35,846 nucleotides of DNA, taken from positions 1-35,846 of IMG/VR virus record IMGVR_UViG_3300032893_000190; one strand, 5' to 3'. Positions 1 through 35,846 of this stretch are shown here, one piece after another. The translations under genes and the position numbers were made by a program. Every line of letters begins with the position of its first letter. Within the stretch, counting starts at the first letter, position 1. The notes beneath the pieces were generated by a model. The model did no database searches, was not told the DNA's origin, and saw only the letters and a program-made list of their open reading frames with translations. The stretch is from a virus.

Positions 1-2
1 AT

Positions 3-335
3 TTTGAAAGAGATTTTTGGATAGCAGAGATGTTTGAGCAAATAAAAAAAGGTCATGTCAGATTCCCGCTAGGAAATTATGAACAAGTGGCCTGGTTAAT
101 GCATCATTGTTGTGCATTTGATATTAAACCAAGTATCTCTCGATATGGAGATGTTAACCCTCATTATGTTAAATCTGGAGCGAACGATGGATTTATGGCT
201 TTATTAAATGCATATATAGCTTATAAGTTCTATCTTACCGATGGATTTAAGAATACAAATCCATTATTACAAAAAGAACATAATAAACAAATAGAAGCTC
301 CGGTACTACTTGGCTATATTCCAAAAATGAAATAA
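3..335 (+). CDS. Probable terminase large subunit, C-terminal end (partial)
   Basis: The reading frame is open from the first bases of the window, so the gene starts upstream and only its last 110 residues are seen. An internal ATG at 30 is not taken as the start because the frame continues before it (FERDFWIAEM). The tail contains RFPLG, then RYGDVNPHYVK, then a GANDGFMALLNAY stretch. This resembles the end of the terminase nuclease domain, where the last catalytic Asp sits in a (N)D-x-x-x-AL helix. The portal gene follows 37 nt downstream, the usual phage order. The ATPase motifs lie outside the window, so the identity is an inference from position plus a short C-terminal match. Confidence 0.55.
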   Translation, partial: FERDFWIAEMFEQIKKGHVRFPLGNYEQVAWLMHHCCAFDIKPSISRYGDVNPHYVKSGANDGFMALLNAYIAYKFYLTDGFKNTNPLLQKEHNKQIEAPVLLGYIPKMK

Positions 336-372
336 TCTCTAATTTTTTGATATATACATATAAGGCACTCCA

Positions 373-2160
373 ATGGTAAAGTCAAAGTCAGAACAACATT
401 TAGACACGCGAGATGGCGTTCCAAAAATTTCTCCAAATATGTATAAACAAGTTTCAGAAGAACGCCGCGCAATGTTAAATGGCGAAGTAGAAAACGGATT
501 ATTTAAAGATGGATCGCTGCCATCGGATCCTAATTATAATAAAACAAGTGCCAGTAATATAATGCCATTATCTACTGGAATTAAAAAGAATGCTCAGGTT
601 TTATCGTCTACTGGAGTTGGAGTTTCTGGAGATACTTCCTCTGGATGGAGAGGTAGCGGCGGAACTGAAAGACAAGTAACGGAATTATATTCTCCATTGT
701 ATCTTGCTTCAAACTTAAATCTACCAAGAGATAGGGCAACAATTAATGCCTGGTGCAGGGCCTTCTATGCCTTAAATCCAATCGTGCAAAACGCTATTAA
801 TTTGCACAGTACATATCCAATTAGTAAATTAAATATTAAATGTCCAAATAAAAAAATTGAAAATTTCTTTAATGAAATGATTGAAGAAATAGATTTAATG
901 AATATTTGTGTTCAAGCTGCACAAGAATTTTGGTTATTAGGAGAAGCCTTTGTATATGGCGAGCTTGATGAAAGAACACTTAAATGGAGTAGATTAGTAA
1001 TTCAAAATCCAGATTATATAGTTCTTAAAAAAACAGTGGTCGCAAATGAGCCATTAATAATGTTAAGACCAGATGAGAATTTAAGAAGAATTGTTTTTTC
1101 TACAAAGCCATCAGATGTAGAGCAGAGAAAACAATTAAATGAAAATATAATAAATCATATTAGAAGGGGAGAAAATATTCCTCTTGATAATTTCTATGTA
1201 TCTCATTTGGCTCGTAGAATAGCCCCTTATGAGGTTAGAGGCACTGGACTTCCAGTGAGCGTGTTCAGGCAGCTTATGTTATTTGATTTAATTAGAGAAT
1301 CAAAATTTGCACAGGCATCAAATTTAATAAATCCTCTTACCATCATCAAGGTAGGTAGCGCCGAATATAAACCAACATTAGCCGATCTTCAACAATGGAG
1401 AGATACCTTTGCAGAGGCACAAAATGATAGGGATTTTAAGATCTTTACTCATGAGGCCGTCACAGTAGAAAAGGTAGGATCTGGGGGCGCAATATATGAT
1501 ACTTCCGGAGATATTAATCAGCTATTAAAAGAAATATATATTGGACTGATGGTTCCACAGGTTATTATTGAGGGTGGCGGAGATATAACATATGCTAACG
1601 GTGGAGTTTCATTAGAGGTATTAAAACAAAGATATATTTCATTTAGAAATATGATGTCTTCCTGGCTAAAAATGAAGATTTTTGCCCCGATATCTAAACT
1701 GAATGAATTCTATGATTATAAAGACGGTAAAAAGACATTGATTGTTCCAGATATTGATTGGAACCATATGAATTTGTTTGATGCCGCCGACTATATAAAT
1801 ATCTTGGTGAATGTTTCTTCCGGAGAGGCAAAGAGAGTTTCAACTCAAACATTATATCGCTCGTTAGGTCTGGAGTGGGAAGAGGAGCGAAGAAAAATTA
1901 GAAAAGAAGACATTGCAGAATCTATAAGAAAGAAAGAAATAGTGTCTCTTGAAAAAATGAATTTAAATGAATTAAGAGCAATTAGTGATGATAGTGAAAT
2001 ACCAGAGGTTGTTGATACTCCTGATATTGGAATTTCACCATATTCATCAGACGGAATGCCGCTACCAGGAGAAACTGGAGGTGGCGGTGGCGGAGGCGGT
2101 GGTGGATTAGGTGGATTAGAACTTCCTCCGTCATTAAAGGCTGAAAAGCCGTCTCCATAG
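373..2160 (+). CDS. Portal protein
   Basis: A 595-residue protein of usual portal length. It would form the ring at the capsid vertex through which DNA enters and leaves. The N-terminal ~100 residues are polar and low complexity. The core from about residue 120 (RATINAWCRAFYALNP, then the aromatic and acidic stretch around residues 180-200) through residue 510 fits the alpha/beta clip and stem pattern of large-phage portals, including a conserved-looking GLMVPQVIIEGG segment near residue 400. The C-terminus ends in a poly-Gly linker and a Pro-rich tail. An AAGG ribosome site lies upstream of the ATG. It sits between the probable terminase and the structural cluster, which supports the call. 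Portal identity is judged from overall pattern and context, without a search. Confidence 0.75.
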   Translation: MVKSKSEQHLDTRDGVPKISPNMYKQVSEERRAMLNGEVENGLFKDGSLPSDPNYNKTSASNIMPLSTGIKKNAQVLSSTGVGVSGDTSSGWRGSGGTERQVTELYSPLYLASNLNLPRDRATINAWCRAFYALNPIVQNAINLHSTYPISKLNIKCPNKKIENFFNEMIEEIDLMNICVQAAQEFWLLGEAFVYGELDERTLKWSRLVIQNPDYIVLKKTVVANEPLIMLRPDENLRRIVFSTKPSDVEQRKQLNENIINHIRRGENIPLDNFYVSHLARRIAPYEVRGTGLPVSVFRQLMLFDLIRESKFAQASNLINPLTIIKVGSAEYKPTLADLQQWRDTFAEAQNDRDFKIFTHEAVTVEKVGSGGAIYDTSGDINQLLKEIYIGLMVPQVIIEGGGDITYANGGVSLEVLKQRYISFRNMMSSWLKMKIFAPISKLNEFYDYKDGKKTLIVPDIDWNHMNLFDAADYINILVNVSSGEAKRVSTQTLYRSLGLEWEEERRKIRKEDIAESIRKKEIVSLEKMNLNELRAISDDSEIPEVVDTPDIGISPYSSDGMPLPGETGGGGGGGGGGLGGLELPPSLKAEKPSP

Positions 2161-2207
2161 TTAGCGTTATTTACACATATAATTGAAGGCTATATATTGG
2201 AGATTAT

Positions 2208-3935
2208 ATGGATAAGATCGCCCAACGCAGAAAACTATTAAGCAAGATTCACGAAGCCACTTCTATTAAGGGGCGGATCTTAGAAAAAATGAATCCAGAA
2301 TTTCGTGAAGTTATGGATAGTATTCGCGATACAGATGCCAGGATTAGAGAGTATGCAGAAAATATTAAAACGGCATCAAGAAATGCAAGATCATCGGTAA
2401 GAAGAAATGATTATCTTCAGGCTGCACAAAATCTTACCATAGTCCACGATAAGGCAAAATATATTGCAGCAGAACTTGAGAAATTAAAAAATCTAATTAA
2501 TAAAAAACATTTTAATATACTACTAAATAAATTTGATGATGATCATAAGAGAGAATTATTTGAATATGATCCTAAAAAAATTGTAAAATTAGAAACAGAA
2601 ACAAATGAATTAATTAAAAAATATGCAGGAATTGGTGATTGGTGGTTTAATATAAAAGACATTCCATCTGCCATAATGCATAATTTATTTACCGGCAAGG
2701 GCATTGCTATGTCTGCCCTTCAAAAATCCTTCTCTACACCGTTTTTAAAAACATTAAAAACAGATACAGAAAATTTAACCACAAAAACAGAAGAATTTGT
2801 TGAAAATTTACTTGATATTTTTAAAAAATTAGGGAATGCGGTAGGAACAAGAGATATTCATACATATGTTCTTGAATCAAATAATTTAATCAAAAAATAT
2901 GCCGGATATAATAGAACATTTTTAAATTACTATAATAAAAATATAGAGCCAATCAAATCTCATTATATTCAGCTAAAAGAAGAGATGAATGCAGCAGAAG
3001 CAGAAAGATTAAAACAAACGCAGCAGGAAACAGAAAGATTAAAGCAAATACAACAACAACAGGCTGCAACTCAACCTCCTGCTAATCAACCTCCTGTTAA
3101 TCAGTCTGACGCCACCAAGCTAGAAGAAAATCAAGAAATTGAGTTAGAAAAACAAAGAAAAATTCAAGAGGATATATCGCATAAAATGGAAGAAGAGGCG
3201 AGAAAACAAAGAGAGGGTCTTGATGCCGCTATAAAGGCTCAAGAATTTAAAAAACAAAATCCTTCAGGACTAATGACGCCAGAGGAAATGCAGAAAAAGA
3301 TAGATGAGCTTACTACGATTGAAACAAAAAAAAGCAATCGTCATGGTGCGGCTCTACATAAGATAGCGAAAAAATATTACCTGTTTGTTTCTGCCCAATC
3401 TCCGGAAATGATAGAATTAGATCCGTCAGATTTGGAAGAAATAGATGAAACGGAGCCATTTGAACTTACTAACAGAGTGAAGCCAAAAGAATTGGTTGAA
3501 CAAAAGAGATTATCATACGATCTTCCTGATGGCAAGATTGATAGACACTACTCCTCTATACCATTTTTAAAAGAAATTACTGCCGATAGAATTAGAATGA
3601 CTCCAAATACAGAGGCGCACCTTGTTAATATTTTTGTCAGTAGATTAGAAGATTATGACTATGATTTAGAAGATGTAGAATCGCAGGTTATAGGAAAAAA
3701 ATTAACAGAAGAAATTAAAAAAGCAATTGTTAATGGTTGGGTTCTTTCTAGCGTTTCTGCTGGAGATATAAATAATCCAAAAGATAAAATAATTAATATT
3801 TATATTAGATTTAATATATCTGATGTAATGCCAGAGCTTGCAGGTACAGCCAAGATTAAAATTGACTGTAGAATATCCGCAAGAAACAAAACCTTAACTG
3901 TAAAGACAATAAACAAAAATTTTAGGATAGAATAA
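2208..3935 (+). CDS. Coiled-coil structural-type protein, unknown function
   Basis: 575 residues, starting at an ATG with a GGAG site 8 nt upstream. Residues 1-230 are predicted helical. Residues ~255-350 form a Glu/Gln/Lys-rich heptad-like coiled coil with a short Pro/Gln spacer. Residues ~400-575 look like a separate alpha/beta domain with several beta strands. The protein holds the short motif IKKYAG twice and LHKIAKKYY once, similar to short motifs in neighbouring proteins. Its stop codon overlaps the next start (TAATG), so the two are translationally coupled. It lies directly behind the portal, so a head or neck role is possible, but I do not recognise the family. Confidence 0.8.
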   Translation: MDKIAQRRKLLSKIHEATSIKGRILEKMNPEFREVMDSIRDTDARIREYAENIKTASRNARSSVRRNDYLQAAQNLTIVHDKAKYIAAELEKLKNLINKKHFNILLNKFDDDHKRELFEYDPKKIVKLETETNELIKKYAGIGDWWFNIKDIPSAIMHNLFTGKGIAMSALQKSFSTPFLKTLKTDTENLTTKTEEFVENLLDIFKKLGNAVGTRDIHTYVLESNNLIKKYAGYNRTFLNYYNKNIEPIKSHYIQLKEEMNAAEAERLKQTQQETERLKQIQQQQAATQPPANQPPVNQSDATKLEENQEIELEKQRKIQEDISHKMEEEARKQREGLDAAIKAQEFKKQNPSGLMTPEEMQKKIDELTTIETKKSNRHGAALHKIAKKYYLFVSAQSPEMIELDPSDLEEIDETEPFELTNRVKPKELVEQKRLSYDLPDGKIDRHYSSIPFLKEITADRIRMTPNTEAHLVNIFVSRLEDYDYDLEDVESQVIGKKLTEEIKKAIVNGWVLSSVSAGDINNPKDKIINIYIRFNISDVMPELAGTAKIKIDCRISARNKTLTVKTINKNFRIE

Positions 3936-4945
3936 TGTCAGGATCTGAAGTTCCACAAAGGAAAACGCCGGCAAATCTTGATGATCTTGTTAGCGGATTT
4001 ATAAAAGCCTGGAGAAAGCTTGAAGGTAGAGATCCGTCCAAACAACAAATAGCTATGGTTATGTCTCAAAATGCTTTAGAGACGGGGGGCTTTGCAACTA
4101 AATCCATGCTAAATTATAATATAGGAAATATTATTAAAACCCCATATGATAATTTTGATTATTATGTTCATCCTGACAGTTATCACGGTAAAAAAATTAT
4201 ACAGCATTTTAGATCCTATAATTCATTGCAAGAAGGAATTGAAGATTTTTTAAAATTAATAAAAAAAGGATATCCTCAAGCCTTTTCTGCTACCACTAAA
4301 ACGCCCAAAGAATACGCATATGCTCTTGTAGAAAATCCAAAAGCAAGATATTACGATGAGACACATAGAGATGATTATGCGAAAGGAATGAATTCTTTAT
4401 ATAATCAATATTTGAAATCAAAAGATTTCAATAGACTTTTTGATAGTATAGTTGGTTTGCCTGCAGAAAATACAATTGAAAAGGCACCCGAAGCTAAAGA
4501 AGATGATGGATTTCTATCATCTTTAATAAGAAAAATAGAAGAATTCATAATGTCAATTGCATTATTAAAGAATAAAGATATGATAAAGAATAGTTATGTG
4601 ATTTTAGTTAATTCAAATAATAAGGAAAATTCTGTTGAGTTTGCAAGAATATTATCTATGGCAATTAGAGAGGAATTAAAAGAGAATGCAGATATTCATT
4701 TTGATGGAGATAATGTAGAAATTCAGGTTAATGCATCTAAAAACGGCGATGTAAAAGGAGCGCTCTCACAATTAAGTGATGCAATTTCAGAAGCGTTTAT
4801 TGAAGCTACTAAAAAAATAGGTGGAGTGAAAGTTAATTCATATATAATGGAAAATCAAATATCTAAATATGCCAAAATAGAAGATGAAATTTTGGATAAG
4901 TATTATAGGCAATTTCATATCAAATTTTTAAGAGATGAAAAATGA
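3935..4945 (+). CDS. Glucosaminidase-like peptidoglycan hydrolase with C-terminal extension
   Basis: 336 residues. The first ~170 match the FlgJ/GH73-type N-acetylglucosaminidase pattern: an SQNALETGGF helix with the likely catalytic Glu at residue 49, then NYNIGNI, the FRSYNSLQEGIEDF helix, and a closing Y-rich helix (YNQYLKS). These enzymes cut glycan strands of peptidoglycan. Residues ~180-336 are an unrelated alpha/beta tail not seen in simple lysins. There is no signal peptide. Position inside the head or virion operon, with a 1-nt overlap before and an ATGA overlap after, suggests a virion-associated hydrolase used at entry rather than the lysis endolysin. The enzymatic class is fairly clear; the timing of use is inferred. 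Confidence 0.7.
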   Translation: MSGSEVPQRKTPANLDDLVSGFIKAWRKLEGRDPSKQQIAMVMSQNALETGGFATKSMLNYNIGNIIKTPYDNFDYYVHPDSYHGKKIIQHFRSYNSLQEGIEDFLKLIKKGYPQAFSATTKTPKEYAYALVENPKARYYDETHRDDYAKGMNSLYNQYLKSKDFNRLFDSIVGLPAENTIEKAPEAKEDDGFLSSLIRKIEEFIMSIALLKNKDMIKNSYVILVNSNNKENSVEFARILSMAIREELKENADIHFDGDNVEIQVNASKNGDVKGALSQLSDAISEAFIEATKKIGGVKVNSYIMENQISKYAKIEDEILDKYYRQFHIKFLRDEK

Positions 4946-5325
4946 AAAAAGAAGATGTTTTAAAGACAATAGAGAAATTTAAAAAATCTGATAAGCAGGC
5001 AAGCTTTTCTGAAATAATTGCCGAACTTTGCAAAGATAAATTAATAGAAATATATTTTGGCGATGTATATGAACAAGCAAATCTTTCTGATTTTAGTCAA
5101 AATATTTATAGCGTTATCTGTGGAAAAATAATATCTGGTTATGGCGATTGTCTTTTTATAGATTGTTACTATGCTGACGATGAGACTAAACAATTAAAAA
5201 GAGGAAATATAGTTATTGTTAATGGATTTAATGTCAAGGCAATTACCGAAATAGATACTACAGGAAGAGTTAAAGATATAATAATAAGCACTAAAACAAC
5301 AAATCGTATAAAAAAATATGAATGA
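4942..5325 (+). CDS. Hypothetical protein, 127 aa
   Basis: A small mixed alpha/beta protein. The N-terminal ~45 residues are helical and charged. The rest alternates hydrophobic beta strands, including a GKIISGYGDCLFIDCYY segment and a GNIVIVNGF turn, which suggests a compact beta barrel. The start overlaps the previous stop (ATGA) and the end overlaps the next gene by 8 nt, so it is part of the same translational unit. I do not recognise a family. Confidence 0.75.
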   Translation: MKKEDVLKTIEKFKKSDKQASFSEIIAELCKDKLIEIYFGDVYEQANLSDFSQNIYSVICGKIISGYGDCLFIDCYYADDETKQLKRGNIVIVNGFNVKAITEIDTTGRVKDIIISTKTTNRIKKYE

Positions 5326-5998
5326 TAATGTTCTTGGACAATTAGAGATATATGGTTTTATTTCGGAATTAGTTAAAATTTCGAGAATAATAAGATTGCC
5401 TAATGGAAAATGGAGAGTTGTATCTAAAAAGGGTAAAAATTTAGGAACATATCAAACTAAAGAAGAAGCAAAGGTAAGATTAAGGCAGGTAGAATTTTTT
5501 AAGCACAAAAAAGCAGAAAAAGAAAGTATTAGTGATTTAACATATTCTTCAATAATGAGAATTTTAAATAAAGCTGCAGATGAAGATACTATTTTAAAAT
5601 TTCAAAAAAAGTATAAAAGTGTTTTCGATGAACTGCTATTAAAAGGAGATTTAAATCCAGAAGATAAGGCCTTAGAAGCAGCTACTCAAGAAATAGATTT
5701 TGATGGATTTGATAAAATGGCTTCGGCAGTTCAATTAGGCGATCCTGAATATGCTGGAAGATATTTGGCAGATTTAATTAAGTTTCTACTCACAAGAATA
5801 TCACCATTAAATAGACAAAAATCTATACAAAATCTTAAGAATAAAATATATTATTTAAATGAATATGAAATTAGCTCAAAACACATACCGGCCTCTGCAT
5901 CAATGGGTCAGGCGATTACTTTACTAAAAAATATATTAATAGAGCATGATTCTAAATATATAAGAGAAGTATTAAATAGTGTTGTGAGGCACCTATAA
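5318..5998 (+). CDS. Hypothetical protein with WRV..KGK..GTY motif
   Basis: 226 residues. Near residues 28-62 it has the pattern KWRVVSKKGKNLGTYQT followed by KEEAKVRLRQVEFFKH. This three-strand plus helix pattern recurs at the ends of various tailed-phage proteins and resembles small AP2-like or integrase-arm nucleic-acid or structural folds. The remaining ~150 residues are helical without recognisable motifs. It overlaps the gene before by 8 nt and the gene after by 1 nt (TAATG), so expression is coupled. The function is not known. Confidence 0.75.
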   Translation: MNDNVLGQLEIYGFISELVKISRIIRLPNGKWRVVSKKGKNLGTYQTKEEAKVRLRQVEFFKHKKAEKESISDLTYSSIMRILNKAADEDTILKFQKKYKSVFDELLLKGDLNPEDKALEAATQEIDFDGFDKMASAVQLGDPEYAGRYLADLIKFLLTRISPLNRQKSIQNLKNKIYYLNEYEISSKHIPASASMGQAITLLKNILIEHDSKYIREVLNSVVRHL

Positions 5999-6786
5999 TG
6001 CTACAGAGATTTAGAAGAATAGATAGAATGCTATATCGCGGTGGACATCCATCTGTAGAGGATGTTGTTTATTTAAATAAAAAGTTTGGCATAAAAAGAA
6101 TAATTAGTCTTGATATATTGGCTGGAAAACATATAGAAAGAGTTTGTAAAATATTAGAAATCGAGCATATTATCATACCAATAGATGTTAGCGATAAGAT
6201 GTCAATTATAAATTTGTTCGAGCATAATTTAGATTATTTGTTTGGCAGCGGCGTTCCTACTTATATTCATTGTATGCAGGGTAAAGATCGCACAGGACTT
6301 GTAGCCGCAGTATATAGATGCAAATATCAGGGGTGGGATTGTAATAGGGCCATAGCAGAGGCAAAAAAGTTAGGGTTTGGCATAGGAATAGATCCGACAA
6401 CAATAAAATTTTATGAGAAAATAATATCCAAATTTTGTATGAAAAACCACGATCACTTACATCAAATAGAAGATGCAAACAATGCATCGGATATAGTGTC
6501 TGGTGAAAGAGATTCAGAGGACCAATATAGAGATTTTAATCTTGATAGCTTAAATCCACAGTCATGGTCTCCATATACTGATTATCGAGTAAGAATGTAT
6601 CCTTATGGAGATGCGGATAGACATTATGATGAGCAGTTCGAAGGAAGAAACGATTATAAGTTAAAGGAAAAAAATCAGGTATCGATAAACGAAAATACTA
6701 TTCCTATGGTAGGTCAATACGATTCTAACACGCAGGGCATTTCTGGAGCCGGACCTTCGATGATTGGTTCGGGTATTATGCCATAA
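5998..6786 (+). CDS. Dual-specificity/tyrosine phosphatase-like protein
   Basis: 262 residues. The catalytic P-loop HCMQGKDRTG is intact, with nucleophile Cys92 and Arg98 in the C-x5-R spacing. Upstream, YRGGHPS and the IKRIISLD strand match the N-terminal half of SIW14-like or dual-specificity phosphatases. An Asp-bearing loop at residues ~62-67 (PIDVSDK) could supply the general acid. These enzymes remove phosphate from phosphotyrosine, phosphoserine or inositol phosphates through a cysteinyl-phosphate intermediate. Residues ~150-262 are an extra Tyr/Asp/Gly-rich tail ending in a Gly/Ser/Pro stretch. The gene is embedded in the structural operon. The fold call is strong; the substrate is unknown, and virion packaging is only a possibility. 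Confidence 0.8.
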   Translation: MLQRFRRIDRMLYRGGHPSVEDVVYLNKKFGIKRIISLDILAGKHIERVCKILEIEHIIIPIDVSDKMSIINLFEHNLDYLFGSGVPTYIHCMQGKDRTGLVAAVYRCKYQGWDCNRAIAEAKKLGFGIGIDPTTIKFYEKIISKFCMKNHDHLHQIEDANNASDIVSGERDSEDQYRDFNLDSLNPQSWSPYTDYRVRMYPYGDADRHYDEQFEGRNDYKLKEKNQVSINENTIPMVGQYDSNTQGISGAGPSMIGSGIMP

Positions 6787-6831
6787 GATTTTGCATAATA
6801 ATAAAAAGAAGTAATATCATAATATCTTTAT

Positions 6832-7452
6832 ATGGAACAAATGGAAAAAAAATCATATTTAATACAAATGTCCTATGAAGTGACAGACGAAGAAAAAAGA
6901 AACGCAAAAAAAGCGTTAATTCATCTTGATCGTCTCGAAAGAGCTTTAAATATTGCGAAGGACAAGCTTGAATTGGCCTATGCACCATTTAAGAATAAAC
7001 CTGATGTTTCTCCAGAAGAGGTTTTTAGACAGCGCGCTTCGTTAAGAGATTATAGAGACCAGGTGATAGATAGCTTCAATGATGTTAAAAAGCATTCATT
7101 TTATTTCTATTCAATAATGCAACCGTTTTCATTTGATACACAAACCATTAAAATAGTAAATTCTTTTGTGATGGGAATTAATGATGTTGAAAAACAAGTA
7201 AATAGATTTGCTTCACTTTTTTCAAATTTAGATTCAGTTGATTTCGTTAAAACATTAGTAAAATCAATAGAAAATGTAAAGAAAGAAGTTGCTGAATTAG
7301 AACAAATAATAAATGATAGAATAAAAACACACATCAAAGATAATATTCTTGCTAGCACATGGGTAGATACCTTAAGCGATCAGTTGCAGGAAAAAATAGA
7401 TAAAAAAATTCCGTTGGTTAAAAAATTAGTAGAAGACAGAGATGATAGCTAA
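6832..7452 (+). CDS. Helical hypothetical protein, 206 aa
   Basis: The protein is almost wholly alpha-helical and charged, with heptad-like stretches at residues ~15-60 and ~125-165, and contains no Cys. It resembles small phage chaperone-like or head-associated proteins but I cannot assign it. Two starts are possible: ATG 6832 and the in-frame ATG 6841. The second has GGA four bases upstream; the first has no clear ribosome site. It follows the phosphatase gene by 45 nt. Confidence 0.75.
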   Translation: MEQMEKKSYLIQMSYEVTDEEKRNAKKALIHLDRLERALNIAKDKLELAYAPFKNKPDVSPEEVFRQRASLRDYRDQVIDSFNDVKKHSFYFYSIMQPFSFDTQTIKIVNSFVMGINDVEKQVNRFASLFSNLDSVDFVKTLVKSIENVKKEVAELEQIINDRIKTHIKDNILASTWVDTLSDQLQEKIDKKIPLVKKLVEDRDDS

Positions 7453-7479
7453 TTATTTAGTATATATGTGGAGAAAAAC

Positions 7480-7635
7480 ATGTTTATAAAACGCGGAGAT
7501 GCATTACCAATTACTTCAATTATCACTACATCAGATGATATTGATGATGATAGCACAAAGAAGGTAATGCAGAAGACAATAGAAGAAGTAAAAAAAGAAG
7601 AAATGGCCGAAAAAGAAAAAAAGTCTGACGCTTAA
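7480..7635 (+). CDS. Small acidic/lysine-rich protein, 51 aa
   Basis: A short gene with a clear GGAG ribosome site at 7470-7473. It begins MFIKRGDALPITSII, followed by an Asp-rich turn (DDIDDD) and a highly charged Lys/Glu helix ending in KKSDA. It fits the gap between the 206-aa gene and the protease-scaffold gene and keeps the same strand. The MFIK start resembles that of the 137-aa protein at 11718. Small charged proteins next to phage prohead genes are often core components, but no function is shown here. Confidence 0.65.
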   Translation: MFIKRGDALPITSIITTSDDIDDDSTKKVMQKTIEEVKKEEMAEKEKKSDA

Positions 7636-7650
7636 TATTTAGAGGATATA

Positions 7651-10600
7651 ATGTTTAAAAAATTTGGTGAAGCTATAACAGTTGATTCTTCAAGCATTCA
7701 GAGCGTAGATTCTGTTCTTGCAACAATGAACGATGAACAAATTAATGAGCATTTTAGAAAATTTGCAGGAGAGTTAAAGGTAGTTGCTCCAAAAGCGAAT
7801 GATTTTCTTTATTTTTCTGCAGTTATGCTACATGCAGCAGAAGCGTCGGCAGTAGATGAGTCTGGAAAGCCGAAAATAAAAAGAAACGGCGAACCTGTTA
7901 AAGTTTCATGGGACAAATCGGGTGGAACATGGAAGTGGGTCTCTAATGATCCTAATATTCTTCCATATAGAAATGCCAATGGAGATATTTTCCCTTCAGA
8001 AGAATTGATACGCGCACATAAAAACTGGGTAGGAAAACCGTTATGTGTAGATCATAAATCAAATTCAGTAGATGCTGTTAGAGGAATAATTCTCGACACC
8101 TACTACGATAGAGTAATGCATAGAGTTGTTGGTCTTTGTGCATTAGATAAGGTTTCGTATCCTGAACTTGCTCGTAAAATTTCAACCGGCACATCTGCAT
8201 CTGTTAGTATGGGTACTGCAGTAGGTAGGGCAATTTGCAGTGATTGCGGTAAGGTTGCAAGAAACGAATCTGAGTTTTGCCACCATATGAAGAATAGAAC
8301 CTGCTACGGAGAAATAAATGTTGATCTTAACCCAATAGAGTTATCTATTGTTGTTACCGGCGCAGATCCCAAGGCAAAAATTAGAACCATACTTGCAGCG
8401 GCTGATAATTTAAATAAATATATAGATAGCAAAGAGCAGGAACTCTCTAATAAAAATATGGGAGAAAAAATCGAAAATCTTGCCAAAGAATTACTATCTA
8501 TTGGACAAGAGATTTCTAAATTAAAAGACGAACTTACAGAGCAAGAAGAAGTCTCTGCTCCGTACGGAATGTCATCTGGAACAAAGGAAATGCCAGATAC
8601 GACATTACCAAATACTGATTTTAGTTTAAATTTTCCATCCAAATTAGCACATAATGAGGCATTAATATTAGAACTCTCCGATTTGCGTAAAAAAGTAGAG
8701 TCTAAATTGTCTAATATGGAGTCTCATTTAGCTAAACTTTCACATAAAATACAAGAGGAAATTATGTCGGGCACAAACAAATCAAACATTAACAAAGCAG
8801 CGTATCATCAGGGCGGTGGCGAACTCAATGACCCAGCCGCATTACCATATGATAAGGATCCTCTTGCCGAGCAGGTTCGTGCAAAAGAGGATAAGCAAAT
8901 GGTCGGTCAGAAACCATTTCCAGAGGTAGGAGATGTTGATGGCCTTCACCCCTCGCCTGAAAGCGTAGAGGAAAAAGATGAGCTTGCCCGCAAAAAGATG
9001 CTTGCCCGAGCAGAAGCGGAAGAACGCTCACTTCGTCGTGCCGCTGCATTATTAAAAGCTAAGGAGACACAAATGAATAAAAAACAGGCATATCATCAAG
9101 GCGGCGGCGGCGTTAATGAACCTGCACCGCACAAAGTTAAATATGATAAGGATCCTCTTGCCGAGCAGGTTCGTGCAAAAGAGGATAAGCAAATGGTTGG
9201 TCAGAAACCATTTCCAGAGGTAGGAGATGTTGATGGCCTTCACCCCTCGCCTGAAAGCGTAGAGGAAAAAGATGAGCTTGCCCGCAAAAAGAAACTTTTA
9301 CGCGCAAGTCTAAAAGGAAAATTTGTTAAGGCCGCTAATACAGATGGTTCAGATAATCTTGGAGCCAGCTCATGGCAAATTTTCGCCGATAACAAATTGG
9401 TTCTCACTGCTTCAGTTGATGAACTAACAGGCGGAAATTCAGAATTACTTTATGATAGCGTTGCAACCAAAGAATTTGGTTCAAATATGCTTCGTAAAAT
9501 CAATGAAATTGGCCTAGAGAAGGCGGCAAGTCTTTATAAGAAAGCACAAGCCGTAACCGAAATGGGCGCACAGCCAGCAGCTCCTGCCGATATGGGCGGC
9601 GCAGCTCCAGTTCCACCCTCAGCAGGTGAGGGTCTTGAGGCAGCTCCAGCCCCAGCAGATATGCCAGCCGAAGAAAGCGGTGGAAAGGGAGATTTGAAAG
9701 ATACTGTTAATGAATTAACTGAAAAGTTAACAAATGATGTTTCAGATCTTAAAGAGGCCGTTAAAGCTCTTACTGGAGAGCAAGCAGAAATGGGAGATAT
9801 GGATGAACTTAAGACAGCTTCAGCCGAATATGCATCTCTCCATAATATGCGCAGAGAACTAAACGAAGCATTACTTGCCGAGTTCTCAAAAGCAGCTTCA
9901 GATCTCAAAGAGCACGAGGATGAGTTAAGATTAATTGCTCAAACAATGGAAGATGGTACTGTTAACGAGTCAAATCGTGAGTACTTCGAGAGCATTGTTG
10001 AAGATGCGATAACAGATGCAAAGGCTGCATTGGTCAATGTTGCCGAGCTTAAGAGCGCATTTGTTAAGTATGCAAATGGCACAGAGACTCTCTTTAATCT
10101 CCAAAAAGAAGCAAATGTCGATGCTGAACTTATGGCAGATGTCAATGATGCAAAAGACAAGAAATCAAGCAAGAAATCATCAAAGAAATCAAGCAAAAAG
10201 TCAAGCAAGAAGTCATCAAAGAAATCATCTGGCAAAAAGATGAGCAAGAAGTCGTCTGCAAAGAGCTCTGATGATTGCATGCCGGCAGCAGATCATATGC
10301 ATATGTCTGATGTCAATGATGTCAAATTGGAAGTTGAATTACCACAAATGGATATGGAGAAAATGTTGGAAAAATCAAAAGTCGTTGCTTCTGATGAAAC
10401 AAAACTATCAACTAAAGAAGCTCGTGCAGAAGCGCGCGCTAAACTTGCCGCTCACTCAATTGAGTTTAGTAAGATTTTAGATGATGCACATCCAAAAGGT
10501 GGAGAAACAACTCATTTAGATGTCAAACCATCAGATGATTTAGCCAAGGTAGAGGATCTTAAAGAGGTTCAGAAGGCAATGCAAGAAGTTGCCGATATGC

Positions 10601-11115
10601 CCCCGAAGGTCAGAAAAGAAGCAGCTCGTATTCAGGAACTTGTAGCCGAGGGTAAACTCGCTGCAGAAGACGTGGATGATTTAGTTGCCCACGGAGTTGA
10701 TGCAGATGCTATCAAATACTGGAAGCAATTCTATGGTCAGGGTGGCAAAGAGTCTTCGGAATTTGCAACCGAGTTAACCAAAGAGTATGTAAAAGCCCAA
10801 CTAGAAGAAGAAATGGGCAAATATCGTACCAAGATTGCTCGCGCATATGAATTTGCATATGACATGGTATCGCGCGACCTACTTGCCAATGATCGCTCGG
10901 CAATAAGCAATCAGGTTGATGAAATAATGAAATGGAACGACGAGGCTTTTGAAAGCATGAAGCGCGTAGTTGCTAAACACAAACCGGTTATGGCCAAAAA
11001 AGCAGCACTACCAAATGTTGGTTTAATTGGAAGCGGCGAAATGTTTAGCAAAGAAGGAGAGGCTCAGGATCTAAAATCAGCTCTTGAGGCAGCCTTCTCA
11101 AACCGTAAGTTCTGA
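7651..11115 (+). CDS. Prohead protease-scaffold polyprotein
   Basis: 1154 residues, start ATG with AGAGGA upstream. Residues ~90-250 look like a herpes/T4-type prohead (assemblin-like) protease. NANGDIF and HKNWVGKPL lead into VDH with His135; GTSASVSMG holds candidate nucleophiles Ser184 and Ser186; a zinc-knuckle pattern follows (C196-x2-C199, C210-H211), then NPIELSIVVTGAD. The rest is acidic, helical and Ala/Pro/Lys-rich, as in scaffolds. It includes a 98-residue unit present twice (near residues 380-450 and 478-548) and a KKSS tract at ~835-870. Two in-frame internal ATGs with good ribosome sites (8764 and 9073) could give nested scaffold products. The protein would cut and shape the prohead core. 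The catalytic residues are assigned by pattern only. Confidence 0.75.
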   Translation: MFKKFGEAITVDSSSIQSVDSVLATMNDEQINEHFRKFAGELKVVAPKANDFLYFSAVMLHAAEASAVDESGKPKIKRNGEPVKVSWDKSGGTWKWVSNDPNILPYRNANGDIFPSEELIRAHKNWVGKPLCVDHKSNSVDAVRGIILDTYYDRVMHRVVGLCALDKVSYPELARKISTGTSASVSMGTAVGRAICSDCGKVARNESEFCHHMKNRTCYGEINVDLNPIELSIVVTGADPKAKIRTILAAADNLNKYIDSKEQELSNKNMGEKIENLAKELLSIGQEISKLKDELTEQEEVSAPYGMSSGTKEMPDTTLPNTDFSLNFPSKLAHNEALILELSDLRKKVESKLSNMESHLAKLSHKIQEEIMSGTNKSNINKAAYHQGGGELNDPAALPYDKDPLAEQVRAKEDKQMVGQKPFPEVGDVDGLHPSPESVEEKDELARKKMLARAEAEERSLRRAAALLKAKETQMNKKQAYHQGGGGVNEPAPHKVKYDKDPLAEQVRAKEDKQMVGQKPFPEVGDVDGLHPSPESVEEKDELARKKKLLRASLKGKFVKAANTDGSDNLGASSWQIFADNKLVLTASVDELTGGNSELLYDSVATKEFGSNMLRKINEIGLEKAASLYKKAQAVTEMGAQPAAPADMGGAAPVPPSAGEGLEAAPAPADMPAEESGGKGDLKDTVNELTEKLTNDVSDLKEAVKALTGEQAEMGDMDELKTASAEYASLHNMRRELNEALLAEFSKAASDLKEHEDELRLIAQTMEDGTVNESNREYFESIVEDAITDAKAALVNVAELKSAFVKYANGTETLFNLQKEANVDAELMADVNDAKDKKSSKKSSKKSSKKSSKKSSKKSSGKKMSKKSSAKSSDDCMPAADHMHMSDVNDVKLEVELPQMDMEKMLEKSKVVASDETKLSTKEARAEARAKLAAHSIEFSKILDDAHPKGGETTHLDVKPSDDLAKVEDLKEVQKAMQEVADMPPKVRKEAARIQELVAEGKLAAEDVDDLVAHGVDADAIKYWKQFYGQGGKESSEFATELTKEYVKAQLEEEMGKYRTKIARAYEFAYDMVSRDLLANDRSAISNQVDEIMKWNDEAFESMKRVVAKHKPVMAKKAALPNVGLIGSGEMFSKEGEAQDLKSALEAAFSNRKF
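8754..8766 (+). promoter_or_regulatory. Internal ribosome site and in-frame start in the scaffold gene (1)
   Basis: AGAGGAA precedes ATG 8764 with a 5-nt gap after GAGG, in the same frame as the polyprotein. Initiation here would yield a 783-residue protein without the protease domain, starting MSGTNKSNINKAAYHQGGG. The spacing and strength equal those of real starts in this window. Use is inferred. Confidence 0.5.
8847..8998 (+). repeat. Scaffold direct repeat, copy 1
   Basis: This 152-nt stretch recurs at 9141-9292 with a single mismatch (GGTCGG versus GGTTGG). The offset is 294 nt, exactly 98 codons, so the duplication is in frame. It encodes KDPLAEQVRAKEDKQMVG and onward to DELARKK. Near-identity at silent positions implies a recent duplication or conversion. 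Confidence 0.95.
9061..9075 (+). promoter_or_regulatory. Internal ribosome site and in-frame start in the scaffold gene (2)
   Basis: AAGGAG lies 6 nt before the in-frame ATG 9073, at the beginning of the second repeat copy (MNKKQAYHQGGGG). A product of 680 residues would contain one repeat copy plus the acidic and KKSS regions. It is a canonical Shine-Dalgarno site inside a coding sequence. Confidence 0.5.
9141..9292 (+). repeat. Scaffold direct repeat, copy 2
   Basis: Second copy of the 152-nt unit of 8847-8998, with one mismatch, in the same reading frame. The sequence between the copies encodes an Arg/Ala/Glu-rich helix. Confidence 0.95.
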
Positions 11116-11130
11116 TCATAAGAGGAAAAA

Positions 11131-11715
11131 ATGAAAAAATTTGATTTAGCTTCATCAATGGAGCAAGTGTTGAATAGTGATGAATACAAGGCGACTTTTT
11201 CATCATCAGAAATAATGAAAAAACTTGCTTTCAAAAGAGTTGCAGATGAAAATAAAGAAACTGAAGTTGAATCTGAATTTTCAAAGGTAGCCGAAGACAA
11301 GTGCTCAAACTGTAAGGGCGAAATTCCAAAAGATAAGCCCGGACCATGCGTATGCCAAGGCGATTGTAAGGATACTGCCGGAACACGCGTAAGCACCTGT
11401 CATTCAAAACCAGCTGCTCTTTATTTCGCAAAACCACCAAGCAATGATAAATATCATCCGTTTACAGGAAAAGCAGAAATGTCTGCAGAAGATGCTATAG
11501 TAATAGTTGCCTCTGATAGATTAATCACTGTTTCCGAAGAACTTGATAATGCCGGTTTTGATGAGTTGTCTGCAAAAGCAATTCTATTGGCTAATGAGAT
11601 CATTGCAGAGGCGGCCAAGAAAAAAATGAAGAAAAATAAAAAATCTTCAGACAAAAAATCTAGCAAGAAGTCCTCAGATAAGAAATCTAGCAAAAAATCT
11701 TCAAAAAAATCCTGA
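11131..11715 (+). CDS. Cys-rich protein with KKSS tail, 194 aa
   Basis: Starts 15 nt after the polyprotein stop with an AGAGGA site. The middle holds a Cys cluster: C-x2-C (CSNC), then CVCQGDC, then a later Cys-His (STCHSK), a possible zinc site. A short helical domain follows. The last ~30 residues are almost only Lys, Ser and Asp (KKSSDKKSSKK pattern), the same low-complexity type as residues ~835-870 of the upstream scaffold. Such tails are strongly basic and could bind DNA or core protein. Position suggests a prohead-core or head-associated role. I do not recognise the family. Confidence 0.75.
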   Translation: MKKFDLASSMEQVLNSDEYKATFSSSEIMKKLAFKRVADENKETEVESEFSKVAEDKCSNCKGEIPKDKPGPCVCQGDCKDTAGTRVSTCHSKPAALYFAKPPSNDKYHPFTGKAEMSAEDAIVIVASDRLITVSEELDNAGFDELSAKAILLANEIIAEAAKKKMKKNKKSSDKKSSKKSSDKKSSKKSSKKS

Positions 11716-11717
11716 AA

Positions 11718-12131
11718 ATGTTTATAAAAAAATCATTTGAGGAAGACATTGTAAAGGCAATGAGAGAGAATTTAATCTCATCTGTTGTTAATAAAGAAAC
11801 AGCCAAAGATGATAAGCTTTATTCTGCTATAGAGCATTTGTCTTTGGCTGCCGATTTATTTGAGCAATCTGATATGATTAAAGAGGCTGAATTAGCTACT
11901 CGCTTTTTAGAAATAGTTGCCAAAAAAACAAGCAAAAAATCCGATCCTGCAACAAAAAATCTAACCCCCTCAAAAATGTTAGAAAATCTTAAGCATAGAG
12001 GCTGGGTATTTAATGCAGATGATCATCTCGCAAATGACGAAGAGTTAGGTTTGGAATTTGAAAAGCTTGTAAAACAAATTCAAAAAGAAGACGAAGAAAA
12101 AATAAAGAAGGAAGATTTTGAGGAAGAGTAG
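11718..12131 (+). CDS. Helical acidic protein, 137 aa
   Basis: Starts 2 nt after the previous stop. Residues ~35-70 (SAIEHLSLAADLFEQSDM and onward) form an amphipathic helical hairpin that resembles short helical repeats in other large-phage virion proteins. Residues ~85-105 contain HRGWVFNADDH. The C-terminus is Lys/Glu-rich. It is the last gene before a predicted terminator, so it closes the protease-scaffold cluster. The function is unknown. Confidence 0.75.
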   Translation: MFIKKSFEEDIVKAMRENLISSVVNKETAKDDKLYSAIEHLSLAADLFEQSDMIKEAELATRFLEIVAKKTSKKSDPATKNLTPSKMLENLKHRGWVFNADDHLANDEELGLEFEKLVKQIQKEDEEKIKKEDFEEE

Positions 12132-12161
12132 ATTTTTTTAAATTTAAAAAAATAATTATAT

Positions 12162-12199
12162 AAATCCCCTGATATATTAATTCAGAGGATTTATTTTTT
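12162..12199 (+). terminator. Rho-independent terminator overlapping the leader of the next gene
   Basis: AAATCCCCTGA pairs with TCAGAGGATTT (11 bp, one C-A mismatch) around a 9-nt AT loop, followed by ATTTTTT. The T tract ends at the GGAG ribosome site of the gene at 12209, so readthrough or start-site access could be regulated by the hairpin. Confidence 0.65.
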
Positions 12200-12208
12200 G
12201 GAGATTAA

Positions 12209-12901
12209 ATGTTAAGAATTATTTATCACGCATATGCAAGACCATTTTCTTGGCCATGTGATCCCGCTGCAGAATTCGAGCCCGGACAAGTTGCGCAATT
12301 ATCTGTTGTTGGAAATCAGGTAGTTGCAACTGTATCAGATGGTCGAGCACCAATTGGAATTATAGATGATATTAGAACAAGATCCTTCCACGCCAATTCT
12401 TGGGATGAAGAGGTCGCAATTCCTATTACTGGTATTCCAGGTCCAGGCGGTCAATTGGTTACCCCATATGATATTAAATATGAATTATTAAATCCAAATA
12501 TTGTTGCTTCTAGCTTTGTTTCTGACCCCGTTCCAGTTCAGTTAATTCCAAGAAATGGAGTTATAGTTATTCCAGCAGGAACCGTTTTAAATGCCGATTT
12601 GATTGGAAATGGCACTGCAAATGGAATTAAAACATATGTAAGATATTCTTATCAGGTGCCAAATGTTCCAGGAGATGATTCTACAGCAGGCTCTCAAAGA
12701 ATTACCGTATGGGTCCATAGGTTTATTGGAGAAACTGATAGATTTGATACCTCTGCAGAATATCCGTTAAATGCTAATTTATTCGTCAATCAATATGGTA
12801 TGTTTACTACTACTCAGCCGGCACCAAATTATCCGTCTGTTGCCATAGTTACTGCCCCTCCTGCCCCTCTATTAAGTTCCCTTCAATTTATGTGGTTGTG
12901 A
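12209..12901 (+). CDS. Probable virion surface/decoration protein
   Basis: 230 residues, beta-rich and low in charge, with GGAG 5 nt before the ATG. The pattern EFEPGQVAQLSVVGNQVVATVSDG (read in pieces at residues ~22-46) followed by APIGIIDD is a G-x-V...APIG(I/L) strand layout seen in phage decoration or beta-tulip type proteins. The gene at 18642 shows a looser version. A Pro/Ala-rich C-terminus ends in FMWL. Placement between the scaffold cluster and the capsid gene fits a virion protein. Exact role is not proved; a tail or baseplate protein is the main alternative. Confidence 0.6.
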   Translation: MLRIIYHAYARPFSWPCDPAAEFEPGQVAQLSVVGNQVVATVSDGRAPIGIIDDIRTRSFHANSWDEEVAIPITGIPGPGGQLVTPYDIKYELLNPNIVASSFVSDPVPVQLIPRNGVIVIPAGTVLNADLIGNGTANGIKTYVRYSYQVPNVPGDDSTAGSQRITVWVHRFIGETDRFDTSAEYPLNANLFVNQYGMFTTTQPAPNYPSVAIVTAPPAPLLSSLQFMWL

Positions 12902-12979
12902 GCTTTTTATTGTTTAATCAAAATATATCTTAGATAATATTTCCGCATATTAGTGGTGGTATATCCTTTAGAGGTTTTT

Positions 12980-14131
12980 ATGAATTCAAAAAATAAAGAA
13001 TATTCGGAAATATTAGACAATATGAACAAAATAGCAGAATCAAAGGGACTGGTATATAGTGATTCGCTAAATAAAATAAAAAATAAAAAAGATGCTAAAA
13101 AATTAGATCTAAGTCTATCAAAAAACTTTGAAGAGAATGTTATTAAATTAGCAAACGGATTAAGACAAGAAGGATTTGTTGCATACGCAGATCATCTTGA
13201 ATCAAAACTATTACTTCTTAAACAAGCCAAAACACATATGTATAAGGTATTTGAAGAAGAAGGTAAAGATCTTTTAGAGTTCTCTCACCCTGAAGGAAGT
13301 CATACTGTTTTAAAAGCAAAAGATGATAATGGCGATGTTGAAGATTTATTAGATCAACAAGAAAAAGATATTGCCGTTGTAAAAAAGCAACCAACTGGAA
13401 AGCTTTCTTCTGCAGCTCTATATATAACGGCAGCTGCATCTGATAACGATATTGTAAAAGAAAAGATTCTGCTCGCAAAAAAAGAATATGATAATATGCG
13501 AGAAATTGTTAATAAGAAATTAAGCATCAATTTAGGATATCCAGGAGAAACTGGAGCCATTTCGGGAGATGATGTTTCTACAAGGCTTAATGTTTCAGAG
13601 ATGCTTCGTGGATTAACTCCCTTCGGAAAAAATACTTTCACTAAAGCATTAGAAGAGCCGTCTATTGAGCATATAGTAGAATTAAGATTATCAATAAAAA
13701 ACAGAGTACAACCAAGATTAAAGCCCGGAGTTATTAGCGGATTAGATGAGGATACCTGGGTTTCTATAAAAGGATATTTTGATCGCATTGATTCATATTT
13801 AAAGAAAGCACAAGATATAATGAGCAATAGTGCAAGAGATAAGTCAATAATGATTGATTTTCTTTCTAATAAACTATCCTTATTTCAGGGCAAAAAAGAA
13901 AGTGAAAAAATTGTAAAAAATAAAAATTTAGTTTCTTTAATAGATAATTTGAACTATGGTATCAGTGAGTTAATAAAATCTATTGCATCAGAAAATTATA
14001 TAGATAAAAACGATATATCTGCCATAACTTCAGAAAGTTCTTTTGATAAATTTAGATCAATAAAAACATATGCTGATTTGCAGGAAACATTGGATGACTT
14101 TGATAATAAATTAAACGAATATACAAAGTGA
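12980..14131 (+). CDS. Virion-associated hypothetical protein, 383 aa
   Basis: The frame could extend to 12953, but ATG 12980 is chosen because GAGG lies at 12971-12974. Residues ~40-75 (NVIKLANGLRQEGFVAYADH) and the following LLLLKQAKTHMYKVF and FSHPEGSH form a helical block of a type that recurs in large-phage structural clusters. A central spacer is Ala- and Asp-rich. The C-terminal ~200 residues are helical. No catalytic motif is visible. It leads a run of five closely packed genes. Confidence 0.7.
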   Translation: MNSKNKEYSEILDNMNKIAESKGLVYSDSLNKIKNKKDAKKLDLSLSKNFEENVIKLANGLRQEGFVAYADHLESKLLLLKQAKTHMYKVFEEEGKDLLEFSHPEGSHTVLKAKDDNGDVEDLLDQQEKDIAVVKKQPTGKLSSAALYITAAASDNDIVKEKILLAKKEYDNMREIVNKKLSINLGYPGETGAISGDDVSTRLNVSEMLRGLTPFGKNTFTKALEEPSIEHIVELRLSIKNRVQPRLKPGVISGLDEDTWVSIKGYFDRIDSYLKKAQDIMSNSARDKSIMIDFLSNKLSLFQGKKESEKIVKNKNLVSLIDNLNYGISELIKSIASENYIDKNDISAITSESSFDKFRSIKTYADLQETLDDFDNKLNEYTK

Positions 14132-14137
14132 AACAAA

Positions 14138-15232
14138 ATGGCAAAGGTAGAAATAGATATTCCGACTGAAACAGGTGATATTGCTAAATCTCCCGGAACA
14201 GTCGCGCCCGCTAAAAGCAAAATAGATATTGATAAGCCGCCCGCAGAAACACCATATATTGAATTAGATGAATTGCCAAAATCTAATGTTAAGCAGCCGG
14301 CACAATATTCTGCCAATATATCTGAAAGCAGTAATGAAATAAAAGAAATGCAGCAAGCCATTATTGATTTTGGCAATGTGGTTTCAGAGCATGATTTTGC
14401 CTCATTAACACCAGGTCCAACACAACAAGATGATAAACAGGGACATAATCTTGACGGTCATAATTCTTTCGGCAATTTTTTAGTAAATAGATATATTAGC
14501 CAAAGCATGCCAGAAGGAAAGCAGTTTCAAAATGTTAAAGAGAAGGTTCCTGTTCGTATGGAGGCCGCAACTCCAGATAAAAGTATTAGAGCAATCATAG
14601 CGACAATAAAGAGAATAGGACAATATTCAGATGAAAAAAAGCCAGATGGAAATTGGGGTCCCAGAACAAATAATGCGTTAAAACAAATATTAGGTTTTGG
14701 TAAGGCCTTATATCTTTTAAAGGCAGATATGTCTTCATCAAAAGAACTTGATGTATTGTCCAGAGATTTTACCCCATCTGTTCTTGAATCATTAATACCA
14801 AATAAGGATACTGATATTTCGTTAGATGAAAAAAATTCAAGAGCCCCAAATATAGTTGAACAAATTAAAAAAATTAAAAATCTATATTTAGATTTTGAAA
14901 AAAATACTTTAAATAACGATAAATATAAAGATATTATTGCTCAAAATAAACCCTTTGTATCAATTAACAAACAACCCATAAAACTATCAGATGTTGAGAA
15001 TAGTTATTTTAATAAGCATAAGTCAGCTCAATTAGAAAATGTTGAAGTAAAAAACATAGAAAATGGAAAAGCAGCTGCGGTATCTTTAAATGATTTATAT
15101 AATTTAGATAATTTTAAAAAGTTATTACAAAATATTCAATTAAGCGGAGATGTAAAAACAATTAAGATGCAGCTCGATAATATATATAATCAAATAGTTA
15201 AATCAAAAAAAGATATGAGTCCGGGCTTTTGA
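14138..15232 (+). CDS. Hypothetical protein with peptidoglycan-binding-like motif
   Basis: 364 residues. The N-terminal ~80 are Pro-rich and disordered. Around residues 165-185, PDGNWGPRTNNALKQI matches the D-G-x-W-G-x-x-T-x-x-A signature of PG_binding_1 domains, three-helix modules that bind cell-wall peptides. The rest is Lys/Asn-rich helix. A virion protein that touches peptidoglycan is possible, but the domain is short and only one signature is seen. Spacing is 6 nt from the gene before and 7 nt to the gene after. Confidence 0.65.
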   Translation: MAKVEIDIPTETGDIAKSPGTVAPAKSKIDIDKPPAETPYIELDELPKSNVKQPAQYSANISESSNEIKEMQQAIIDFGNVVSEHDFASLTPGPTQQDDKQGHNLDGHNSFGNFLVNRYISQSMPEGKQFQNVKEKVPVRMEAATPDKSIRAIIATIKRIGQYSDEKKPDGNWGPRTNNALKQILGFGKALYLLKADMSSSKELDVLSRDFTPSVLESLIPNKDTDISLDEKNSRAPNIVEQIKKIKNLYLDFEKNTLNNDKYKDIIAQNKPFVSINKQPIKLSDVENSYFNKHKSAQLENVEVKNIENGKAAAVSLNDLYNLDNFKKLLQNIQLSGDVKTIKMQLDNIYNQIVKSKKDMSPGF

Positions 15233-15239
15233 GGTAATT

Positions 15240-16658
15240 ATGAGTTTTTTAAAAGATGATAAGGTATTATATAAGTTGCTTGTTGATTCTGGATTAATTA
15301 ACAAAGCCATATATAAATACGCCCAAGATGCAGCCTCGGTATCGGATCTTGCAGTAAAAATGATTGATAATTTAAGAAACTCTCTTTCATTAATGCCAAC
15401 CGCCCCAGGAAGTGATGAGGCCGAAATATATCCAAGAGATTTATTAACATTAGGTAATTTTATAGCTTATTTAAATCGTCATAAGATGTATCAGGACGGA
15501 TTATTGGTGGTTGTAGACGCTCCTAAAAATCCAGATGCCTCAAAGTATATTCAGTTCGAATCTCCCTTTGAAAAAATGCAAGGTATGTTTAGATTTGTTT
15601 ATAAGGATGGTCTAATTCATTTGCTTAATCATCTGAAAGAAATTGCTGACAAAAATGATGACGGAATTATGCGAGCAATGTTAATTAAGCTTACCGAAGA
15701 GGCTAATGAAAAACTGAAGCTTAAAATTTCTATGGAATTAGATGATACCTCAACCAGCGATGATTTGGTATTAGATAAATTGCCGCAAGAACTTGACCTT
15801 GAGAAATTAAAAAATCTTACAGAGAGTATGTTAGACGAAACCGGAGATTTTGAATTAAAGGCAAGATATTTTAAAACAGATAACGCTAAATATTTAAGAA
15901 ATCATTACAATATAACACCATCTACCATTTGTGTTTTTTATAATTATCTTTATAATAGAGCCTTAAAGAAGAATAATGAATTTTATATCAACAGTGTATC
16001 TTCATTGGCCAAAGATGCCGGCTGCACATTAAGCAAAATTTCTGATAGCAAGCCTTCTGACCAAAAAACAATTGCTCCATCTAAAGATACCGTTTTAACA
16101 AATAAAGACAAACAGGTAGGTAGTAATGTAAGCCAGGAAGAAGATTTAGAAGATAAATCTATAACATCTTTATTATCAGCATTACCGTTTATAGAAAATG
16201 GGATAAATTTAAATAGAATATCATATTTTATGAATGCAACATATGATTTTCTTTCAGAATACAATAAGCTACAAAAAGGAGGCTTCGGATCGCTTGAATC
16301 TATAGAGGCTATGGAAAGAGATATAGATAGTAAAATAAGCGCATGGAAAGCAAATGTATCAAAATATCCTGTGCTTTTAAATGGAATACAAAGTTATAGA
16401 TCAGGTGATTCTGCCAGACAAACCAAATTAGTAAGCGATCATGGAGAGGATGTAAGATTAACATATAATAATTTGGGTATTATGAAAGGAATTGTGGTTG
16501 ACTGTATTAGTGCTCTTGAAACACTAAAACAAACTCAGGTTCCAAGATTAATACAAAATCTTGATCAGCAAATAAATCTTGGAAATCAGCACCTTCGATC
16601 TATCACAGACGACATGTATAATTTAGCGGCCTCAATTAGAAATGGACTTGGAAAATGA
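15240..16658 (+). CDS. Helical structural-type protein, 472 aa
   Basis: Starts at ATG with GAGGT upstream. The protein is mostly alpha-helical, acidic, with a disordered Ser/Lys/Thr stretch near residues 275-305. It contains AIYKYAQDA near the N-terminus, one of several KYA-type short motifs in neighbouring proteins. The C-terminal ~70 residues form a long heptad-like helix. The stop overlaps the next start (ATGA). I do not recognise a family. Confidence 0.75.
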   Translation: MSFLKDDKVLYKLLVDSGLINKAIYKYAQDAASVSDLAVKMIDNLRNSLSLMPTAPGSDEAEIYPRDLLTLGNFIAYLNRHKMYQDGLLVVVDAPKNPDASKYIQFESPFEKMQGMFRFVYKDGLIHLLNHLKEIADKNDDGIMRAMLIKLTEEANEKLKLKISMELDDTSTSDDLVLDKLPQELDLEKLKNLTESMLDETGDFELKARYFKTDNAKYLRNHYNITPSTICVFYNYLYNRALKKNNEFYINSVSSLAKDAGCTLSKISDSKPSDQKTIAPSKDTVLTNKDKQVGSNVSQEEDLEDKSITSLLSALPFIENGINLNRISYFMNATYDFLSEYNKLQKGGFGSLESIEAMERDIDSKISAWKANVSKYPVLLNGIQSYRSGDSARQTKLVSDHGEDVRLTYNNLGIMKGIVVDCISALETLKQTQVPRLIQNLDQQINLGNQHLRSITDDMYNLAASIRNGLGK

Positions 16659-17701
16659 GAAAGATAGATTATTTTAGAGAAACGGCTATTATTAATGGAA
16701 TGTTTTTTCCATCAATAAATAAAAATGCCGATCTACTGCCAGATCTAAAGCAGCATATTCAGGATTATGTTAAATCGCAATATGACCCAAATAATCCTGT
16801 AGCCAGTGTAGCCGCTCTAATTACTCCTGGCGTATTGTTTATGTTAGGATTACCGTGGTGGGTTGATGTCATATATATTGTTATGGAGCAATTAGGATTT
16901 GATTGGAAAAATTTCTTTGCCACCATAGGATCTGCGATTAAAGGACTTCTCACCAAGGATGTTATTGATAAGAAAACATCAGTAGATCCCTCGCATGTAG
17001 ACGAAATTGTTAATTCGGCCATTGATCAACATACCGAATCAATCAGCGATACGGCAACAGTTGATATGAGTAAGATATTATCTCTACCAAAATTATCAGC
17101 AAGCGAGCAGGATTATCATTATCAAAACGCTATGATTTTAAAGTATGCGGCTCAAAATTTTCAAAAAAATGCCGGAATATGGTCATCGTTAAAAGGCCCA
17201 ATAGTTGCGTTTCTTAAAAAAGTAGTTCCATGGATTGTTAAAACGATACTGATTAGTCTTGGATTTATAGTGGTGGGAGGAGCTGCTGAAATGACCGAAG
17301 AAAAGATAGGCATAACTCCTGCAAGCAAATCAATAGAGGACGAAAATCTTCAGGTCTCAATGAATGATCCTTCTATTAAATTATATGTAAACAAAAACAT
17401 ACCATCTAAATATACCGATTATCATCCTAATACGGTTTCTGATGTCTGGATGATGAATTTGCCGGTGGATCAGTTTCCTCAATCTTTAATTCAATGGGCA
17501 AAAGACATTTATCCAAAATTAAAAGACTCAAATATAACCTCTACCGATAATTATAATAAAATTGTTTCAATGGTAAGAAGTAGAAATACAAAAACCGGAT
17601 TATCGAATATAACCATTATTCCACAGCCGTTTGAATCAATTAAAGAAATAGTAGATTCTTTTGCCTATGATGCTGCTAAAAAAGATAATAATGTTGCATA
17701 A
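16655..17701 (+). CDS. Putative membrane-interacting protein, 348 aa
   Basis: Two hydrophobic regions stand out: residues ~50-80 (VAALITPGVLFMLGLPWW plus VDVIYIVM) and residues ~180-211 (VAFLKKVVPWIVKTILISL plus GFIVVGG). Each is long enough for one or two membrane passes. Such segments in a virion cluster may serve membrane penetration during DNA entry, or a holin-like or tape-measure-associated role; none is demonstrated. The LKYAAQNFQKNAG segment resembles KYA motifs of its neighbours. The start is coupled to the previous gene by ATGA. Confidence 0.7.
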   Translation: MRKIDYFRETAIINGMFFPSINKNADLLPDLKQHIQDYVKSQYDPNNPVASVAALITPGVLFMLGLPWWVDVIYIVMEQLGFDWKNFFATIGSAIKGLLTKDVIDKKTSVDPSHVDEIVNSAIDQHTESISDTATVDMSKILSLPKLSASEQDYHYQNAMILKYAAQNFQKNAGIWSSLKGPIVAFLKKVVPWIVKTILISLGFIVVGGAAEMTEEKIGITPASKSIEDENLQVSMNDPSIKLYVNKNIPSKYTDYHPNTVSDVWMMNLPVDQFPQSLIQWAKDIYPKLKDSNITSTDNYNKIVSMVRSRNTKTGLSNITIIPQPFESIKEIVDSFAYDAAKKDNNVA

Positions 17702-17715
17702 TATTGAGGAATAAA

Positions 17716-18534
17716 ATGTCATATAGCGAAATTTTTGAAAATTATGCCAAAATAATGGAAGAGGCTGGATTTGTAAAAAAATCCGAAGATAACAAAAAAA
17801 TAAAAGATCTAAAAAGCGGCAAAAATCCAAGATTAGGTTCAGACGATATTTCTACAATTGAAGCCTTATATGGACTAAAGCCCTCATCGTCTATTGAATA
17901 CGAACATAATATAATGGAAGCGGCACATCCAAAGCCGGTTGTTATTGCTCCTTCCTATGATAAAATTCAGGGTTTGGTTGAAAATGAAAACGAACGCCAG
18001 CAAATAGATATTAATATTGTAATGAAGCCAACAGATGGTAAGCTTACAAATTATAAGTATGCCCATAAGGATTTGTTAATGGAACTTGTTAGAGTTGCCA
18101 ATGACATGGATAATAGAGATTTAGATAATTTAAGAGTGCTGGCCGACGCATGCATTACTTCCTTAGCTCACGAATTAGATGGCGATGCTCCCGGTAAGGA
18201 GTTTGAAAAATTTGATGACTATGAACAGTGCTCTCTTTGCGGATATGACCATTCCTATGATTTGCCATTACTGCCAACACATGAATTTGAAAGGGTTAAG
18301 AAACTTCATTCAGAGGATAACAAGAAAAATTATCCAGAACTAAATGAATTTGAAACCTGTGAGGATTGTGGCGGTAAACTATTAGATGTTAAGGATGAGA
18401 TATATTGTCCTAAATGTGATGTTGGCGAGGAAGTTAAAACCGATGGGCCAATGGAAGTCTCAAAATGTAAAGGATGCGGAACCAAATTAGCTCCCTGGTA
18501 TCCTTATGAAGACTGTCCGTCGTGTTTAAAATAA
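17716..18534 (+). CDS. Zinc-ribbon protein with MEAAHP motif, 272 aa
   Basis: ATG 17716 is preferred over the upstream in-frame TTG 17704, because GAGGA sits at 17706-17710 with proper spacing. Residues ~70-100 carry MEAAHPKPVVIAPSYDK then GLVENENERQQI, a conserved-looking block I associate with large-phage virion proteins. The C-terminal third holds paired knuckles CSLC, CEDC, CPKC, CKGC and CPSC, enough for about two to three zinc ribbons. It closes the plus-strand cluster before a promoter-like gap. The function is unknown. Confidence 0.75.
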   Translation: MSYSEIFENYAKIMEEAGFVKKSEDNKKIKDLKSGKNPRLGSDDISTIEALYGLKPSSSIEYEHNIMEAAHPKPVVIAPSYDKIQGLVENENERQQIDINIVMKPTDGKLTNYKYAHKDLLMELVRVANDMDNRDLDNLRVLADACITSLAHELDGDAPGKEFEKFDDYEQCSLCGYDHSYDLPLLPTHEFERVKKLHSEDNKKNYPELNEFETCEDCGGKLLDVKDEIYCPKCDVGEEVKTDGPMEVSKCKGCGTKLAPWYPYEDCPSCLK

Positions 18535-18600
18535 ATACGACCATAATAATTAATTATATTTAAAATAATCAATATTACAATATATAATTAGAAAACTTTA

Positions 18601-18628
18601 TTGTAAGTTTCTGATGTAAGTTTATAAT
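18601..18628 (+). promoter_or_regulatory. Sigma70-like promoter for the 18642 gene
   Basis: TTGTAA (18601-18606) and a perfect TATAAT (18623-18628) are 16 bp apart, 14 bp before the ATG. The 107-nt gap it sits in has no other features. Strong codon bias in the gene that follows fits separate high expression. In such an AT-rich sequence chance matches are possible. Confidence 0.4.
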
Positions 18629-18641
18629 TTATAGGTAAAAA

Positions 18642-19343
18642 ATGGCTCTAGTAATATTAAATCCTGGCTCACCTCCCCTTGGCCAGTTCGACGGTTATGA
18701 CAACCTTTCGTTAAAAGGCGGAGAAGTTGTATTTCTTAACAGCGTAGTCACCCCGCAATATCCATCAGGCAGCGTTGATCTCGGCGCATACGATGTCTTC
18801 GACGGTTATGCAGGTACCACAAACAAGGTTCGTCCAGTTGTTGGTCTTGCTAACGCCCAGACAGCAAAGCCCTGGTTCCTCGCAGACGAAGGTACTGCTA
18901 ACTACGGTACCCTCTTCGGAACACTCGTAGGTGGCACTGCAGGTCAGGTAACCACAGCATCAGGCACAGTTATCGGTCCATCAACAATGGCCGGTTCAGG
19001 CAAAGTTACCCTCTGGGATAAACCAGGTCTTTATGGCGTAACTCTCGATGCAGTTGACACAACCGCTAACACCGGTCTCGTTGTTGGTAACTCGGCTCTT
19101 CAGTCAGCCAACACACTTTCGTTCACATCGGCCGGTCTATTAACACCTGCCTCATCGGGTCAGCAAGTTTCAGGCGCCCCAGTTGTTGCTCGTTTCGTCG
19201 AGTTCGCAACAAAGGGATCGCTCGTAACCACACCGAACTCACTCGTGTCAGCACTTAACTCGCCATCATCGCCAGTTCAGTCGCTCTCACAACGCGCCTT
19301 CTATATGGCCGTTATTTACTGGATGGGTGTCGCACAAAGCTGA
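18642..19343 (+). CDS. Abundant virion protein, probably head decoration or similar
   Basis: 233 residues, almost free of Lys and rich in Gly, Ser, Thr, Val and Ala, so beta-structured. Codons are GC-richer and often C-ending (CTC, TTC, TCG, CGT), unlike the AT-rich neighbours and like the capsid gene; this suggests strong expression. Blocks such as LSLKGGEVVFLNSVV and VRPVVGLANAQ fit the strand pattern of decoration-type proteins and loosely match the 12209 gene. It has its own promoter-like element and strong terminator. A major tail or head-fibre protein is the alternative. Confidence 0.6.
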   Translation: MALVILNPGSPPLGQFDGYDNLSLKGGEVVFLNSVVTPQYPSGSVDLGAYDVFDGYAGTTNKVRPVVGLANAQTAKPWFLADEGTANYGTLFGTLVGGTAGQVTTASGTVIGPSTMAGSGKVTLWDKPGLYGVTLDAVDTTANTGLVVGNSALQSANTLSFTSAGLLTPASSGQQVSGAPVVARFVEFATKGSLVTTPNSLVSALNSPSSPVQSLSQRAFYMAVIYWMGVAQS

Positions 19344-19384
19344 TATATTGTCTGGTTTATTCCAGATTTTATATACAAAGATTT

Positions 19385-19415
19385 GGGCTCGTTTTTACGG
19401 GCCCTTTTCTTTTTT
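19385..19415 (+). terminator. Rho-independent terminator after the 18642 gene
   Basis: GGGCTCGT pairs with ACGGGCCC (8 bp, one G-T wobble) around TTTT, followed by TTTTCTTTTTT. A weaker hairpin, TCTGG/CCAGA, lies just upstream at 19351-19365. It isolates this gene from the capsid gene. Confidence 0.85.
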
Positions 19416-19446
19416 AATCAAATTGGTAATATTATCACATTATTTT

Positions 19447-19463
19447 AGGTATATTTCATACCT
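19447..19463 (+). promoter_or_regulatory. Hairpin in the capsid-gene leader
   Basis: AGGTAT and ATACCT form a perfect 6-bp stem with a 5-nt loop (ATTTC), 40 nt before the capsid ATG. There is no T tract, so it is not a terminator. It could stabilise the mRNA 5' end or be an operator; use is unknown. Confidence 0.35.
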
Positions 19464-19502
19464 GTGCTGGGAAACTGGCAACTTTAAACAATTAGGTGAA
19501 AA

Positions 19503-19720
19503 ATGAATATGTTCAATGGTAAGGGCGAATTAAACGCCGGAAGTGTAAAAGAGGCACTTCAGTCGATTGCAAAAATCGCTGCAGTTCTCGAAGAAAACGT
19601 TCCATCAAACGTCGGTCTCGCAGGCCCCGTTTCGGATAGCCGTCGTGATGAGCTTATTTCGCAAGCTCTTATGACACAAGAAGGCAAAATTGCTTTAGCA
19701 CAAGCAATGGCCAACCCCAT
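19503..19720 (+). CDS. Major capsid protein, exon 1
   Basis: The first 72 codons plus two bases of codon 73 of the capsid gene, with AGGTGA (19494-19499) as ribosome site. Unspliced translation stops at TGA 19725-19727 and gives only 74 residues. Joined to 20907-21696, the gene has 336 codons (335 residues) with no frame problem, and the junction reads MANPIRKNLDYHG. Exon 1 encodes the helical N-terminal arm (around GSVKEALQSIAKIAAVLEE). Codons are C-ending and GC-richer than nearby genes, as expected for the most abundant virion protein. The exon ends in U, which pairs with G19735 in the intron guide, the hallmark of a group I 5' splice site. Confidence 0.85.
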
Positions 19721-20906
19721 TAACTGAATTACGAGTGGGGTATAAATTTAGCTATATGCTGGAAACTCTAAAAGCCTTATCACTTCGACACTCTACAAAT
19801 TAATCACCGCAGATAATTTAAATACAGTCGAATGTAACAGAATAAGGATGATATAGACAATCAGCAGGGAAGGCTGGCAAATGAAAGAAAGTGAAATTGC
19901 TAAACTATATGAATCTGGTTTAACTATAAGAGAAATTGCTGAAAAATCCAATGTAAGTTATGAGACCATTAGGCAAATCTTAAAAAAGCAAAAAGTTAAG
20001 TGGCACAGAAATTATGTGTCAGATTTAACTCCTAACCAAATTCAGGATATCATATACAGATACAATCAACATCAGACAATATTAGAAATCGCCAAATGGT
20101 ATGAAATATCACCTCCGGCTATTTCAAGGATATTAAAAGCCAATAATATAGAAGTTGAATGTAGTTTAAGAAAATATGATATCTTAAGACAAACACCTAT
20201 TAATAGTATCCAAAGACAGTTTTTAGTCGGAACCTTATTAGGAGATGGATGTTTATATAGGGACGGAAAGAATAGCAATTTTAAACTTTCAATAGCTCAA
20301 TGTGAAGCGCAGGAGCAATATTTTCACTGGAAGATAGCAATGATGGATCCCTTTATCAATGGTTATCGTAAATCAATTGATAAGAGGAAAAACTCAATAA
20401 TGCTGCAAACAACCACAATCTGTCATCAAGATTTTAATATGTTTGCTAAAATGTTCTACGATGAAAATAGAAAAAAAATTGTTCCTGATAATTTAGATAT
20501 GTATTTAACTCCCTTATCCCTAGCAGTATGGATAATGGATGACGGCAATCTAAATATGAATGTAAATATGAGAATCGCTTCAATGGGCTTTACAGAAGAA
20601 GAGAACTACAAACTACAGGCGTATTTGAAAAGATGTTTTGATTTAAGATCCAAGGTAATGGGTTTTAAATATAAGGATAAACAATATTTTCAATTAACGC
20701 TAAATAAAGAAAATACTCAAAAATTATCTAATATAATTCGAGAGCATGTTGTAGATTGTATGAAGTATAAGATAATGCCAGAACCCTCAACGACTTAATG
20801 CTAAACTTCGTAAATGATAACGAAGATGATAAAGTCTGACCTTTATTGAAAAGTAAAGAACCAAACAGAAATGATTTGGTTGGATAGATAGAATCCATAA
20901 CAAATG
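19721..20906 (+). ncRNA. Group I self-splicing intron in the capsid gene
   Basis: All core helices can be drawn. P1: 19714-19720 with 19735-19741 (ACCCCAU/GUGGGGU, U-G at the splice site). P10: 20907-20912 with 19729-19734 (UCGUAA/UUACGA). P3: 19747-19752 with 20800-20805. P4: 19758-19761 with 19862-19865 (GCUG/CAGC). P5: 19775-19780 with 19842-19847; P5a: 19784-19789 with 19827-19832. P6a: 19875-19879 with 20776-20780. P7: 20792-20796 with 20832-20836 (GACUU/AAGUC). P8: 20806-20811 with 20820-20825. P9 hairpins: 20841-20858, 20859-20881 and 20882-20896. The last base is G20906. The endonuclease gene fills the P6 loop. The subgroup is not assigned. Confidence 0.92.
19881..20798 (+). CDS. Intron-encoded LAGLIDADG homing endonuclease
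   Basis: 305 residues. Two helix-turn-helix units lie at residues ~5-40 (IREIAEKSNVSYETIRQIL) and ~50-90 (ILEIAKWYEISPPAISRIL). The nuclease half has both LAGLIDADG-type motifs: FLVGTLLGDG (residues 114-123, Asp122) and LAVWIMDDG (residues ~214-222, Asp220/221), as in the LAGLIDADG_2 class of single-chain enzymes. It would cut intron-less capsid genes at the junction sequence and so spread the intron. The ribosome site GGGAAGG lies inside the Q/P6 region, and the last codons and stop overlap the 5' side of P7, so translation and ribozyme folding compete. It could also act as a maturase; this is unproven. Confidence 0.88.
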   Translation: MKESEIAKLYESGLTIREIAEKSNVSYETIRQILKKQKVKWHRNYVSDLTPNQIQDIIYRYNQHQTILEIAKWYEISPPAISRILKANNIEVECSLRKYDILRQTPINSIQRQFLVGTLLGDGCLYRDGKNSNFKLSIAQCEAQEQYFHWKIAMMDPFINGYRKSIDKRKNSIMLQTTTICHQDFNMFAKMFYDENRKKIVPDNLDMYLTPLSLAVWIMDDGNLNMNVNMRIASMGFTEEENYKLQAYLKRCFDLRSKVMGFKYKDKQYFQLTLNKENTQKLSNIIREHVVDCMKYKIMPEPSTT

Positions 20907-21696
20907 TCGTAAAAACTTAGACTATCACGGAATTGCTCGTAGAGCAGTTTGCGTAGATCCAATACCCCAGGGTGCACTTGCGGTCTACGATCGTGATATC
21001 GATGTTGCCGCTGTCGTTGTTTCAAGCAACGGTACCGGCCCAGAATCACGCGTTTTCGGTGATCGCGTAACTGTTCCAGAGTTTGAGCTCTTCTCAAACC
21101 CCACAGTTCGTATCGCAGAAGTTAAGCGTCGTCGTTTCAACGTTATCGACCGTGCAGTTCAGAAAGCCCGTCAAGAAATTATGGCTCAGGAAGACGCAAA
21201 CGTTTTCGCAGCCATTGACGCAGCTTCAACAGTCGAAAACGTTCGTCAGGATATCGCCGATGCAGGTATGCTCAAGCGCGATCTCGCTGCTATCAAAAAG
21301 CAAGTCGATCGTTGGGACCTCGTAACAACCAAGTTTTTCATGAACATCAACGAGTTCAATGACATTCTCCTCTGGGCAACCGGCGGTGGTCAGGGCGTTG
21401 GTGGTGGTGAAATCGACCCAGTAACCCAGCGCGAAATTCTCCAGACTGGTCTTTATGCCCACATCTGGGGTGCAGACATTCTTGTCAGCAAAATCGTTCC
21501 GCCTGGTACTGTTTATGGTTGTGCAGACCCAGAGTTCGTAGGCGTAATGCCCGTCAGACAAGACATTGAAGTTTTGCCAGCAGACGAACCAAAACAGTTA
21601 AAATTAGGTTGGGTTGTCAACGAGATTATCGGTATCGGTATTCTCAACCCACGTGGCGTTGCTTCAGGCAACAAGTCAGTACTAATTGGTACATGA
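20907..21696 (+). CDS. Major capsid protein, exon 2
   Basis: The remaining 263 codons of the capsid gene. The first base completes codon 73 (AT+T, Ile), followed by RKNLDYHGIARRAVCVDP. The frame is open back through 20907 and past it into the intron, so the true exon start is set by the ribozyme (ωG at 20906 and P10 pairing), not by an ATG; the ATG at 21181 is internal. The sequence continues with VFGDRVTVPEFEL, the KRRRFNVIDRAVQKARQEI helix and an EDANVFAAIDAAS segment, a pattern I associate with HK97-fold capsids of large phages. The C-terminus ends NKSVLIGT. Codon use is strongly biased to C-ending codons. A strong terminator follows. Confidence 0.85.
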
Positions 21697-21735
21697 TTTA
21701 GGCTAAAAATAGCCAGTTTATACTGGTTAGTATTT

Positions 21736-21770
21736 AAAGGGCCAATCGAAAGATTGGCCCTTTTTATTTT
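21736..21770 (+). terminator. Strong rho-independent terminator after the capsid gene
   Basis: AAAGGGCCAATC pairs perfectly with GATTGGCCCTTT (12 bp) across a GAAA tetraloop, followed by TTATTTTT. Two small hairpins (GGCT/AGCC at 21701-21714 and CCAGT/ACTGG at 21713-21726) precede it. The 126 nt from here to the next gene hold no feature I can support beyond an isolated TTGACA at 21833. Confidence 0.9.
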
Positions 21771-21896
21771 TGGGTTCGCTTGCATGTCTCGAAAAAACTG
21801 TCAAATTTTTTCTGATTACTGATATATGTATTTTGACAACCATTTGGCCTAAAAACCCAAAATAATCAAGTTCATTCGAGAAAGGTAGGAGGGGGA

Positions 21897-23996
21897 ATGA
21901 AAAAAATTACAGAAGAAGTGAGACGGCAAATTATTAAAATGTATCAAGATGGATTATCTCCTTCTGAAATTGGTGTCAAGTTTGATTTACATAGCGGTAG
22001 TGTTGGAAGAATAGTTAAAAAATCTGGAATTGTTAAAAATCAAAGAACCGTTATTAATGAAGATTTATTTAATTTTATGAAAGAAAAATATGAATCTGGA
22101 ATGTCTTCGGAAAAAATAGCGGAAATTATCGGAATAGATAGCTCCTCTATATGCAGAAAACTTAAAAAAAATGGAGTTGTAATAAGAACGGCCTCAGAAA
22201 ATAATAGGAAATATCATATAGATGAAACTTTTTTTGAAAAAATTAATAATGAAGAAAAAGCTTATTTTTTGGGACTAATATATTCTAATGGATATTTAAA
22301 CGCCAAAGATAAGTCAATAAGAGTTTTGTTAAGAAATTCTGATAAAAATATTTTAGAAAAATTATCATCTTTAATTTTTAAAGAAAATAGAGTTAAAGAG
22401 ACTAAAAATAAGGGTCGGTATGTATATTCTTATATTAGAATTTATTCTTCAAAAATATATGATTGTTTAATAAATATGGGAAAAGCAGAAAAAAAGAAAT
22501 TAATTTTAAATTTTCCCAATTTCATTAGAGAGGATTTAAAACGACATTTCATTAGAGGTTGTTATGATGGAGATGGGTTCTTTTTATTGATGGGTGGAGG
22601 CTCGCATCTTGGAATAACATCAAACACTAATATAATTAACGGTATTGCTAAATATTTTTCTGATACTTTAAATATAAATTCAGAAATTAAAATAAAAAAT
22701 GAAAAGAAAAATTTATCCAGTCTTAAAATTAAAGATTTAAATCAAATAGATATTGTTGTCCATCATTTATATGATAATAGTAATTTTTATATTAATAGGA
22801 TATATAAGAAGTATTTACGATTTTTAGAATTAAAAAATAACTTTGATAAAAATAAATTAAAACGACAAAACAAGATAGAAAAAGTAAAAGATAAGTATAC
22901 TAATATTAAAAATTATGGCACCACCTATATTGTACCATATCAAAATATGTTATTAACATCAGACAATCTTATAAATATGACTGAAGAACAAAAAAATGAT
23001 GCGGCTAAAATCGTTTTTGATTTTTATAGAAATAACGGTTTTCCCTATTCTAATTTATCAAAAGATGAGTTGCTGAAAGACTTTATATATCTAAAAAACA
23101 TAGATATTAAAAAAATTAATAAAGATAATATTTTAAATTTAAATAATTATAGTGGGATTAGTATATTTAAACATTTTGCTCCTCATTTCTATGAGGCAAA
23201 ATCATCATTAACTAACAATTCATTAACTCAAAAACCATCAATGATCGAAGGATTTCATAGAGATGATATTTTGTTGAGAGTAATTAATGAAAGATTGAGC
23301 AAAAATAAAAATATGAATGGCAATATGATCAAACAGGGATTATTTAATTCTTATCGTGTATATAGGGCAAGCATCTTCTTCCCCTCTATTGCTAAATTTT
23401 TATACTCCAAATATACTCAAGAAGGAGATATAATTTATGATTATTCTATGGGCTTTGGTCAGAGATTATTAGGAGCATTATCACTACCTCATAATATTAA
23501 ATATGTTGGAGTAGATCCTTTTAGAAAATCATTTGAAAGTAATGTTAATATTTTTCAATTTTTTAAAGATAATATTCCTATGTTTAAGCAAGATGTTGAT
23601 TTGCGATGTTGTGGTGCCGAAGAATTTATAGATGAGCAATATAAGGATAAAATTAAATTTGCTTTTTCTAGTCCACCATATTATAATTTAGAGAGATATG
23701 TGGAAGAAGAAAGTCAGTGTTATTATAGTCGTAGTTATGTGGATTTTATTAATGAATGGTGGCGTAAGGTAGTTGATAATATTGATTATATGTTAGCTCC
23801 TGACGGTATCTTTGCCATTAATATTAAAGATAAGGTAGATAATTTTTCCATTAAAGATGATATGGTTAATGTCATTAGAGAGAAGGGTTATGAGATAATC
23901 GACATGTATCAAATTCAGCTAACTCGCAATACCTCCTTTAATAATAAGGATGGCAGTCATAAATACGAACCAATTATATTATTAAAGAGAAAATAG
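21897..23996 (+). CDS. Homing endonuclease-DNA methyltransferase fusion
   Basis: 699 residues with a strong site (AGGAGGGGG) before the ATG. Residues ~1-95: two helix-turn-helix units like those of the intron endonuclease. Residues ~115-330: a LAGLIDADG-type nuclease with AYFLGLIYSNGYL (motif 1, acidic residue replaced by Asn) and FIRGCYDGDGFF (motif 2, Asp present). Residues ~340-699: a SAM-dependent DNA methyltransferase with DYSMGFGQRLLG and VGVDPF (motif I region), and SPPY at 592-595 (motif IV), the form common in N4-cytosine and some N6-adenine enzymes. A 15-nt tail-to-tail overlap with the minus-strand gene follows. It may be a mobile endonuclease that captured a methylase. Loss of one acidic residue may leave the nuclease weak or a nickase. 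Confidence 0.8.
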   Translation: MKKITEEVRRQIIKMYQDGLSPSEIGVKFDLHSGSVGRIVKKSGIVKNQRTVINEDLFNFMKEKYESGMSSEKIAEIIGIDSSSICRKLKKNGVVIRTASENNRKYHIDETFFEKINNEEKAYFLGLIYSNGYLNAKDKSIRVLLRNSDKNILEKLSSLIFKENRVKETKNKGRYVYSYIRIYSSKIYDCLINMGKAEKKKLILNFPNFIREDLKRHFIRGCYDGDGFFLLMGGGSHLGITSNTNIINGIAKYFSDTLNINSEIKIKNEKKNLSSLKIKDLNQIDIVVHHLYDNSNFYINRIYKKYLRFLELKNNFDKNKLKRQNKIEKVKDKYTNIKNYGTTYIVPYQNMLLTSDNLINMTEEQKNDAAKIVFDFYRNNGFPYSNLSKDELLKDFIYLKNIDIKKINKDNILNLNNYSGISIFKHFAPHFYEAKSSLTNNSLTQKPSMIEGFHRDDILLRVINERLSKNKNMNGNMIKQGLFNSYRVYRASIFFPSIAKFLYSKYTQEGDIIYDYSMGFGQRLLGALSLPHNIKYVGVDPFRKSFESNVNIFQFFKDNIPMFKQDVDLRCCGAEEFIDEQYKDKIKFAFSSPPYYNLERYVEEESQCYYSRSYVDFINEWWRKVVDNIDYMLAPDGIFAINIKDKVDNFSIKDDMVNVIREKGYEIIDMYQIQLTRNTSFNNKDGSHKYEPIILLKRK

Positions 23997-26996
23997 TTTT
24001 AATTTTCTGTTTAATGTTCTTAATTTTATAGATGCTATTTTTTCTTTATTAAGTTCTTGTATTCTTTCTTTAATTATTTTTTTTGTACGATCATCTGCTG
24101 CCGGATGGTTTAATATTTTTTCAAATAGTTCTGGCGGTAGGTTTGTATTTTGCGTTAAAGTATATAAAGTAGAGCTATTTGCTTCTGGATGGTTTAATAT
24201 TTTCTCGAACATTTCTGGCGGTAAATTACGATTAATTGTTAAACCGTATAAAATGTTCGAATCTGTACTTGGATAATTTAATATTTTTTCAAATAGTTCT
24301 GGCGGTAGATTTGGGTCTTTTGAAATATAATATAGAGCTATATTATTTATTTTTGGATGATTTAATATTTTCTCAAACATCTCTGGAGGCAATTTTTCAT
24401 TGACAACTAAACTTTCCAAGACATTATTATCTACTTCTGGATGATTGAATATCTTTTCAAATAGTTCTGGCGGTAGATATGGGTCTTTTGAAATATAATA
24501 TAGAGCCACATTATTTATTTTTGGATGATTTAATATTTTCTCAAACATTTCTGAAGGCAATTTTTCATTGACAGCTAAATTTTCCAAGACATTACTATTT
24601 ACTTTCGGATGATTTAATATCTTTTCAAACATTTCTGGCGGTAAATTTTCATTACAAGCCAAACGTTCTAAAACAGCACTATCTGTTTTTGGATGATTTA
24701 ATATTTTCTCAAACATTTCTGGAGGTAAATTTTCATTATAAACCAAACGTTCTAAAACAGCACTATCTGTTTTTGGATGATTGAATATTTTTTTCATTAT
24801 TTTTGGATTATTTGTAAATGTAGCTATAGTATTTAAATAATTTCCTTTTTCTATTTCTTCCAATTTTTCTTCTTCTGTAGCTTCATTATTTTTAATTTTG
24901 GCGCCTATAGTTTTGGAAATACTTTCAGCATCTTGAGTGATTAGAGTTAGGATTTTCTCCCAATTAGTCAGATCTTTAGTATATCTTGGCGCTTCTGATC
25001 GAGTGTCCATTGCATCAAAATACTCTATTTTCTTTATTTTGTTTTTTTCATCTCTATGAACTATAAGGGCGACCTTATAATTGCTGTTTTCTTTATCTAA
25101 ATCCTTTCTTAAAACGAAATAAAAAATAAAATTCTCGCTTTGGTAATCTTCAAAGTAGTAATGATTTTCCATAGTAATGCACCACTTTGTTCCCGATCCA
25201 TAAAAACAAGAAGCTGCCTTATCTTTTACATAGATGACAACACATTGGTCATCCTCATAAATTTTTCTTCCACCCTCTGTTTTAATTTCTAACTTTTCCC
25301 GGCGCTTTGATTTTCCTTTTTCAGCGTCTATGTCAAATAAGATGTCCATCAACTCTGTAAAGTTCTTATATGAATTAATGTCCTTATTATCAAGTTTATG
25401 TTGGTATTTATGAAAGAGCTCAACGACATCTGCTATTTCATTTTCAAGAGCTTTTCCTGATACTAATACCTTAACAGCATAAGAGAGATATTTATGATTG
25501 CCGGATGGATCCCTACGAGCTAACATGTCTATTTTGTCGGCGTACTCCGGATATTTGTTTTTAAGATCCGAAATTCTGCTGGCTAATTTTAGAATAGATA
25601 TCTTATAAAATTTGTTTAGTAATCCTCTTAATTTTATAGATGCTGTTTTTTCTTTATTAAGCTCTTGTATTCTTTCTTTAATTATTTTTTTTGTACGATC
25701 ATTTGCCGCCGGATGGTTTAATATTTTTTCAAATAGTTCTGGCGGCAGATTTTTGTGTACCGCCATAGCATCTAAAGCAAACCAATTTACTTTCGGATGA
25801 TTTAATATCCTCTCAAACATTTCTGAAGATAGGTTTTTATTGTTGGCTAGAATTTCTAAAGTTATATAATCTGTTTTTGGATGATTTAAGATCTTTTCAA
25901 ACATCTCTGGTGGTAGATTTGGTTTTTTTGCTAAAGAAAATAAAACATAATCATTTGTTTTCGGATGATTTAATATCTTTTCAAACATCTCTGGTGGTAG
26001 ATTTGGATTTTTTGCTAAATTAAGTAAAACACTATAATCTGTTTTTGGATGATTTAAGATCTTTTCAAACATTTCTGGAGGCAAATTTTCATTGCGAGCT
26101 AAACTCACTAATATTATCCTATCTATTTTTGGATGATTGAATATTTTTTTCATTATTTTTGGATTACTTGTAAATAAAGCTATATGGTTTAGATAATTTC
26201 CTTTTTCTATTTCAGCTAATAGTTCTTCTTCTGTAGCTTCATTATTTTTAATTTTAGCACCGACAGGTTTAGGAATGTTTTCAGCATCTTGAGTGATTAG
26301 AGTTAGGATTTTCTCCCAATTAGTCAGATCTTTAGTATATCTTGGTGTTTCCGATTGAGCGTCCATTGCATCAAAGTATTCTATTTTTTTTATTTTATTT
26401 TTATCATCTCTATAAACTACAACGGCAACTTTATAATTGCTGTTTTCTTTATCTAAATCCTTTCTTAAAATAAAATAAAAAATAATATTCTCGCTTTGAT
26501 AATCTTCAAAGTAGTCATGATTTTCCATAGTAATGCACCACTTTGTACCACTACCGTAGAAACAAGAGGCTGCCTTATCTTTTACATAGATGACCACACA
26601 CTGATTGTCCTCATAAATTTTTCTTCCTCCCTCTGTTTTAATTTCTAATTTTTCCTGGCGTTTGGACTTATTTTTATCTCTATCAATTTCGAATAAGGTG
26701 TCCCTCAGTTCTGTAAAGTTCTTATATGAATTAATGTCCTTATTATCAAGTTTATGTTGGTATTTATGAAAAAGATCAACGACATCTGCTATTTCATTTT
26801 CAAGAGCCTTCCCCGACACTAATGTTTTAACCGCATAAGGCAGATATTTATGATTGCCGGAAGGATCCCTACGAGCCAACATATCTATTTTGTCGGCGTA
26901 CTCCGGATATTTGTTTTTAAGATCCGAAATTCTGCTGGCTAATTTTAGAATAGATACCCTATAAAATATGTTAGATAGGGAAATGGCATGCTTCAT
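23982..26996 (-). CDS. Double-module GTKWC/helical-repeat protein
   Basis: 1004 residues made of two complete copies of one architecture (residues 1-462 and ~463-1004). Each copy has an ILKLASR start helix, KYPEYADKIDMLARRDPSG, a mixed alpha/beta domain with GSGTKWCIT (GTKWC at 150-154 and again near 602-606) and a YFDAMD strand. A solenoid of 28-residue repeats follows: six in the first copy, nine in the second. Each repeat is a nearly fixed helix, NLPPEMFEKILNHP, plus a variable helix such as TDYSVLLNLAKNP, like leucine-rich-variant (LRV) repeats. Each copy ends with KKIIKERIQEL and ASIKLR. D-P-S...GT(K/R)WC proteins occur as unknowns in many phages. No catalytic residue can be named. Function is unknown; a binding scaffold is likely. 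Confidence 0.85.
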   Translation of the reverse strand: MKHAISLSNIFYRVSILKLASRISDLKNKYPEYADKIDMLARRDPSGNHKYLPYAVKTLVSGKALENEIADVVDLFHKYQHKLDNKDINSYKNFTELRDTLFEIDRDKNKSKRQEKLEIKTEGGRKIYEDNQCVVIYVKDKAASCFYGSGTKWCITMENHDYFEDYQSENIIFYFILRKDLDKENSNYKVAVVVYRDDKNKIKKIEYFDAMDAQSETPRYTKDLTNWEKILTLITQDAENIPKPVGAKIKNNEATEEELLAEIEKGNYLNHIALFTSNPKIMKKIFNHPKIDRIILVSLARNENLPPEMFEKILNHPKTDYSVLLNLAKNPNLPPEMFEKILNHPKTNDYVLFSLAKKPNLPPEMFEKILNHPKTDYITLEILANNKNLSSEMFERILNHPKVNWFALDAMAVHKNLPPELFEKILNHPAANDRTKKIIKERIQELNKEKTASIKLRGLLNKFYKISILKLASRISDLKNKYPEYADKIDMLARRDPSGNHKYLSYAVKVLVSGKALENEIADVVELFHKYQHKLDNKDINSYKNFTELMDILFDIDAEKGKSKRREKLEIKTEGGRKIYEDDQCVVIYVKDKAASCFYGSGTKWCITMENHYYFEDYQSENFIFYFVLRKDLDKENSNYKVALIVHRDEKNKIKKIEYFDAMDTRSEAPRYTKDLTNWEKILTLITQDAESISKTIGAKIKNNEATEEEKLEEIEKGNYLNTIATFTNNPKIMKKIFNHPKTDSAVLERLVYNENLPPEMFEKILNHPKTDSAVLERLACNENLPPEMFEKILNHPKVNSNVLENLAVNEKLPSEMFEKILNHPKINNVALYYISKDPYLPPELFEKIFNHPEVDNNVLESLVVNEKLPPEMFEKILNHPKINNIALYYISKDPNLPPELFEKILNYPSTDSNILYGLTINRNLPPEMFEKILNHPEANSSTLYTLTQNTNLPPELFEKILNHPAADDRTKKIIKERIQELNKEKIASIKLRTLNRKLKLFSL
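23990..24815 (-). repeat. 28-residue (84-nt) helical repeat array, 9 units
   Basis: Coding tandem repeats of the second module. Units share the constant helix (L/M)FEKI(L/F)N(H/Y)P and differ in the second half. Two neighbouring units (TDSAVLERLVYNE and TDSAVLERLACNE) are nearly the same in DNA, and INN(V/I)ALYYISKDP occurs twice with one unit between, suggesting duplication of a two-unit block. Confidence 0.85.
25640..26150 (-). repeat. 28-residue (84-nt) helical repeat array, 6 units
   Basis: Coding repeats of the first module of the same gene. Units with TDYSVLLNLAKNP and TNDYVLFSLAKKP are close to units of the 29458 gene, so arrays of different paralogues exchange or share recent ancestry. 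Confidence 0.85.
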
Positions 26997-27022
26997 AATA
27001 TTATGCCCTAAAATTAGATATT
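26957..27022 (-). repeat. 66-nt duplicated start region, copy 1
   Basis: Identical base for base to 30906-30971. It covers the first codons of the repeat gene, its leader, and the last bases of the upstream gene. Here the upstream frame stops at TAA (27014-27016). Confidence 0.95.
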
Positions 27023-27976
27023 ATTCATATTTTTGACGAAATCATCTTCCCATATATTTATTAATTTAAAACCAGCGGATTTTAAATTAGCTTCTTTTTC
27101 TAATGTTTTTCTATAAAGCTCTCCAAAGGTAATTTTCTTTACCTTATTAATGTCTTTTGGATTATATTTATTTGGATTTCCGTGCCAAAAATCTCCATTA
27201 AATTCATATATTGTATTAGTTAGCGGGTCAAATCCATCGGCCCTATATGTCTTGCCATTTGCTTCTATTCTAACCGAACGAGTTTGCGGTGTATCTGGAA
27301 TTCCTAAACTATTTAACCACATTTTTTCCAAATGAGAAATTCCAGAAGGAGAGCAGGATTGACAGTTGGTAATTCCTTTTTCAAATCTTTTTACCGCATC
27401 ACTAATTCTCATAATAAATTCCACCTTACAGGATGGACAGGACCAAATTCCTTTTTTATGAGAGTTTGGAAAAACTTCATATGATTTCTTTTTATTCTTT
27501 TTTGACCAAGAAGCAGACAGTTTTTTATATTTATATTGTAATGATGTTTCTTTTGATATTTTTCTTTTTCCGCAATATGGGCAGCCACAATTTTTTGCCG
27601 TCTTGTTTGCTATGGGCTGATGATATGATTTTTTGCACTTATTACATATCCACCAAAATTTTTTCTTACTTCTTGGGGCGATTTTATCAGGAGTTTGTTT
27701 GTTCTTTTTAAAATCCCATTGTTTTGCTATTTTGGGATATTTTGTCTTAAGGCTATTCTTCTTGTTTATTTTTTTATTGCAACAGTATGGACATTTTTGA
27801 TGATAAATTGCTTTATTGCTTATTCTTTGTTCATAGATTTCATTACATTTGCTACATTTCCACCATGCCTTTTGCCCAGATCCGCGTGTAATTTGGTTTG
27901 GTGTTATTTTATTTTTATCATAGCACCATTCTTTTAGTAGGTGAGGATGAGTTATATTTAATGTCTTTTTTACCAT
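27014..27976 (-). CDS. Zinc-ribbon Vsr-like (EDxHD-type) endonuclease
   Basis: 320 residues from ATG 27976; the in-frame TTG one codon before lacks support. Residues ~1-210 hold four zinc-ribbon-like units, each with paired C-x2-C knuckles (CSKC/CPYC, CNKC/CPYC, CPSC/CQSC) and W-(W/S)-x-C lead-ins, as in the probable zinc-ribbon repeats found in phage nucleases. Residues ~215-320 carry SHLEKMW, YRADGFD, YEFNGDFWHGNP and KSAGFKLINIWEDDF, the E...D...(F/Y)WHG layout of Vsr/PD-(D/E)XK-fold homing endonucleases such as I-Bth0305I. It probably makes a strand break at a site in a related phage. It is free-standing: no intron is evident around it. It is followed 17 nt later by the double-module gene. 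Confidence 0.75.
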   Translation of the reverse strand: MVKKTLNITHPHLLKEWCYDKNKITPNQITRGSGQKAWWKCSKCNEIYEQRISNKAIYHQKCPYCCNKKINKKNSLKTKYPKIAKQWDFKKNKQTPDKIAPRSKKKFWWICNKCKKSYHQPIANKTAKNCGCPYCGKRKISKETSLQYKYKKLSASWSKKNKKKSYEVFPNSHKKGIWSCPSCKVEFIMRISDAVKRFEKGITNCQSCSPSGISHLEKMWLNSLGIPDTPQTRSVRIEANGKTYRADGFDPLTNTIYEFNGDFWHGNPNKYNPKDINKVKKITFGELYRKTLEKEANLKSAGFKLINIWEDDFVKNMNNI

Positions 27977-28045
27977 CAATGTCTTATATATCCGCTTACT
28001 TCCTGCATCAAGATTAAATAATCCTGTAAAAATCTCTCGTTATTT

Positions 28046-29452
28046 ATGTATTTTTGTATGCGCCAGAAGTTTGCCGGATTGCTGAAAGTGCCAGAACAAA
28101 CATTAAAGGAAGTTCAGGATTGGGCTGCCAGCGCTTATTGTAAGGTTGTTTATTCTTCATTAGATAAAATGCAATATCATTTCAATAATAGAAATGATGT
28201 AAAAAACACAATAAACAAGATTTTAGAAAGCAATAATTATAAAAGTTTAATGAAAATTGTAAGTTCAGGATCTCAAAATATAAATGATATTTTACCAGAG
28301 GTCGGAACTGCATTTGATTTGAATATTAGTTATTTTGCAGAAGAAGAAAACGATCCAAAAACAGGACGGGCTGGAGTTTATGATTGGGTAAGAAAACCAC
28401 CAACGCTACAAATATTTATTTATGGTCATGCCGATCAGAAGTATAATTTTAGACTTTATATTAATTATCAGGGTTATCAGGTTTCTACGGACCTTTTAAA
28501 AAATATAGATAGATATGAAGTTAAAGAATACATAAAAAATAACAGAGAGGGAATATTTGAGGTCTTAACAAATTTTAAGTATTTTGTTAATAATTTTGAG
28601 GCCTTTGATGATTACGATTTTAAGGAAATAAAGAAAATAAAAATCGAATTAATGAGGCATATAAAACCAGAATACAATATCGAGCAAATTATTAAGGTTC
28701 CGGCTCAATATATTATAGGTAATAGCAATGTAAATAGTATTGATTTTAAGGCAGTATTTATTTATGATAGAGATACGGCCAAGAGTATATATAAAGAAGA
28801 AAAATGGAGGGGGCTATGGGATGCAAGAAATAGTTGGGATGAAAGAAATAATACTGATATTTTAGGCGGTAATTTATATGTTTTTAAAGATCTGACAGAT
28901 TGGGATAAAGAAGGAGCAATGCCGTCAGTCCATCAAATACAAAGAGATCTTGAGGGAGTTAAGCAAACCGCTCGACATGAACTTCAACATGTAATCCAGA
29001 CATTTGCAATGGAATATAAACAAACAGAACTGGAGTTTGGATTACCTCCTGTTAAAATAAGAGAAAAAGAACACGATATACACGGCCTTAAATTACAAGA
29101 TCAAAAATCCAATGATAGGTTAGAGCATAGATTGAGGGATATAGAGTTTTATACTAATTTAACCGATGCTGTAGATGAATTTAGAAGACTATTAAATAAT
29201 CTTCCGTCGAAATTACATAAGGATGCTTTAAAGGCATATATTCATTTGATTGATATAAATGATTTAGACAAGAATTTAAACAATAATGAATATTTTAAAA
29301 ATAAAAATAGTTGGAATATGAAAAAAATATTGCTGGATAGAATTTATAAGGCCGCAAATAATAATTTTTTTGATACATTGAAAGATGCTCGTCCGGCTAA
29401 ATATCGAAAGGCCGTTATTGAGTTTATAAAGGCATTTCCTAATTTAGTTTAG
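28046..29452 (+). CDS. HExxH putative zinc metalloprotease-like protein
   Basis: 468 residues, the only plus-strand gene amid minus-strand neighbours. HELQH at residues 311-315, inside TARHELQHVIQTF, is an intact zinc-protease helix. A possible third ligand is the Glu of RLEHRLRDIEFYTN about 45 residues later. The N-terminal ~290 residues are alpha/beta without known motifs and begin with a helix FAGLLKVPEQTLKEVQDW. There is no signal peptide, so it would act in the cytoplasm or from the virion. An alternative start is ATG 28058; neither has a clear ribosome site. The end lies 5 nt from the end of the convergent gene. The protease activity is a motif-level prediction; the substrate is unknown. 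Confidence 0.65.
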   Translation: MYFCMRQKFAGLLKVPEQTLKEVQDWAASAYCKVVYSSLDKMQYHFNNRNDVKNTINKILESNNYKSLMKIVSSGSQNINDILPEVGTAFDLNISYFAEEENDPKTGRAGVYDWVRKPPTLQIFIYGHADQKYNFRLYINYQGYQVSTDLLKNIDRYEVKEYIKNNREGIFEVLTNFKYFVNNFEAFDDYDFKEIKKIKIELMRHIKPEYNIEQIIKVPAQYIIGNSNVNSIDFKAVFIYDRDTAKSIYKEEKWRGLWDARNSWDERNNTDILGGNLYVFKDLTDWDKEGAMPSVHQIQRDLEGVKQTARHELQHVIQTFAMEYKQTELEFGLPPVKIREKEHDIHGLKLQDQKSNDRLEHRLRDIEFYTNLTDAVDEFRRLLNNLPSKLHKDALKAYIHLIDINDLDKNLNNNEYFKNKNSWNMKKILLDRIYKAANNNFFDTLKDARPAKYRKAVIEFIKAFPNLV

Positions 29453-29457
29453 AATTA

Positions 29458-30945
29458 TTATTTATTAATAGAAAACTTTCTTCTTAGTACTCTTAATGAA
29501 TTTATAGATGCCTCTTTGGTTTTGTTGATTTTTTGTAATTCGATTAATTTTTTTGTGTGATCATTTGCCGCCGGATGGTTTAATATTTTTTCAAATAGTT
29601 CTGGCGGCAGATTTTTATGTGCCGATATAGCATCTAAAGCAAACCAATTTACTTTTGGATGATTTAATATCTTTTCAAACATCTCTGGTGGTAGATTTGG
29701 TTTTTTTGCTAAAGAAGATAAAACATAATCATTTGTTTTCGGATGATTTAATATCTTTTCAAACATCTCTGGTGGTAGATTTGGTTTTTTTGCTAAAGAA
29801 GATAAAACATAATCATTTGTTTTCGGATGATTTAATATCTTTTCAAACATCTCTGGTGGTAGATTTGGTTTTTTTGCTAAATAAGATAAAACACTATAAT
29901 CATTTGTTTTCGGATGATTTAATATCTTTTCAAACATCTCTGGTGGTAGATTTGGTTTTTTTGCTAAATAAGATAAAACATAATCATTTGTTTTCGGATG
30001 ATTTAAGATCTTTTCAAACATTTCTGGAGGTAAATTACGATTAGTTCCTAAACCGTATAAAATGCTCCAATTTGTTCTTGGATGATTTAATATTTTCTCC
30101 ATTATTTTTGGATTATTTGTAAATGTAGCTATAGTATTTAAATAGTTTCCTTTTTCTATTTCTGCCAATAGCTCTTCTTCTGTAGCTTCATTATTTTTAA
30201 TTTTGGCGCCTATAGTTTTGGGAATACTTTCGGCATCTTTAGTTATTAGGTTTAGAGTTGTTTCCCAATTAGTCAGATCTTTAGTATATCTTGGTGTTTC
30301 TGATCGAGTGTCCATTGCATCAAAGTATTCTATTTTATTTATTTTGTTTTTTTCATCCCTATAAACTACAACGGCAACCTTATAGTTATTGTATTCTTGA
30401 CTTAAATCTTTTCTTAAAATAAAATAAAAAATAATGTTTTCATCTTGATAATGTTTAAAGTAGTCATGATTTTCCATAGTGATACACCACTTTGTACCAC
30501 TGCCATAAAAACAAGAAGCCGCCTTATCTTTTACATAGATGACAACACACTGATCGTCCTCATATATCTTTCTTCCACCTTCTGTCTTGATCTCTAATTT
30601 TTCCTGGCGCCTTGATTTTCCCTTTTCAGCGTCTATGTCAAATAAAATATCTCTTAGCTCTGTAAAGTTCTTATATGAATTAATGTCCTTATTATCAAGT
30701 TTATGTTGGTATTTATGAAAAAGCTCAACGACATCTGCTATTTCGTTTTCAAGAGCCTTCCCCGACACTAATGTTTTAACAGCATAAGAGAGATATTTAT
30801 GATTGCCGGAAGGATCCCTACGAGCCAATATATCTATTTTGTCAGCGTACTCCGGATATTTGTTTTTAAGATCCGAAATTCTGCTGGCTAATTTTAGAAT
30901 AGATGCCCTATAAAATATGTTAGATAGGGAAATGGCATGCTTCAT
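29458..30945 (-). CDS. Single-module GTKWC/helical-repeat protein
   Basis: 495 residues, very close to the first module of the 23982 gene through the GTKWC domain (residues ~1-275), then seven 28-residue repeats. Four inner repeats (TNDYVLSYLAKKP, TNDYSVLSYLAKKP, TNDYVLSSLAKKP twice) are almost copies of each other, and one has an extra residue. The end has KKLIEL and EASINSLR in place of ASIKLR. The ATG is 4 nt after the stop of the 30950 gene, so the two form an operon. The variable helix positions are the part that would set binding specificity, by analogy to other solenoids. Function is unknown. Confidence 0.85.
   Translation of the reverse strand: MKHAISLSNIFYRASILKLASRISDLKNKYPEYADKIDILARRDPSGNHKYLSYAVKTLVSGKALENEIADVVELFHKYQHKLDNKDINSYKNFTELRDILFDIDAEKGKSRRQEKLEIKTEGGRKIYEDDQCVVIYVKDKAASCFYGSGTKWCITMENHDYFKHYQDENIIFYFILRKDLSQEYNNYKVAVVVYRDEKNKINKIEYFDAMDTRSETPRYTKDLTNWETTLNLITKDAESIPKTIGAKIKNNEATEEELLAEIEKGNYLNTIATFTNNPKIMEKILNHPRTNWSILYGLGTNRNLPPEMFEKILNHPKTNDYVLSYLAKKPNLPPEMFEKILNHPKTNDYSVLSYLAKKPNLPPEMFEKILNHPKTNDYVLSSLAKKPNLPPEMFEKILNHPKTNDYVLSSLAKKPNLPPEMFEKILNHPKVNWFALDAISAHKNLPPELFEKILNHPAANDHTKKLIELQKINKTKEASINSLRVLRRKFSINK
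29658..30080 (-). repeat. Near-identical 84-nt tandem repeats
   Basis: Units begin at 29658, 29742, 29826, 29913 and 29997 (GATGATTT on the plus strand). The spacing is 84, 84, 87 and 84 nt; the 87-nt unit holds one extra codon. The first two units are identical, and the others differ at a few bases. All are coding, so this is active repeat expansion rather than a noncoding array. Confidence 0.95.
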
Positions 30946-30971
30946 AATATTATGCCCTAAAATTAGATATT
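30906..30971 (-). repeat. 66-nt duplicated start region, copy 2
   Basis: Identical to 26957-27022. Here the same bases are read in a different frame by the upstream gene, which ends ISNFRA instead of stopping at the first TAA. This marks the edge of the gene duplication. Confidence 0.95.
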
Positions 30972-33292
30972 GTTAATTTAGTTATTGCAATCTTTCTATT
31001 TCTAATTTTAATTGATGAATTTTTTGTAGAAGATGTTTCCTTTTCTCGTATTGCTTGATTTATCCAGTAATCTGTCGGATATTTTATGTGCAATTTTTTT
31101 AATATTTCTAGTGAAGTTGATGAATTTTCTCCTAACGCAGTAGCTACAGTAAGATCAATAATTTTATCATTAATGACATCTGATGTTATTTGATTTAAAA
31201 TGGTTAATGGTGTTCTAGGATTTTTTGCTAAATAATACAATATATTATTATCTTTAATATCAATTTTATTATATATTTTTTCTAGTATTTGCGGCGATAC
31301 ATTTTGGTTTTTAGATAAAAAATATAAATTTTCTTTATCTTTAAAAAGTTTTTCAGCAATTTCATCTGTGATATTATTATGAGAGGCTATAAGTGAATCT
31401 AAATTTTTATATTTATTTACTAATTTATTAAGTATTTCTGATGGAATATATTTATTATGCACTAATAATTGACGAATAGTCGGCATAGAGTTTAAATTTA
31501 TTAAATAATCATAATTTTCTTTTGTTAAGGGGAAATTTGTGCTTACAATGCGTTCTCTAAACACATCTTCTTTTAGTAAATCAGATATTATGTCTTGTGG
31601 AACTGGAAGATATTTTAAATTCCTAGAGATATATTCTTTGATTCTCAATGAACCTTCACTATTATATATTTTTCTAATTATTCTTTCTGATATATTATTG
31701 TGATTAGCCCTTAATATATAATAGCCGACTCCTTGAGCATCAGCGATATTCCACAATGCCTCTTCTGGTGTATTTTTATTTTCGGCCAAGTTATAAAATA
31801 TATAATTAAGAGAATTAGTATTTTCTTCTCTTAACTTTGATATTTCTAATAAAATATTTGGAGGGGTTGATGAATTTCTCGCTAGCAATTTTGTTATTTG
31901 TGGATTATTATGATGATTAAAAATATCTAATAAAATATCTGGAGGGGCATCATCTCTTCTTGCCAATAAATCAATTATTTTACTGTTTTTATTTTCATTA
32001 TATATAGAAGATAATGTTTCTGGATCGCTTGCATTATTTCTCGACAATGCCTCTAATACATGTTTATCATTGGTATTTAATAATTTTTTAATTACTTCTT
32101 TATCGGACGCATATATAGCAATTATAGGTAGTATTTTTTTAAATTGAAATAATTTATCTATATTTATTCCTGAATCTAAAAAGATATAAACCATATGTTG
32201 GATAATGTATTTTTCTTCAATTTTGTTATCTAATATATATTGCAATAGTTCTTTAGATTTATCATGAGCTATAACAGTATGAAATAATTTATTTTTATCT
32301 GGAAATTTTTCATACAATTTTTCAAAATTACTAATTGTTAGATTTTCATTGCCCATAATAGCATATAAAATATCATCATAATATGCAGAATTTTCTATAA
32401 TATAATTTAGTGCCGCTGAATTTTTACTTAATCCTGCAATTCGACCTTGCACACCATCTGATAGTTTATTCCAGTTATCAATGATTTCTTTTTCTGAAGC
32501 CTCATCTTTTACTAATCTGCTTAAAAATGTTTTCTCTACTTTTGCCGCATCAAGATCAATAATTGCTAATATTGATGATAATTTTGTTAAATCATTAAGA
32601 TATTCGGGAGTGCTACTTTGAACATCTAACGCGTCGAAATATTCTTTTCTGATAATTTTATTTTTATCATTTCTATAAACCACAACGGCGACCTTATAAT
32701 TGCTATCTTCTTTATCTAAATCCTTTCTTAAAACGAAATAAAAAATAATATTCTCGCTTTGGTAATCTTCAAAGTAGTCATAATTGTTCATAGTGATACA
32801 CCACTTTGTACCACTACCGTAGAAACAAGAGGCCGCCTTATCTTTTACATAGATAACTACACATTGGTCATCTTCATATATCTTTCTTCCACCTTCTGTC
32901 TTGATCTCTAACTTTTCCTGGCGTTTGGACTTATTTTTATCTCTATCAATTTCAAATAATAAATCTCGTAATTCTGTAAAATTATGATATTGGTAAATGT
33001 CTTTTTGGGTTAATTTGTGCTGATACTTGTTAAAAAGCTTAATTACATCGATTATTTCATTTTCTAATGCCTGACCAGAAACTAAAATTTTAACCATATA
33101 TGGAAGATATTTATTTCTGCCAGAGGGATCTTTTTTTGATAATTCTTCTATTTTGGTTTTAAATGACGGGTGTTTTTGAATTAAATTTTCTTTAATTCCA
33201 GCAAGACACAATAAATAATTATATAGGACTTTTTTTAACACATAATAATACAAAAATATTAATTTAAGACCATTAATATAAACTTTACTCAC
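30950..33292 (-). CDS. Divergent GTKWC protein with LRV-like solenoid
   Basis: 780 residues, the most diverged family member. The GTKWC domain (residues ~40-260, with KKDPSGRNKYLPY and GSGTKWCITM) is well kept. The ~480-residue C-terminal part is an LRV-like helical solenoid with units such as LARRDDAPPDILLDIF and LARNSSTPPNILLEI, but without the uniform repeat seen in its neighbours. It ends with an NSSIKIR variant of the family tail. The listed start is GTG 33292, which overlaps an AAGG motif; GTG 33241 would match the length of the paralogues better, so the first ~17 residues are uncertain. It heads the operon with 29458. Confidence 0.8.
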   Translation of the reverse strand: MSKVYINGLKLIFLYYYVLKKVLYNYLLCLAGIKENLIQKHPSFKTKIEELSKKDPSGRNKYLPYMVKILVSGQALENEIIDVIKLFNKYQHKLTQKDIYQYHNFTELRDLLFEIDRDKNKSKRQEKLEIKTEGGRKIYEDDQCVVIYVKDKAASCFYGSGTKWCITMNNYDYFEDYQSENIIFYFVLRKDLDKEDSNYKVAVVVYRNDKNKIIRKEYFDALDVQSSTPEYLNDLTKLSSILAIIDLDAAKVEKTFLSRLVKDEASEKEIIDNWNKLSDGVQGRIAGLSKNSAALNYIIENSAYYDDILYAIMGNENLTISNFEKLYEKFPDKNKLFHTVIAHDKSKELLQYILDNKIEEKYIIQHMVYIFLDSGINIDKLFQFKKILPIIAIYASDKEVIKKLLNTNDKHVLEALSRNNASDPETLSSIYNENKNSKIIDLLARRDDAPPDILLDIFNHHNNPQITKLLARNSSTPPNILLEISKLREENTNSLNYIFYNLAENKNTPEEALWNIADAQGVGYYILRANHNNISERIIRKIYNSEGSLRIKEYISRNLKYLPVPQDIISDLLKEDVFRERIVSTNFPLTKENYDYLINLNSMPTIRQLLVHNKYIPSEILNKLVNKYKNLDSLIASHNNITDEIAEKLFKDKENLYFLSKNQNVSPQILEKIYNKIDIKDNNILYYLAKNPRTPLTILNQITSDVINDKIIDLTVATALGENSSTSLEILKKLHIKYPTDYWINQAIREKETSSTKNSSIKIRNRKIAITKLTISNFRA

Positions 33293-33329
33293 CTTCTATA
33301 ACTATCGTTTTTTTGGTATCTTATAGAAG
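33293..33329. promoter_or_regulatory. Inverted repeat in the divergent intergenic gap
   Basis: CTTCTATAA (33293-33301) and TTATAGAAG (33321-33329) are perfect 9-bp inverted arms with a 19-nt spacer containing a T7 run. It lies in the 62-nt gap between the minus-strand repeat operon and the plus-strand gene at 33355. It could be an operator or a minus-strand structure; nothing decides. Confidence 0.4.
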
Positions 33330-33354
33330 TTATATGTTTATATAAGAGGCTATT

Positions 33355-34140
33355 TTGTTCGATTTTCTAGATGCTTTTCAAATTTTAGCAGAAATACATA
33401 AGGAAGATGACAACTCTTTGCCCGTAAGAGTAAATGCTGTTCTTAAGATGCATCCCATTAAAAAGGTGGCATTTGATTCTCGTCGTGTGGATCAAGATGC
33501 CTATTTTAATCCAAGGAGAAATCTGCAATATTATCATCGCAGCGAACCATTTGTATCTAAAGAGGCATCTGAACAAATTAGAACATTTTTCAAATTAAAA
33601 ACAGCGGCCGATTCAATTAGAGATCAATATGTCGGTCATCCTGCATGGTTAGACAGCTATTCAAGAGTATTATGTGCCTCTCTTGACAGAACATTAAGAT
33701 TAGAACAAAAAGACGGGGACTATGGAAAGCCGCAACTTGATTATCTTCAGGAGCTATTAGATGTTAGATATCGTTTAAAGCCAGAAGATATTGAAAAAAT
33801 GAGCCACGAAGAATTAAGGCAAGCAATCATAAAGAAAGACGAGAATTTAATGCAAGACCAAAATTTTCAATCACATTACATATCAAAAACCAATACATTA
33901 CAGCCGCCCATGCAAAATGTAGCAGCTCCATTTAATATTAATTTGCCAAAACAAGAGCAGCAAGACTCCTTAATGGAAAAATTATTTGGAAATGTTAAGG
34001 CAACCAAAGATAATAAATTTGTTAAAAGAAACATTTCAATTACAATAGAAGACCAAATTCTTGATGAAGTAAAGGGTGAAAAACAAGATAATGAAAATAA
34101 AGAGGAAAATAAAGAAGTAGAAAAGAAAAAGGAGGAATAA
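33355..34140 (+). CDS. Structural-type protein with TTG start, 261 aa
   Basis: The start is TTG: AAGAGG lies at 33344-33349 with a 5-nt gap, and no in-frame ATG is near the conserved-looking beginning (FDFLDAFQILAEIHKE). Residues ~1-165 are a compact helical domain with PIKKVAFDSRR and YVGHPAWLDSYSRV; the remainder is disordered and ends in a Glu/Lys tail. It is the first gene after the accessory block and sits 3 nt before the next gene. It may be a neck or tail-associated protein; I do not recognise a family. Confidence 0.7.
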   Translation: MFDFLDAFQILAEIHKEDDNSLPVRVNAVLKMHPIKKVAFDSRRVDQDAYFNPRRNLQYYHRSEPFVSKEASEQIRTFFKLKTAADSIRDQYVGHPAWLDSYSRVLCASLDRTLRLEQKDGDYGKPQLDYLQELLDVRYRLKPEDIEKMSHEELRQAIIKKDENLMQDQNFQSHYISKTNTLQPPMQNVAAPFNINLPKQEQQDSLMEKLFGNVKATKDNKFVKRNISITIEDQILDEVKGEKQDNENKEENKEVEKKKEE

Positions 34141-34143
34141 CTA

Positions 34144-34743
34144 ATGTCAAATAATAGTTTTGCTCCATTTCTAAAACAAAATACTTCATTTATTGTTCAA
34201 AATATTATTACCAATTCAAATAAAGAAGTTAGAATTTTTCAATATCCAATTCCGGTGGGTATGCAAAGAGATTTATTAGCAATTCCTGGAGTTTCTGAAA
34301 GTGATATACGGGCCTCGCTATTAAAAGGAGAGCTCTTACATAAATTATTGGCCAAAGAAATCACAGTTGTCTATAGTGATATTGATTTATTGCAATTTAA
34401 TAACGATCAATTAAATTTTCTTACACAAAACGGAGTGTCTATAGGCACTAAGGTCACATCTTCGCAAATGGCAGTGTTAAGAATGGAAGATATTCAATTA
34501 GTCGGAAATGTTGATGGCGTAAATACTATTTTTACTATTCCATCGGGCAAGTTTATACAAAATGGAACATATAAGATCATTGTATATAAAAACGGAGTTA
34601 AGCAGGTATATTTAGATGATTATTATATTTTTGAATCAGGAGGAGTTGGAACCGGATATGATTCTGTGGTAATGACTGTTGCACCAACTGTAACCCCATC
34701 ACCAGTAGATGTTATCACCGCTGATTATTATATACAAAATTAG
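34144..34743 (+). CDS. Tail/baseplate-type virion protein, 199 aa
   Basis: GGAGG overlaps the previous stop, giving a strong start. Residues ~20-90 (RIFQYPIPVGMQRDLLAIPG then SESDIRASLLKGEL) are a small alpha/beta domain typical of virion proteins that recur in large phages. Residues ~120-199 are an all-beta unit: VGNVDGVNTIFTIP, YKIIVYKNGVKQ, DDYYIFESGG and a closing D-V-I-T-A-DYYI strand. This is the layout of phage fibre or baseplate adhesin modules (D-G-x-N-T-x-F; V-Y-x-N-G). It directly precedes the collagen-like fibre gene, which supports a tail role. No enzymatic motif is present. Confidence 0.65.
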   Translation: MSNNSFAPFLKQNTSFIVQNIITNSNKEVRIFQYPIPVGMQRDLLAIPGVSESDIRASLLKGELLHKLLAKEITVVYSDIDLLQFNNDQLNFLTQNGVSIGTKVTSSQMAVLRMEDIQLVGNVDGVNTIFTIPSGKFIQNGTYKIIVYKNGVKQVYLDDYYIFESGGVGTGYDSVVMTVAPTVTPSPVDVITADYYIQN

Positions 34744-34749
34744 ATGATA

Positions 34750-34757
34750 TATAAATA
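34750..34757 (+). promoter_or_regulatory. TATAAATA, T4-late-promoter-like element
   Basis: An exact TATAAATA lies 11 nt before the fibre ATG. In T4-like phages this octamer is the late promoter. Here it would leave a leader of only about 6 nt, and no T4-type late sigma is seen in the window. AT-rich chance is a real alternative. Confidence 0.25.
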
Positions 34758-34768
34758 AAGATAAATAA

Positions 34769-35846
34769 ATGTCAAAGGTTAATAGTTCACAAATAAAAGG
34801 AGTACAAACAGGAGCGGGAGGCGGAAGCATAGGCTCTGGCATTTCCGTATCTAATAATGGAGTTACTCTTGGACTATTTAACGGTTTAAATGTTCATGGA
34901 TCTGCTACTGTTTCTGCAACTGGAACTATAGCCGATATTTATATTGTTGGTGGCGGTCTTCAGGGGTCTCCTGGTGTTACTGGCCCACAAGGACCAACTG
35001 GACCTGCTGGTGGACCACAAGGAATTCAGGGTTCTCCGGGAGTTACTGGCCCTACAGGTCCTCAGGGGCCTCAAGGATTACAGGGTTCGCCGGGAGTTAC
35101 AGGCCCTACAGGCCCACAAGGATTTCAAGGTCCACAAGGTTCACCTGGTGTTGCTGGTCCCACGGGTCCTCAGGGATCCCAAGGATCGCAGGGCTCTCCC
35201 GGCGTTACGGGTCCTACAGGACCTCAAGGAAATCAGGGATCACAGGGTTCACCTGGAGTTACAGGTCCTACAGGTCCCCAAGGCCCTCAGGGATCGCAAG
35301 GTTCACCTGGTGTTACCGGCCCTACAGGCCCTCAAGGATCACAGGGATTGCAGGGTTCGCCGGGAGTTACAGGTCCAACAGGTCCTCAAGGAAATCAAGG
35401 TTTACAGGGTTCACCTGGAGTTACGGGGCCTACAGGTCCTCAAGGACCTCAGGGACTTCAGGGTTCACCTGGAGTTACCGGTCCAGCAGGCACTAATGGT
35501 GCTGGAATGTCTGGTATTTTTGTATTAAATGCCGGCGCCACACTTGGGTTATTTGGCTCTATAAATGTACATGGTCCAGGCGTTACCGCATCTGCCACAG
35601 GAATAGTTGCAGATGTTTATATAACCGGAGGCGGTTCTCAAGGTTCACCCGGTGTTACAGGCCCTACAGGGCCTCAGGGACCCCAAGGATCTCAGGGTTC
35701 ACCAGGAGTTACTGGACCCACAGGACCTCAGGGAAATCAAGGTCCACAGGGATCTCCCGGAGTTACTGGTCCTACAGGTCCCCAAGGTCCTCAAGGATCT
35801 CAGGGTTCTCCTGGAGTTACTGGTCCTACAGGTCCCCAAGGTCCCC
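34769..35846 (+). CDS. Collagen-like fibre protein, 5' part (runs off the window)
   Basis: The frame is open from ATG 34769 to the last base (359 codons seen). Residues 1-65 are a beta-rich head ([13 protein letters not shown]). From codon 66 (34964) it becomes strict Gly-X-Y repeats in an 18-residue, 54-nt unit of the form [18 protein letters not shown], about ten units to ~35500. A second copy of the head module ([18 protein letters not shown], 35515-35640) interrupts, then the Gly-X-Y units resume to the end. Such proteins form trimeric triple-helix shafts in phage tail or head fibres. No clear ribosome site precedes the ATG. Gly-X-Y codons vary at third positions, so the repeats are not all recent. 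Confidence 0.85.
34964..35846 (+). repeat. 54-nt Gly-X-Y tandem repeats
   Basis: Two blocks of six-triplet units, at about 34964-35500 and from 35642 to the window end, separated by a non-collagen module. Length variation by unit gain or loss is expected, and assembly across this region may collapse. Confidence 0.85.

Follow-up and report, generated by a model that had tools for sequence, protein, structure and literature searches.

Our results show that a single viral reading frame joins two HTH units, a LAGLIDADG nuclease and a complete SPPY-type methyltransferase, and that fusions of this kind occupy a fixed, optional site beside a capsid gene. We give an even chance to the reading that this protein is a free-standing homing endonuclease carrying its own DNA methyltransferase in one chain. 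The DNA analysed, called here the window, is a 35.8-kb fragment of a viral genome (35,846 nucleotides).

A nuclease and a methyltransferase in one frame

The fusion ORF (21897..23996, + strand) is a single ATG-started frame of 699 aa with no internal stops, and a strong ribosome-binding site (AGGAGGGGG) precedes its start. The domain order that the first-pass annotation had read from this frame is borne out by profile searches, an AlphaFold2 model and comparison with the PDB. HTH 1 (residues 5-42; 21909..22022, +) matches PF13384 with an E-value of 3.2e-6 (HTH_23 profile, E 3e-6), and HTH 2 (residues 61-95; 22077..22181, +) has weak HTH/MarR matches, within a stretch of weaker HTH profile matches near residues 60-105; both are helical in the model. 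LAGLIDADG repeat 1 (residues 119-193, motif FLGLIYSNG; 22251..22475, +) is placed by the modelled fold and PDB matches, and repeat 2 (residues 212-292, motif RGCYDGDG; 22530..22772, +) by PF14528, the model and the alignment. A long linking helix is modelled at residues 300-335 (22794..22901, +), and nuclease-only homologues stop near the matching position. The class I methyltransferase (residues 355-699; 22959..23993, +), identified by profiles, model and PDB matches, bears motif I (DYSMGFGQR; 23439-23465, +) and motif IV (SSPPYY; 23667-23684, +), so that motif I and an (S/T)PPY motif IV are both present in a class I fold, as in N4/N6-type SAM-dependent methyltransferases.

The PF14528 (LAGLIDADG_3) match covers residues 214-274 (E 1.6e-6) and exceeds its cut-off, and the endonuclease profile phrog_4645 spans residues 15-307 (E 2.8e-38). 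The AlphaFold2 model, computed from 50 aligned proteins of the window and of viral contigs, has a mean pLDDT of 92.3. It comprises a pair of helical DNA-binding units, both LAGLIDADG repeats, the long helix and the class I methyltransferase; its pTM of 0.66 makes the relative placement of the halves less certain than each fold. Residues 115-316 find PI-PfuI (Z 19.1), I-Tsp061I (Z 17.0) and I-DmoI (Z 15.7) as fold matches in the PDB, and a PDB search with the nuclease part returns I-Tsp061I (E 6.4e-9). Model and matches agree on a two-repeat LAGLIDADG fold, which residues 115-330, singled out earlier for structure prediction, are predicted to adopt.

The methyltransferase half gave no match in a Pfam search with the full-length protein; in isolation it passes PF01555 (27.9 bits against a cut-off of 26.7), and it matches PADLOC type II methyltransferases (E 3.5e-7). 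Residues 405-699 match Trm11/TrmN-type methyltransferases (Z about 17), and the nearest solved structures are RNA methyltransferases (Trm11, TrmN, MnmM). The PADLOC and PF01555 matches point to DNA as the substrate and the closest PDB folds to RNA; a DNA substrate is predicted here from motifs and family profiles. This half aligns end to end with stand-alone phage methyltransferases and, like them, retains a complete N-terminal helical domain of its own, so that its recognition sequence may be a separate one. Most of its homologues are stand-alone proteins of 330-400 aa without the nuclease region, which rules out that this region is an obligatory target-recognition domain of the methyltransferase. 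A megablast search returned no match.

The capsid locus of the window

The fusion ORF begins 200 bp past the stop of the major capsid gene, and an intrinsic-terminator-like hairpin (21736..21763, +) lies 3' of that gene. The capsid frame is interrupted: exon 1 (19503..19721, +, end approximate; MNMFNGKGEL...AQAMANPI) matches the N-terminus of the uninterrupted capsid ORFs of relatives, and exon 2 (20907..21696, +) matches the major head protein profile phrog_2522 (E 1.8e-38). The sequence between them (19722..20906, +, ends approximate), placed by the frame break relative to these ORFs, holds the gene for an HTH and LAGLIDADG_2 endonuclease (19881..20798, +; PF03161, E 6.5e-34). The interrupted frame and the LAGLIDADG_2 ORF inside it make an intron probable; an Rfam search gave no group I intron match at the gathering score. 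The earlier placement of the fusion right after an intron-bearing capsid gene agrees with the 200-bp spacing and the interrupted frame. The common origin with the intron endonuclease that had also been suggested is not supported for the nuclease domain, since the two belong to different LAGLIDADG Pfam families (LAGLIDADG_3 and LAGLIDADG_2) and only their HTH parts resemble each other (26% over 127 aa).

Exon 2 is the left border of an insertion hotspot, the right border of which is a conserved gene of 261 aa (g261; 33355..34140, +) that follows the capsid gene in relatives. The interval between these borders is 94-143 bp in empty-site relatives and 11.65 kb in the window, where the fusion is part of a larger cargo island. 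Between 23982 and 33292 it further contains three large ORFs on the minus strand (1004, 495 and 780 aa), with weak LRV/repeat-like matches in common, a DUF4379 zinc-finger protein (321 aa; HNH endonuclease by PHROG) and a 468-aa orphan.

The window capsid is 82-88% identical to the capsids of other fusion carriers and shares 50% identity with the Bacillus phage G capsid, and contigs of the family reach 435 kb; the phage G-like capsid and the contig sizes together point to large phages. A second metagenome contig, L001, is 99.5% identical to window positions 18546-22781, yet is unmatched upstream of 18546 (L001 1-1028); this break, just before the gene preceding the capsid gene, is possibly a recombination boundary. 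L275 has two LAGLIDADG_2 ORFs ahead of its capsid exon, at distances of about 3.0 and 1.8 kb from the exon end, which hints at two introns in this capsid gene.

Fused, separate, nuclease-only and empty alleles at one site

Viral contigs were scanned with methyltransferase and nuclease profiles, all ORFs were then searched with HMMs, and a capsid-based set was added. This search for the fusion elsewhere, a check named in the first-pass annotation, yielded 13 further phage contigs with a LAGLIDADG_3-methyltransferase fusion (L093, L095, L109=L270, L117, L129, L262, L266, L272, L279, L280=L094, L287, L290 and L320). Without exception, the LAGLIDADG_3 fusions come directly after one and the same capsid gene, with another nuclease gene first in L093, L272 and L279. 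Several LAGLIDADG_2 fusions, and L194, are also downstream of a phrog_2522 capsid gene, and in LR745208 the capsid match (396442-397170) stops about 230 bp before the fusion.

We compared 83 related loci, with near-identical contigs kept separate and with frequencies biased by a sample seeded from fusion carriers. The capsid-g261 interval is empty in six; a nuclease alone is present in 19 (a few of them ended by the contig edge, e.g. L288), the fusion in 14, and a nuclease with a separate methyltransferase in four or five (L274, L276, L284, L297; also L096). Other loci hold different cargo, for instance a CCA-adding enzyme or an HNH gene. We are dealing with an optional gene between two conserved ones, capsid and g261, which stand 0.1 to 11.7 kb apart. 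Nuclease-only relatives stop at the fusion boundary, as seen when the fusion of L117 is compared with L100/L261 (46-48% identity over about 340 aa) and that of L280 with L096 (50%). Methyltransferases at the hotspot were seen only beside a nuclease gene (in L283 the nuclease is inferred from likeness to the L304 HNH gene).

Among the 14 fusions, the identity matrices of the nuclease and methyltransferase halves agree strongly (Mantel rho 0.82, p 5e-4), at least part of which is explained by joint inheritance of one ORF, and the agreement of either half with the capsid is weak (rho 0.26 and 0.27). Mean identity is 35% for the nuclease, 41% for the methyltransferase and 87% for the capsid. As read from these sequence comparisons, the divergence of the halves beside so uniform a capsid points either to transfer from phage to phage or to rates that differ greatly. 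The mobility that had been suggested for the element agrees with an optional gene at a fixed site, with empty-site relatives and with the loose tie to the capsid phylogeny of the host phages.

The L093 locus (1-5244) runs from the capsid gene through an L109-type nuclease without methyltransferase and a window-type fusion to a related methyltransferase on the minus strand, an apparent layering of elements at a single site. We also noted a GGTTCA/TGAACC word between the capsid and nuclease-methyltransferase genes of L095 (five copies), L129, L262, L270, L274, L287, L297 and L320, which is rare in nuclease-only or empty loci and not clearly present at window positions 21697-21896. The HTHs may use it as an operator, or it may be a recognition site; as a shared motif it was set aside, being a post hoc lead whose best 6-mers reach p 1e-4 to 1e-3, uncorrected for about 2,000 words.

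One methyltransferase family, several nuclease partners

The methyltransferase family has 561 or more relatives, mostly stand-alone in phages. A methyltransferase of this family is fused to N-terminal LAGLIDADG_2 domains in 12 records (LR745208, L061, L081, L173=L083, L174-L176, L180, L181, L184, L217 and L237), follows two HNH units in L182 (phrog_374, E 4.5e-105), and is joined to HTH, zinc-finger and Vsr-like segments in four contigs (L177-L179 and L183). The Vsr-like label stands for a putative fold, given for the motif DGFFxxxNxIxEAHGxQH and weak matches to a homing-endonuclease PHROG; sequence searches for solved relatives returned nothing but designed PPR proteins, matched through low-complexity sequence, and a fold search with L183 (model pLDDT 74) had only methyltransferase-fold proteins among its best 50.

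In a methyltransferase tree made by a quick method, the LAGLIDADG_3-fused members cluster together (95), separate from the other fusions, which fall in a clade (support 84) where nearly all members carry an N-terminal partner. These separate groups imply at least two fusion origins, and the nuclease part has probably been exchanged. In cellular genomes (75 genome_contigs loci) we found no fusions; the extensions seen there were ParB-like N-terminal partners and others of a non-nuclease kind. Among named phage records and plasmids no match spanned 80% of the window protein, and with a LAGLIDADG_2 fusion as query the sole record with 80% coverage was the uncultured phage LR745208. Its fusion (L005 641-4327, LR745208.1), unannotated in the record, is 1229 aa long and combines a pair of LAGLIDADG_2 domains with HTHs, the methyltransferase and zinc fingers at the C-terminus.

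Other arrangements were met in the same contigs. In L134 (2286-4074), L143 (3965-5744) and L166 (2730-4389) a stand-alone LAGLIDADG_3 nuclease is followed, in an overlapping frame, by a different methyltransferase with SPPY ahead of an FxGxG motif, that is, another nuclease-methyltransferase pairing with an unrelated methyltransferase arrangement. L103 (3536-5515) encodes a 660-aa LAGLIDADG_3 nuclease with extra HTH-like repeats flanking the nuclease domain on both sides, and in L018 (3860-5413) a methyltransferase of the family shares its frame with a C-terminal RNA ligase-like segment (phrog_562, E 2e-33).

Catalytic residues and selection

LAGLIDADG motifs close on an acidic residue. In the window copy D226 of motif 2 is kept, and N131 (codon 22287..22289, +) takes the place of the catalytic Asp of motif 1 in the alignment. 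The Asn read there by the first-pass annotation (IYSNG) is real and particular to this copy: all 80 stand-alone homologues and 13 of the 14 fused ones have Asp in motif 1, the window being the exception. The motif 2 Asp is present in 79/79 stand-alone and 13/14 fused homologues, with Lys in L279, so that both acids are kept in 12 of the 14 LAGLIDADG_3 fusions; in LAGLIDADG_2 fusions they are kept where readable, save in domain 1 of LR745208 (N and R). A sequencing error at N131 is unlikely, as the second contig, L001, encodes identical residues 1-295.

With its first catalytic Asp replaced by Asn, the window nuclease is probably impaired, in line with the suspicion that it might be altered. 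The methyltransferase looks intact, and the fusions that we inspected retain motifs I and IV, L290 with STPY in a separate reading; judged from its residues, the window copy likely combines an impaired nuclease with an intact-looking methyltransferase. A faster decay of its nuclease half was treated as unproven after relative-rate tests (p 0.09-0.11 with L290 as outgroup; 1.7e-4 with L095, not a clean outgroup).

Both halves are under purifying selection in two fusion types (dN/dS below 0.35). The ratios, rough since dS approaches or exceeds 1 in several cases, are 0.24-0.34 for the nuclease and 0.18-0.22 for the methyltransferase in LAGLIDADG_3 fusions, and 0.14-0.16 and 0.08-0.11, respectively, in LAGLIDADG_2 fusions.

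A proposed homing endonuclease with its own methyltransferase, and the alternatives

Free-standing homing endonuclease genes sit between conserved genes and cut one of these in genomes that lack the endonuclease gene (PMC6083498), hundreds to thousands of bp away from their own position (PMC2988022). A target that lies away from the endonuclease's own gene is left uninterrupted by the insertion, and must therefore be spared in the carrier. We propose that the HTH and LAGLIDADG parts of the fusion would bind a long site within or close to the capsid gene, that genomes without the element would be cut and that repair would then copy the element in (intronless homing). The methyltransferase may mark the carrier DNA, in which case only unmarked relatives would be cut. 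A linked methyltransferase would be a natural alternative to protection by an intron, self-protection by this route is plausible, and we regard it as the reading that the sequences best support for the family. In its favour, members of this one methyltransferase family are paired repeatedly with unrelated nucleases in separate parts of their tree. As a counterpoint, many phages carry a nuclease at the hotspot without any methyltransferase, which is accordingly not required for carriage.

As the Asn change is particular to the window copy, the case for self-protecting homing is stronger for the family than for the window protein. Double-strand cutting by the latter is probably impaired; it may now mainly mark DNA, a state that would fit a late stage of the homing cycle or a protective allele. 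A little short of even, we rate the chance that these proteins form a class of self-marking homing elements of large phages, in which several unrelated nuclease folds, each joined to one methyltransferase family, would cut unmarked relatives only, the carrier being protected by methylation.

The main rival, to which we give roughly one chance in five, is that the methyltransferase is beneficial cargo (anti-restriction or general genome marking) with its own recognition sequence, hitch-hiking on the homing endonuclease and paying for it. Pairing with useful genes to offset the cost of homing endonucleases has been proposed for antitoxins (PMC12619734), and the stand-alone abundance of the methyltransferase family, the N-terminal domain kept by the fused members and the frequency of nuclease-only carriers at the hotspot all agree with such a role. 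Against it stand the in-frame fusions, more than mere proximity, that recur with several nuclease types and are often capsid-adjacent, and the observation of hotspot methyltransferases only in the neighbourhood of a nuclease gene (the inferred one of L283 included).

It is improbable, though deserving of attention, that the LAGLIDADG part is a DNA-targeting module of a site-directed methyltransferase, its nuclease activity being incidental or lost. Only two of 94 homologues have lost a catalytic acid, the window (N131) and L279 (D-to-K in motif 2); both are fusions, and in L279 a stand-alone nuclease gene adjoins the fusion; against this, both acids persist in the other 12 LAGLIDADG_3 fusions and in all readable LAGLIDADG_2 domains except domain 1 of LR745208.

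We find it distinctly improbable that the fusion is a single-chain restriction-modification enzyme of the type IIG/IIC kind, with LAGLIDADG as nuclease, directed against co-infecting rivals and with homing as a secondary matter. Nuclease and methyltransferase do share a chain, and an intron endonuclease is reported to favour its phage over a co-infecting one (PMC11620839). The fixed capsid-adjacent site with empty and nuclease-only alleles is nevertheless the pattern of a homing gene, and a review of type II enzymes names PD-(D/E)XK, HNH and GIY-YIG as catalytic classes, with LAGLIDADG unmentioned (PMC4081073).

Ordinary homing into a methyltransferase gene, with an accidental in-frame fusion, is very improbable. 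Cases of homing elements within methylase genes of phages have been described, such as the ShiLan HNH element (PMC11855218), but here the nuclease is N-terminal and the methyltransferase complete, the site is downstream of the capsid gene, where empty-site relatives have no methyltransferase gene, the same nuclease occurs at the hotspot without a methyltransferase, and several unrelated nucleases precede methyltransferases of this one family. Hardly credible for the family is collaborative homing, in which the capsid intron would disrupt the target of the neighbouring endonuclease and protect it without methylation: the window and L262 each carry a capsid intron ORF together with the fusion, a layout that agrees with the published case of F-CphI and psbA (PMC6083498), but the capsid ORF is uninterrupted in 10 of 12 readable fusion loci.

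Significance and comparison with known systems

To our knowledge, sparing of the own genome by free-standing homing endonucleases is known only in particular cases, for example through an intron in the target. The presence of fused, separate-gene and nuclease-only versions and of empty sites at one locus makes the question of self-sparing directly testable. If the proposed reading is true, homing endonucleases and restriction-modification would be linked in one mechanism, the logic of restriction-modification would be put to use for homing, and long-site nucleases with a built-in methylase would be on offer. We found no LAGLIDADG-methyltransferase fusion in the literature searched, which is weak evidence of novelty as it covered few subscription journals; according to a paper of 2025, no strong association of HNH endonucleases with methylases is known so far (PMC11855218).

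The closest relatives of the fusion on the nuclease side are the free-standing LAGLIDADG endonucleases of phages (PF14528, phrog_4645), which share the HTH array followed by a two-repeat LAGLIDADG part, an optional gene between conserved genes and, for the nuclease-only homologues, the locus itself; the fusion adds a C-terminal methyltransferase of about 345 aa, and the window copy has Asn in motif 1. On the other side, stand-alone phage SPPY methyltransferases (phrog_12517; DAC16_114 of Bacteroides phage DAC16 and NVP2058O_092 of Vibrio phage 2.058.O) match the whole domain at 27-28% identity, including the N-terminal helical part, motif I and SPPY, but lack the nuclease and HTH part. Type IIG/IIC enzymes such as BpuSI, TstI and MmeI likewise unite cutting and methylation in one polypeptide, activities that are predicted for the fusion, which differs in its LAGLIDADG domain, in having no PD-(D/E)XK restriction-type nuclease and in its capsid-adjacent homing context. 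The ShiLan domain also brings a homing endonuclease together with a phage methylase; there the element lies inside the methylase and is read out of frame, whereas in the fusion the nuclease is N-terminal and in frame and the methyltransferase is intact (PMC11855218). Finally, as with F-CphI and psbA, where the own genome is spared by the neighbouring intron, a free-standing endonuclease adjoins an intron-containing gene in the window and L262 only; most fusion carriers have no capsid intron, and a methyltransferase is attached to the nuclease itself (PMC6083498).

Follow-up and report, generated by a model that had tools for sequence, protein, structure and literature searches.

GTKWC-domain repeat proteins of large tailed phages as candidate internal head proteins with variable arrays

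What are phage proteins for that join one conserved domain to a varying number of helical repeats, and where would they act? The question is raised by a piece of a giant-phage genome, the virus record IMGVR_UViG_3300032893_000190, of which positions 1 to 35,846 (the window, 35,846 nucleotides) were analysed. Three minus-strand genes (G1, G2 and G3) hold four copies of one architecture, a domain with the motif GSGTKWCIT in 4/4 copies (the GTKWC domain) followed by an array, as an earlier note on this DNA had stated and as ORFs and profile matches confirm. Here, we describe the arrays, the wider family and the leaders, and argue, with slightly better than even confidence, that these are internal head proteins, targeted to the capsid and processed by a protease, which are probably ejected with the DNA and whose arrays would bind variable host targets.

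Genes and repeat arrays

G1 is a single-frame fusion of two complete GTKWC-plus-array copies (A and B). The features are as follows, a slash marking the candidate cleavage site.

19503..19583, plus strand: start of the major capsid protein, N-terminal clade motif QSIAKIA/AVLEEN (motif comparison)
23982..26996, minus strand: G1, 1004 aa, two GTKWC-plus-array copies (ORF, profile match)
26937..26996, minus strand: G1 copy A leader, residues 1-20 (MKHAISLSNIFYRVSILKLA/SR), putative capsid-targeting or processing peptide (relatives' alignment, clade motif)
26223..26936, minus strand: G1 copy A GTKWC domain, residues 21-258 (profile match)
25668..26171, minus strand: G1 copy A array, 6 units of 28 aa (repeat analysis)
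25581..25661, minus strand: G1 linker between copies A and B, leader repeated (KTASIKLRGLLNKFYKISILKLA/S) (sequence)
24867..25580, minus strand: G1 copy B GTKWC domain, residues 473-710 (profile match)
24060..24815, minus strand: G1 copy B array, 9 units (repeat analysis)
28046..29452, plus strand: HELQH zinc-metallopeptidase-like protein, matching leader MYFCMRQKFA/GL (ORF, leader sequence)
29458..30945, minus strand: G2, 495 aa, GTKWC-plus-array protein (ORF, predicted structure with pLDDT 89.5)
30886..30945, minus strand: G2 leader, residues 1-20, ending ILKLA/SR (leader comparison)
30172..30885, minus strand: G2 GTKWC domain, residues 21-258 (profile match, predicted structure)
29530..30120, minus strand: G2 array, 7 units, several nearly identical in DNA (TRF, repeat analysis)
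30950..33292, minus strand: G3, 780 aa, GTKWC domain and irregular helical C-terminal region, leader LLCLA/GI (ORF, profile match)
32486..33199, minus strand: G3 GTKWC domain, residues 32-269 (profile match)
31043..32485, minus strand: G3 irregular repeat region, weak LRV/DUF2336 matches (Pfam matches, periodicity)

The three genes lie on the strand opposite to the structural block, with a collagen-like fibre gene downstream, and are genuine coding genes, since their paralogous N-domains have pN/pS ratios of 0.15-0.38. In sister phages the corresponding site, near the capsid gene, lacks the block, which is thus accessory. The GTKWC core of G3 shares ~88-93% DNA identity with that of G1 copy A and the flanks only ~47-72%, a pattern that points to gene conversion. 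A cut in the G1 linker is predicted to yield two separate proteins from the fusion, the candidate sites in G1 being KTA/S and KLA/S.

Regular units number six in G1 copy A, nine in copy B and seven in G2, with none in G3, and are spaced by 28 aa throughout, the sole exception being one 29-aa step in G2; periodicity relative to shuffled sequences is z ~30-38 in the three regular arrays and 3.4 in G3, in agreement with the earlier count of 6, 9, 7 and one irregular array. TRF detected the arrays on the DNA, and the 84-bp units of G2 are near-identical (96% matches, score 692), so the gain of units claimed before is real, and recent. Among 15 interior units, pN/pS is 0.08 (bootstrap 0.03-0.14) in the constant helix versus 1.16 (bootstrap 0.95-1.61) in the variable half; the proposed split into a constant and a variable helix therefore stands, with clearly unequal rates. 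Because the interval of the variable half includes 1, the change may be relaxed or diversifying, and positive selection is not proven. Variability is highest at unit positions 18, 19, 22, 23 and 26, which form a single face of the second helix, and Leu21 is invariant. The AlphaFold check suggested for the array returned a confident two-helix solenoid (G2, pLDDT 89.5). The view of the array as a modular binding surface, with a constant scaffold and a variable face, is thus supported; from the earlier wording, ‘under diversifying selection’ has to be softened. In a PDB fold search, the solenoid matched nothing beyond designed armadillo repeats of a generic kind, at poor TM-scores. Phage proteins annotated as ‘Leucine rich repeat variant’ in BFVD match the array structure (E 6e-6 to 4e-3) and, like LRV repeats (PF01816), have helical units of similar sequence. 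The unit of the window differs from LRV in its length of 28 aa, its junction to a GTKWC domain and its Pfam scores of 20.1, 17.4 and 15.4 bits, which are under the curated cut-off of 21.6.

A domain family with exchanged C-terminal modules

The GTKWC domain was confirmed in 219 IMG/VR stretches from large phages, with 1 to 9 domains per record. Among cultured phages, Salicola phage SCTP-2 has 7 copies. PHROG 17056 and 28193 match 62/63 and 60/63 members, respectively, and correspond to the GTKWC domain itself; both lack an assigned function and thus name the family without explaining it. Modules are swapped at the C-terminus across the family: the C-termini fall into ~20 unrelated groups, with four repeat classes besides the type found in the window, and the modules include 28-aa LRV-like, 26-aa, 23-aa MORN-like, 22-aa DUF4116, LRR and non-repeat forms.

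In line with the earlier note, which assigned no function to the family, none was found here for the domain: literature searches returned no description of the family, a PDB sequence search gave no relatives, and the full-length protein had no match when used as query against viral sequences. A PDB fold search with the N-domain gave nothing clear, which does not by itself make the fold new; the alpha/beta core matches GNAT-like folds with Z scores of 4-5 (best match overall 5.7), a range usual for unrelated models. The single match among genome contigs, in a Chitinophagales MAG, is a phage contig, and the domain was not found in 295 other genomes of that MAG's phylum. PADLOC defence models gave one match only (a CARF model, E 0.083), and assignment to a known anti-phage defence protein was dropped. 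On the 1004-aa protein, some high Pfam scores (for example, TFIIA_gamma_N and DUF4274) lack any single significant stretch and are regarded as chance sums over repeats; FokI_dom_2 is a weak match right at its cut-off. It is very unlikely that the domain is a divergent PcfJ-like domain of mobile-element origin: PcfJ (PF14284) is the commonest weak match in Pfam, found in 8/63 members with E values down to 7e-4, but it scores 16.6 bits against a curated cut-off of 25, and homology found no support in profile-profile comparison (hhalign probability 0.04, with a thin PcfJ alignment of 3 sequences).

Leaders, capsid motifs and virion annotation

Across the family, 49/64 non-redundant GTKWC proteins have the motif [LI]xE[SGA] within residues 5-28, against 39/388 of the remaining ORFs at these loci; in each later stretch the count falls to 2/64. 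A tighter form, followed by R/K, is found in 47/64 versus 4/388. This is the motif of the T4 prohead protease. A T4 gp21-type S77 protease is present in 10/16 GTKWC-bearing records and, in G015, its gene directly follows a GTKWC gene, and the T4-type major capsid proteins of six GTKWC phages have one to three copies of [LIFV]xE[GSA] in their N-terminal part. In several phages, GTKWC genes lie near those for terminase, portal or prohead protease. Against a processed leader, the E-x-R conserved at the leader end could be a structural feature of the first helix, which AlphaFold2 predicts to run unbroken through the candidate cleavage site.

The window's own copies lack an L/I-x-E propeptide end, their leaders ending in LKLA/SR or LCLA/GI, so they are not classed as T4-type internal proteins and are likened to them in their mode of action only. 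Within the clade of the window, 4/5 copies of the GTKWC leader have KLA/S (LCLA replaces KLA in G3), and most capsid proteins have K[YFIL]A[SAQ] around residue 24. Enrichment of K-hydrophobic-A in the clade lies mainly towards the N-termini (138 occurrences against 34.5 expected, pooled), a figure inflated by the shared ancestry of orthologues, so that the per-family table is the better evidence: within residues 6-45 the motif attains 50% in 5/20 families, and two families also score at residues 46-85. The enrichment extends over several unrelated structural families and was not found in the clade's homing endonucleases and nucleotidyltransferases, nor was LxE enriched in the clade. Over whole proteins of the window and a sister contig, K-x-A gives z 1.6-2.0, equal to the control; the signal is seen in N-terminal tests only. 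Counting against the reading, a search for S77 proteases in the genome that includes the sister contig gave no match, although the window carries a match to a PHROG head-maturation protease, its candidate enzyme being encoded at 7651-11115. In two separate phage lineages, then, the leader motif matches the N-terminal motifs of the capsid proteins, and the implied cleavage sites are candidates. Judged by its leader, the HELQH metallopeptidase-like protein, for which a sequence search of IMG/VR gave no relatives, is likely a co-cargo.

A virion annotation comes from the Wroclawvirus PA5oct, in which the GTKWC relative EST35_0205 is annotated as a structural protein by ESI-MS/MS and adjoins a large-terminase-like gene (the terminase is named in Paride, another Wroclawvirus). 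The PA5oct proteome test is weakly supportive: the strict leader motif occurs in 7/87 mass-spectrometry proteins versus 9/268 others (p 0.08, not significant), and a looser form gives p 0.004. The earlier note had missed this annotation, the swapped C-terminal modules and the leader that tracks the capsid motif of the carrier phage.

Proposed role and alternative readings

In the proposed model, GTKWC proteins would be internal head proteins of large tailed phages, targeted into the prohead by a short hydrophobic N-terminal leader that the prohead protease would cut at a motif particular to each clade, L/I-x-E for the T4-like relatives and K-hydrophobic-A for the window. The mature domain and array would be retained in the capsid and probably ejected with the DNA, the array offering a modular binding surface for variable host proteins, for example defence or take-over targets, and the GTKWC domain supplying a function common to the family. 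Packaging in the capsid is probable; ejection and binding of host targets have somewhat less than an even chance, and the predicted cargo size (57-115 kDa), large for passage through the portal, counts against ejection. Among the roles suggested earlier, host and defence targets are what we infer, and recognition of rival-phage proteins found no support.

The best reading by analogy is a variant of the T4 internal protein and Alt type of cargo. T4 internal proteins have targeting propeptides of 10-19 residues, removed by a cut behind L/I-x-E; many of these proteins are ejected, and both ends of Alt undergo processing (PMC9026906). The GTKWC family shares with IPI, IPII, IPIII and Alt (PMC9026906) a short leader, with L/I-x-E in the T4-like relatives, whose genomes also encode a gp21-type protease, a virion annotation in one relative, and an accessory distribution that varies between phages. 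It differs in giving no sequence match, in a size much above that of the IPs, in tandem arrays and up to 9 paralogues, and, in the window's clade, in K-hydrophobic-A instead of L/I-x-E. Ejection (E) proteins of SPN3US and phiKZ are likewise cargo of giant-phage heads and are cleaved at a short motif by a prohead protease, and SPN3US prefers Ser at P1', as in KLA/S; they differ in motif (AXE; S/A-X-E) and family, and repeat arrays are not described for them in the available text of PMC10052503 and PMC9026906. P1 DarA and Hdf, which are different proteins, are head-associated and tied to protection against host defence (PMC12810830) and provide a model for the anti-defence role that GTKWC proteins may have by analogy.

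Two other readings are unlikely, to a similar degree. The proteins might be counter-defence or host-takeover binders made after infection, cytoplasmic and unpackaged, the leader being merely a first helix; accessory, duplicated genes on the strand opposite to the structural block, the missing block in sister phages and a variable binding face would all fit, but the virion annotation in PA5oct, the leader's match to the phage's own capsid motif in two lineages and the proximity to terminase, portal or prohead protease genes argue against it. Alternatively, they might be structural or scaffolding head proteins without a host role, their arrays binding head proteins or DNA and drifting. That would agree with the PA5oct annotation, the capsid motif in the leader and a pN/pS near 1, which is compatible with relaxed constraint, but 1 to 9 copies per record, unrelated C-terminal modules and the lack of these genes close to the capsid gene of sister phages fit an assembly role poorly, and simple drift is hard to square with an invariant Leu next to five exposed, hypervariable positions. 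It is highly improbable that the proteins are adhesins or fibre components on the virion exterior, with arrays that contact the cell surface and determine host range, as the downstream collagen-like fibre gene and arrays resembling host-range diversity might suggest, because the leader resembles that of capsid-interior cargo, most PA5oct tail proteins lack it and no match to a fibre family or fold was found.

Returning to internal head cargo, a bolder version remains rather doubtful: large phages may carry polymorphic virion-delivered binders, in which a constant capsid-targeted domain is combined with exchangeable modules that diversify rapidly, several per virion, as a repertoire that would neutralise varying host defences on DNA entry; besides this, the window's giant-phage clade may use an undescribed K-hydrophobic-A head-maturation motif, not the glutamate motif of T4, phiKZ and SPN3US.

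Phage cargo injected with the DNA decides the first moments of infection and is scarcely known beyond a few model phages. The sequence rule described here ties an unannotated family, present on hundreds of large-phage contigs, to capsid packaging, and flags further candidate cargo, including metallopeptidases and a SET-domain protein. If true, numerous hypothetical proteins would become injected effectors open to testing, and natural repeat scaffolds with a binding face varied by evolution would be to hand.

Surroundings of the GTKWC genes

The 35,846 bases constitute an entire IMG/VR record, a giant-phage fragment whose first 24 kb are collinear with JAIXLO010000160.1 (identities: portal 58%, protease-containing protein 43%, capsid exon 72%), a 383-kb sister contig that was deposited within a Chitinophagales genome bin and is itself a giant phage akin to the window. 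A plus-strand structural cluster adjoins three minus-strand genes, G1, G2 and G3, which share the constant GTKWC domain.

Features of the window
5998-6786, plus: tyrosine/dual-specificity phosphatase (PF03162, E 2.5e-10) within the structural cluster; kept in the sister contig (37% identity)
7651-11115, plus: 1154-aa protein, head-maturation protease region (residues 108-216) and long low-complexity, scaffold-like part
19503-21696, plus: major capsid gene, split by an intron-like insert with a LAGLIDADG endonuclease (19881-20798); that of the sister contig likewise holds inserts
21897-23996, plus: single protein, N-terminal HTH and LAGLIDADG endonuclease parts, DNA-methyltransferase-like C-terminus; conserved in the sister contig
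23982-26996, minus: G1, two complete GTKWC copies (G1A, G1B) in a single frame
27014-27979, minus: DUF4379 treble-clef zinc-finger protein (E 4e-38), also matching endonuclease PHROGs; lies between G1 and the metallopeptidase
28046-29452, plus: HELQH zinc-metallopeptidase-like protein with a matching leader, between G1 and G2
29458-30945, minus: G2, one GTKWC copy and a regular array
30950-33292, minus: G3, one GTKWC copy and an irregular helical region
34769-35846, plus: collagen-like (GPQGxxG) fibre gene, open at the record end; sister phages have one too

Sister phages with both flanks have no GTKWC gene between the capsid gene and the match of 33355-34140; the interval is filled by other genes, over ~0.1 to 4 kb. 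The GTKWC block is thus accessory, inserted at a site that varies. At the corresponding site, the 383-kb contig encodes three proteins, one with a SET domain, that all begin with a similar leader (a short N-terminal stretch, putatively a capsid-targeting/processing peptide); its GTKWC gene lies ~95 kb away. The SET-domain protein (L150:16305-16655; PF00856, E 6e-10; leader MEIFKIASKIN) is a candidate injected cargo. HExxH proteins similar to the metallopeptidase are found close to GTKWC genes in Salicola phage SCTP-2 (gp47) and in six IMG/VR contigs, where they have V/I-x-E leaders, and in 0/87 sister loci without GTKWC.

A constant domain with exchangeable arrays

As the earlier note proposed, the three genes hold four copies of one architecture, all with a GSGTKWCIT domain of ~240 residues, and its unit counts were confirmed (6, 9 and 7 regular units in G1A, G1B and G2; an irregular helical region in G3). 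Purifying selection acts on the paralogous N-domains (pN/pS 0.15-0.38), and G3 is a mosaic relative to G1A, with a core of ~88-93% DNA identity but flanks of ~47-72%, a contrast indicating gene conversion. The suggested constant/variable layout is evident across 15 interior units, with a pN/pS of 0.08 (0.03-0.14) in the first half of the unit versus 1.16 (0.95-1.61) in the second. This fast-changing second half fits relaxed constraint as well as the diversifying selection also suggested; with an interval that includes 1, positive selection is not proven. Positions 18, 19, 22, 23 and 26 vary most, a spacing expected if a single side of the second helix is exposed, and Leu21 is unchanged throughout. 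Unit gain at the DNA level likewise holds: the G2 array contains near-identical 84-bp units, which must therefore be recent.

The AlphaFold2 model of G2 (mean pLDDT 89.5) consists of a helical bundle, a five-stranded alpha/beta core and a solenoid with two helices per unit. Its top match among viral models is a relative in phage PA5oct (E 5.5e-9); the next ones are phage proteins too, some of them called leucine-rich repeat variant. Against the PDB, the solenoid gave generic matches and the N-domain alone no clear structural match.

Among annotated phage records, distant relatives occur in Wroclawvirus phages and SCTP-2, and an IMG/VR profile scan yielded 219 confirmed GTKWC stretches. Records searched whole have 1 to 9 matches (seven in SCTP-2), a few of which are parts of a single split gene. 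None of 295 other genomes from the phylum of the Chitinophagales MAG yielded the domain. Gly148, Trp153, Cys154 and Tyr166 are invariant across 63 members, nearly all of which match PHROGs 17056 and 28193, neither with an assigned function. The C-terminal parts form ~20 clusters without mutual similarity detectable by BLASTP and include several repeat classes, making the GTKWC domain a common carrier of different, often repetitive, modules.

C-terminal repeat classes (L-numbers are loci of relatives)
28-aa unit: window
26-aa unit: L029, L036, L045
23-aa unit, which we take to be MORN-like: L014, L016, L017
22-aa DUF4116 unit: SCTP-2 (Pfam E 3e-17)
Leucine-rich-repeat-like region, judged by eye: L088

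Leaders and the motif of the carrier phage

In most GTKWC relatives, a short hydrophobic N-terminal segment has LLxE|SR or IxE|GR at its end (the bar marks the putative cut position). The motif [LI]xE[SGA], that of the T4 prohead protease, occurs within residues 5-28 of 49/64 members versus 39/388 for the other ORFs at these loci; farther into the member proteins it is almost absent. T4 internal proteins have targeting propeptides of 10-19 residues, cleaved after L/I-x-E, and many are ejected; T4 Alt is processed at both ends (PMC9026906). An S77 prohead protease is present in 10/16 GTKWC-bearing records, and six of these phages have T4-type capsid proteins with an [LI]xE[SGA]-like motif near the N-terminus. 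The PA5oct member, which adjoins a large-terminase-like gene, carries a structural-protein annotation based on ESI-MS/MS.

In the window's clade, the leaders end in LKLA|SR (G1A, G1B, G2), LCLA|GI (G3) or YKLA|SI (383-kb contig), and capsid proteins mostly carry K[YFIL]A[SAQ] at ~residue 24. A set of 562 reduced ORFs from sister phages shows an excess of K-hydrophobic-A, mostly close to the N-terminus (138 observed versus 34.5 expected, a pooled statistic inflated by related orthologues); L-x-E is not enriched in this set. Family by family, K-hydrophobic-A is common in the capsid protein and in several more structural groups, whereas homing endonucleases, nucleotidyltransferases and certain structural families seldom have it. 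Its presence near the N-termini of several unrelated structural families (sister loci L175-L261) suggests a possible head-maturation motif. GTKWC leaders thus match the capsid motif of the carrier phage in two lineages, the T4-type relatives and the window's clade, which is, in our view, the strongest argument that the proteins are packaged.

The linker between G1A and G1B repeats the leader (KTASIKLRGLLNKFYKISILKLASR), and, if the leader motif is a cut site, G1 would be a polyprotein yielding two mature proteins. KxASI or EASI is present as well at the C-terminus of each regular copy, a feature that may recall the two-ended processing of T4 Alt.

Proposed function

The reading we favour makes the GTKWC proteins capsid-targeted internal head proteins, whose arrays would be modular binders and which probably enter the host by ejection. 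In the proposed model, the leader would direct the protein to the capsid, ejection into the host would follow and the array would act as a modular binder. They would thus work like the T4 IP/Alt cargo, although by sequence they do not belong to those families and the motif of the window copies differs. What is new is the breadth of the family, its swapped, diversifying modules and the K-hydrophobic-A motif as a putative cut site.
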